From the NCBI RefSeq assembly GCF_008831285.2, contig NC_045146.1, positions 4,056,001 to 4,120,000 on the forward strand: a stretch of 64,000 nt of DNA, written 5' to 3'. The translations under genes and the position numbers were made by a program. Below are positions 1-64,000 of this stretch, one piece after another. The notes below the pieces were generated by a model. It was not told where the DNA came from. It ran no database searches and saw only the letters and a list, made by a program, of their open reading frames with translations. The DNA comes from Nymphaea colorata. Lineage: Eukaryota; Streptophyta; Magnoliopsida; Nymphaeales; Nymphaeaceae. How positions within the stretch are numbered: the stretch's first letter is position 1; each line of letters starts with the position of its first letter.

Positions 1-1848
1 CTGGTTGTCCCAAAGTTCCCCGTCTCCTTTAGATGTTGATTGGACCAATATATGGAACAAGTCATCTTCAACTTCTCTTTGTCTAAATCTTGGTGCGGAA
101 CTTTATAACAGGTTTTTGAGAAAATTCCGCTTTTTTTTCTTCACTTTGGTGAACTTGCTTGAATCAAGCCCTTATATTAATTGATGAAACCAGAATTAGC
201 AGGAAACCGCTTCCCTTTTTCAAGATTCACTTTCGTGCATTCTGTTCGCTTTCTGAGTTGCGCTGCTTCGTTGAATCTCATCGTCTGTTAAGGCATAATA
301 CTCTACTCTTTTTAAACGTTTACTTTTTCTACTTTGGTTCACATACCGTCTCTTGTGTCGTCCTTTTCATTTGACTAGAAAGAATCGCGCAGACCATACG
401 GCAAGCAAACATGATAAAAGCCCTCCCGAAAAGCTTCCTCCGAAAAGTTACCCAGAAACTGCTAGAAATTGAGAGGAAAATAATCTAAAGCTAAGAGGGC
501 GACATTTTTCTCCAGAAAAATCTCCAGGACTTGCAAGGCCCCTTGTTTCATGTCTGGCTGTGAAATCGAATTGGAGAGCTCCAGGGCCCTTGGAAATCGA
601 GGTACTCATCCTAACCAACTAGCAAACAGGTCGATGCTCAGTCTTACATCCATTTGTCTGGAGAATGACAGGAAAAGTAAAAAGTGGAAAACCTTCGTCA
701 GAAAATTTTTTCCCCTTTTTCCTCTTCCTAATGTTTAGGCACAAAAAGGCAATAGGGAAGCAGTACAAATTTATCGCAGAGGAGGGAGAGGGAGAGGATT
801 ATCCCACCGCCCAGGCGAAAACGGAAGCTGTCCATTTCATTGCTGTTCCAAAATGGAAAGAAGAAAAGTGGTGCCACCAAACCAAAGTGGCTGTTACTTT
901 CTCACCTACGTCTTAGCATGTTTTCTTCCAAATTGGGGCAAGGCAATGGGTTTGGTATATTCATCCATAGGCAATGTCGGAGGCTATGGAAATGTGGCTT
1001 CAAGTTAATGGCCGTGGCCGTGCTCAGATACGACGGCCGACTGCACCTTTCGCGTGCAACCGGCAACGGAACGGAGCCTGAAGTCTAACGAGAGGAGATG
1101 TCCACGGGTTACGCCTCTTCGGAAGACTTGAATTTGGACATTGATCATTTTTCCATGAAATAGAATCACCACCCAAAAGGATGCAGGCCAAACGGTAAAC
1201 ATACTTGATCGTTTTCTTCCTCCAAATTCAAAATTTGTGAATCTCATTAGGAATTCAAAACAGAATTAGATATGTTAGGAGGTTCCAGAACCGTATCCCA
1301 GCTGCTTGTCAGTTGAAAACAAGTGGCCGACAAGAATACTTTTCAAATTCGATGAAATTCAGGGATCAGCATCGATCTGCATAGAGTCAAACCCAGCTTG
1401 TTTGTTGTTTCAACAGGCACCAAGCTGAATTTTGAGATGGGGAAGTCAAGGTTGAAGAGGAGAAGGAGACCAGCTATGTGCCCCCATGCTTGGTTCCAAG
1501 ATAAAACACTGCCCACTCTAGAGCAGGGAATGAAAGCTTCACAAATCTATTACATGGTGGCAAACATGCAGAAAATCTCTTTCCCTCTCTCTCTCTCCTT
1601 CTATCCCTAAAGGGAGTAATTTAGCAGATTGGGTAGGGAGCAGAAGATGAAACACGTTTGATTTTCATGGATGCTACCTGACGTTGAGCTCTCTCTCTCT
1701 CTCTCTCTCTCGTGGTGACCAGACAGAACATGGATAGATATGAAGAGTACAACAACTCACATCTTGAAGCCATTCGATTTGTGTGCCTAGTTCGGGATCC
1801 ACCCGAATTAAACGTACACGACGTTTTCTGACGTTAGTGGCTTCCATG

Positions 1849-2008
1849 CAGGGGCAGAGGCACATGCGGGCATGTGTGGGCAATTGCCCATACAGTCCAA
1901 TCAAATCCCTTATTTACATAGTGGTTTACCCCAAATTTTTACATATAAAATGCCCCTCAAATATATAATGAGTGCCCTTCGCCAAATATGTCTGGCTCAG
2001 CGCCATTG
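1849..2008. mobile_element. Possible hAT-type MITE relic
   Basis: The left end (CAGGGGCAGAGGCAC) and the reverse complement of the right end (CAATGGCGCTGAGCC) both resemble the CAGTGGCGGAGC terminus of the better-preserved element at 7835-7989, and the inside shares the phrase GGGCAA(T/C)TGCCCA. I see no convincing target-site duplication, so this is probably a diverged copy. Confidence 0.3.
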
Positions 2009-4035
2009 TTTCTATACCACCATCTTTGAGCAGTTTTGATGGATCGAATCTTGATCAAATAGTGGATCCACAATAACATGGAGAATCAGTAGACCCACTT
2101 GTCTGCTATTCACATCCATGTGTTTCTGAATAGCAATGCGTAGAGCTTAGATGTACTTTACGTGAGAAACTTAGACATGCATGGTATTGTTTTATTAGAA
2201 GCTGAATCGAGTAGAAAGCAATTATATGTCCAAGCTCTTGCTTCCGAACCACTCCCTGCATGTTTTTAAATCCAATCAAATGCATAATTTGAAGAATAAA
2301 AGAAACTTCCACCAGAGAAAGGACAGTGAGCTTATGACTGTATATCGGAAGGGAATATATAATTTATCGATCCCTAACAAAACAAAAGGTCTTTCACAAA
2401 ACGTCTTTCTTAGGTATCATATTTTACTACCTAGTAGCTCATTGAACAAGCCTCATGCATACTGAAATGGTACTAACATTGACAGTAAGAACTCCATATA
2501 TTTGACCTCCAAATTAAACAAGAAGAGTTAAATACACAGGATGCATCAATACTCATATTTATCTTGTAAGCGGTTCAACTAATTCCACCAATATGGGATT
2601 AAAGTTTTGTTGTTCTTATGATTTTATCGTTTAATTCTTGCATATAGCAGGAATAAAAAGGAACGATGAATTGTTTAATAATGGTGGTTGTGGTAGCCAT
2701 GGAAGGATGTTGCACGACAAGTAAACCGCGTTAAAAATTTGAAGATTTTTACTTGGACCATTTGGACTTGGAGGAAGAAACCTTATAGCCATTAAAAAAA
2801 AAAAAAAAACATATATGAATTCATTAAAGCTTAAGGCTTTACAAAGCAAACAAGACGACGGCAAAAGCATTGATCATGGTGACAAAGGCGGTGGTGATGA
2901 CGATGACTTTGGTGGCATCGCCTTGTTTGGGGTAAAGATCATTAAATGTTTTCAACTCCATCTTCCACCCTACTTCGCAGGCGATCGATATTGTTACGGA
3001 AACAACGCCGTCCACAATATGACACGTTAATGGCTAGAACTATGACTTCATGATCGACAAAAGGAGTAGTTGGCCTCGTGTCCTGCCCCACCCACTTGCT
3101 TGTTCAATATATTGCATCCAGAGATATCTTGTCTTCTTCTTTCAAACGGTTAAATATTTACTTTACCAGCATACCCTTTTACTGTAATTTTAGATAAGGA
3201 CCTCAAATTTCATAATGTTTACCTAAGCTTCGCTTTTTGCAAATATAACCTAGGCTCTTCCTGTAAAGTCATGATTATGCAGATTCCTATGTTATGGTAA
3301 TGGTTACTCTTTTCACGCTCTCATGCATTTTTTATAAGCAATAACGTTCGAGATCGTTTGGGAGAAAAGTATCTGCCTTAAATATTAGGACAAGTTCATG
3401 AAACACTAAAATTATTGTTCTATGAACTTGCTCCAATATTTAAAGTATATTCATTGGACTCTAAGTGAGTGTCTAAACGACCAAAGAGCAAGTTATATGT
3501 TATGACCTTTAATAAAAGACCATGTGTTATAGTTTGAAAATAGCCAAAATGGCCTTACATGTTAAGTGGAAGATCCCTCCCAAAGGGTAAGAGGTTGAAC
3601 ATGTACAAATTTTGCCTGGAATATCCCTCTAATAAAAGGTGGGAGCACGCTTTCCTATGGTAACGGCATAACTTATGCTTAAAATGTAATTTTTCTTTTT
3701 CAATGTAATCTTATTAATAAAAATAATTTTTTTACCTTTTCATTTTGTCATTAAGTGATATGTTTTAACAAGAGGTATAACAAGGATACGCCTCGATTTG
3801 AATTTTATGAACTTATGTGGCTAAAAGCCTAAAACTAAGGTTTGCATGGGAAATAACATGCCCATATTTAAAATTATTGCCTTAAGGTGATATCTAAAAT
3901 AAGAATTTCTCGGATAAAGTTGTAGGAGGGACCCAACACTTATTTTCTTTCACCCTGGCAGGTACTGCATCTTCGCCTCCAACACTTCTACGTTCTAACT
4001 CTTTAAATACCTTATCTTTAGTTCATAGCTGCCAT

Positions 4036-4036
<1 letters not shown>

Positions 4037-4070
<34 letters not shown>
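4037..4070 (+). repeat. (CT)n microsatellite in 5' UTR
   Basis: An uninterrupted run of CT dinucleotides of about 34 bases ends eight bases before the chosen start codon of the pathogen-related gene. It belongs to the presumed 5' leader. Pyrimidine-rich CT tracts are common near plant transcription starts. An upstream ATG at 4034 reads through the tract in another frame as Leu-Ser repeats and is not part of the protein. Confidence 0.8.
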
Positions 4071-4072
<2 letters not shown>

Positions 4073-4078
4073 CCAACC

Positions 4079-6655
4079 ATGTCTGAGGCTGGGGCTGTAG
4101 AGGTGGGTGACAAGTATCGAAGCCATATGTACGGAGAAGAAGAGAAAGACACAGAGTGGAGACATGGAGGCCCTCCAAACTACGACATTGTAAACAAGCT
4201 CTTCGAGGAGGGTCGAACCAAGGTGTGGATCCATGAGTTCATCACTTGTCCAATATTTATAGGTCCTTAGATTGGTCTTATATGTAAAAATGCTGAAATC
4301 CTCCGGCCATCTTGAACTCCATCCAATTACTGCCGCCAATGTATTTTTGTATAGGGTAGTGAGCTGTTAAAAGGATTTTTCCATCTAAATCTAAACGAAG
4401 AAGTCGACAAATTAATCCCTTATATAATAGCATAGACATTTAGGAGTTAGTCTTGAATCTTTTTGGTTAAGCTCCAAGAAAGATCCTTAGGACGTAAATA
4501 ATTTTTTCGTCCAATCTGATCCATATAAACTTCTGTACGCGTCTTAGAACAAGTTAGTTTATGAAAAGTTTGACGTTCCCATCGCGAGTTTTCTTGCTCT
4601 ATCTGAGATGTTGATTTTTCACTGTTTAATTAACAAAACATATATAAATACCAAAAACGACACATAATTTTTAGCAAATAAAAGCATGATAAATAAGTCT
4701 ATCAACCTAAAAAATTAGCTAAAAAACACTTAATTATAACAGACGGATTCTGGCAGAAGCCTAATTAGCATCGTTGTCGGGCACTAACCAAAGATCAGGA
4801 TCATGGCCGATGTATTTCTGGAGAGTAAGATAGAGATTTAACAGGTTTATCAATTCCATGTACTTTAGTAGAGGACTTAGCCAGAAGAGTCAGGTGGTGA
4901 TGAGGAGGAGAAATATGTAGAAGAGACTGAAATCTCTCCTCATTTACTTTGTTTTCAGGATCTAGAGTTGTTTGAGAACTTTTGCAAAAATAGTATCTAT
5001 AAAAATTGAACTCACAACTAAACTTTTACAGACTCATCTATCCGACCAGTTAAATCTGCATGGAACAGGAACATTCTTTAAGGTTTTTCTCTCAATTGGT
5101 TTTGTATTTAGAGGACTTCTTGTCTCTAAATTTTGTTGCATTCTTATTTCTATTTTATCATGTATCCATCTCTATCTCTCCAAGAATTAACTATCTTGTG
5201 ATCCCTCTCTATAGGCATGGCCAAAAGGCTCCTTGGAGGAGGTCGTGCAGAATGCCATCAAGTCGTGGGAGATGGAGCTATCGCACAAGACTCGAATAAA
5301 GGATTTCAAGACCATCAACCCTGAAAAATTCAACTTCATCGTCAATGGTATACTCGCTCTCGCTTGCTATTTATCTGTTCACATTCGTAAACAACGCCTC
5401 TGCAAAATTAACTACGTGGATGTGATCTTAACCTGTGTTAAGTTTTTATACTCAGGAATCGTCCATCAGCAATTCTTTCTTCACAAAAATTAACCAATGT
5501 GATTGCTTTCTGGTTTTTCATGGGTTTTAAAGCACAGAGATTACAATTTTAAGATCCGTGATCTTGTGAGAAATTAGCAACTTGACGTATTGAAAAATAG
5601 TTAACCCAGATTGACATATGCTTTGGAGATTGTAAAGTGTCCCAAAGCGTAGAACATCACCAGATCAACTTCATTCCTCCCCATCAAATAAACTCCAAAC
5701 TTGAGAGTAAACACGTTTTATGAGTAAAACGACGAAATGGTGAAGATGGTGGTGGTGGTGAGGGAGGAAATTAACTAATGGAATGTGCAGGGAGGGAGGG
5801 GTTGTCGGCGGAGGAGACGCTGAGGCTGGGGAGCTACAACGCGCTGCTGCAGAGTTCGATGCCGGAGGAGTACCGGCGGTGGTACAAGGCGGAGGAGGAG
5901 AGCTTCGAGTCGTCTCACGAGGTGTTCAGGAAGGCGTTCCCTCGAGGGTTCGCGTGGGAGGTGGTGGAGCTCTACTCCGGCCCCCCAGTCATCGTGTTCA
6001 AGTACCGGCACTGGGGCTACATGGAAGGCCCCTTCAGGGGAAAGGCCCCCACCGGCGAGATGGTTCAGTTCACCGGCATCGCCGTCCTTAAGGTAAAATC
6101 AAGAAACAGTGCCGTCAAGCGTCTCTCTCTCCCTCATCTCTCGTGCCTTTTGCTGGCAGGGTGAGGGAGTGGACCGTTTTCCTTGTCATTTTCATTACAC
6201 ATATATAGCTAGACATGCCACGTGTGTTTCATTGCTTTCTTCAAAAGAGAATGAAATCGAATGGATCGGATCGGATCGGATTTGAGTGGTTATGGATCAC
6301 GACTTAAGCCCAGTTCATGCTCTATTAAATTGAATCCAAGACTGAGTGACTAACTGGGATGTTGATTTGGACTTAGATCCTTGACTGATTTTGGATTCAG
6401 TTCAGGCTTTTTATTATATGAATCAGTTTTGTTTACCAGAACTGAAACACAGATCCATATTACTCCATCGACGTTGATACATTGCAGGTAGATGAGAAGC
6501 TTAGAGCAGAGGATGTTGAGATCTACTATGACCCGAGTGAGTTATTTGCGGGCCTTCTCAAAGGGCCATTGGTGTCCATTGACGATCATCAGGTGCAGGT
6601 GCAAGTGCGAGGCTCATCATCATCATCTTGCCCCTTCTCCAAGGGAAGCGAATGA
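4079..6655 (+). CDS. Pathogen-related protein (SnoaL/NTF2-like fold)
   Basis: Four coding exons: 4079-4222, 5215-5347, 5791-6092 and 6488-6655. Together they make 747 bp and a 248-residue protein, close to the usual size of this plant family. Exon 1 gives GDKYRSHMYGEEEKDTEWRH and PPNYDIVNKLFEEGRTK. Exon 2 opens with AWPKGSLEEVVQ and contains SWEMELSHKTR. Exon 3 has SYNALLQ, then FPRGFAWEV, LYSGPPVIVFKYRHWGYMEGPF. These blocks are the family signature in order. All introns are GT-AG and the phases agree (0, 1, 0). The family is known from barley and other plants as pathogen-related; its members are small, lack a signal peptide and have an NTF2-like fold, but their biochemical activity is unsettled. 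Exon 4 ends in a Ser-rich tail (RGSSSSSCPFSKGSE) that I regard as lineage-specific. The start was chosen because the in-frame MSEAG start fits the family; the ATG at 4034 is out of frame and inside CT repeats. Confidence 0.9.
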
Positions 6656-7834
6656 TCGTTTAATTTTAGAGAGTCCTTTATTTAAGCTTATTGTTGCTGA
6701 ATGAACCCCGCGCGTATCTAATAAACTGCTTAATCTTATTCTTATCTAGTCATGCCTTTACGTGGTGACATATTTTCTGGCTGTATGAAATCATTAAGCA
6801 GCTTCCAAGTCTGTTTGTCGTTGGTTGGTCATTCTATATTATTAAATGCATTACTATAGAGTTGTTTCTTTTTTTTTTTTTATCAACTTTTTCATTTTTT
6901 CCTCTCTGCATCGCCTCATCCATTCAGGCGGCTACTGCCCACATAAAACCACTGGACTGTCCCAACTTAAGCTATGGACTTTAAGGTAGAGTTGGGCATC
7001 GGGCCAAGGCCTGAGCCCATCCCATTTTCACAGTTTAAGCTTGGTCGAGCCCAGCATTACTTCAGTTTGAAATGTTTGTTTTTGCTTACTCATGAAAAAG
7101 GAATTAATAGTTTGTGCTTTTTAGAAAGCGAAAGGAGCAAATCGTCCGGAAACATCATACAAACAGAGCAAGTTTGTGTGTTTGGGGCCCGAACGACCAA
7201 AATTCCCGTTGGTGTTACTTTAAAAGAAGACTTCTCTTAATAAGATTGGGCACGGACACAGACTCGCGCTTCTGTCCCCAAATAATCAGGCTCTGCCTGG
7301 CCTGGCCTGGCCCGCCCGGTGTAGCTTGGATAGTTCTTATGAAACGCCTAGCTTGGACAGTTCACTCGCTGATCACAACTAAAATCATGAGGTTTGTTCT
7401 ACCTTTTCTCACAATATGATCCAAACGACGACAAAGGCCGTTAAAAGTGTAATGGTCCCTTGCTTGCCATAATCTTGAGGTGCACCGAGAGGTTAAACCT
7501 CACTCCTTTTTATCTATCGGGGTTCAGGCAGGAGCAGGGCTAAAAAATGGGCTAAAAAAATTTCATGAAAAAGGTCGAATTAAAGTTTTTAAATTTTGAC
7601 TAAGGCTGAAATATAATTTTTCAATTTTTTTTGCAGAACAAATGAAATTTTCTAAAATTTACATAAAAAAATTTTAAAAAGAAAAGTTTGAGCCAGAGTT
7701 CATGCATGCCCTACTTTGGCTCCACCCCTAGGTTCAAAACTCCTTCGAGACTTGAGTGATCTCGCGACTCGAGCACCCTAGACATAACTTACGTGTCAAA
7801 TGCATGTACCATTCTTTGCAGTCCAGGACGCATG
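6656..7834. other. Intergenic, no gene seen
   Basis: Downstream of the pathogen-related gene. It holds its presumed 3' UTR, a T-run near 6871, AT-rich unique DNA and no reading frame that resembles a protein family. The segment around 7680-7730 (GGCTCCACCCC) resembles an end of the CAGTGGCGGAGC transposon family but is not bounded. Confidence 0.55.
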
Positions 7835-7989
7835 CAGTGGCGAAGCTAGAAAATTTTTTTAAAGGGGCATTGATTCAAAGGTTTTCATACCTAATGGGGT
7901 ACTTATATGTACAACAAAGTACATATTAAACAAGCTTAAAGCTGGTGTGGGCAACTGCCCACACCAACTCATATGTGGCTCCGCCACTG
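7835..7989. mobile_element. 155-bp hAT-type MITE
   Basis: The left end CAGTGGCGAAGCTA is the inverted copy of the right end, whose reverse complement reads CAGTGGCGGAGCCA. The flanks are an imperfect 8-bp direct repeat, GACGCATG at 7827-7834 and GACACATG at 7990-7997 (7 of 8). Termini of type C-A-G-N-G and an 8-bp target duplication are diagnostic of the hAT superfamily. The element has no coding capacity and must be mobilised in trans. Confidence 0.75.
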
Positions 7990-7997
7990 GACACATG

Positions 7998-9308
7998 GCC
8001 CAGGGTCGAAATGAAGATGCACGGCTTATGTGCCACCAGCCCACCCCAGCTACAATACATCGATCAGGGCACGGCCTTTGTGGATCTGCTGGAGGAGAAA
8101 AAGAAAGGTATGTATATATCGATGTAGATTTAAAACTAAAAGAGTATTAGAAGTATTCACGAAGAGTTTAAAGAGGTGTGTTCATGACCAAATTTCTGTG
8201 AATTTTTGAAATGGAAGGTATGTATAGTTAAGATAAAATTGAGCGGACGGATTCCGTCACAAAATCACCTCGTGGTGACTGAAATCTTTCAAGCAAGAAT
8301 AGTAAGAAGACATTCAAACTAGTAATACGAAGATGAAGATATGAAGAAGGAAGAGGACGACGACGACGATACAAACCGAAGAAGAAAAGGAGAAACAGAC
8401 CAAAGTAGCAGAAGAATGAAGCATGAGAAGATTGACAGAATGATAGGAATGAAAAAAGATCCAGCAAGCTCCTGCGACAGGAAGAAGAAAGAAAAGGAAC
8501 TACCAACCCAAAAGAAAAAAACAAAGAAAGAAGAAGAAAATAGCAAAACAGAAGAAAAGAAATTCCATGCATGATCCAGCAGGTTCCTGTTACGGAGTAA
8601 GGACAATGAATACCTTGTCCGACGAGTTCCTAACAAATCCGACCACTAGATGTGCCGAACAGCTCAGTGCCCTTGTGGCTGGATTGTCGGTCTTTTTCCC
8701 GTTCGAGTACAGAGCGTTCAGGTCCAAGGTTTCAACTCGAGTGAAAAGCCCTAACGTATTTAGCATGTCATGCTTTTGTTGCCTGAGATCAAAAGCGGGA
8801 GATTCTGCTAGATTAAATGCTTCCGTGATTCAGCCTAGGGCTGAACACGAGCCGAGTCGAGCCTGAGCTCGGTCAGCTCAAACTCGGCTCGACTAAATAA
8901 GACACGAGCTCGACATTAGAGTATTCAGTTTATGGCAGGACGACACTTTTCCGCAATGCATATTTTATATTAAAATAATCTTTATAAACATATGAATATG
9001 TTTATATTTTATTTAAATTATTTTTTTAACAAAAAAAATCAATGGGTCTCGTTTTTATCCTTCAGCAAAATGAACCCAAACTAGTTGGCTACCAGATGTT
9101 GCGAATGGCAAAATATTTGACAGCCATTATTAAAGGCACCAAGGTGTCAGAGCATTAGCAAGGGTTTATGCTGATTTTAACGATGGTTTTTTATGTTACG
9201 AATGACGTGAGCACTAACGATGATTTATGATGCAGGTTCTAGCAATGATAGATGGTGCTTTTAGCAATGGATTTTTACCTTTCGTCATCCAATAACATCC
9301 AAGACATG

Positions 9309-9357
<49 letters not shown>

Positions 9358-9799
9358 AAATGCCAAATAATTGCAAGATAGTTAAAATGAAAAAAAAAAA
9401 GCATCACTTGTTAAAATCACCATAAACAGTTGTAAAATATAGTAATAGTTTTTTTAACGATAAATTTTTAAATTTTGACCATTTAGCATCTAACAAGATT
9501 CAGCCGGCCTATATATATATATATATATATATAGTGAGAGATAGAAATATTAAAAAAACTAAACACTTAGGTCAATGATTCAAACCAGACCCTTCAATTA
9601 TTTGCTAGAAAATTATTTTAAATAAAATCTAAACATCCTAATATATTTATGAAAACTATTTTGACATGAACATGCATTTGAATCAAGTTGTTTTTAAAAA
9701 AAAAACATTGATCTTTCTATTATAAAAAAAAATGTTGATCTTTTTATTGTCAAAATGTTGTTGACATAAGAGCAATTCAATTTTACTTATTATTAAAAT
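7998..9799. other. Intergenic repeats, no gene seen
   Basis: The A/G-rich stretch 8330-8570 gives long but Lys/Glu-rich or Ser/Phe-rich frames on both strands; I read it as low complexity, not genes. At 8840-8900 there is a GAGCC/GGCTC-rich repeat. AT microsatellites follow at 9310-9356 and 9510-9533. Confidence 0.5.
9310..9356. repeat. (AT)n/(AC)n microsatellite
   Basis: About 19 AT units run straight into AC units. A second AT tract of about 24 bases lies at 9510-9533. Confidence 0.9.
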
Positions 9800-10033
9800 C
9801 ATGGTCACAAATAACGTCTTAGAGTTTTAAACAACGAGATTTTTTTCAGGTATAATACGACGGACTTGAAAAATACGAAAAAAAATGAGAAAAAATGGTT
9901 TCTTTTAATTAAAAACTAAAAATAGAAAAAAGTCAAATAAGTGACTATAATAACACAAACATAAAAGATAAGTAGATTTGCAACAAAAAAAAAAAAAAAA
10001 CTGTTTTTCAAAAATAATGCGTTTTTGTGACTG
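9800..10033. mobile_element. MITE family III, copy 1
   Basis: The left end (CATGGTCACAAATAACG) and right end (reverse complement CAGTCACAAAAACGC) form imperfect inverted termini. Inside, CAGGTATAATACGAC followed by A-rich DNA and AACACAAACATAAAA is shared, inverted, with the copy at 14952-15355 and partly with 28112-28426. No clean target duplication is visible for this copy, so the exact borders are approximate. Confidence 0.55.
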
Positions 10034-11101
10034 CTTATTGCAAATTTAAAACTCAAAAAATGATCATATTGGTAAGGTTAGATTTATAAAAAAACACTTT
10101 AAATATCGTATTTAAAAGGTTTGGTTGTGAAGATGACACCCAAATGGTTGATTTTACACACACGGACAGATTAACATTACTAACCCATGGCCTCTGAAAG
10201 TTAAGCCACGTGAAACCAGAAGCATAAACAAATGAAACCAATACAGCAGAAGCAGAGACAGAGAAGAGATGACTAAGCAAGGAAACCTGAGAGACAGATG
10301 GAGAGAAGCAAGAGCATGAGGCGTCGTCAGATAAAAATGCAAATCCACCGATTGATATTAAAGGAGGTAAAAGGCAACAATTGAACTGCGTCGAGATAGG
10401 ACCCCATGTTAATCTGGTTGTCCTCCAAAGGCGAGAGAGAGAGAGATGCCAAGTGTGATCTTTTAAATAGATCTTTATTTCATCTTGAAAAATGAAAAAA
10501 GAAAAATAAAAGAGAGATCATCCCAAATTGAAATTGTCAATACTATGACTAATTAAAAATGCTCCACTAATCTCACTCATTTTTCACAAGTCTATATACA
10601 TAGACACACATTCAAAAGCAGCCAAAATGTGGTGTTAATATGGACAAGAACATTTATTCTCTTATCCGACAGTAAAAATTAACAGCAGCAAAATGAAAGA
10701 ATGATGAGAATTCAATGTGGCGTGAAGACAGCGAAAGAACAATATAAATTAATTCAAACAAATACAAAATCATGTGTATAAACAACGCATTGTATCAGAT
10801 GATTTCTACACTATTCAACATGATGATAATCTGCACGCTGTGCAAAAGGTAACCAGCAGGCCCTTCTATAATACAACATGAATCTCAGGCGCAACAGTGA
10901 CTTTCAGATATTGTGAATCTGAAAGGCATGTAGACCAAACAGCCACCAGGTGGATCTCTAATCTCTAGCAGTTGGACTATGGTTTACCAGCTCAAGGACT
11001 TGGTACACCCAGCAAGTACAATTGTAACCTTAGGTGCTAGTACATAGCCGAGCCAGGCCACATCACGTCGGCAAACTAAGATAGAGTTTGGGTGGCCAAA
11101 G

Positions 11102-11230
11102 TCAAAAATCATGCCGGAATTTGGCATCATCAACAAGTGCAATTGACAGCATTTCTGTACAGAACTTGTCATCCACCTTCAACGCCAAAGCCTATACATC
11201 ACAAAATTAGGATCCTATCTATGTCACATG

Positions 11231-11265
<35 letters not shown>

Positions 11266-12691
11266 TAATTCATATATATACTAACCTTATGATAATATGT
11301 AATAGCTGCATCAAAATTGTTCTGAAGAAATGATAAACACATCAACACATTAAAAGAGAATATAACGCCAGGTGGGAAAAACCATTCACTTGTAAAGAAC
11401 AAAAGAAAATGCATGTGATTAGCTGAGCGTACTTGCTACATTCCAGAAAAGCAGAAAGACCAATGTCAAGGCCCTGTATTTGGGCCACTCAAGCTAAACC
11501 AACAGTAAGGCTGGTAATGACTGGTGATCATGCCTACATAAAATATGCAGCCTATTGTATAATAATAGCTGTCATGCTTAAGCTTTTCACGATGCCAACA
11601 CCCAAGTAGCAGGTGCTGCAGATCCAAGCTTGAAGAAGAAACTAAATAACACCTTAATGAAACGAAATTACCAAAATAAAAAAAAAATACACTAGCTGGA
11701 TTTTAGTCCAGCAAGTGACAAACAGTTTATTGTTACTTATGGACTCAGTTCCATAAAAGACCAAGAAAATGACTAGTGCAACCACAGAGAAGACTGCAAT
11801 ACTCACATGATGGTCAGGAAAGACAACGCTTGGGAAGCAAATAAATGCACAAAAATAATTGAGATTGCTCATAAATATAGAACCAATTAAAAATTATTTT
11901 TGCTGAACAGGGCACACACACATCCATACACCAACGCTGATCTCCGGTCATCCTTTTCAGATAATGTGAATTCTATGGTTCTACCATAGTAAATTATTAC
12001 AAAGTGATGCAAACAATTTAAAGATGGACATATTTAGGTGTTATTGTGGGAAACTGCTATTTTAGTGTATAAAATCATATTCAGAAGGCCAAATCTGACA
12101 GCATGAACTGGTAAAGGATACCACTTCACTTCTAAAAGCAGATGACAAAATGCTTCACACATTAATTGAAAAATGTTACTTTGTGTCGCAATGATAAAGG
12201 CACCAAAGATCAGAAAATGAAAAATGGTTGTATACCTGAAGATGGTAGGTGTATGCAAGACCTGCATAAGTACTTAAACTTCTGTTTGAGAGAAGCAATG
12301 CTTTCTCATAATACGAAATGGCTTCAGGGTATCGCCTGAAAAGGGAAAAAGGAGAACGTCCAACATTTAAGGAAACCAGTCAACATACAGTTTAACCCTG
12401 AGAATGCCCTATTCAAACGCATGGAATGTGTCAATATGTGGGCAGCCAGAAAAGCAAGAAAGAGAGCTAAGGGACGCGAATCCAAAGAATAACTTTATAA
12501 AATGCACTTATATGGTGTTGCCTGATACTTGTGACTACTTTCCTAAATTTTTAGGTTTGACAGGAATTCCAAAAACAACTGTAGCAGAACCAAATTGTGA
12601 GAAAATTAAGTCACATGGGTACTGGTACATGTATGGTATGGTGAAGCAAGTATGGGTACGATAGTTATAAAAAATGTGGGCACTGGACACG

Positions 12692-12733
<42 letters not shown>

Positions 12734-15700
12734 TTCAGACAGAATCCCACAAAAAAATTGCACACTGGTTTAAATCATTTTGAATAAGGTTTAATGTATA
12801 TATACAAAATCTCACAAAATTCATGCATTTTTCAAAAAGAAAAAGGATTTAATGTATTTTGGATCTTGATGTGTTCAAGTACCAGAATTGGAGTATCGAA
12901 ACAAGTACGAGGACAACTTTATTGTGTACCTGTGAACTCGCAAGGAAATTTTGGGATGGCAGTGCACAACCACAAAATCAAGAAAAACATGCTTTGTATA
13001 AAAAACATAGCAATGAACATTCACCAATTTTCCATAAGATTATGTCAGAACACATCAAGAAATAAAATTTTTAAGTCTTATAAATCATGAAATGAATGTA
13101 TTCAAATAAAAACAGGATCATTCATCATCATTATTTTCATTATCATTGCAATTTGCATCATCTCCTTCAAACTCAATATCCTCCCGGAAGTGTTATTCTC
13201 ATTAACCTCATCTTCCACTTTTGACGGTTTACCATAGCCATTTCTCCTTCTTCCATATCCTTTTCTAGCTTTTTTGCTTTTAAAGCATTAATCGTGACCA
13301 TACATATGTTGCTATCTCACAAATGCTGGCATTGGCATGGGTTTATCAATGCACAAACCTCCTTTTCATGCATCCAACTAAATGGTGTTTCATCCAAGAG
13401 TTCCTGTTGATAATTCTTCTTTTAAAATTATTACAAATGATTCTCAACCGACTTTTTCCCCTTCACCAATGCCCACTATTGCAATGCAGGGTCATTTGGT
13501 GGTATCTGAAAACAATAGAAATGTACAGCAAAAAATGAGATTTTATATCTCCTAGGAAAGAAATTGGAAATCCTTCTTTCTTCAACACTAAATTGATTTT
13601 CTACACACAAATTTAGCTTCAAATCAACATTTTCTTCCTTAAATGAGAAAATCACTCTCACAACAACTCCTAATAGTGTCTAGGACTTGAGTATGAAGGG
13701 GCTTTTAAAACCCAAAACCAAATACTGTGACTCAGATACCCTTTGTTCAGCCTTCCTCGTATTGTGTGATAAGATATGGCCCTGTATCATATGATATGAT
13801 GAGATATGGGACCATTACACCCTTGGAAGCAGTTATAGTTTCAGGGTTGTAACTTAACTGATTCCTTCAAAAGTTACAGTAAAGAGATGCCTAACCTTTT
13901 CATATTGTTAATGCACCTAAGTTTTTCTATGTTTAGTCAAATTAATTGTTAAATCATTAAAGGTACACCATTTTATTCTCTTAAAAATAACATCAAGAAT
14001 ATCTTTAACTTCATTAATACAAGTAGGCTTTCCTTGAAAATTTTCTATATTTATATTTTATATATTAATAACCTAAGATATTTGGATATAATTGTTCATG
14101 ATCTAATTGTCAGATATAGTTAAGAAAGATAATACGAACTAATGAACTTGTTATTTTTCTTTATTGAAGGTATTTTGGTCCTTTTATGAAATTAACGCAA
14201 ACTCATTACGAAATTAATCCAAACTCAAGCCAGTAATAACCTAGGCTTAATGGGAAAATCGTTGATTTTGATTAATGGTGCAAAAGTTAGGCATCTTAGG
14301 TCTGTTTTTCGTTATGACCAACTATGTATGTGTATTTTTTAACATTCCCTTATATTTTTGTACTTGTTATTTTAGGTATGTGCACGCACACAAACATACA
14401 TCACAACAGTTAACACCAAGATAAAAAGCTAAGGCTGTCTACCACAACCAAGTGAACATCAAAAGTACTCAATGAAAGAAATACGCACTTGAGCTTCCTT
14501 AATGAGTGCGCAAGATTCACCAATGTCGGTTCCCATGTTTCACATAAAGAAGTAGGAACACATGTCAAAGTCTTTTCAAACCACCTGACAGCTTTTTGAT
14601 ACCTGTGGATATGGAACAAACAAAGTGAAGTTGAGAAACAGTATGAGAAATAGTCATAAAGAAAAACAAGAACCAAAAGCCAAAAGGATGTACAAGACTC
14701 AAATGGAGAAGCCAAAAAACCTAAAAACAATTCCTCAGTTGGCTATGGGAAAGATGGTTAAGATGCAGCTTTTGAAATGCCCATGGAGTCGAAAGAAGAA
14801 AAATAAAAGCTTAGGACAGTGCATAATAGCTTGGTCTATGTACTGCAGCTGCAGCTTCCATAAGGTCATGAGTCCCTGACAGTTTCTACTTTCTCCATAT
14901 GATGAATAATGCATAAGTACATGTCTGCACACATTTCCATCCAAAATATCTCTGTGTCACAAAAAATGGGTTTTTAAAAAAAAAACACGAAAAAAATCAA
15001 TAAATTAAATTGCCATGTAAAACTTTTAAAAAACATGTTTTTTGGAAAAAAAACGTTAAAAAGGAAAAAATATTTTTAGTGAGTTTTTTTTGCTTTTTTC
15101 GTTTTTTTTTATTTTTTTCATGTTTTTTAATGCCAAACATTTTTTTTATTTTCTATTTTTTATTTGTAGCAAATCTACTTCCTTTTTATGTTTGTGTTAT
15201 TAGTTTCTCACTTATTTTATTTTTCCCCCATTTTTAGTTTTTTTTTTTTAATTTTAGAAATTGACTGTATTTTTTTTCATTTTTTTAAAGCTTGTCGTAT
15301 TATACCTGAGAAAAACCTCGCCGTATAGAACTTTGAAACGTTATTTGTGACTATGATATCTATGTACAAAACATTTCCCTTATAGAAACATGTATTTACC
15401 TAGGCCTATGTCACATGGCTATTGGTATATGTGTGTGTGCTGGTTTTCAGGGAGGGGGAAAAAAACTGACGGCAGATGAGAAAACCTGCATCCCCAGTGC
15501 ACCCAGTGTGCTACCAACTCGGGTGCAGCAGTCTATTTGCAGCACCATGTGACATAAACAAAGATTCTCACGAAAGACCCTTATAACCATCAAAATAGGT
15601 CTAGCACGATATGCTTTCAGTTCAGGTTTTTGAAGATAGTAAGTAGATTTTTGTCATCAAATAAGCAAGTTAGTCTAGTCTTCTTTTCTCTCATCCATTC

Positions 15701-18700
15701 AAACGCCTACATCCTCAAGCATTCTGAAAATGGTCACACATCTTTGCACATCCTATCTCTGTCTGCATTCACACCCATGTGACCAATATTTGAGTCTCGT
15801 CATGCTTCCAAAACTATGTAACATGGATGCAACTAAGGAGGTCCCGCGCCCACATTGACACAACACAAGTGCAGGTGCAGCACCAGACCCAATCAATGCC
15901 CGTCAAGTGTTGTCGGCCATGCTGGTCTATAATCATCCACATTTAGACACGCACATTGAAACGAGTTGAGTGCAGTCAACCAATGCCAAGGACCAACTTC
16001 ATCCTTTTTAAGTCCTTAATAATTAAAAAGTATTAAGAAAGGGGTTTAGGGCTCAATCAACCCCCCCCCCCCCCCAAAAAAAAAAAAAGAAAACTGTTTG
16101 AGCCTGCATAGTGCACAGTCTCCTTTCTCCCAGCAACCGAGTGCACAGTCTCCTTTCTCCCAGCAACCGACTATCTCCTCTCTGGTGTGCATCTCCTCCC
16201 CATTGCAACAGGCAATCTCCCTTTCAGTGACATGCCTTTTTTTTGTCCTTTTCTGACATTCTTGCTGGAGCAAGAAGCATGTAGCTGATGTCCTATCCCC
16301 CTCCACCAAGATTTCTTTCGCTTTCTGATGACCCTTCTTCTCTCTAGTTATGTGCTTTCCTCCTTTCTTTCCCTCTGGTGGTGCTCCATAATTTGATGGT
16401 TTTACAATTTTTTTTTATCTGTGCCTGTGTATATGTTTTTTCTGTTGCATTGCTGTTTATTTCTGTTTCAGTATGTTTGGTTTTTTATTCACATCCTAGA
16501 TTCATGGACTGTTTATATATACAGTCTTTTTAGTAGATACATATGCTTTTTTGTATATGTGTTTGCTGTTTTTATATATGGTTACACAGGTGAGGTAACT
16601 TAATCTAATTTCTGAAGGACTGTTGCGCTTCTATGTTTGCTGTTGTCTGTTATTCATTACATGACCGTTTTCTGAAACATGACTGTTTTCAGTTATATAT
16701 TATTTGTCGTTTTACTCTTATATATATATATATATGTATGTATGTATGTATGTAACCAGGTGAGGTAACTTAACCCAATTTCTGAAGGACTGTTACGCTT
16801 CTATGTTTGCTGTTGTCTGTTATTCGTTACATGACCGTTTTCTGAAATATGAGTGTTTTCATTTGTACATTATTGTCGTTTCACTATTCTATATATATAT
16901 ATATATATGCACTAATGTTGTTTATACAGTTATAACTTACCATACTGTTATATATATGTTGTGTATAACCTCTAATATATATGTCAGCACTAAATAAATG
17001 CCACTTGTCGTACTCTGACAAATGTCTGAAGCTGATAAACAAAGCATATATATATACATATATATATATGCTTTGTTTATCAGCTTCAAACATTTTCCAG
17101 AGTATGACAACTGATAAGGGGCATTGCTTTCTTATATATCCAATGTTGTTACATATGCTGCTTACGTGATATGTTAACTCGAATAGCCTGTTAATTTGTT
17201 TTATTTGGTCGAATTATTCTATCAATGATCAGAAATTTAGACAATTTTGTATTGCATACATACATACATATATATACATGTACATACATACATACATATA
17301 TATAGATATACACACACACACACACACACCCTCAATGCACCTGCGCCCAAATTTTCTTAAAATTCACCACACCTGCACCCAAGTTTTCCTGAAATTTGAT
17401 GAACCTGCATCCTGCACCTGTATGGAATAATCCCAAAACCTTATTTTTGGAAAGAAATTTTAGATGTTAGAACAGCTTTGATTTTGATTTCCTAATCTAT
17501 CAAAGTGTTTTCTTCTTGTCATGATTGTCAGGTTTAGAAGATGAGATCAAAATCTGCAAACCAAGAGAAGAAGAATACCGAGGAACAGGGCTTCAGCCTG
17601 TCACAATTTCCAATATGGACTGCATCCTATTATCCTTCATATATGGAACTTTCAACATTTTCAATGTCCTGCAGTACAAAAGAATAATGCACAAATGTGC
17701 CTATATATACACACCCCATACAAATGAGATGATAATACACTTTCGATCTAGATCAAATCTGAAACTGATCCAATCCATCATCAAAACACCTTATTATCCT
17801 CCATCCATATTGTTGAAATACAGACAACTTGTCCTCTAAAAACTAAAATTTGCTTTCGTCAATTCTTTTATAAAGCGGCCTACCACCCGAGTTTTCAATG
17901 AAATGATCTCCAATTGATCTTCAATATTCTTTCTAATGAAGTGCTAGCCTATCTCAACTATAATAAATAGGATCAAAATAATATCTGATGGCACTCCGAT
18001 TATCACAAATAAAAGAGATTTTGAAACTGGCTTCTCCAATTTGATTTAATAGATGTCCAGTCAGTCTCAATGGTAATCGATATTCAACTTCCAAATTTGA
18101 TTTGGCTACCTTTTTTCTTTTCTAATGCTCGACAACAACAGGTTTCCGTTAACATATGTGCTCCAAAACAGATCTCCTTTCATCAAGATCTCTTGCCCAA
18201 TACACAACATATAAATAACAATTTCATGCATACCTTTATTCCTCTAATTCTTCTTGTTGACGGGTTTTGTTGTTCGGGTCCGGATCCGTACCCGATCCGG
18301 TTTGTCCTAATTAGGACTACTTATACTTCTGTAAACCCTAATCTTTGAGTTAATGAAGTGTTGAAGAGAGAGAGTGTCTGGAGGCTAGTGGGCACCAGAC
18401 CTCCTCACCCGTGGTTTTTCTTCCCTCGAGTCGAGGGTTTTCCACGTTACATCCGTGTGCTTTCTTCTTCTCTCGTGCACATTTTGTTTCTACATGGTAT
18501 CAGAGCCAGGTTGGACTTGGAGAAAACAAAATCTGTTTTTTTGTTCTATGGTTGTGAAGTTCCAACCCTGACTGCCGCCGCCGCTACCACCGTCGCCGTC
18601 GCTACCACCACCGCCGCCGCTGCCCTTGCTGCGCCGCCGCTGCCCTTGCTGCGCCGCCGCTGCCCTTGCTGCGCCGCCGCTGCCCTGGCCGTGACCGTGA

Positions 18701-21700
18701 CCACCGCCGCTGCCCTTGCTGCCCCGCCGTGGCTGTGACCGCTGCTGCGTCGCTGGTGTCGTGACTGTCGACGCCAACGTCTCTGCTGACGCCTCCGCCG
18801 CCGCGGACGTCCGACGTCGTCGCCTCTTCTCGGCGCGCGCTGCCAAGCGCGGCCCTCTGCTTCCGCCGCGTCCTGCTGCTTCCGCAGCTCCCGCCACTTC
18901 CGCCGTTGATCCCCGACTGCGTCATCTCACCTCTTCTCTCGGTTGCTGCTGTGTGTGTTCTTTGGCAGCCACTTCTACCTCGTGATCATGGCTGACTCGT
19001 CTTCTTCTTCAGTCAACACTACTCTGCCTGATGTTGTGTCTGCGCGGACTGATCATGTACCGGTTCAGGTTACCACCATTCAACTTACCAAGGAGAACTA
19101 TTCCCGATGGTCTGCTGCGATTACCATGGGGATTGCTGGGCGAGGACGCATTGCCTATGTGAATGGGAGAAAGGTTGAACCTGCTGCAGATAGTCTGGCT
19201 TGGGATACATGGTTTCTTGAAGACAACCAGGTCAAAACCTGGATTGTCAATTCAGTGTCCCCGGATATCCAACCCCTCATTCTTCGTAAGAAGACTGCAA
19301 GGGATATGTGGATTATTTTGGAGCAGATGTATGGCCAAAAGAAAAGAAAAGTTCGTGTGTATCAACTTATGAAGGATGTGTATTCCCTGCGACAAGGTGC
19401 TCTCTCGGTTGCAGACTTTTATGCAGCATTAAAATCTAAGTGGGAGGACCTTGACTATCACTCTGATATTCCATGGAGGTGTCCTCACGACCAGATGCAG
19501 TACATGACTGATAAATGGGAAAACAGGGTATTCCTTTTCTTATCCGGACTGAATGATGACTTTGAAAATATAAGGGGTCAGATTCTTAACTCTGACGAAT
19601 CATTTAGTATTGAAGATGTCTATTCCCGTGTTGAAGCTGAAGAACAGAGAAGGCTGCTCTCTAGTGGACGAAAGGGGGAAGAACAGTCTGCCTATGTTAG
19701 CCGTGCCCCTGTTGGAACTCCTCGTTCTTCCCGAAAATGTACTCATTGCAAAAAACTTGGTCATACTAGGGATTTTTGTTGGGACCTGTATCCAGAGAAG
19801 AAGGATAATAGGGGGAGGTCTTCGAGTGGGAAGAAGCCTGTATCGTCTGCAACAAGTCTGAGTGATGGGAAAGGTTCTATTTCTGCAGAGCAGATTCGTG
19901 AGCTACGAGCATATTTGAGCAAGATTGATGTTGGTCAGGCAGATACACCAGATGAGGTGAAGATCAATCAGGCATTGGCTGTTTCAGGGGGAGAAGGTAC
20001 TTCTTCTATGGGTGAATGGATTGTTGACAGCGGTGCCACTCATCACATGACTGGCAACCCCAAGCTTTTCCATGACTACAAGCTATCCTCGGGAAAGGAA
20101 CGTGTGTCCCTTGCCGATGGTTCCTTTACTTCAGTGGCAGGGAAAGGGAGTCTTTCCTTGTTAAATAATTTTTTAGTTCATGATGCCTTACATGTTCCTC
20201 ATCTTCCCTTAAATTTGTTATCTGTTAGTAAGATTACCAAGGAACTGAAGTGTGAGCTTATATTTTCTGAAAAACGTTGTGTTTTGCAGGACTTGGTGAC
20301 AGGGAAGAGGATTGGGATTGGTTTGGTGTCTGATGGGCTGTATCGGCTTCCTATACGCGTTGTCACAGCTCTTATGTCAGCAGTCTGCAGAACAGAGAAG
20401 AAGGAGGAAGAGTGTCGTCAGTTATTTTTGTTTTGGCATGAACGCCTTGGTCATCTCCCATTTGGGATTTTGCAACATTTGTTCCCTGAACTATGTTCTA
20501 GTTTAAACATTTCCATGTTATCATGTGATGTGTGTCAGTTTGCGAAGCATGTTAGAGCTTCTTATCCAATTTCAAATAGTCGTTCTAATAAAGCTTTCTC
20601 CTTGGTTCATTCTGATGTGTGGGGGCCTTCGGGCATTCATTCTCGTGGTGGTTTTCAATACTTTATAACCTTTATAGATGATTATTCAAGATGTACCTTT
20701 GTGTATTTGTTGAAAGATCGTAGTGAGGTGCCTCACATTATTGAAACTTTCATCCTCCTAGTGGAAAACCAATATGGACATTCTGTCAAGACTTTTCGGT
20801 CTGATAATGCTCGTGAATATCTGTGTCTCACTGTTGAAGAATTCTTTCGAAAGAGGGGGATTGTTCATGAGACATCCTGTAGTTATACCCCCCCTCAAAA
20901 TGGGGTTGCTGAGAGGAAAAATCGTCAGTTGCTCAATGTCACCCGAGCCATACTGTTCCAAAGACATCTCCCAAAATACTATTGGGGTGATGCAATCCTT
21001 ACTAGTGTCTACTTGATTAATCGCATGCCCACTCGTGTGCTAAAGGGTCGTACTCCATACTCTATGCTTCCAGGGAGTAGTCAACCTTTTCATCTTCCTC
21101 CTCGAGTCTTTGGATGTGTGTGTTTCATACATAACCACAGCCCCAATGTAAAAAAACTTGATCCCAAATCTATTAAGGGCATCTTTCTTGGGTATTCTTC
21201 CACTCAAAAAGGTTATAAATGTCTAGATCCTACCACTGGTCGTCTTCACATTACCAAAGATGTCACATTCTTGGAACATGTTTCCTATTTTGGTGAGAAT
21301 TCTCTTCAGGGGGAGAAATTGATGTCTAAGGAAGAGTATTCTCCCACACAGGAAATTCAGTTTACAGACTTTATGGATTACAGGCGTGAAGAGAATCCTG
21401 TTGCCAAGGTGCTTGGCAAAGATGAAGATGGCAAAGATGAAGAGGGGACGACTACTGATGTACATGAACAGGAGAAGGAGGGAGAGCATCCTTTGGTGAC
21501 AGAACAAGAGGGTAATCGTATGTTTGGACAGGTGTATTCCAGGAGAAGAGCTTGTACTGACAAGGTGATTGATGATGAGGAGGTTACACCGAATCCCAAT
21601 CCTACTTCTTCCTTGGATGATCCAAGTCGTGTTCAGAAGCAAGATGTTGGAAAAGAAAAGGAGGATCTTCCTATTGCCTTGAGAAAGGGGGTCAGGTCAT

Positions 21701-24700
21701 GTACCCAGCACCCTATTGGTAACTTCGTATCTTACTCTAGATTGAGCACTGACTATAAATGTTTTGTATCCTCCTTGGCTGTGGTTGTGATTCCCAGGAA
21801 TGCTACAGAGGCTCAGGGTGACACTAAGTGGTCTCATGCAATGAAAGAAGAGATGGAAGCTTTAGACAGAAATCAGACATGGGAGGTGGTTGATATTCCT
21901 GAAGCAGCCCACTTGGTTGGGTCGAAGTGGGTCTACACTGTTAAGTACAAACCAGATGGTAGCATTGAAAGGTACAAAGCACGATTGGTGGCCAAGGGGT
22001 TCAGTCAGAAATATGGGATCGACTACTTAGAGACGTTTGGTCCTGTTGCAAAGATGAAGACTGTTAGAGTTATTATTTCATTGGCGGTGCTGAAGGGTTG
22101 GGAGATGTGCCAACTTGATGTAAAAAATGCCTTTCTCAATGGAGATCTCGAAGAGGAAGTGTACATGTGCATGCCACCAGGTTTTGAGAAGCCTGGAAAA
22201 TGTTGTAAATTGAAGAAAGCTTTGTATGGGCTGAAACAGTCTCCCCGAGCATGGTTTGAACGGCTCAGACTTGTTATGAAGAAACATGGCTACAAACAAG
22301 GAAATGGAGATCATACCCTGTTTGTAAAGAGAAGAGAGAGTAAAGTTACTCTACTATTGGTTTATGTTGATGATATGATTGTTACAGGTGATGATAAGGA
22401 AGAGATAGCAAGATTAAAGGGTTTACTATCTACTGAATTCGATCTAAAAGATCTTGGTAAGCTGAAGTATTTTCTGGGTATTGAAATTGCTAGATCAGGT
22501 ACAACTCTTGTACTTAGTCAAAGGAAGTATACCCTGGATCTACTAAAGGAGACAGGAAAACTGGGATGCAGACCAGCCTCTACTCCTATAGATGCTGGGC
22601 ATAAACTTGGTAGCAAAGATGGAGAACTGTTGGGTGAAGAAGCTAAAGGGAGATATCAACGTCTAGTTGGCAAACTGATTTATCTCACTCTGACTAGACC
22701 TGATATCACATTTGCTGTAAATGTGATGAGCCAGTTCATGCATGCACCTACAGATATGCACTTGAAGGCTGTAGATAGAATTTTGTGCTACTTGAAGAAG
22801 AATCCCGGAAAGGGACTTCTATATGTGCAACAAAGATCTATTGAAGTTGAAGGGTATTCTGATGCAGACTGGGCAGGCTGTGTTGACACCAGAAGATCTA
22901 CTTCAGGATACTGCGTCTACTTGGGGGGAAATTTGGTTGTTTGGAGAAGCAAGAGACAAGATGTGTGTTCCCGCTCGAGTGCAGAGGCTGAATATAGGGC
23001 TGTGGCTACTGGGGTATCAGAATTGTTATGGCTGAAGATCTTACTGACAGATATTGGAATAGAGATTGAAGGGCCTATGAGGATGTATTGTGATAATAAG
23101 TCTGCAATTAACTTGGCTAACAACCCGGTTCTTCATGATCGAACAAAGCATGTGGAGATCGACCGTCACTTCATCAGAGAAAGAATTGATGCTAAGGAAT
23201 TAACGCTACCTTACATGAAGTCTGAAGACCAAACTGTTGATGTCCTAACCAAGGCCTTAAGTGTAACTCCATTTGAGAGAAATGTATCCAAGTTGGGCAT
23301 GTTTGATATGTATGCCCAACTTGAGGGGGAGTGTTGACGGGTTTTGTTGTTCGGGTCCGGATCCGTACCCGATCCGGTTTGTCCTAATTAGGACTACTTA
23401 TACTTCTGTAAACCCTAATCTTTGAGTTAATGAAGTGTTGAAGAGAGAGAGTGTCTGGAGGCTAGTGGGCACCAGACCTCCTCACCCGTGGTTTTTCTTC
23501 CCTCGAGTCGAGGGTTTTCCACGTTACATCCGTGTGCTTTCTTCTTCTCTCGTGCACATTTTGTTTCTACACTTCTTATACAGGATCCTTGTCTCCAATT
23601 ATACCATTTAGATACCTCAGCATTTTGTTCACAGCATCTATATGTCCTGTCTGTGGTTCATGCATGAATTATGATGATTTATTGTCAAGGCAAGTACAAG
23701 TAAGAAACAGCTATATTTTTTATATATTGTGGGGTCACAACACAAGTCTCCATCTTGAGAACTAAGTTTTTTGTGTAAGACACTTAATGTAGGCAATAGT
23801 TACAAAAATTGCTGATTTTTCCAAAACAAGTAAGAAAACAATGTAAAAAATTTAAAAAAAAAAAGCAGGAAGAATCACAATATTTTGGAAATATCATGCT
23901 TTTATTACACTTTTATCATATTTTTTACTGTTTTTTCTGTTTTATCAAGAAAATGTTTTCAATATGTTTTAAATGTGTGTTTTTTTTTAATATTTCAATA
24001 AGTCTTTCGCATTTTGATTAATTGTATTGATTTTTATAACACGTTCTGCTTTATTGCTTTCTTCTTGAATCACTGACAGAATGATATCGTGATAGCTTAG
24101 TACTTGAGAAAGGAAGAATCTCTTGACTTGAAGAAAACAGCATTCTTTTGAAGTTAATAACAAACCCAAACCCAACCTTGCTTTGGTACCACATCAAATT
24201 TAGAAGAACCAAAATTTGTCAAAAGGTGAAGAAAACATCGAAATGGGGGTTAGCCTGCCACATGACATGTTATCCTTCGTTATACATGACAGTTACAACA
24301 TTTTCAATGGACAGTGGGCAAAAATAATATACAAAATACCACTATAAAAAAAAGGCTCACACAGATTAATGGATACCACAATTTGGATGTGAATCATATC
24401 TGAAAGTGATCCAGTCCATCATCATCACACCTTAGTAATTACAACTCTAAAGAAATCATTGAGTCACTAAATGCCGGGCATTTTTCTGATTGACCAAAGT
24501 TTTGAAGGAATAACAAGTTAACAAGTCCATTAGGCTTCTTATAACAATATCCTTTTTGGATTAAATACCAAGTTCATAAAGTTAATTTAAGTCCATGTTT
24601 TCTCCATGAGGCTTCTTAAAGTGTTCAGGTTATCAGGGTGAAATGCAGCCTCAATTCGTAGTTCTGCCACACGGCATAAGGCTAAGATTGGTCCTAGGAA

Positions 24701-27700
24701 ACCCCTCCCAAACCCTCAAAGTAGAATTGGCATGGCCATTAGTGGTCAGAATGATTCCATCATGAACAAATTACTGCTTACTTATAGCCTGATTGATCTT
24801 GTCATACAAACATTGTAGTAATGCTCCAAGGTTATGTTATATTAAGAAGAGTAAAGAACCCAAACAAAGCGTATTTCCTTTGACATTCTCAAATTGCAAC
24901 AGAAATGATGAATCATTGAATGGAAAGGAAAAAAACTAAACAAGTACATTCTATGTTGTATAGACATTTAGGAGTTACAGTGCAGAAAGCAAGGAGACTT
25001 TATGATCTCAGTAAAAGTATTATGATGCCAGTGAAAGTATCATACTCTTTCATGCGATAAGAAACTACCCCAAGTTCGTTGAATACAAGGGGATCTGAAG
25101 GACATAAAGCCTTTGCCTGCATAAAAAACTTAACCAGAAAAAGAACATGTGAACTGGTTGCACTATAAGCCAAACACAAGAACCATGATGAAAATTGAGT
25201 TACGAGAGCGAAATGAAAAAAGGATAAGGCAGTCATCATACATGGTTTTAACTTTTAAGTAACAAATGCATGCTAAAAATTTTGAGGAGAATCCAATCAC
25301 AAAACGATCTTTCCATGAGCTTAAGAAAGTTGAGAAATACTAGCAGAACAATATTACTGTTGTCTGAAATTAGTAAGAAAGGAAACGCAATAACAATCAC
25401 AATGCAGCTTGTTAGCTCATAAGCATTTCCTTGTGTGTTGTTAGCAGTTGTAAAAATATTTTGGAGCAGAAGAGAAGATTGTGTTAAGTGTGCTGAACAG
25501 AAACAAGCAAACATAAAGCCATGCCACTTTGGAATAGAAGAGCTACGAAAACCAAAAGTATATGTGGAACACCAGGCATCTTCAATTATTAACTGCAAAT
25601 GCACATTAAGGCTTACAAGAGGATAAAATAAAGTTGATACCTGTTCAGCAAGTTTAAAGCAATGAATACGCATATATTCCATCCCGAAGTATAGATTAGG
25701 CAAATGACATCTGTAATGGGAGTCCTCATTAGCACATAACTTCTTACTTTCTAATGAAACAGAAACTCTCAGTGCAACAGCACAATTAAACTGAACAAGG
25801 ATTCGCATTAATGTTAGTAAGACCATTAAGGAATATGTTGGCAAGCAATTAAAATGGGCAACCATGTGAGGCAAATCATTCAGCAGTATTGCATTGTAAA
25901 GGTTTTAACCTGATTTTAAAATTAAAATATTTTTTTCTCATGCCTAACAAGATATGGCAAGCCCACATACCTGACATTTCTAATAATTCTTCAAATACCA
26001 ATTGATAAGTGACCACATCAGTTCACAAGAACTCACATAAAGCTTCATATTGATTTAGCAAGGAAAAGGAGAATGCTCATATGAACAAAGCTCAAAGAAC
26101 ATAAAGAATCAGTTTCAAAACATGACAAAAAAAACTAAACCATTTTCCACCAGTATCCACTCTAAAATTAAAAGAAACACATATTTGATGTGGAATACAT
26201 CAAGGACATGAAAGAAAAAAATCATATAGACCAAATATCAGAGGCCAAATTGCTAATTACCCAGGAAATAGACGTGCTGCAGTTCGAAATGCAGCCATTG
26301 CATGGTCACCCTCTTCTTTTGCAGCATGAGCATTTCCATAACATATCCAAGCTGCAGCAAATGTTCCATCCAAACTTGTTGCTTTACTGTGAATAGATTA
26401 AATGGTCAATGAAGTGATACCAAATCAACAAAACAGCAGCAGAAGGGAGGCAACAATAAAAAAGGAAGTTGCACAAAATAAAAAGCCTTAATGAAAATAT
26501 ATGATAGTTTCAAAACCCATGCAAAAGTTCATCATCAAGGAGACAGACGAAATCAGGAAAAAAAAATCAGCAGAAGCTGCCACCCTTTTCCTTTTCCAAT
26601 GGAAAGAGCACAAAATATTTTCAAGGTTGCAAGTAGAATGAAAGTTGATCTCTCTGGATATTAACCACATTTCATCTACCTCGGATGAAGAAGCAGGAGG
26701 AAGGAGACTAATGATAGGAATTAGGGAGAGATGATGGATCTGGCATGTGAAGTAAGGGAAAAATGAAGGGAACAAGAGGGAATTACAGAGAAGATGTGTC
26801 AAGCAGGAAAAGTTGGCCAAGAAAATGAATGGCATTTGGACAGAATGAAGGAAAAAGACACACCAAAGTTTGAAGAAAATAGGAGAATTCAAGAAAATGG
26901 GTTCTTTGGATGAAATCAAATGAGGAAAATGGAAGGAAGACCAAAAACCAATGGAGGTAGGGAGAGAGCAGAGATTGTGTAAAAAACCCCATTCAGAGGA
27001 ATTACTCAATTGAGCAAAACATCAAAAACTGAGATAGAGCTGAATCCTGAATGCAAAGTGAGAACCTCAATGAGACAAATTTCCTGTTCAAGATCTGACA
27101 TAATGATCCAGTGCAAGAGGCAACGCATATCCATAGCTGTGGGAGGACCCTTGCTTAAAAAGCTATTTGCTTATAGCAGCATTGGCCCTTAAAAAGCTAT
27201 TTGCTTATAGTTATAGCAGTATTTCCCTAGGACCAATGAGAGGAGAGCAACTAGAGGAGTACATCTGAAGTATCCCAGATTGCATTAGATTAGGCTACCC
27301 ATGTACCCATTCCATGTGAATACTAGGATGCTATCCCATATTATATTGGGACTTTGTGCAGCCATACCACAATCACAAAGCAATGCATTGCAGGTTGTCC
27401 ACATCCAATCTTACTCCATGAATCCTCTCCTTACACTGGTAAATGCATGTAGCTTTCCTACAATTACAAAGCAACCTATTCCAGGCAGTGAACATCAATG
27501 TCACCTGGGTGCGTTTCCCAGGAGCTCGCACCCGCACCGACGCGTTGCAGGTGCGGGTGCGCTCCAGGTGCGCACCCAATCCGCACCCGATGATGAGGCG
27601 CACCGAAACCGCACCCAGGGGAGTTGGATCAAGTTCTGAGTCGAAACCAAATCCAAACCAAGTTCATCTGCGTGTATGGTTTGGATCTGGATCTGATTTC

Positions 27701-30700
27701 GGGATAAAACCAGATTAAAAATCCACAAAATCAAATCCCCGTCAGCCGTTGCATCTAATTTAATACATTTATAGATATATTATATGTTCTCTTTTCTCTT
27801 TCAAAAAAAACGATACAGGACTAAAGAATGGTGGCTTTCATAAAACGATCTGTTTGCCTTTTTTTCAAACATTTCTTTTTTTATTTTTTCCCATTATCAT
27901 AAAAATGTATAATTTTAATTGTGTTATTCAATTTCTACGAAAAATTAATAATAATAATAATATTAATATTAATAAAATATCTTCACCGCACCGCCGCACC
28001 TAATTTTTTTGAGATGTGCCGCACCGGCACCGGCACCCGCACCCCGCATTCAGGTGACATAGGTGAACATCTACTCTTATTCCTTGCAAAGACTAATTGT
28101 TGTACTTAACACATTGCCACAGAAAACGTGTCTTATTCAAAAAAAAATGCGTATAGTACGCGAAAAATAAGCCAGCCATATAAAACATGAAAAAAACGCG
28201 TCTTTTAAAAAAAAATCGAAAAAATATAAAACATTAAGAAAACGCATATTATACGCATTTTTTTATATTTTTTATTATTTTTTATTTTTTATCATTTTCA
28301 GGATTTATTAAATGTTTTAAATTTTTAAAAAATTTGCCGAGATATTACCGAGATATACAACTTTGCCGTATTATACCCGAGAAAATCCTTATCGTATAAT
28401 ACTCATACACAATATATGTGACAATGACTTAACATATTATATAACGCTTTGTATAATGTAAAGTAACTAATGACTAATAGGCTAAGTCACATGGGTGTGT
28501 GGTGCAAATGCGGGTGCAGGATATGGCAAGTTCAAAAAAAAAAAAAGGGTGCGAGTGTGGCAAGGGCATGTAGATACATGCAATCACGCATGCATATATA
28601 TATATATATATATATACATATATATATACATATATTATATATATAATTTGTTATACAAGTAATTCTATTTGTCTATATATTTCAATTAATTTTTACCAAG
28701 GTTACCTTAATCACATACAAAATTCAAAGTTTTAATAAATAAAATAATAAAAGGACGAGAGGTCTAGTTGTCCTCCTCAAAGGAGGATAGTCAACAATCT
28801 TAGTCCTTTAAAAAAGATGGCCAGCCTTGTAGACGTGAATAAAAAGTGTTAATTGTAGACCAATAAAACTTGATGTCCTTAAAAAAAAAACTTCAAGTTT
28901 TTGATCCTTTGAAAACTTGTGGCAACCCGTGTTTGTGCAGGTCGAATCAATTCAGCCCCATTTGTGAATTTTCTCATCAAGTTCAAGACATAAGCATGAT
29001 TATAAATAAACTTTGTGATTTCTTGGCATCTTTGAACTGTCCACTTCATATCATCTATTTCACCAAGATCCTGAAGCATTAGATTTAAATAGTGAACAAC
29101 ACATGGGCTCCAATAAAATGTCCTATATCGTGCTGCTAACATTTCACCTGCAGCTTTATAATTTGTTGCATTATCAATGATAAATTGCAAAACAGTCTCA
29201 AGTTCAACTTCTTGTATAACTTTATCAAAAATCTCAGACAAAATATCAGTAATCTTAAGAGTATCAGACAAATCAATAGATTTTAAGAACATTGTACCTA
29301 AGGGGCAATATACAAGGAAGTTTAACAATGTTCTGTTCTTAAAATCCGTCCACCCATCTGCCATTACACTGCATCATGTGTCTTTCCAGCTCAATTTCAG
29401 TTCATTGCAATATGTCTTGACATCTCTAACCACATTAATAAGAATTTTACCTCGCAATTTATGGTAAGAGGGCATTTTATACCCTCGGCCTACAGAAGCG
29501 ATCGCATCTGCTATATGATGAAAATGAATAGAGTTTGCTGCAGTAAAGGGAATGGATGCATCATAAAACCACCTCCCTATGATATCATCTGCTGCGGCAA
29601 CAATATCCTTTGAACACATGGCTGTACAAATCTCAGGCTGAGCACCTGCAGCAGTTTAAGTGGGAAAAAAGTTCTTGACCAAACCAGATTCAATACTCGA
29701 CCTCATAGTAGGTACTTTACCACCACTAGTTCCAATAGTACAACCATGACTCTTGCCACGTTCTCGTGAAATTGCACTTGCACCTCTTCTCTTTCTGGTT
29801 GTACCTGAAGAACCACCTCTATGCATGATGTCTTTCCCTTTATCTGTTCCCAAACTCAATGTTGTAAAAGGTGTATGTAACATGTATCGATCGGGCCAAC
29901 CTATACATTGTACCGTAACATATCGTATAAACGTAGCGTAGCGTGTCGTAAATTAATTTTTTAATTCATAAAAAATTTAAAAAAAATAGAAAAATTAAAA
30001 AAAATGAGTAAAATCAGGAGAAGCAAAGAAAGTTTCAGAAAAAATGTGTGTGTGTGTGTGTATATATACATATATATATATATATTAAAAAAAACTCATC
30101 ATATCATTCATAAGTCATAATATATTAACAACACATTTAGAAATTAGAAATAAGAAATTCATAATAACATAATAAGTGTTTATCACAACTTTGATGTTTA
30201 AAACTTTAAACAACTTTAATGTTTAAACTTTAAAGTGTTTTAGATTACATTACAAGTTCACAACATATAATATGTTATAATTATCATCACTCGAGGTCTC
30301 ATCGTCCCCATGGGGATGAGTTCTCCCCTAGATAAATGATTTATCACATAAATGGGAAATTTTTATAGAAAAGCTGGTAAAACTTCCCCCTCTCACAACT
30401 TTTAGACATGTTTAGAAAGATGAAGCGAGAGATTCTTTTGTAAAAAATACAAAAATCATTTTATCCCTGTACCATATGACACAGGGGTGTATCGTTTGTA
30501 TCGTATAGTACAGGTTATATGCCTACGACACAAGTGTATCATGTATCATAAGCCTATTGTATAGGTTCTTCAAACCTATATGATATGTATCGCACGATAC
30601 ATACTTGTATCGTGCGATACGATAACACTGCCCAAACTGACACCAACATCTTCTTGTTCAAGCTCAACATCTTCACATTTGCTTCATTCCTCTTCATATG

Positions 30701-33700
30701 GGTCCCCATATCCTACATCTGCCTCATGCATTTCCTTTTCAATTCTATTCGCTTTCACGGCACTAATAACCTCCAAACATTGGTGCTTGACATAGGGTGG
30801 CAATGGGTTCTCTTGGGAGTCAGTGCATTGAACCGCATCATTGTGTCTACTATCTATATGGTGTTTAAAGCAAGAGATCTCACCTGATATGATTTGCTTA
30901 TAAAAATTACACGTACCTTTTAACCTATCTTTGGGATTCACCCTTGTACACCACTGCCATGCAGGGTCCGACATTATATTTTTACAAAACAAGTAAAAAC
31001 CTACGATTAACTGTAGGAAATAAGAGAAATGAATGATTCAGTGGTGAAAATGAATAATTTTTACTGTCTTGGTGTTAGAAATCAAAAAACCCTCTTTCTC
31101 CAAGCTTCCCACTGTTCCCACTACGAGAAAGCTTCTTCACCAGCTAGTAGGTTGTCCCAAATCAATGAATCCTTAGAGATTTTTGATGAAAATGGGCAAA
31201 ATCTCTCCCTCCCACGTCTCTTGGAGTCGTTAGAAACAAGAAGAGAAAGAGAGACGAATGTTTAAACTTTAAAACTGTTGACGTGTTTTAATGTACGGGT
31301 CTGGGTCTAGACCCGGTCCAGTGTGTGCTCCTGTTTAGGCATGTTGAGACTCTACTTGTATCTTGGTAACCCTAATTTTTGGGAGTGAATGAAATCTTAA
31401 GAGAGAGAGAGTCTGGTTGCTAGTGTGCACCAGTTCTTCCTCATCTGTGGTTTTTTCCCTCTTATTGAGGGTTTTTCCACGTTACATCGTGTTCATCGTA
31501 TTCTTTTTCCTATTTTTCGTGTTTCTACATGGTATCAGAGCCAACGAGTTTGGGAATTTTCTTCGCGGTCGTGAAGTTCTGGCCCTGACCTTCCCATCAC
31601 TCGCTGCTCTTGTTCCGCCGCTGACGTTGCCGCCGCCACTACCACCGTCGCCCGGCTGCATCGGTTGAGATCGTTTCCCTCTCCAGACCGACGTCGGAGA
31701 TTGCTGTTGCCCAAAGCTGCCCTCTGCTCCTCCACCTGGTTCTGAGTTTCTTGTTTGTGATCGTATTGGATCACCGTTTGAGTGGTGATCGTCTGCCGCC
31801 GTGAAGTTCCGGTGGACACCGTCGACTCTTGTCGGTTTGTTGTGCGAGCTCCTTCACCATCGACTTGTGGATGACCTACCAGCGGATTTGATCGAAGGAG
31901 AACCGATTTGAGGGCTGTTTGAAGACGATCGTGCCATATTCTGTATACTCAGTTTTAACAGGTTTCACTAAGCTTGTTTTTGTCCGAGCTTCAATCGAGG
32001 GCTCAATCGGCTATAACTTTCGGGGGTGTTGACTCTGATCGCTTCCCAACAAACCAATCTGTCGAAGGGAAGTGGAATCGTGTCAATTGGGGCAGTATTG
32101 AGTGAGATTCGAGCTCAATAAGGTTGATCAGACACTGTTCTGCTTGACCGCCAACCAGTCCCTGTTTCCGGTGACTTTTCCGGCGATCAAACCATTGGAT
32201 TTTGATGATTCCGGTGCCATTCAATTCTCAACATCCAGGTGATCCTCTCCACCAAGTTTAACGTCGATCGGACCAGAGATGGCGTTTCTGGAGGCGACGA
32301 ATGGAATCTGGCGAAAATCGACGGCGTCTTCCTGAAGCAGGCTACAGGCAACCCGCGACTGCAAGGCTCAACGTCCTAAGTGTAGACTCCTCGGATTCAG
32401 CCCAAATTTGGAGCGTCCACTCCTTGGCTCGTGCTCTTGCGGTGGTCCAAATTTCAGAATTTTTGGAGGTGTCTACGATTTTATATGATTTTTCAAGTGA
32501 AGCCCTCTCCGTCAGGCCTGAAGCTGAGTTGCGTATGAGGACTTCTCCCAACGGTCCCAGTGCTCTCAGGCCTTGGATCATCAGCTACGTCATCTGGCTG
32601 TCATCCCAAGCGTCTGCAGCCTCTCTCATTCTGCGCCACCAGCATCGTTCAGGAAGAAATTTGGGTGTTCTATCGACGTGATGGCGGATTCTCGTATGGG
32701 CGAGTGGATCATCGACAGTGGTGCTACTCACCACATGACCGGCGATCCTAAGGTCTTTCATGGGTATAAGTTTTCGTCTGGAAAGGAACGTGTTTCTCTT
32801 GCCAATGGTTCATCTATCTCTGTGGCTGGAAAAGGGAGTCTCTCACTTTTAAACAAGTTCTTAGTCCACAATGCTCTACATGTTCCCCATCTTCCCTTGA
32901 ACCTCTTGTCGGTTAGCAAGATCACGAAAGAGTTGAATTGCGAACTTATCTTTTCTGCTGATCGCTGTGTTATGCAGGACTTGGTGACAGAGAAGAGGAT
33001 TGGGATTGGTCTGGCTTCTGACGGGTTATATCGTTTACTTATGTGTATTGCTCAGGCTCTTATGACGACAGTTAGCCAAGCAACGAAGAACAGAGATGAC
33101 TCCCTTCAGTGGATTCTCCGGCGGCATGAGTGCCTTGGACACCTGCCTTTTGGACTTCTTAGACAGTTGTTTCATGATTTGTGTTCCAGGTTAGACATGA
33201 CCATGGTGTCCTGTGATGTCTGTCACCTGGCCAAACATGTTAGAGCTTCATACCCTTTGTCTAGCCATCGGTCTAATGAGGTATTTGCCATGATTCATTC
33301 TGATGTGTGGGGGCCTTCAGGGATTCCTTCTTGTCATGGTTTTCAGTATTTTATCACCTTGATGATTGTTCTTGACGATTGTCTACTTGTTGAAAGTCCG
33401 TAGTGAAGTTCCTACTGTCATAGAGACTTTCATTGCTCATGTAGAAACTCAATATGGAGCATCTGTTAAGACCTTTCGATCTGACAATGCTCGTGAGTAT
33501 ATGTGTCAGTCTGTTGATAGCTTCTTTCAAAAAAAGGGAATTGTTCATGAGACTTCCTGTAGTTATACTCCTCCTCAAAATGGAGTTGTTGAACGAAAGA
33601 ATCGTCAGTTATTGAATATGACTTGGGCTCTTCTTTTTCAACGTCATGTTCCAAAAAGGTATTGGGGGGATGCTGTGTTGACCAGTGCGTATCTTATAAA

Positions 33701-36700
33701 TCGTTTGCCTAGTCATGTGTTGAATGGGCAGACACCTTACTCTATGTTACCGGGGAGTCATGAACCTTTCTCTCTTTCACCCAGAGTTTTTGGTTGTGTT
33801 TGCTTTATTCACAATCATAGCCCGCACATTAAAAAACTTGATCCAAGGTCTATTAAGGGCATATTTCTAGGTTATTCTCCCACTCAAAAAGGGTACAAGT
33901 GTCGGGACCCTTCCACTGGTCATGCCTATGTTACCAAAAATGTCACTTTCCTTGAACATGCTTCCTATTTTGGTGAGAATCCTCTTCAAGGGGAGAACTC
34001 TATGTCAAAGGAAGAGTATTCTCAATATTCTCCAAGTCAGGAAATTCAGTTTACAGATTTTTTGGACTACAGGCGTGAATCTGTTGGTCCTTCTATTGAG
34101 GTGCTTGAACAGGAGAAAAATGGAGAGTGTTCTACTGGCGCAGAAGAGGAATGCAATCGTCTGTTTGGGCAAGTTTACTATAGGCGAAGAGTTTGTACCA
34201 ATGTTATAAAAGGCGTAGCGTATCGCGTATCGTTCGGGCCAACCTATATGCCGTATCGTAACGTATCGCAAACATAGCGTAGCGTATCGTAAAATTAATT
34301 TTTTAATTTTAAAAAATATTTAAAAATCATAAAAAATAGAGAAAAATCTGAAAAAAATGAACAAAAAATCAGAAATTAAGAAAAATGTATTCAAATATAA
34401 AAAAGATCATCATACATAAGGAACATTCATGTGTATCAACGACACATTCAAAAATAAGAAATCAAATCTTCAAGAATAACATATAAGCATCCATCACGAT
34501 TTTAAACTTGAAAATTTTATAGAATCTTAGGACTTAGAGTCTTAGGACTTGGAGTTTTAGGACTTAGATTACATCACAATTTTATAAGTTCAAAACATAT
34601 AGTTATCATCTTTCCTGATTCAACGATAATATCTCCCAAATTGATGAATCATTGGTTATTTTTTATGAAAATGGGCAAAATCTCTCCCTCCTACGTCTAT
34701 TGGAGTCTTTAAATACAAGAAGAGAGAGGGGGAGGAGTGTTTAAACTTTTAAAAAATAAAGAAATATGTGTTTTCTCCCGTATCGTACGATACGGGGGTG
34801 TATCGCCCGTATCGTACGATACGGCCCCCGTATTGCACGATACGGGCGATATGCGTACGATACGAACGCGTATCGTGTTTCAAACATGTATCATATAGGT
34901 TTTCTTGACCTATACGATACGTATCGTACCATACGCGTCTGTATCGTACGATACAGATAACATTGGTCTGTACAGATGAGATGACAGGTGGTGAGAATTC
35001 TACTCCCAATCCAGTTAGTCCTTCCCTAGATGACCCAAGTCGTGCTCAGAAACAACCTGTTGAAGAAGAGAGTCAAACTATTGCTGCAAGTGAAGAGCTT
35101 CCCATCGCGCTGCGAAAGGGTGTCAGGTCATGTACTCAACATCCTATTGGTAACTTTGTTTCATATTCTAGACTGAGCAAGGACTACAAATGTTTTGTAT
35201 CTTCTCTTTCTTTGGCTATGATTCCCAAGAATGTTGCTGAGGCTCAGAGTGATCCCAAGTGGATTTATGCAATGCAAGAAGAGATGGAAGCCCTGAGAAG
35301 AAACATGACATGGGAAGTTGTAAAGATTCCTGAGGCAGCTCACTTGGTTGGATCTAAGTGGGTCTACACCATCAAGTACAAACCAGATGGAAGTGTTGAA
35401 AGATACAAAGTTCGTCTTGTGGCCAAGGGGTTTAGTCAGAAATATGGGATTGAGTACTTGGAGACATTTTCTCCTGTTGCGAAGATGAAGACTGTTAGAG
35501 TCATTATCTCCTTAGCTGTGATGAAGGAGTGGAAGATATACCAACTTGATGTCAAGAACGCTTTTCTCAATGGAGACCTTGAAGAGGAAGTATATATGTG
35601 TATGCCTCCAGGATATGAGGAACCTGGAAAATGTTGCAAGCTAAGGAAAGCTTTATATGGGCTCAAGCAATCTCCTCGAGCATGGTTTGAATGACTTAGA
35701 CTTGTCATGAGACAATGTGGATACCATCAAGGGAATGGAGATCATACACTCTTTGTGAAGAAAAATGAGCATAAGGTTACTATTTTGTTGGTATATGTTG
35801 ATGATATGATTGTTACAGGTGATGATGAAGATGAAATAATTAAGTTAAAGAAACTGTTGGCGATCGAGTTTGATCTCAAGGACCTTGGTAAGTTGAAATA
35901 TTTCCTTGGCATTGAAATTGTTAAGTCTGGTACTAGCCTCGTGCTAAATCAATGGAAGTACACTCTAGATTTGTTAAAGGAGACCGGGAAACTGGGGTGT
36001 AGACCAGCTTCTACTCCTCTAGATGCTAGCCATAAGCTAAGTCTTAGAGATGGGGAGCCTCTCTGTGAAGAGGCCAAAAGAAGATATCAATGTCTTGTAG
36101 GGAAGTTGATTTATCTTACTCTCACTAGACCTGATATTACCTTTGCTGTGAATGTGATGAGTCAGTTCATGCATGCTCCCACGGATAATCACTTGAAGGC
36201 TGTCGACAGAATCTTATGCTACTTGAAGAGGAATCCTGGCAAAGGTCTCCTGTATGTTAAGCAAGACGCTCTTGGGATTGAAGGTTACTCATATGCAGAC
36301 TGGGCAGGCTGTATTGACACTAGGAGGTCCACCTCTGGCTATTGTATTTATTTGGGAGGGAATCTCATAGTGTAGAGAAATAAGAGGCAAGACGTTTGTT
36401 CTCGTTCTAGTGCTGAAGCAGAATACAGAGTTGTTGCTATGGGAGTTTCTGAGCTTTTGTGGCTGAAAGTATTGTTGACTGATATTGGTATAAAAGTTGA
36501 AGAACCAATGAAGATGTATTGTGACAACAAGTCAGCAATCAACTTGGCCAACAACCTTATGCTTCATGATAGAACAAAGCATGTTGAGATTGACCGGCAT
36601 TTCATTCGAGAAAGAATTGATGCTAAAGAACGTGTACTTCCTTATATGAGATCTGAAGACCAAACTGCTGATGTCCTGATCAAAGCCTTGTCTTCAACTT

Positions 36701-39700
36701 CATTTGAGAGAAATGTATCCAAGTTGGGCATGTTTGATATGTATGCCCAACTTGAGGGGAAGTGTTGACGTGTTTTAATGTACGGGTCTGGGTCTGGACC
36801 CGGTCCAGTGTGTGCTCCTGTTTAAGCCTGTTGAGACTCTACTTGTATCTTGGTAACCCTAATTTTTGGGAGTGAATGAAATCTTAAGAGAGAGAGTCTT
36901 GTTGCTAGTGTGCATCAGTTCCTCCTCATCTGTGGTTTTTTCCCTCTTGTTGAGGGTTTTTCCACGTTACATCGTGTTCATCGTATTGATTTTCCTATTT
37001 TTCGTGTTTCTACAAAAACATAACGCAATCATACGATACGGGATACGCTTACAATACACGAACATATCGTGTATCGTAAGCGTACCATATAGGTTTTCTA
37101 AACCTATACGATACGTATCATACGATATGCATACATATCGTATGATACGTGTGCGTATCATACGATATGCATTACATTACACAGGAGTCATCAATTCACT
37201 GAATCGAATGTAAATAAAATGAATGTAAATGAAGTGAATGTGACCATTAAGTGTATTAATTGTGGTCACTGAGTGGTCCTTGCATGTTGTGGAATATGTG
37301 AGGGACTACCATGACAAGTTATGTGACTGCATGTGCTTATCATGTTATCATAGTAATATGTTGTTATATATTAGACTCTAGATTTGAGTCTTTACCTTAG
37401 AGGGTTAGGGATCTGTCTGGTTTGTCGTCATACTGCAAAAGCTAAGCCTTCTATTATTAATCTTTTTTAGGTTTTGGCGAACTCATGACAGCAGATTGAT
37501 CAGATGGCTCCGCTCACATACTATTGGGAAGATTTTGGGTTTATAGTCATGTCAGCGCTTTACGTTTTGGCTTCATTGATGTCTTGTTTTTGTTAGACAT
37601 CGATGTTTTGGTTCTGGGGCATTTTTGTCGTGTGTTATTGATAAATGTAAAATCATCTTGTATGAACTGATTTTGTTACATAATGGAATGTTTGTCTCAT
37701 TGTCATTTTGATTTGCATAGCTCCTTTCTAATTGTTGTGTCATCGCACCTCGACGTGTTATATTAAAAAAAAAAATTGGGGGTAAAAAGCTATGTCACAT
37801 GGGTGCAGGGTGAGGGTGCTGGTGCAGGTGCCGGTGCAGGATGCGGCAAGTTTCAAAAATAATTGGGTGCAGGTGTGACGAGAGCATATAAATATATATA
37901 TGTATACATATATTATATACATATATATGTTATTTTATTTGTTATATAAATAATTTTATTTGTCTATTTTTTTAAACTTTTTTTATCAAGGTTACCTTGA
38001 ATCAATATATCAATGAAAACAAAACTTGGCCAAAACATTTTCAGGAACAGCCAAAACTCATTTGACACCGTGTCGGGCTGCACCCGCACCAATGCGGGTG
38101 TGGGTGCGCCAACTATTTGGTGCACCCATGCAACTTAGGTAAAAAGGTCAAGGTGTGAATGTCGTGAATGTCTGTATGCAACTATGCATTACATACAGTC
38201 AATATTATATAATTTATATTATATAATATATCAAATTGTCATATATAAGTCAATATATATGTTAAAAAGTGTGGAAAACAACTAACTATATATTTAAGTT
38301 ATTAATTAAGTATTAAGTTATATAATAACTAATAGTGATATAATAACAACAATCCATAACAATCAATACTATATGATTTCTACTATACTTGTATGCTGAA
38401 GACAATATGTAATATATCATTTAAAATTTTAAAAACTGAAGATTGCAATAAGTTTCTAGACTCAAATGTTCACTTCAGTTCATAGATCATAACAAAAGGG
38501 GCCTAGTGATTAGTGATATGAAGAAGATGCAAGTCCATTGTCATTTGAAGCATCATCTAAATGAAGTTGACGCGAATGAAATATGGACTTTCTATTTGCT
38601 TAAACAACCATTTTCACTTTGAAGGAAGAGTGGAGGACAATCTCTTTGGCTTCCACAACTTATACATTAACAGCACACCAGCCAATAAGGCAAGATGGCA
38701 ATGGCTATAATGGGACTCCCCTAGTGTCTACAATGGGAAGGACGAGGAGAAGGAAAATGGAGGGGATGCGGAAAAAAAACAAAAAAGACGAGGAAGAAGA
38801 AGAAAATAGAAAAAGGAGGAGGGATACTAATCTAACTGAAGAGAGCCAGTGGCTGCATGGTGGGAGGAAAAAAGGAACTCATGAAGGCAGCGATAAGGTT
38901 TTCTATTTTTCTTTTATCCACATCCATGCATCCATGCCCAACACATAAAACTCCATATGAAGCTTTTGCTTGTTACATGCAGCACCAATAGAAAGTTAAA
39001 ATAATCCCCATTATTAGTATAAAAGATTTGCGTGCAATACTAAACTAAGTAAAAAGTTACAAACTCCTTTAACCAACAATATTATATGATTTATATTATA
39101 CTTGTCTGTTGAAGACAAAATGTAAAGTTTATATCATTTAAAATTCAATAAATTGAAAATGAATACGATAAGTTCCTAGACTCAAATGTTCATTTCAATT
39201 CATAAATCATAACAAAAGGGGCCTAGTCATCAGTCATATGAAGAAGAAGATGCAAGTTCATCATCATCTGAATCATTGTTTAAATGAAGTTGACGTGAAT
39301 GAATATGGGTCCTCTACTTGTTTAAATAACCATTTTCATGTTGAAGGAAGAATAGAAGATATCTCTTTGGCTTCCATAACTTAAAACATTAACATCACAC
39401 CAGTCTCCAACACTATTTAGCCCTTATTAAAGACTCTTCAAGAACCCCACTGAGATAGATGAGTATCTCTTCAACTTCCATGGACTAGCCGCAGACACAC
39501 CTAGTCCCATATAGGCGCAACTAGGTGTGAGCCAAGGCGCATGCCACTTTACAATAAAGAGTGCTGGACATATGCAATGAGTTGCACATAGGTGTTGCCT
39601 AACTGTGTGCCTATGCGGCACCTTAACAACATAGACCAACAGGTTGATCAAAAAATAGAAATGCAGTTGTCCTCACAAGCATCTTTACAACATGCAAAAA

Positions 39701-42700
39701 AAATCCAAAAGATTTGCAGAAGTTCCTCATAGGAGGGTCAGCTAAGCAAAGTGACATGACATCTACCCATGTACACAGAATGTTTCAAAAAATATGCAGG
39801 TTGAATTGCAAATTTCTAATAACTAAAACTTGGTCCAATATAAGCAAACAGAAGTCCCCAATCATTTAAATGAGAGTAACATACCAGAAATATCGACGTG
39901 ATTGATCAAACTTCTTGATACAGTAGTAGTAGCAACCAACTGCAAACCATGATAGTGCCCTAAAAGAGAAAAGGAAGAAAACCAAAAAGAAAAAAAACAC
40001 AAGATTTCAATTTCTGGAAAAACAAGTTTATTATTACCATTGTTCTCTAGTACAATAAAAGAGAACAGAAAGTCGAGCAAAGCCTTGTAAAAAATTCTCA
40101 CATATAAATTGGATAAAAATTACAGCGCACAGCACAAAACCCTACAACTTACATGATGTCACAACACACCAGAGGTAGAAAAGTTTACACATGAATGTGT
40201 GCTGGTAGCCTCGTATGCATCACACATGCATGCATGCTGGTATGCTTGCAACAAACTAGAGGTAAGAGTAGAAAAAACAAATATGTATAAGTTTGGCCAA
40301 TTTATAGTCCCAATCTCTACATGCCTGACACCTAAAAGAAAAAAGTCAATTCTGTAATACATATATATATATATACATATATATATATAAGTGAGTGAAT
40401 GGTGACTCTGGCTATCCAAAGTGACCCAGCTCACTCATGAGGGCTGTCGGATCCATCATGATGGATGCTTGGGAGAAACAAGGAGAAAAAAGTGTGAATT
40501 AGTTCTAGATGACGAAAATGTCTCACATTTTCTCCTTATTTCCTCTCAACTGTCTATGTAATGGACTGGACGTCCCTCAGGGCTGGACTCCTCCAACTGA
40601 AATGAGGAATTCAGCCCTTCACACACACGTCCCAATGTAGTGTATTAGGCCGCACATCTGATAACAGCTGCCCCATGCATATGCACACACAGAGGATCAG
40701 TATATATTTGTTGCACATGATACATTTATCAAATATTTTAATGGGATAAAAGAGAAGGCGCAGTGAAAAACAAAACTAAAGATAGGGATGCTGCCATAAC
40801 AAACGAAAAACTAGCTATGTAATAAAATTAAGGATGACATCAATCAAATAAGAGTTGTGTGTGTGTGTGTAACGCGCACAAACACACTTATTGATGCCAT
40901 GCATATATATAGGCCTGGAATACTCATATTGTGCAAAGTTACATACTTTCACAAGGTTAAAAAGTAATCCTTTCTGTAAGCCAAGCTACAGAAATTTTAA
41001 AATTCATGTACAAACTCGAGACATGAGCGGTGGATTCACAGCAAATGTAAACAGCCGCAGAATAATGTAAACAAACAAATGGAATAGTTCTCCAAATATA
41101 GGAGAAATACAAATGATAAAGACACTTAAACATGCATGCACATATATACATAAATACATACATGAACATATTCACTCTCCCTCTCTTTCTCTCTCACAAA
41201 TACACACGTGTATTTTGTGCATGCATGTATGCATAATGTTTCTTGGGATAATGTTGCAATATTTTTCATCCTACAACATTTTACAAATATTGAAGTATCT
41301 TGTTAATATATGGTCCAAAAGGCAAAAAAAGTAAAGGATATTTTCAAAAATACTAGAGATATGGGCAATCTGTGAGGAAGCTAGAGTTTCTTTTCTGCAC
41401 TGAAACTGCGAGGTGAGCTGAAGAATGAAAGGCTCAATATAATGACCACAATACCTTAACCAAGAAGTTATGCACAACATTTCCTAGAAGTCTGTTTCTC
41501 TCGATTTCATGAGAGTACATGTCTCCATTTTGTATCCCTTTACATTATGAAGGTACATTCCTTTCCTGCACTCCATGATTCAAATTGAAATTGTAGTAAA
41601 GAGTTGGTTAATTTTGTTCTCATAACAGGTTATATCTTAAAATTTCAGCACCATCAACACAATGCCTGTTTAGAAAATTTAGATAAACCACACAAACATT
41701 CATATTATGCAGAGTTGCAAGTGTGTGTCCATTTTCTTAATATAACTTAAGAATGCAGGTGATGTATAAGGAGCAAGTTTAAAAAGCAATCAAATTACTA
41801 GTTTTGAGTCTTTTGACCCAACATCATTCGCATTGATGATTGAAGAATCAGCAATGATAATGGTCAAACATGCCTGCTTTCTATGAAATATCACACCATG
41901 TACAGACATGATTTCGTACCCGTACTCACTTTTGAGGGTAATCTTTCACCAAATTGCATGCCATAATGTAAAGCTCATTAGACTTGCCAAGTTCCATTGC
42001 TGCTGCTAAATGTACTAAAGTACATTTAATATGAAAAGGATCCCTTTCAAGAAGCCTAAATGAGGACAGAGAGTCAATAGAATTAAAAATATAAAAAAGT
42101 CAACAAATATTCAGTGAAAAAAAAAGATTGAAAAAAATAGTTCTGTCCTGTCTTACATAGTGGTCATATCAAAACATTTCTGGTAGTCTCCACACTGATG
42201 ATAATAGTCAGCTTTGCAAGTTAAAAGGTCTGTATTATCTTTCAGGGTATGAGCAAAGGAGACATCCATGGAGCATGGATCATAGTGCTCTCTTTCAAGC
42301 TCTGCAAACTTCTCCTCAACAACATTTTCTTTCTCATACTACAAATCACAAAATATAACAAATTAAAAAGAGAATCAAGAAACACAGAAAACAAAAACGA
42401 GGCACACCATAAGATGCATCTAATTTTGATTTCCCATAATTTCTAACAATACCTTTTTAATTAAACAGGAATAAAAGGCAGACAACCAACCATCTCCAGG
42501 AGCAAATTGGAGAGTTGAAAGCAGAACTTTCTCTGAACAATGCCCAAAATCAGGTAAGTTATTGAGGCTTATGGTAAATTGAACCTCAAAAGGAACGCAA
42601 ACTATACAGCAAAAAAAGCGAAACTATTCATTCAAGAATGGAATTATGATTTTATGATTTTACCTTCATCACATGTAAGCATATGGTTATCTACCAAACA

Positions 42701-45700
42701 TTCCAGAGCCTGAAATAGGCAATTGAAAAATTTAGATGACTGCGAAAGAAAATGGAAATATAACACTTATAATTTTAGCAGCAGACCATGAATTTAATAG
42801 GCAAACTAGCTTATTGCCATGGCATTGACCAGGTTGACCGGGCACACTTTTATATTATCATATTTTCATTGAATAAATGCCTTGCAATTGAAATGCAAAG
42901 ATGGCACAAGAAATAACAACCTTAAAGACACTTCTCAAACAACATGCTGACTGCTTTTGTATTAACCTCCACACATAAATCACAGCCCAAATAAAAGTGA
43001 GATAAGTATCCTTACCTCATAACAGTAAGGATCTGCCTTGATAGCAGCTTTGTACCTGCACATATTGAAACAAGGAACACACATTAGCTGTATACTTAGT
43101 CATATTCAAACATAATAAGAAATATTGTTCTTGCACTTTCTCAGAGAATTTTGTTTTGGAAGTTTAGAAGCTTGTTTCTCTCAAAGTTAGGAAAATCAAA
43201 ACGAAAAAAGCATGAAGAACAATAAAAAATGTATATTAGAAATCATAAGCTGTGCCTAAGTTTCTCACAAAGTTATTGACAAAACATTCACAAAAGTTCC
43301 TTGAACTTTAAAAAAGGAAAAACAAAACAAAAACTGGAAAATATACACCTAATCTATACAATTAAAAAAAGAATTTTAAGGAGGGAAAACATTGTGACAT
43401 TATAACAACATATCATGAGATCTCTTTTCTGGTGATCATTTACTACCAATAATATTGCTTTCCTCTAATTTCCAGATAATATTTGTATATTTTCAAAATA
43501 TTTTTTATATTTGATGCATTAAAATCATTATGTCTCATCTGCACACAATCAGAAAAGAGAAAACATGGACGAAATTATCATTTTTAGACTTGATAAATAT
43601 GATGATTACAGAAAAACCGGAAATTTACAGGCCAGATGTCAAAACTGTCTTGTGGAAGTACATGAGAAGTGAGAAGTAATGAGGATGAGAGTATAATAGG
43701 AGGGAACTTCGGCCAAACACGGAGGAGAAATATAAGCAGGAAAATATATACAAGAAGGTTCATGAGAATATAAAGGTCTTGGCATTCAAAGTTTCACCCC
43801 TTTTACTTTTTTGACTGTTTTACAACAGGAAGCTAGTCTTCTTTTAGGAAACTATGCAGCAGGCCTTCAGTCCCTAATGAATACTTCAAAAGAACATTTT
43901 TACTGACAAAAAGCCCTCTGTGACTGAGCTCAATGAAATTTTAAAGAGAGGTAGGAGAAATATAGATAGAAATACGAATATGGCTTTTTCTTGAAAATCT
44001 CTTTCAACGGAAATTCATTCATTTACAGAAGAAGTTATATAGATGCTTTTAATAACAGAAACCAGGCCATGCGCAAAGCCTAAAGGAAAGGAATATAGAA
44101 AGATGAGAAGCTGTTGATAGCCAGCTATTATGCAGATGATGTGGACTTTAAATTGTTGACCAATGGTTGTACCCAAATGATGGACATGTGAAAAGAAAAT
44201 TGCAGTCCGCACCAAAGAAGAGCTTGAGCACGGTTCTCTAAAGCTTCATAAGCCTTCCCACGTAAAAAGAACATGGCTGAAGAAATCTGCAGTAGTTGCA
44301 TAAATGTTCAACTTGCATGCACCGGAAAAATTATGAAAAGGAAATGTTAAAACCAAAACAGTGCAAAATTTTCTCAGTACTGGACAATCGAAATGACAAG
44401 AAATACAGCAGCAATAAGCAGAGCAAATAAGTCAACAGACAATTTCAAAAATAGATTTTAGACAACACCAGAGTAATGATACACAGAACCTTATAAAGCA
44501 CCAAGCTACTAGACAATTGATAGAAATGGCCCCAAATATTTTCCTTTCATGAAGATCATTAGCCATGAAACTTGATATGAGATGTGTGGCAGTTGAAAAC
44601 AGAGGAAGTTCATAAGCATATTATTCTACAGGCACACACATATTTTTAGGTTGGAAAGTCCCAACTCCCATCACATGATCATTCATATGTGATGTGCACA
44701 AACTCATGCACAACATCATGATCACTTTCTACATTATCACGAGAGACCAGATACCAGCAAGATAGAGGTAATACATCTCAAAGGACACACCTATGGAAAC
44801 GTTAACACATTAACTAGATAGAATGTGCTACAAAGTACACAACATTCTTCAGATCTTTCCAAGGTCTCACTAAATTTCATCTTAATTTAGTAATCAAGCA
44901 CTTAAAGTATTTAATTTTCTCATTATCTTTATAACGTTTATAGCAGCAATATCTATCTAGCTCGAATCTTGGTGATTTTTTACTACACAGAAAGAATCGT
45001 AGGCCATTCTCGAAGAGGGAGTTAAGGAATTAGAAACCTGGTTTAACAAAGGAACAAGGTGCATGGGCTGCACAATGATCCCACCTTCAATATGGTATCA
45101 TCCGTACCATTGGCAGCTATCTAATGCATAAACTGGTCCTAGTACTATCTAAATGCTCCTTCCTAAATGGCTGAAGAAAACCATCCCCACTATTTTATAA
45201 GCTTAACACATAGTGGTTGTCTACTGGCACTACTCGTTTAATGTCATCGGTAATATACAAAAAGCAGATTGAAATATGAACTGATCATCAAGCTTTGATT
45301 TGTCTTTTCCTAAGAAATGGCTGGTTTCATTCATTGAACAGATATACGACCAGGAATGCATTATGCAATTATCATCGTCAACGAGAAGGGAAAACCAGCA
45401 TAAATCAACCGACGACCACCAATTACACATTCCACTACATAAGACCTGTAACCTACAAAATTATTCTTGACAAAAAGTGAAAAACTAGTGCAGCATTTGA
45501 ATCAGCCTAGAGGATGAAAAAAAAAAGGCAAACAAAGAATTAGACAATGCTTCTTAGAGAACATGTACATTTATCTCACGGTCCTCTCCATCCTTGTCCA
45601 AATATGCTACGTTACAGTCACCGGACGTCTTAACATTCCCATGCTCATCTACTTTAGCATCGCCAAGCATCTCCAGACACTGATGCCACTCTTTCAATTC

Positions 45701-46240
45701 CTCCTACATATGACGACGACAATCATAACCACGATTGAGGATGGCAACCCTTATCAATTTGAAAAATAACGAACCACAAGAAACTCAGAAAGAATGCTAC
45801 CAAAAACACAATTATAAAGAACAATAAATTATCCAAATCAGCATAATTATTTATTCAGACAAAGCCGTGAACTTCATAATGATGATAACCTAGCATATCT
45901 AAACGCGAATTATTAAGGATAACGACTTCAAAGGGCGTAATTGACCAATCCAATACACAGGTAACCTGTTCGCCGCAAGATCACGAACACTAACCAGGCA
46001 TTTCGCTGCAAGGTACCGGAAACGGAGGTCCCGGAAAATGATCTTGCAGCTTGTGAGGAGGTGAAGTGCCCGGCGGAAATGCCGGCCAAGGAAGAGAGCC
46101 TGCGCCTGCATATAGATGTCCGCAGGGTCTCCGGTGAAGGCAGCAACTTTATCGGCGAAGAAGATGGCGGAGGAGTAAAGATGCTTGTTCACACAGTCCC
46201 TCACGACCCCTCGCAGCCTCTCGATGTCTTCTTCCTTCAT
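11102..46240 (-). CDS. APC6: Anaphase-promoting complex subunit 6 (CDC16)
   Basis: Sixteen coding exons, in gene order: 46240-45995, 45703-45569, 44286-44213, 43055-43016, 42709-42664, 42532-42453, 42338-42157, 42055-41930, 39959-39885, 26386-26261, 25710-25641, 25128-25046, 14602-14489, 12335-12236, 11321-11286 and 11191-11102. They sum to 1,623 bp, or 540 residues; Arabidopsis APC6 is 543. Every junction is GT-AG and every phase closes. The protein opens [20 protein letters not shown] and continues with [14 protein letters not shown], then [31 protein letters not shown] and [15 protein letters not shown]; later blocks include [52 protein letters not shown] and [10 protein letters not shown]. 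These are tetratricopeptide (TPR) helices in the order of the family. CDC16 is a scaffold TPR subunit of the APC/C E3 ubiquitin ligase that targets cyclins and securin; in Arabidopsis (NOMEGA) it is needed in the female gametophyte. A telo-box-like AAACCCTAC lies upstream at 46316-46324. Introns 9 and 12 are swollen by transposons. Nothing in the exons suggests inactivation. Confidence 0.95.
11230..11265. repeat. (GA)n microsatellite in APC6 intron 15
   Basis: A GA-rich run of about 36 bases, broken once by AA, between the last two coding exons of APC6. On the gene's own strand it is a CT tract shortly downstream of the exon-15 donor. Confidence 0.85.
12697..12725. repeat. (AT)n microsatellite in APC6 intron 13
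   Basis: An uninterrupted AT run of about 29 bases, about 360 bases upstream (in gene sense) of exon 14. Confidence 0.85.
13100..13510 (-). pseudogene. Possible hAT BED-domain fragment
   Basis: On the minus strand the interrupted frames give PPNDPALQ, then VKGKKSV and, further on, a W-x-K-H-H-L block after F-K-R-R. This order resembles the BED zinc-finger start of hAT transposases (compare DPAWQW...CNFY...FKHH in the gene at 28879-30974). Stops and frame breaks are frequent and no catalytic region follows. It lies in APC6 intron 13. It could be chance similarity in low-complexity DNA. Confidence 0.3.
14952..15355. mobile_element. MITE family III, copy 2 (inverted)
   Basis: Reverse-complement relative of 9800-10033: the right end read backwards gives CATAGTCACAAATAACG, then a short spacer, CAGGTATAATACGAC, A-rich DNA and AACACAAACATAAAA. 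The left end is CTGTGTCACAAAAAA. A 6-bp direct repeat ATATCT abuts both ends (14946-14951, 15356-15361). The interior is largely T-runs. It sits in APC6 intron 12. Confidence 0.6.
15406..15556. mobile_element. Small foldback element (family II-like ends)
   Basis: The left end CTATGTCACATGG and the right end, reverse complement TATGTCACATGG, are inverted repeats. The same CTATGTCACATGG terminus heads the 349-bp element at 37790-38138. No target duplication is recognisable. It is only 50 bp beyond the family III copy. Confidence 0.45.
16111..16170. repeat. Exact 30-bp tandem duplication
   Basis: The 30-bp unit beginning GTGCACAGTCTCC and ending CAGCAACCGA occurs twice head to tail without a mismatch (16111-16140 and 16141-16170). 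A poly-C/poly-A tract lies just upstream at about 16061-16088. Confidence 0.9.
16587..16910. repeat. ~170-bp tandem duplication, APC6 intron 12
   Basis: Two head-to-tail units start at CAGGTGAGGTAACTTAA (16587 and 16757). Both contain ATTTCTGAAGGACTGTT, the phrase CTTCTATGTTTGCTGTTG and TACATGACCGTTTTCTG, and both end in an AT tract. They differ by scattered substitutions, so the duplication is not brand new. Confidence 0.85.
17005..17110. repeat. Long near-perfect hairpin
   Basis: Arms of 42 bases (17005-17046 and 17069-17110) are inverted complements with 4 mismatches. The 22-base loop is alternating TA and can itself pair. The stem contains GAAGCTGATAAACAAAGCA exactly on both sides. It lies in APC6 intron 12. 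It could be a small foldback transposon or the stem of a hairpin RNA. Confidence 0.8.
18250..18254. repeat. Target-site duplication of copia 1
   Basis: CTTCT precedes the left LTR and is repeated at 23572-23576 after the right LTR. A 5-bp duplication is the normal integrase footprint of Ty1/copia elements. Confidence 0.9.
18255..18494 (+). repeat. Copia 1 left LTR
   Basis: Starts TGTTGACGGG and ends GTTTCTACA. It contains GTAAACCCTAATC and a GAGAGAGAG run followed by a sharp change to CT-rich DNA, features likely to include promoter and polyadenylation signals. Identical to 23332-23571. Confidence 0.97.
18495..18507 (+). other. Primer-binding site (initiator Met-tRNA)
   Basis: TGGTATCAGAGCC directly abuts the left LTR and complements the 3' end of plant initiator methionine tRNA, the usual primer for copia minus-strand DNA synthesis. 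Confidence 0.95.
18621..18680 (+). repeat. Three exact 20-bp repeats in copia 1 leader
   Basis: TGCCCTTGCTGCGCCGCCGC is repeated three times without change. The 20-bp period is not a multiple of three, which fits untranslated leader rather than protein. Surrounding leader DNA is also GCC-rich, in sharp contrast with the AT-rich host intron. Confidence 0.9.
18988..23337 (+). CDS. Copia gag-pol polyprotein
   Basis: One intact frame of 1,449 residues. Domains in order: gag (about 30-235, with [13 protein letters not shown]); CCHC zinc knuckle at 251-264 (C-x2-C-x4-H-x4-C); aspartic protease with DSGA at 347; GAG-pre-integrase around 482 (HERLGHL); integrase core with D543, D606 and E642, the D,D-35-E spacing; reverse transcriptase with YVDD at 1126-1129; RNase H from about 1290 (YSDADWAG, then SSAEAEYRA and [11 protein letters not shown]). 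I chose the ATG at 18988 (MADSSSSS) over one 45 bases upstream, because the related copia 2 also begins Met-Ala-Asp-Ser. The stop codon TGA is formed by bases 4-6 of the right LTR, so the frame runs six bases into it. The order protease-integrase-RT-RNase H defines Ty1/copia. The product would drive cytoplasmic particle assembly, reverse transcription and integration. Confidence 0.97.
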   Translation: MADSSSSSVNTTLPDVVSARTDHVPVQVTTIQLTKENYSRWSAAITMGIAGRGRIAYVNGRKVEPAADSLAWDTWFLEDNQVKTWIVNSVSPDIQPLILRKKTARDMWIILEQMYGQKKRKVRVYQLMKDVYSLRQGALSVADFYAALKSKWEDLDYHSDIPWRCPHDQMQYMTDKWENRVFLFLSGLNDDFENIRGQILNSDESFSIEDVYSRVEAEEQRRLLSSGRKGEEQSAYVSRAPVGTPRSSRKCTHCKKLGHTRDFCWDLYPEKKDNRGRSSSGKKPVSSATSLSDGKGSISAEQIRELRAYLSKIDVGQADTPDEVKINQALAVSGGEGTSSMGEWIVDSGATHHMTGNPKLFHDYKLSSGKERVSLADGSFTSVAGKGSLSLLNNFLVHDALHVPHLPLNLLSVSKITKELKCELIFSEKRCVLQDLVTGKRIGIGLVSDGLYRLPIRVVTALMSAVCRTEKKEEECRQLFLFWHERLGHLPFGILQHLFPELCSSLNISMLSCDVCQFAKHVRASYPISNSRSNKAFSLVHSDVWGPSGIHSRGGFQYFITFIDDYSRCTFVYLLKDRSEVPHIIETFILLVENQYGHSVKTFRSDNAREYLCLTVEEFFRKRGIVHETSCSYTPPQNGVAERKNRQLLNVTRAILFQRHLPKYYWGDAILTSVYLINRMPTRVLKGRTPYSMLPGSSQPFHLPPRVFGCVCFIHNHSPNVKKLDPKSIKGIFLGYSSTQKGYKCLDPTTGRLHITKDVTFLEHVSYFGENSLQGEKLMSKEEYSPTQEIQFTDFMDYRREENPVAKVLGKDEDGKDEEGTTTDVHEQEKEGEHPLVTEQEGNRMFGQVYSRRRACTDKVIDDEEVTPNPNPTSSLDDPSRVQKQDVGKEKEDLPIALRKGVRSCTQHPIGNFVSYSRLSTDYKCFVSSLAVVVIPRNATEAQGDTKWSHAMKEEMEALDRNQTWEVVDIPEAAHLVGSKWVYTVKYKPDGSIERYKARLVAKGFSQKYGIDYLETFGPVAKMKTVRVIISLAVLKGWEMCQLDVKNAFLNGDLEEEVYMCMPPGFEKPGKCCKLKKALYGLKQSPRAWFERLRLVMKKHGYKQGNGDHTLFVKRRESKVTLLLVYVDDMIVTGDDKEEIARLKGLLSTEFDLKDLGKLKYFLGIEIARSGTTLVLSQRKYTLDLLKETGKLGCRPASTPIDAGHKLGSKDGELLGEEAKGRYQRLVGKLIYLTLTRPDITFAVNVMSQFMHAPTDMHLKAVDRILCYLKKNPGKGLLYVQQRSIEVEGYSDADWAGCVDTRRSTSGYCVYLGGNLVVWRSKRQDVCSRSSAEAEYRAVATGVSELLWLKILLTDIGIEIEGPMRMYCDNKSAINLANNPVLHDRTKHVEIDRHFIRERIDAKELTLPYMKSEDQTVDVLTKALSVTPFERNVSKLGMFDMYAQLEGEC
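23332..23571 (+). repeat. Copia 1 right LTR
   Basis: Identical to the left LTR. It follows a polypurine tract (TTGAGGGGGAG) and is followed at once by the duplicated target CTTCT. Confidence 0.97.
27496..28062. mobile_element. MITE family II, 567-bp copy
   Basis: Inverted ends: left CAATGTCACCTGGGTGCG, right reverse complement CTATGTCACCTGAATGCG. A perfect 8-bp target duplication GTGAACAT lies at 27488-27495 and 28063-28070. Subterminal DNA is full of GGTGCGGGTGC/GCACCCGCACC blocks and the centre is AT-rich. The 8-bp duplication suggests hAT-like transposition. It lies in APC6 intron 9. Confidence 0.85.
28112..28426. mobile_element. MITE family III, copy 3 (8-bp duplication)
   Basis: Ends CATTGCCACAGAAAACG and, reverse-complemented, CATTGTCACATATATTG. 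A perfect 8-bp direct repeat ACTTAACA flanks it (28104-28111 and 28427-28434). The right part contains CCGTATTATACCCGAG, the complement of the family phrase CGGGTATAATACGG. This copy sets the family's target duplication length. Confidence 0.75.
28482..28715. mobile_element. MITE family II, right-truncated copy
   Basis: Begins CTAAGTCACATGGGTG, continues with GGTGCAGGATatGGCAAG, an AT microsatellite (about 28596-28640), and ends in ACCAAGGTTACCTT. The same order is seen in the complete copy at 37790-38138, but the GC-rich right end and second inverted terminus are missing. Confidence 0.6.
28879..30974 (-). pseudogene. Decayed hAT transposase gene (BED + DUF659)
   Basis: Read on the minus strand from 30974: MSDPAWQW, then a BED zinc-finger-like region ([18 protein letters not shown]) whose second cysteine is tyrosine. 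The frame is interrupted at 30630-29857 by a MITE, whose 8-bp target repeats codons for Ser-Leu-Gly on both sides. It resumes with [13 protein letters not shown], then a DUF659 transposase core: [32 protein letters not shown], and [19 protein letters not shown]. In-frame stops occur just before the MITE, near 29657 and near 29374. The C-terminal hAT dimerisation domain is absent; similarity stops at about 28879. It is therefore not functional. It lies antisense-free, in the same orientation as APC6, inside intron 9. Confidence 0.85.
29857..30630. mobile_element. hAT MITE family I, copy A (774 bp)
   Basis: Left end CAATGTTGTAAAAGG, right end reverse complement CAGTGTTATCG. A perfect 8-bp target duplication CCCAAACT flanks it (29849-29856 and 30631-30638). 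The left subterminal part holds CGTAGCGTAGCGTGTCG and the right part many palindromic GTATCGTGCGATAC-type motifs. The target is the coding region of the hAT gene. Confidence 0.93.
31276..31529 (+). repeat. Copia 2 left LTR
   Basis: Starts TGTTGACGTG and ends GTTTCTACA. It is directly followed by the initiator-tRNA primer-binding site. Contains GGTAACCCTAATTTTTGGG. Confidence 0.95.
31530..32680 (+). other. Copia 2 leader, gag missing
   Basis: 1,151 bp between primer-binding site and the first codon of the remaining polyprotein. No gag-like protein is readable here in any frame, although copia 1 encodes about 340 gag residues at this place. The leader is more than twice as long as that of copia 1. 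Confidence 0.7.
32681..36768 (+). pseudogene. Broken, gag-less copia pol
   Basis: Starts Met-Ala-Asp-Ser as in copia 1, then joins at once to [15 protein letters not shown], the protease region, so the gag domain and zinc knuckle are absent. Breaks after that: a frameshift with small deletion near 33358 in the integrase core; a 767-bp MITE between codons of the integrase-RT linker (34199-34965); TGA for a conserved arginine at 35692-35694 (after WFE); TAT (Tyr) in place of the catalytic aspartate of RNase H at 36292-36294; TAG for tryptophan at 36373-36375. RT retains YVDD. The frame ends in the first bases of the right LTR, as in copia 1. Not functional. Confidence 0.93.
34199..34965. mobile_element. 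hAT MITE family I, copy B (767 bp)
   Basis: Left end CAATGTTATAAAAGGCG, right end reverse complement CAATGTTATCTG. Flanks GTTTGTAC (34191-34198) and GTCTGTAC (34966-34973) match at 7 of 8, the hAT target size. The right 200 bp are packed with the palindrome CGTATCGTACGATACG and near-copies in direct and inverted order. It splits the copia 2 pol gene, so it arrived after that element. Confidence 0.92.
36763..37014 (+). repeat. Copia 2 right LTR
   Basis: 252 bp, about 3.6% different from the left LTR, followed by target duplicate AAAAC. Confidence 0.95.
37015..37183. mobile_element. hAT terminal region cut off by copia 2
   Basis: It has the same subterminal palindrome field as the right ends of the family I MITEs (ATCATACGATATGCATACAT and neighbours, and the phrase TTTTCTAAACCTATACGATACG). 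Its other half lies at about 31040-31275, left of copia 2, where CAAAATCTCTCCCTCC and TTTAAACTTTAAAAC match the MITE at 34670-34750. Together they are either a third family I copy or the 5' end of the hAT gene's parent element. The outer terminus is degenerate. Confidence 0.6.
37790..38138. mobile_element. MITE family II, 349-bp copy
   Basis: Inverted ends CTATGTCACATGGGTGCA and, reverse-complemented, CTAAGTTGCATGGGTGCA (15 of 18 match). A perfect 8-bp target duplication GTAAAAAG lies at 37782-37789 and 38139-38146. The GC-rich subterminal blocks are GGTGCAGGTGCCGGTGCAGG and CACCCGCACC; the centre is AT-rich. It lies in APC6 intron 9. Confidence 0.9.
38364..38681. repeat. Duplicated ~320-bp segment, copy 1
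   Basis: Matches 39076-39403 through many blocks, e.g. AGACTCAAATGTTCA, ATAACAAAAGGGGCCTAGT, TAAATGAAGTTGACG and CTCTTTGGCTTCCA. The copies lie about 710 bp apart in direct orientation and have diverged clearly. Confidence 0.85.
39076..39403. repeat. Duplicated ~320-bp segment, copy 2
   Basis: Direct copy of 38364-38681. On the minus strand a short frame ends in an acidic, Ser-rich tail ([15 protein letters not shown]) before a stop, which could be a transposase C-terminus, but too little remains to name it. Confidence 0.8.
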
Positions 46241-49200
46241 CTTATCTGTCACCTCCCTCCCTCCTGATTCAGAGATCGGTTGAGCAAGAATCAGGGAGGA
46301 CTCTGGTAAACCCCTAAACCCTACAGAGACCGAGTTGCAGAGGGAGGGTTCGCGCTTCAGGGACGAATTGAAAAAGGCGGAAAAGGGAGGGAAAAATGAT
46401 TGCCCGTGTTGCAAGCAGAGGGAGGGACGGAAAGGGGGGGAACTGCTGCAGAGAAAATTACGGAAACAAGCCTGATTTTCTAAGTGAATCCCATGTTAGT
46501 CGCTTAAGTTTTTGAATTTGGCGCAACAGTGTCAGATCTTTTAGAAATTAAGGGCCTGCGGCAACTTAAATATTTCTTGTAGCCATGTCAATAAAATTCA
46601 AATTTTTGAAAATTGTATTTTTCCATCAAACTTGAGTTGAAAAAGTGAACGTTGGGTTGGTTTTTAAAAAGTCTTTTTTAAAATATTTCTTTTCATCTCA
46701 AGGGGTAGAAAAATATTTTATAAGGGGTGGAAAAAAAATTTCTAAAGTGAAAAAAAGTTATCGTTGGATTCTTAACCAATGCTTAATCTAATTATTTTGT
46801 TTTTTTTTCTTTTATTCTTATCAAATTAAGAAATTTATTTCCTGAAAATAAATCCAATTATAACAAATACAAAAAGGTTTTGGAAAGATTTTGTATCAAT
46901 TTCTTTAATTTTTAAAATAAGTTTATGAAAACTTCTTTTCAACTCCATCTTTCCAATGCATCAAATGGCCCCTAAAGCTTGGTTGGAACTCAATTGTTAT
47001 TTGTTAGCCAACTTTTTTATTAAACGAGCCAAGCTCAAGTTTGATGGATGAAAAGGAAAATAAAAGAAATCGAGGGAAAATGATGATGAAATAAATCAAA
47101 AAGAAACAAATTATTATAAAGGCTTGTTTGGAAGGCAGGAAATAAAATGAAAGAAAATTTAAAAAATCATGATTGTTTAATTGTATAAATGAAATCAAAG
47201 AAAAAAAATTATCTTTGTTTATAATAATGCCCCTAACACTCATTGCTAGTTTTTATTAATGTACAAATAATATATGTTGGCAAGTGAAGAAATTATTATT
47301 TATTACGACCGCTCATGAAAGTTTTAAATAAATAATATGAATGAAAATTTTTTATTCAATTATCTATTACAACATTTAAAAAAGATAAATAACAAATTAA
47401 AATGGAGGAAAAAGATAATGTAAGGGTGCGTGGAAGTAAATAGGAGAGAGAGAGAGAGAGCTGGACAGGGCATATTAGTTATTTCTTATCAGTTTCGTTC
47501 ATTTCCTTCCAGTTTTGGAGGGATAGATAATGGGCTAATTTTTCTTTAATTTTCATCTTCTTTCCTCCCTTTCCTTCCAACCAAACATGCATATAATTTA
47601 AAACTTTCTATTTCATTTACACTTTCTCTCATTCGAAACGACCCCCTATTTATGTTTTTCTTTTCTTTCCACAGATTTCTCTGCAACCAAACATGGTGTT
47701 ACTTTCTATTGTCTTGGGACAATGTCAGTTGTATGTGGAATTTTTTGTGAAGTTAGCCTTCTTCTTTAGAATCCACTAGGATTCCATTTTTTGTTTGTAT
47801 ACCTAAATCATTGGATCAATAAAAACAAGGGGCCTCCCCCCATGCATACTTCGTTGAGAATGCAAATAAATTTCTTGCTCACTGATTCACATTGTCCCTT
47901 CCAACTATACCTATTAACATGACTGCATGTTTAACAATGTCCAAATTAGTTTACTTTATTAGTTTCTAAACAAATTAGGTACTTCATATGAATGCCGTAA
48001 AATTGCATGAGCGTAAAACTTGCGTGCCATCAAGAACGTCTAATTTGCTAATTGTTTTAAGTATGTTGCCAAATATTCCCTAAAGAATTGAATAAAAAGA
48101 ACACTTTTTCCATACTTCACGAATTGGGCTTAAAGAATGAGTTGAGCGCCCAGCTTTTCCAATTTCAGCATTGAGCTATTTTAAGGGGAGTTTGGTAACA
48201 AAAACACTAACATAGTGTTTCATGAATTTGTCCTTCTTGAACACTTGGTTTTAACGTTTCATTAATCTGTTTCAATCTCCATGACAAATTCAAGGATGTG
48301 TTAGTGTTCCTCGCCGTTTGACAAGTGTTTCATGTTCTATAAATCTGCCAAAAAGATTAGAGCATATTCATAGTTTTAGTGTTCTATAAATATATCCCAA
48401 TTAATATATCTAACTGCCAAACAACTAAGAAAACATTCTGAAATAATCACAATTGATTAATCAATCAGCTTATTCTTTTACACACACACACACACATATA
48501 TCATCTTTAATATCTTAAGTTCTCAAACTCTGAAAATTTCCACAGATAGAAGGAAAGAAATTTGCTAGTGTGAAAGTATCTTTATCTCCCAAACAAGGCC
48601 TCATGCAGCAAGAGCATGAGAGTTAATCATCCCCGTCTCATATCTAGCTCCTTCGCTAGAAAACAGAGCCTCTTACAAGATAACATGCAAGTCCACGATC
48701 CAAAACCTCTTGGCCAAGTCCCCCATTGGGCCCCGAAGAAAAACAGGCCAGGTAACTCGTTTTGTCAGGGTCAAGTTCGTGCTCGTTTGCATTTTCGCAT
48801 CAAACCAATTTGTCAAAATGCTGGGGATTCTACTCACGCTTTGATACTATTTTTCTCAAAAAAGAGAAATCCTTAGTATAAAAAATTAGGTATTGCTGCC
48901 ACATGATCAACATATTAATCAAATTAGATTTGATTTGAAAGAAGAGTAGCCAAAGTTTGTATCAAGCATTGAGCTTCTCATTCGAAAAGATACCTCGTTT
49001 ACAGCAAAGGTCATCACTCGCAAACCGGAATTCGGCACCAAATCAAAGTGTGCAAAGCAATGGCGGAACTTGAAAGGTACAAAATTCACTCAGTCAAAAC
49101 TGCCAGTTTTAGCATATAATAGATCACAAAAAGGTGTTTCCTGCTGAAATACTACCTAAACTTCTGTAGAGAGCAGCTTCCTTGATACAATTAAAGCTTA

Positions 49201-49310
49201 GTCCTGTTTGTCTTGATGAAAGATAATGCATTCTAAAATAATCCAACTACAGAAGAGCGCAGGAGAAACAAAATGAATTAGAAAGTGCATAAAAACTAAG
49301 GACTCCAAAA
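46241..49310. other. Intergenic between APC6 and RPL11
   Basis: AT-rich, with no recognisable gene. The first ~200 bases beyond 46240 are the presumed APC6 5' UTR and promoter, including AAACCCTAC at 46316-46324. A GA microsatellite lies at about 47443-47460 and a CA tract at about 48481-48495. Confidence 0.55.
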
Positions 49311-52020
<2,710 letters not shown>

Positions 52021-52119
52021 CTTGCTTGGAAGTGAAGCCTCACAAGGGGGGAAGTAGGAAGAAGAAGAAGAACAGAACCCTCTCTCCCTCTCTCACTTGA
52101 ACGGGCGAGCCAGACCCCG

Positions 52120-52144
52120 AAACCCTAATAAATCTAGGGTTTTT
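52120..52144 (-). promoter_or_regulatory. Paired telo-boxes upstream of RPL11
   Basis: AAACCCTAA on the plus strand (52120-52128) and AAAACCCTA on the minus strand (52135-52143) lie about 100 bases upstream of the ATG, with CT-rich presumed leader between. Telo-boxes are a known feature of plant ribosomal-protein gene promoters. The transcription start itself is not identified. Confidence 0.65.
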
Positions 52145-53499
52145 GACAGAATCTTTTAGAAAAACGGTTAACTTTTGACGGAATAACAGAAGGCTCTAAA
52201 TTTTGCATTTTTTTCATTTGACCCCAAACTTAAGAAATAAATTGGCCAAAAGGCTGTCCTGAAAGTAAACTGTTTACCATATGACGCTTTTACCCTTGAG
52301 AGAACTTTTCCTTTTCCTTTTCTTAACTGAAGAGAGCGACAATTGTTATCCAACCCTTTATTTTATAAGGTATAAGACATGCTTTTGATGTATTAGAGTG
52401 CTATCATTCGATACTTCAATTTGCATGTCAGTTTTGTAACATAAGAGATAGATATATTAAGGGGCAAAACAAAACTGCTTGCCACATATTAAAGGGCAAA
52501 ACAAAACTGCTTGCCACAAACCCCCGCTACGACCATTGCACCAATCCCCCCAAAACCCAACAATTTGAAACGAGATCTTTTTCTCATTGAGTCCATCACC
52601 AGAGAGAAACATTATTTTCACTAGAGTTCTTTTTCTAGTAGAGGAAAAGGAAATGTTCTTAAAGACATATTTTTCAATTGAGACTAGACTAATATGGTAG
52701 AAGGAAAGCTGTGAGCAAAAAGGAACAAAAAAACCTTGTGAGAAACCATAGTCAGACTGTTTCTTGGAGAATTCTTCTATAGCAGACATGGAGTATATCT
52801 ATAACCTGTCTTGGTTGCATGCTGTAAAATCTTAAGTTTGATCTCCATCATAGTGGACAGTGAAGTAGTTATTGATATTGTTCTTAAAAAGTTGAGATGT
52901 ATCAAATAAAAAAGGGAAGGAATCTATAGGTGAAATAATCGATTAAGATATGAATTACAATTAGGTTACTGGAAGCACTCCAAATTTTCACTTTAATAAA
53001 AAATTCATATTTCGCCTAGATCAACATCTCTTATACAATTATATCATCTGTCTTAAAAAAAAAAAACACCCCATGTCAAGAAAAACTCAATTTTACCCTC
53101 CGTCTAAACTATCTATATCGCCATTCTGTCATGCACGTAAATCATGGACCCAAATCTAAACCTTAGTCTAATTTAGATCCAAATCCACCTCTCAGATCCT
53201 ATTTTAAAACCAAGCTAGATCCAAAACCAAGCTGCAGACCCAATTCAAATCTAAATCCAAGCTTTATATCCAATTTAGGTAAAAATTTGGGTTAAGATCT
53301 AATATGCAAAGCCAATCAGGATCCATTCGCGCCTTCATATTTAATATAGATCCATGTTGTCGCTATAGAACAAGTAAAATTTTCTGAAATTTATATATAA
53401 TGTTTTTAAAAAAAATTGAGGTGGGGCTAGAGCCCATGCGAGCCCCCCCTTGGCTCCGCCCTTCCTCCCAGGCTTACTGGAATATAGTTAGAGAAGATG
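52145..53499. other. Intergenic, no gene seen
   Basis: AT-rich. A 27-30 bp phrase containing GGGCAAAACAAAACTGCTTGCCACA occurs twice in tandem at about 52462-52518. The GGGGCTAGAGCCCATGC...GGCTCCGCCC piece at 53420-53465 resembles one end of the CAGTGGCGGAGC MITE family. Confidence 0.5.
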
Positions 53500-55737
53500 T
53501 CAGCAAGGCCATGCAAGGTGTTTTTTTCTAGGCATGCAAGACTGTGAGGTCCATCAACCAAACTCACCCAAAACAGTTGAAGCCAACTCTATGGATAAAT
53601 TCAAACCAATTTCGTTATGCAATAGCATTTTGAAATTCATCACAATAATTATGGTTAGTCAGATGAGGCCAATCTTTAGCAGAACTGCAGTTTTGAAGGC
53701 ATCATACCATAAGAAATCCTTTAGTGAAGCATGAGACATCATAATGAGACCAGCTTCAACCACATGTCGATGTTTACACTCGACAATGCCGTTCTATAGA
53801 GAGGTATATGGGCATGACACTCTCCTCATTAATTTCATGATCATTAAGAATTGGGAGAACTCATGGCTCATGAACTCGCCCCACCTTCACTCTAAAAATT
53901 TTTTTTAACCTCCAGCCAATCTGATTTCAACTATATTTTGAAGTTATGAAACATTGGAAGGTGTGTAACTTCTTGGTGAGAAGAAAGATACATGAGAATT
54001 TAAAAAAATCATCCACTCTAGAGATTTGAGGAGCTGGCCCCCATAGATCTGCATGCACAATTTCAAGAGGAAAGCTAACAACTTTATCTGAACTTTCAAA
54101 GACTAAGCAATGCATTTTTCCAGACACACAACTAAGGCAAAAATCAGCATATTGAGAATGCTTAAACAAACAAGAAGTCTGATCCAAAACATTCAAGATT
54201 TTAGAGATGGGATGCCCAAGGTGATAGTGCCAAACTTTGGCTTCTTTATTCTTTACTAGAGGAGACAATGCTTGATGTCTTCAAGATTCTCCACTTGAGC
54301 ATTGCAAACCTGCCCATTCTCCACTATGATAGGCCAATAAGGAGGTCCAAACATAAAGCCCATGCCTAACGGTCCTTGATGAAGGGTGTGTCTGGTCTGC
54401 ATGTCCTTAACCAAAAAACTTGTGATGTTAAAATTCAAAGAAACATTGGTTGCCTCTAGTGAATTTGGCTATAGGTAGCAGGTAGCAATTCCAGGAATAT
54501 AAAGAACTTGAGGCAAATTAAATTTGGTCCCATTAGCAGAGATAGAGACATTACCAACATTGAAGATAGGAACATTAGATCCATTGGCGACCAGCACACA
54601 ATTTGTACCCATGTAATCTGATTTATTTGAGAAAGTGTTCTCCTACGCAGTTATGCGATGGGAAGCGTTTGTGTCAGGGTACCACACCACATCTGTAGGT
54701 TGTTGTCCCAACACAATGGCAGCAAGTGCCCTAAGGATATCATAACATTGGTGAGCAATGTGATATTTCCTTTCACAAAATTGACATACTACTGGTTGAT
54801 TTGCCAAGTTAGAATCTTTAAACTCATGGTTACCTTGATTTTGCTCATAAGAATTATTTTGCTGATTTCCATTATTTTGAGGGAATTGTTGTTTGCCCTT
54901 ACCATGTCCTCTATAGGAATCAGTACACCAACGGCCTTGCTAGCTAAAGAAGGCCACAACATTTTCAACTTGTTGGAAGACACAACAATTCATATTTTGG
55001 AGCATTTTTTCATGATTATATAAGATATCATATAATTCAACAAAAGTAGGAAGATTCTTCATGGTGGTAATTGAAGTTGTGAAACTTTCATATCTAGTGG
55101 ATAATCCACTAAGAGTGTGGTGCACAATAGTATCATAAAAAACAACTTCATTGACAACACATAAAACATTAAAAAGAAATCAGACTTTGATTCAAGTATT
55201 CTACCATGGAGAGATCTCCCTTTCACACATTTTGAAGGTTTCTTTTTAACTACAGAATCTGCATATTAGATAGAGAGGCATAGAATTTTTGCAATTGAGT
55301 CCATGCGTCTTTAGAAATGGGAGATCTAATAATTTTATCCAAAACAGACTTTGTCATAATAACCTTGATCCAACTCAAGGCTAACTGATATGATTGCTTC
55401 CAAATAATAAACTAATGGTTAACATATTTATTTGCACCTTCGCCAACATATTGATTAGGAACCGGACAAGAACCATCCACAAACTTAATCAAGTCTTGAC
55501 TGAACATAATAGATTCTATTTGCGACCTCCAAAGAAAATAGTTTGAACCATTTGGCTTGACTGAAACATGGCTAGAAAAAACATTCCATTGAACCATGGA
55601 CTGAAGTGAAAGAGAGAAGGAACCTGTATTTGAAATTGGCGAGGAAGGATTTGATGCCGGCATGGAGAAAAGAAAAGAACAGCTTGCCCGAAGCCAATAA
55701 ATGATCAAATGAAGCACCACAAGGGGCTCTGATACCA
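53500..55737 (-). pseudogene. Decayed, 3'-truncated copia gag-pol (copia 3)
   Basis: On the minus strand, from 55663: a gag start (MPASNPSSPIS, then VKPNGSNYFLWRSQIES), gag C-part (HHTLSGLSTRYESFTTSI), a zinc knuckle (C-x2-C-x4-H-x4-C, CQFCERKYHIAHQC), a degenerate protease motif (DTNAS in place of DSGA), a GAG-pre-integrase block (VWHYHLGHPISKILN), integrase start (PLEIVHADLWGPAP) and, near 53700-53760, NGIVECKHRHVVE. Frames shift and stops are common. No RT, RNase H or right LTR is found. A primer-binding site complement (GGCTCTGATACCA, 55725-55737) marks the 5' end. Only distantly related to copia 1 and 2. Confidence 0.85.
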
Positions 55738-55960
55738 TGTAAAATCTCAAAGGAGAAGATGAACAATATTAACGTGGTTCAACCTCAAGGCTTACATCCA
55801 TGACTCTGCAAAACTCTCAATGTCTTATGAGAGTTGCAGGTTTCACCATTAATTACGTGGGATTACATTTGGATAAATATGCTTGCTTACATAGTGGCTG
55901 ACTTTCGGCTTTTAATTTGGCAAGTACATCTCTTCTTTCTTTATCATGTACATCACCGTT
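55738..55960 (-). repeat. Probable 5' LTR of copia 3 (outer end unknown)
   Basis: Directly beyond the primer-binding site the minus strand reads ...GATTTTACA, a proper LTR end, preceded by AGGTTGAACCACGTTAATATTG. The outer boundary cannot be placed because the second LTR is missing; the end given is a guess. Confidence 0.45.
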
Positions 55961-57940
55961 TTTGTCAATCACATCATGTGAGATTTTACCATGATCTCGT
56001 AACTTAGCAGCGATAGCACTTGAGATAATCTATACAAACTTATTACTAAGGTTATGATGGTTAGGATGAAAAGCATCAAGTGCACTGGTAGATTGAAAGA
56101 GCTTATTATAATGATCCTCGTCTCTCAAAGAGGTTACCAGAATGAAATTCTTGCATTCGCAACAGTAAGGGTAAGTCATGCCTTATCAAGCATGTCACTG
56201 CAAAACTTCTCAGGCAGTAAGCTTCAGTATTTAGATCGACACGGGTTCCTCGGAAAATAAATGATTCAACAACAAAATTTTAGGAGGGAGATATAGCTTT
56301 CCCCTCATTTCTTTGGAGAAGTTGTGTTTTCCTTAAAAAGAATGGTGTGGTTAAGGGCCTCGGCACATGAAAACTTAGAATTGACAAGTCCTTATGGGCT
56401 CACATACCACACAAAAAATCTGGGCTAATAAAGCACCCCAAGGGTGAAGTAGTTGTTACTTTTGGATGTGAGACCAAGCTTATAAGCTTGATCAAAGCTT
56501 GATCAAGGTTTATCGTCAAGGGGGTTGGCACAATAGAGGGGGTTGGCACAATAGATGGGATGAGAGTTGGCATCTCCATTTCAAATTCTCCTAATGTCAA
56601 CTCTCTGTACTGTAAAAGGAGAGCATACATATGTAAGTTGAAGCATAAGAGGTATTATCTCAAGGCATGGAAAGCAGCCTTGGACCCTAAAAAGTGGGGG
56701 GAAGGGGAGAAGCTTTGGCCTCCACTAGATGGAGGAATTTCCTCATGCTCACCCGAACTTAGATAGAGTTCAGAGTAAAGGGGTGTCTTCAGCTATGTGT
56801 TTTGGAAAAACCCCATAAGGAAACGGTCGCTCATCCTTTAATTCATCAACTGTGTTCAGAAATGGTGTTCATGTAAGGCTAACTCCATAAGTGATCGCTT
56901 TCAATGGTGTGGAGGTTATCACTTCCAGTGAACGTTTGGAAGTTGTGGCAGTATAGTTATGAACTGGCTAGTGGTAAGAAGGCTCAATGGGGTAAGGTCG
57001 TAAACCACAAGATGCGGGAGGTCAGTGGAGGCCGAATTTTAAGTAACTGCTTGCATAGGTTTCTTTTGCCCCAGCAAATTAACTACAGATAGACAACAGT
57101 AATAAGAAATATCGAAAGACCGGACAACAGATATCTACGGACCACCGCCATTACATTGCACTTCTTTTTTTTGGCTTTGGAAGCTTGCGACCCTTTATAG
57201 AAATTGGTAATTTGGAACACATGCTGATGGGTGACACCTTTCCGGTGCAGTCGCTTTTGCCCATTTGATGGGAATAGCTGGAGCCCTGCTCTTCTTCCCC
57301 ATATTCATTTAATTTCGATACATAGCTTTTATTTTGTGTAAATCGTTCTTTTTATTATCAATATCATTCTGCGGAGTTTTTTCATTCCTCCAGCAGGTTG
57401 CTGCCCAACCTACAAAAATAAGTGATGCATCGAAGACAAATTCCAGATGCTAGTAAGGCACAACAGATTAATCACGCAGGCCCCTCAAGATCGATAAAGG
57501 ATAAAATGCAAAATTTTTTTCAACAGTAAGCAGAAGGATATAGAAGCTCAGAGCAATCAAGACATATTTACTACGTTGGAGAAAGAAAATTACAAGTCAA
57601 TAATTAAAGCCACAGTTATCCCTTACAAACACCAGTGCCACCAGCATTCAAGGAATTAAGTACAAAGGCAACTGGAATTTGCAGTTCACCCAAGCCGACC
57701 AATAAAGTTAGTGATCTAACCAAGCCTTGGCCAAGGTCATCAAATCTCCCTAACCAACACCAACGATATCTTCGCCACACCAGAAAACTAACAATACAGA
57801 ATCAGTTTAGTTATCTTAAATGTTAAGAATAGCTTCCAACATCTGCATTACTTCTGTACAGAGTAGTACCAGGCATCAGACCGGGATCAGTTACAGAAAA
57901 TTGAAGATAGTACTATTACAAATGGTTTTCCTCTTTCTGT
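55961..57940. other. Intergenic, no recognisable gene
   Basis: Somewhat less AT-rich than its surroundings at 56,400-57,350, with several short frames, none resembling a known protein. A short direct duplication (GGGGGTTGGCACAATAGA) lies at about 56519-56555. The last part is the presumed 3' UTR of MCM2. Confidence 0.5.
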
Positions 57941-63950
<6,010 letters not shown>

Positions 63951-64000
63951 CTTTGAAAGCCAAAAAGACAAAAGCACATCAATGAAACCGCCCAAGAAAG

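What the first reader, a model, noticed from the sequence alone, without database searches (positions are those of the whole stretch)
26387..39884. Nested transposons of several levels in one APC6 intron
Intron 9 (13.5 kb) holds a hAT transposase gene interrupted by a MITE (8-bp duplication CCCAAACT). Its upstream part is interrupted by a copia element (AAAAC duplication), which is interrupted by a second copy of the same MITE (8-bp duplication, 7/8). The duplications order the events: hAT first, then copia 2, then MITE copy B; MITE copy A also came after the hAT gene. APC6 still reads as a complete gene across it. The exact outer borders of the hAT element are not clear.
Basis: partly seen in the sequence, partly recalled or inferred. 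Interest (0 to 1): 0.7.

Follow-up and report, generated by a model that had tools for sequence, protein, structure and literature searches.

The report
Nested transposons in an APC6 intron
A 13.5-kb intron of a plant cell-division gene has been filled by transposons that jumped into one another, an ordinary kind of plant genome growth that leaves the gene itself readable.

Summary
APC6 (minus strand) reads as 16 exons, 540 aa; intron 9 is exactly 26387-39884. Inside lies a decayed hAT transposase gene (BED, DUF659), cut by MITE A (774 bp, TSD CCCAAACT) and, in its 5' terminal region, by a copia element (LTR K2P 0.037, TSD AAAAC). The copia is cut by MITE B (767 bp, TSD 7/8). The genome search answered twice, late. 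It shows MITE B only in this copia copy: 38 copia-side matches elsewhere all stop at the MITE border, and 11 of 11 fetched relatives are unoccupied there, 8 with GTCTGTAC. Two sister copies of MITE B elsewhere have perfect 8-bp duplications. Additions: MITEs A and B match the 5' end of the hAT they sit in, so they look like deletion derivatives of that family; the hAT right border is near 37179, its left end is lost; three further hAT-type MITEs flank it. Whether the hAT brought MITE A with it, and the full-length hAT parent, could not be tested. The genome (408 Mb, 14 large contigs) fits the water lily Nymphaea colorata. This is a fine example of known plant TE nesting, not a new kind.

The parts
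26387..39884 (-). APC6 intron 9, 13,498 bp, GT-AG, phase 2
   Evidence: exon joining; CDC16 match over residues 5-527 of 540, E 1.9e-112
39885..39959 (-). APC6 exon 9
26261..26386 (-). APC6 exon 10
27496..28062 (.). hAT-type MITE (M2a), 567 bp, TSD GTGAACAT on both sides, TIR CWATGTCACCTG
28112..28426 (.). hAT-type MITE (M3), 315 bp, TSD ACTTAACA on both sides, TIR CATTGYCACA
   Evidence: 39 other genome places at 77-84%, most matches beginning near its left border
28482..28744 (.). one end of an M2-type element, cut short; it abuts the hAT gene remnant
   Evidence: alignment to 37790-38024
28745..37179 (-). hAT1: decayed hAT element with its inserts; left end and last part of the transposase gene missing; right end near 37179
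28879..29655 (-). hAT transposase DUF659 part, with in-frame stops
   Evidence: E 4e-40; next piece E 0.001, below cut-off
30684..31037 (-). hAT transposase BED zinc finger part
   Evidence: E 1.5e-4
29849..30638 (.). MITE A (29857-30630, 774 bp) with duplication CCCAAACT, inside the hAT coding region
31271..37019 (+). copia 2 with AAAAC duplication; LTRs 31276-31529 and 36763-37014; antisense to APC6; no gag match; broken frames
34191..34973 (.). MITE B (34199-34965, 767 bp) with duplication GTTTGTAC/GTCTGTAC, between the integrase and reverse-transcriptase parts of copia 2
   Evidence: unoccupied in 11 of 11 fetched relatives
31136..31275 (-). 5' terminal region of hAT1, left of copia 2; matches MITE B 34619-34753
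   Evidence: 113 identities, 22 mismatches, 4 gap columns; z 33.5
37015..37179 (-). 5' terminal region of hAT1, right of copia 2; matches the right end of MITE B
   Evidence: (z 14.9)
37790..38138 (.). hAT-type MITE (M2b), 349 bp, TSD GTAAAAAG on both sides

Best explanation
APC6 intron 9 grew by successive transposon insertions. A BED/DUF659 hAT element lies in the intron (shown). Its coding region was cut by MITE A, and its 5' terminal region by a Ty1/copia element on the opposite strand (shown by duplications). That one copia copy was then cut between integrase and reverse transcriptase by MITE B (shown by duplication and unoccupied relatives). MITEs A and B are shortened relatives of the same hAT family, presumably moved by its transposase in trans (homology of the 5' end shown; trans-mobilisation inferred). 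A deletion removed the left end of the hAT together with part of an M2-type element (inferred). Three separate hAT-type MITEs inserted beside it (shown by duplications). APC6 most likely still splices exon 9 to exon 10, because every exon, frame and splice site is intact (inferred; no RNA).
For: Borders, duplications and LTRs. Coding pieces. MITE B in place: of 41 genome matches to the copia/MITE junction, only this locus crosses it; 38 copia-side matches (93-97%) end at query position 148-154 (border 149) and 2 MITE-side matches begin at 145 and 148. 11 of 11 fetched copia relatives have 0 bases between the flanks, and copia 1 in intron 12 also lacks the insert. The ancestral octamer GTCTGTAC (8 of 11) shows that the left duplicate changed later. 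Two sister copies of MITE B have perfect duplications CTCTGAAC and TTACCAAC. Frames on both sides of MITE A run into the duplicated octamer. Family link; the second hAT remnant (12950-13900) matches MITE B's right half (z 6.7) and hAT1's 5' flank (z 4.4; 56.9 against a shuffle maximum of 56.2), 0 of 300 shuffles each. APC6 intact.
Against: No second accession or species and no RNA. Genome searches for the hAT gene and for the hAT/MITE A junction did not complete, so no full-length parent is shown. The left end of hAT1 and its own target duplication were not found: no partner of CACAGGAG beyond chance (24 matches, 17.3 expected; 32, 36.3 expected). The left end of MITE B shows no match to 28422-28900 (297 of 300 shuffles reach it), that of MITE A only a weak one (17 of 300), so the family link rests on the 5' end. 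The hAT2 5' flank does not clearly match MITE A (12 of 300), nor its 3' part MITE B (26 of 300). No hAT gene was found within the 9 kb fetched around either MITE B sister. Only 40 of 1039 candidates were scored.
Confidence: 0.83

Rival explanations
1. Part of the nest arrived ready-made: the hAT already carried MITE A when it jumped into APC6, or copia 2 already carried MITE B.
For: A duplication orders the two elements, not the place. Copia 2 has no match to the first 326 residues (gag part) of copia 1 and has broken frames, so it may have moved in trans, as a copy with an insert could. The hAT/MITE A junction was not searched in the genome (tool unanswered).
Against: For MITE B: no other match crosses the junction, though such a copy would have scored highest, and 11 of 11 fetched relatives are unoccupied. 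For MITE A: nothing either way.
Confidence: 0.1
2. 31136-31275 plus 37015-37179 is a third, cut-short MITE copy (C) next to the hAT gene, not the hAT's own 5' end. The nest would then have one more level: MITE C, copia 2, MITE B.
For: The sequence matches MITE B closely. The left half of the MITE is absent here, so a fragment cannot be excluded.
Against: The second hAT remnant in intron 13 has a matching flank at the same place upstream of its BED part (0 of 300 shuffles, though 56.9 against a maximum of 56.2 for the hAT1 comparison).
Confidence: 0.15
3. Assembly join error inside the region.
For: The border 28744/28745, where an M2 end abuts the hAT gene, has no target duplication or other mark.
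Against: The junctions of copia 2, MITEs A and B and the three flanking MITEs carry duplications of the expected length (B 7/8). Exons 9 and 10 are in phase. If this is the N. colorata assembly, it rests on PacBio long reads (PMC7015852, passages).
Confidence: 0.03

Closest known systems
Nested transposable elements of plant genomes (LTR nesting; PMC6911290, abstract and outline seen)
   Same: Elements inserted in elements; that study reports 1491 nested LTR pairs in 12 plant genomes and insertion into copies of the same family.
   Different: Here DNA transposons and a retrotransposon alternate, in an intron.
Genes with heterochromatic, TE-filled introns in rice (PMC7145194, passages seen)
   Same: TE-bearing introns in genes; over 10% of rice genes have introns with repressive heterochromatin.
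   Different: No chromatin or expression data here.
hAT-derived MITEs, e.g. Mar in Drosophila (PMC3517528, listing and abstract start seen)
   Same: Short non-coding hAT relatives with terminal inverted repeats.
   Different: Plant family; MITEs lie inside their own probable parent element and inside a copia within it.

Membership tests
hAT superfamily (hAT1) | BED zinc finger and hAT transposase core | tested here: met
   zf-BED E 1.5e-4 (22.2 bits, cut-off 20.6); DUF659 E 4e-40. That DUF659 marks hAT transposases is recalled.
hAT superfamily (hAT1) | C-terminal hAT dimerisation domain | tested here: not met
   Frames end after DUF659 at 28879. The missing end fits a deletion, so hAT1 is called a truncated hAT remnant.
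hAT superfamily (hAT1) | 8-bp target duplication around the whole element | tested here: inconclusive
   Right end near 37179; left end missing; no partner of CACAGGAG beyond chance
hAT-type MITE (A, B) | 8-bp target duplication | tested here: met
   A 8/8, B 7/8; two sister copies of B 8/8
hAT-type MITE (A, B) | terminal inverted repeats | tested here: met
   B CAATGTTAT 9/9 at both ends; A 7/9 (letters)
hAT-type MITE (A, B) | many copies in the genome | tested here: inconclusive
   Only two sister copies of B came up, as by-catch of a junction search; the search for the whole element did not complete
Ty1/copia (copia 2) | TG..CA long terminal repeats with 5-bp duplication | tested here: met
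   LTRs TGTTGACG..TTCTACA; AAAAC
Ty1/copia (copia 2) | integrase before reverse transcriptase; copia-type RVT_2 | tested here: met
   33366-34277: SH3_retrovirus E 2.7e-24, rve E 1.9e-4 (22.1 bits, below its cut-off 32.6); RVT_2 in 34909-35694 and 35695-36375
Ty1/copia (copia 2) | gag | tested here: not met
   No match to residues 1-326 of copia 1 at E 1e-3; a degraded member
APC6/CDC16 | TPR protein matching CDC16 over its length | tested here: met
   E 1.9e-112, residues 5-527 of 540 against CDC16 chain 5g04_J (human: recalled)

The most novel reading that the evidence does not exclude
The nest is a heterochromatic block that APC6 transcription must cross with an IBM2-like factor, so that loss of TE silencing would change the dose of a core cell-division gene; and the hAT MITEs return preferentially to copies of their own parent family.
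Probability: 0.06. Interest if true: 0.5.

Novelty: new member of a known kind. Interest (0 to 1): 0.22.

Why it matters
It is a clean, orderable example of intron growth by alternating DNA-transposon and retrotransposon insertions in a conserved gene, with the small elements sitting in their own probable parent. It could serve as a marker between plants and as a test case for transcription across TE-filled introns. It does not change general understanding.

Tried and rejected
A left end or target duplication for hAT1 was sought and not found. I tested whether 28422-28900 is the left end of the MITE family: MITE B no (297 of 300 shuffles reach the score), MITE A weak (17 of 300). The 325-bp repeat at 38357-38681/39070-39403 was tested as MITE left half or hAT2 3' part: of five alignments, four lie near or below the shuffle mean, and one (39050 copy against hAT2, 65.8; shuffle maximum 68.4) stays inside the shuffle range. 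Region 37179-37781 has no match in the window. Rfam at gathering scores: 0 matches in the window. For M3 copies fetched, a duplication scan found a TSD of 7/8 with a matching inverted repeat in 1 of 7 loci (L003), only a simple-repeat match in L005 and nothing in the other five. A 12-bp version of the scan gave 3 hits, one of them a simple repeat.

Ten paper searches: none of the listed titles is about transposons in an APC6 intron. One search (APC6, intron, transposon) listed 4 papers, seen as listing only. In PMC7015852 I saw passages; 'intron' did not occur in its main text.

The age in years is left open: K2P 0.037 gives about 1.4 million years at 1.3e-8 per site per year (rice rate, recalled) and more at slower rates.

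Full report
Where it is. The window is G000:C9:4056001-4120000 of a 407.8-Mb assembly in 783 contigs. [quoted passage not shown] PMC7015852, passages).

Gene context. APC6 lies on the minus strand. Sixteen exons join at 15 GT-AG introns into 1623 nt, 540 aa and a final stop. The product matches CDC16 over residues 5-527 (E 1.9e-112). Intron 9 is 13,498 bp and intron 12 is 10,443 bp; the other 13 are 94-2153 bp.

The nest. Copia 2 is on the plus strand, antisense to APC6. Its LTRs differ at 9 of 252 aligned sites (K2P 0.037) and AAAAC flanks it. Against the copia 1 protein it matches residues 327-598, 596-886 and 881-1475 in three frames, with two stops in the last piece and nothing for the first 326 residues. 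MITE B lies between the second and third pieces. MITE A lies in the hAT coding region; the frames on its two sides both run into the duplicated CCCAAACT. The hAT frame has in-frame stops and ends after DUF659.

MITE B went into this copia copy. A 281-base query across the left copia/MITE B junction gave 41 matches in the genome, 40 of 1039 candidates being scored. Only the window itself crosses the junction (border at query position 149). Thirty-eight matches cover the copia side at 93-97% and stop at position 148-154. Two cover the MITE side at 96-97% and start at 145 and 148. A copy carrying both would have scored highest. Eleven copia relatives (L010-L020) were read across the site: 11 of 11 have no base between the flanks, and the octamer is GTCTGTAC in 8, GTCTGTAT in 2 and GTCTATAC in 1. 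The left duplicate GTTTGTAC here thus carries the later change. Copia 1 in intron 12 also lacks the insert: 84 identities, 29 mismatches and 22 gap columns, 13 of them overhang. The two MITE-side matches are whole sister copies, about 94-97% identical in BLAST pieces, with perfect duplications CTCTGAAC and TTACCAAC; no hAT gene was found in either 9-kb stretch. The MITE B line was therefore mobile in fairly recent times (inference).

The family link. MITE B matches hAT1 on both sides of copia 2; z 33.5 and 14.9, 0 of 300 shuffles each. It matches 37131-37178 up to its second-last base, which puts the hAT right end near 37179. The flank upstream of the BED part in a second hAT remnant (intron 13, 12950-13900) matches MITE B's right half (z 6.7) and hAT1's 5' flank (z 4.4; 56.9 against a shuffle maximum of 56.2), 0 of 300 shuffles each. 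It does not clearly match MITE A (12 of 300), nor its 3' part MITE B's left half (26 of 300). The left half of the MITEs has no clear counterpart at hAT1 (MITE B 297 of 300, MITE A 17 of 300). That end of hAT1 appears to be lost, so the link rests on the 5' end. The genome search for a full-length parent did not complete.

Other elements. A strict scan (8-bp duplication, 10-bp inverted repeat, at most one mismatch) finds two places in the window, both in intron 9 (27496-28062, 28112-28426), against a mean of 0.13 (largest 1) in 30 controls. The second belongs to a repeat with at least 39 other genome places at 77-84%; most of these matches begin near its left border. Of seven fetched copies only one shows a duplication, 7/8. 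A looser scan adds MITE A, 37790-38138 and two probable chance hits: 6 against a mean of 1.0 and a largest of 4 in 40 controls. An end of an element like 37790-38138 lies at 28482-28744 and stops where the hAT remnant begins. About 74% of the intron is assigned to elements (9928 of 13,498 bp, with the hAT right end taken as 37178).

What the order proves. MITE B after copia 2, in this copy, is now well supported. Copia 2 after hAT1 follows from AAAAC inside the hAT end. MITE A after the hAT sequence is shown, but not where. K2P between MITEs A and B is 0.253 and between hAT1 and MITE B 0.17-0.18, all above the LTR divergence of 0.037.

Known context. Nesting is common in plant genomes (PMC6911290, abstract). 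[quoted passage not shown] This locus is a good example and not a new kind.

Noticed in passing
18255-23571: Copia 1 in APC6 intron 12: LTRs identical at 240 of 240 sites, CTTCT duplication on both sides, one open frame of 1475 aa with gag, integrase and reverse-transcriptase matches. A very young insertion, so probably variable among plants.
   Followed up: partly
17960-18199: Copia-like remnant on the minus strand beside copia 1: E 0.036 for the left flank alone, 1.0e-5 when the two flanks of copia 1 were set side by side with an N spacer. Copia 1 may sit in an older copia.
   Followed up: partly
12950-13900: Decayed second hAT remnant (BED homologue) in APC6 intron 13, next to an M2-like end at about 12606.
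   Followed up: partly
L021 4183-4908; L022 3673-4474: Sister copies of MITE B with perfect 8-bp duplications. L021's copy lies beside coding-looking sequence (resembling phosphoglucomutase, by eye, recalled), perhaps in an intron; a 25-bp piece like the MITE end lies 55 bases upstream.
   Followed up: partly
38357-38681 and 39070-39403: A 325-bp sequence repeated in direct orientation, 82% identical, in the right part of intron 9; origin unknown.
   Followed up: partly
37179-37781: About 600 bp between hAT1 and the M2b MITE, ending in an A-rich run; no match in the window; perhaps a retroelement fragment.
   Followed up: no
53677-54280: Copia remnant on the minus strand upstream of APC6.
   Followed up: no
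60151-60501: Exon of an MCM-type replication helicase gene on the minus strand (Pfam MCM E 1.7e-27).
   Followed up: no
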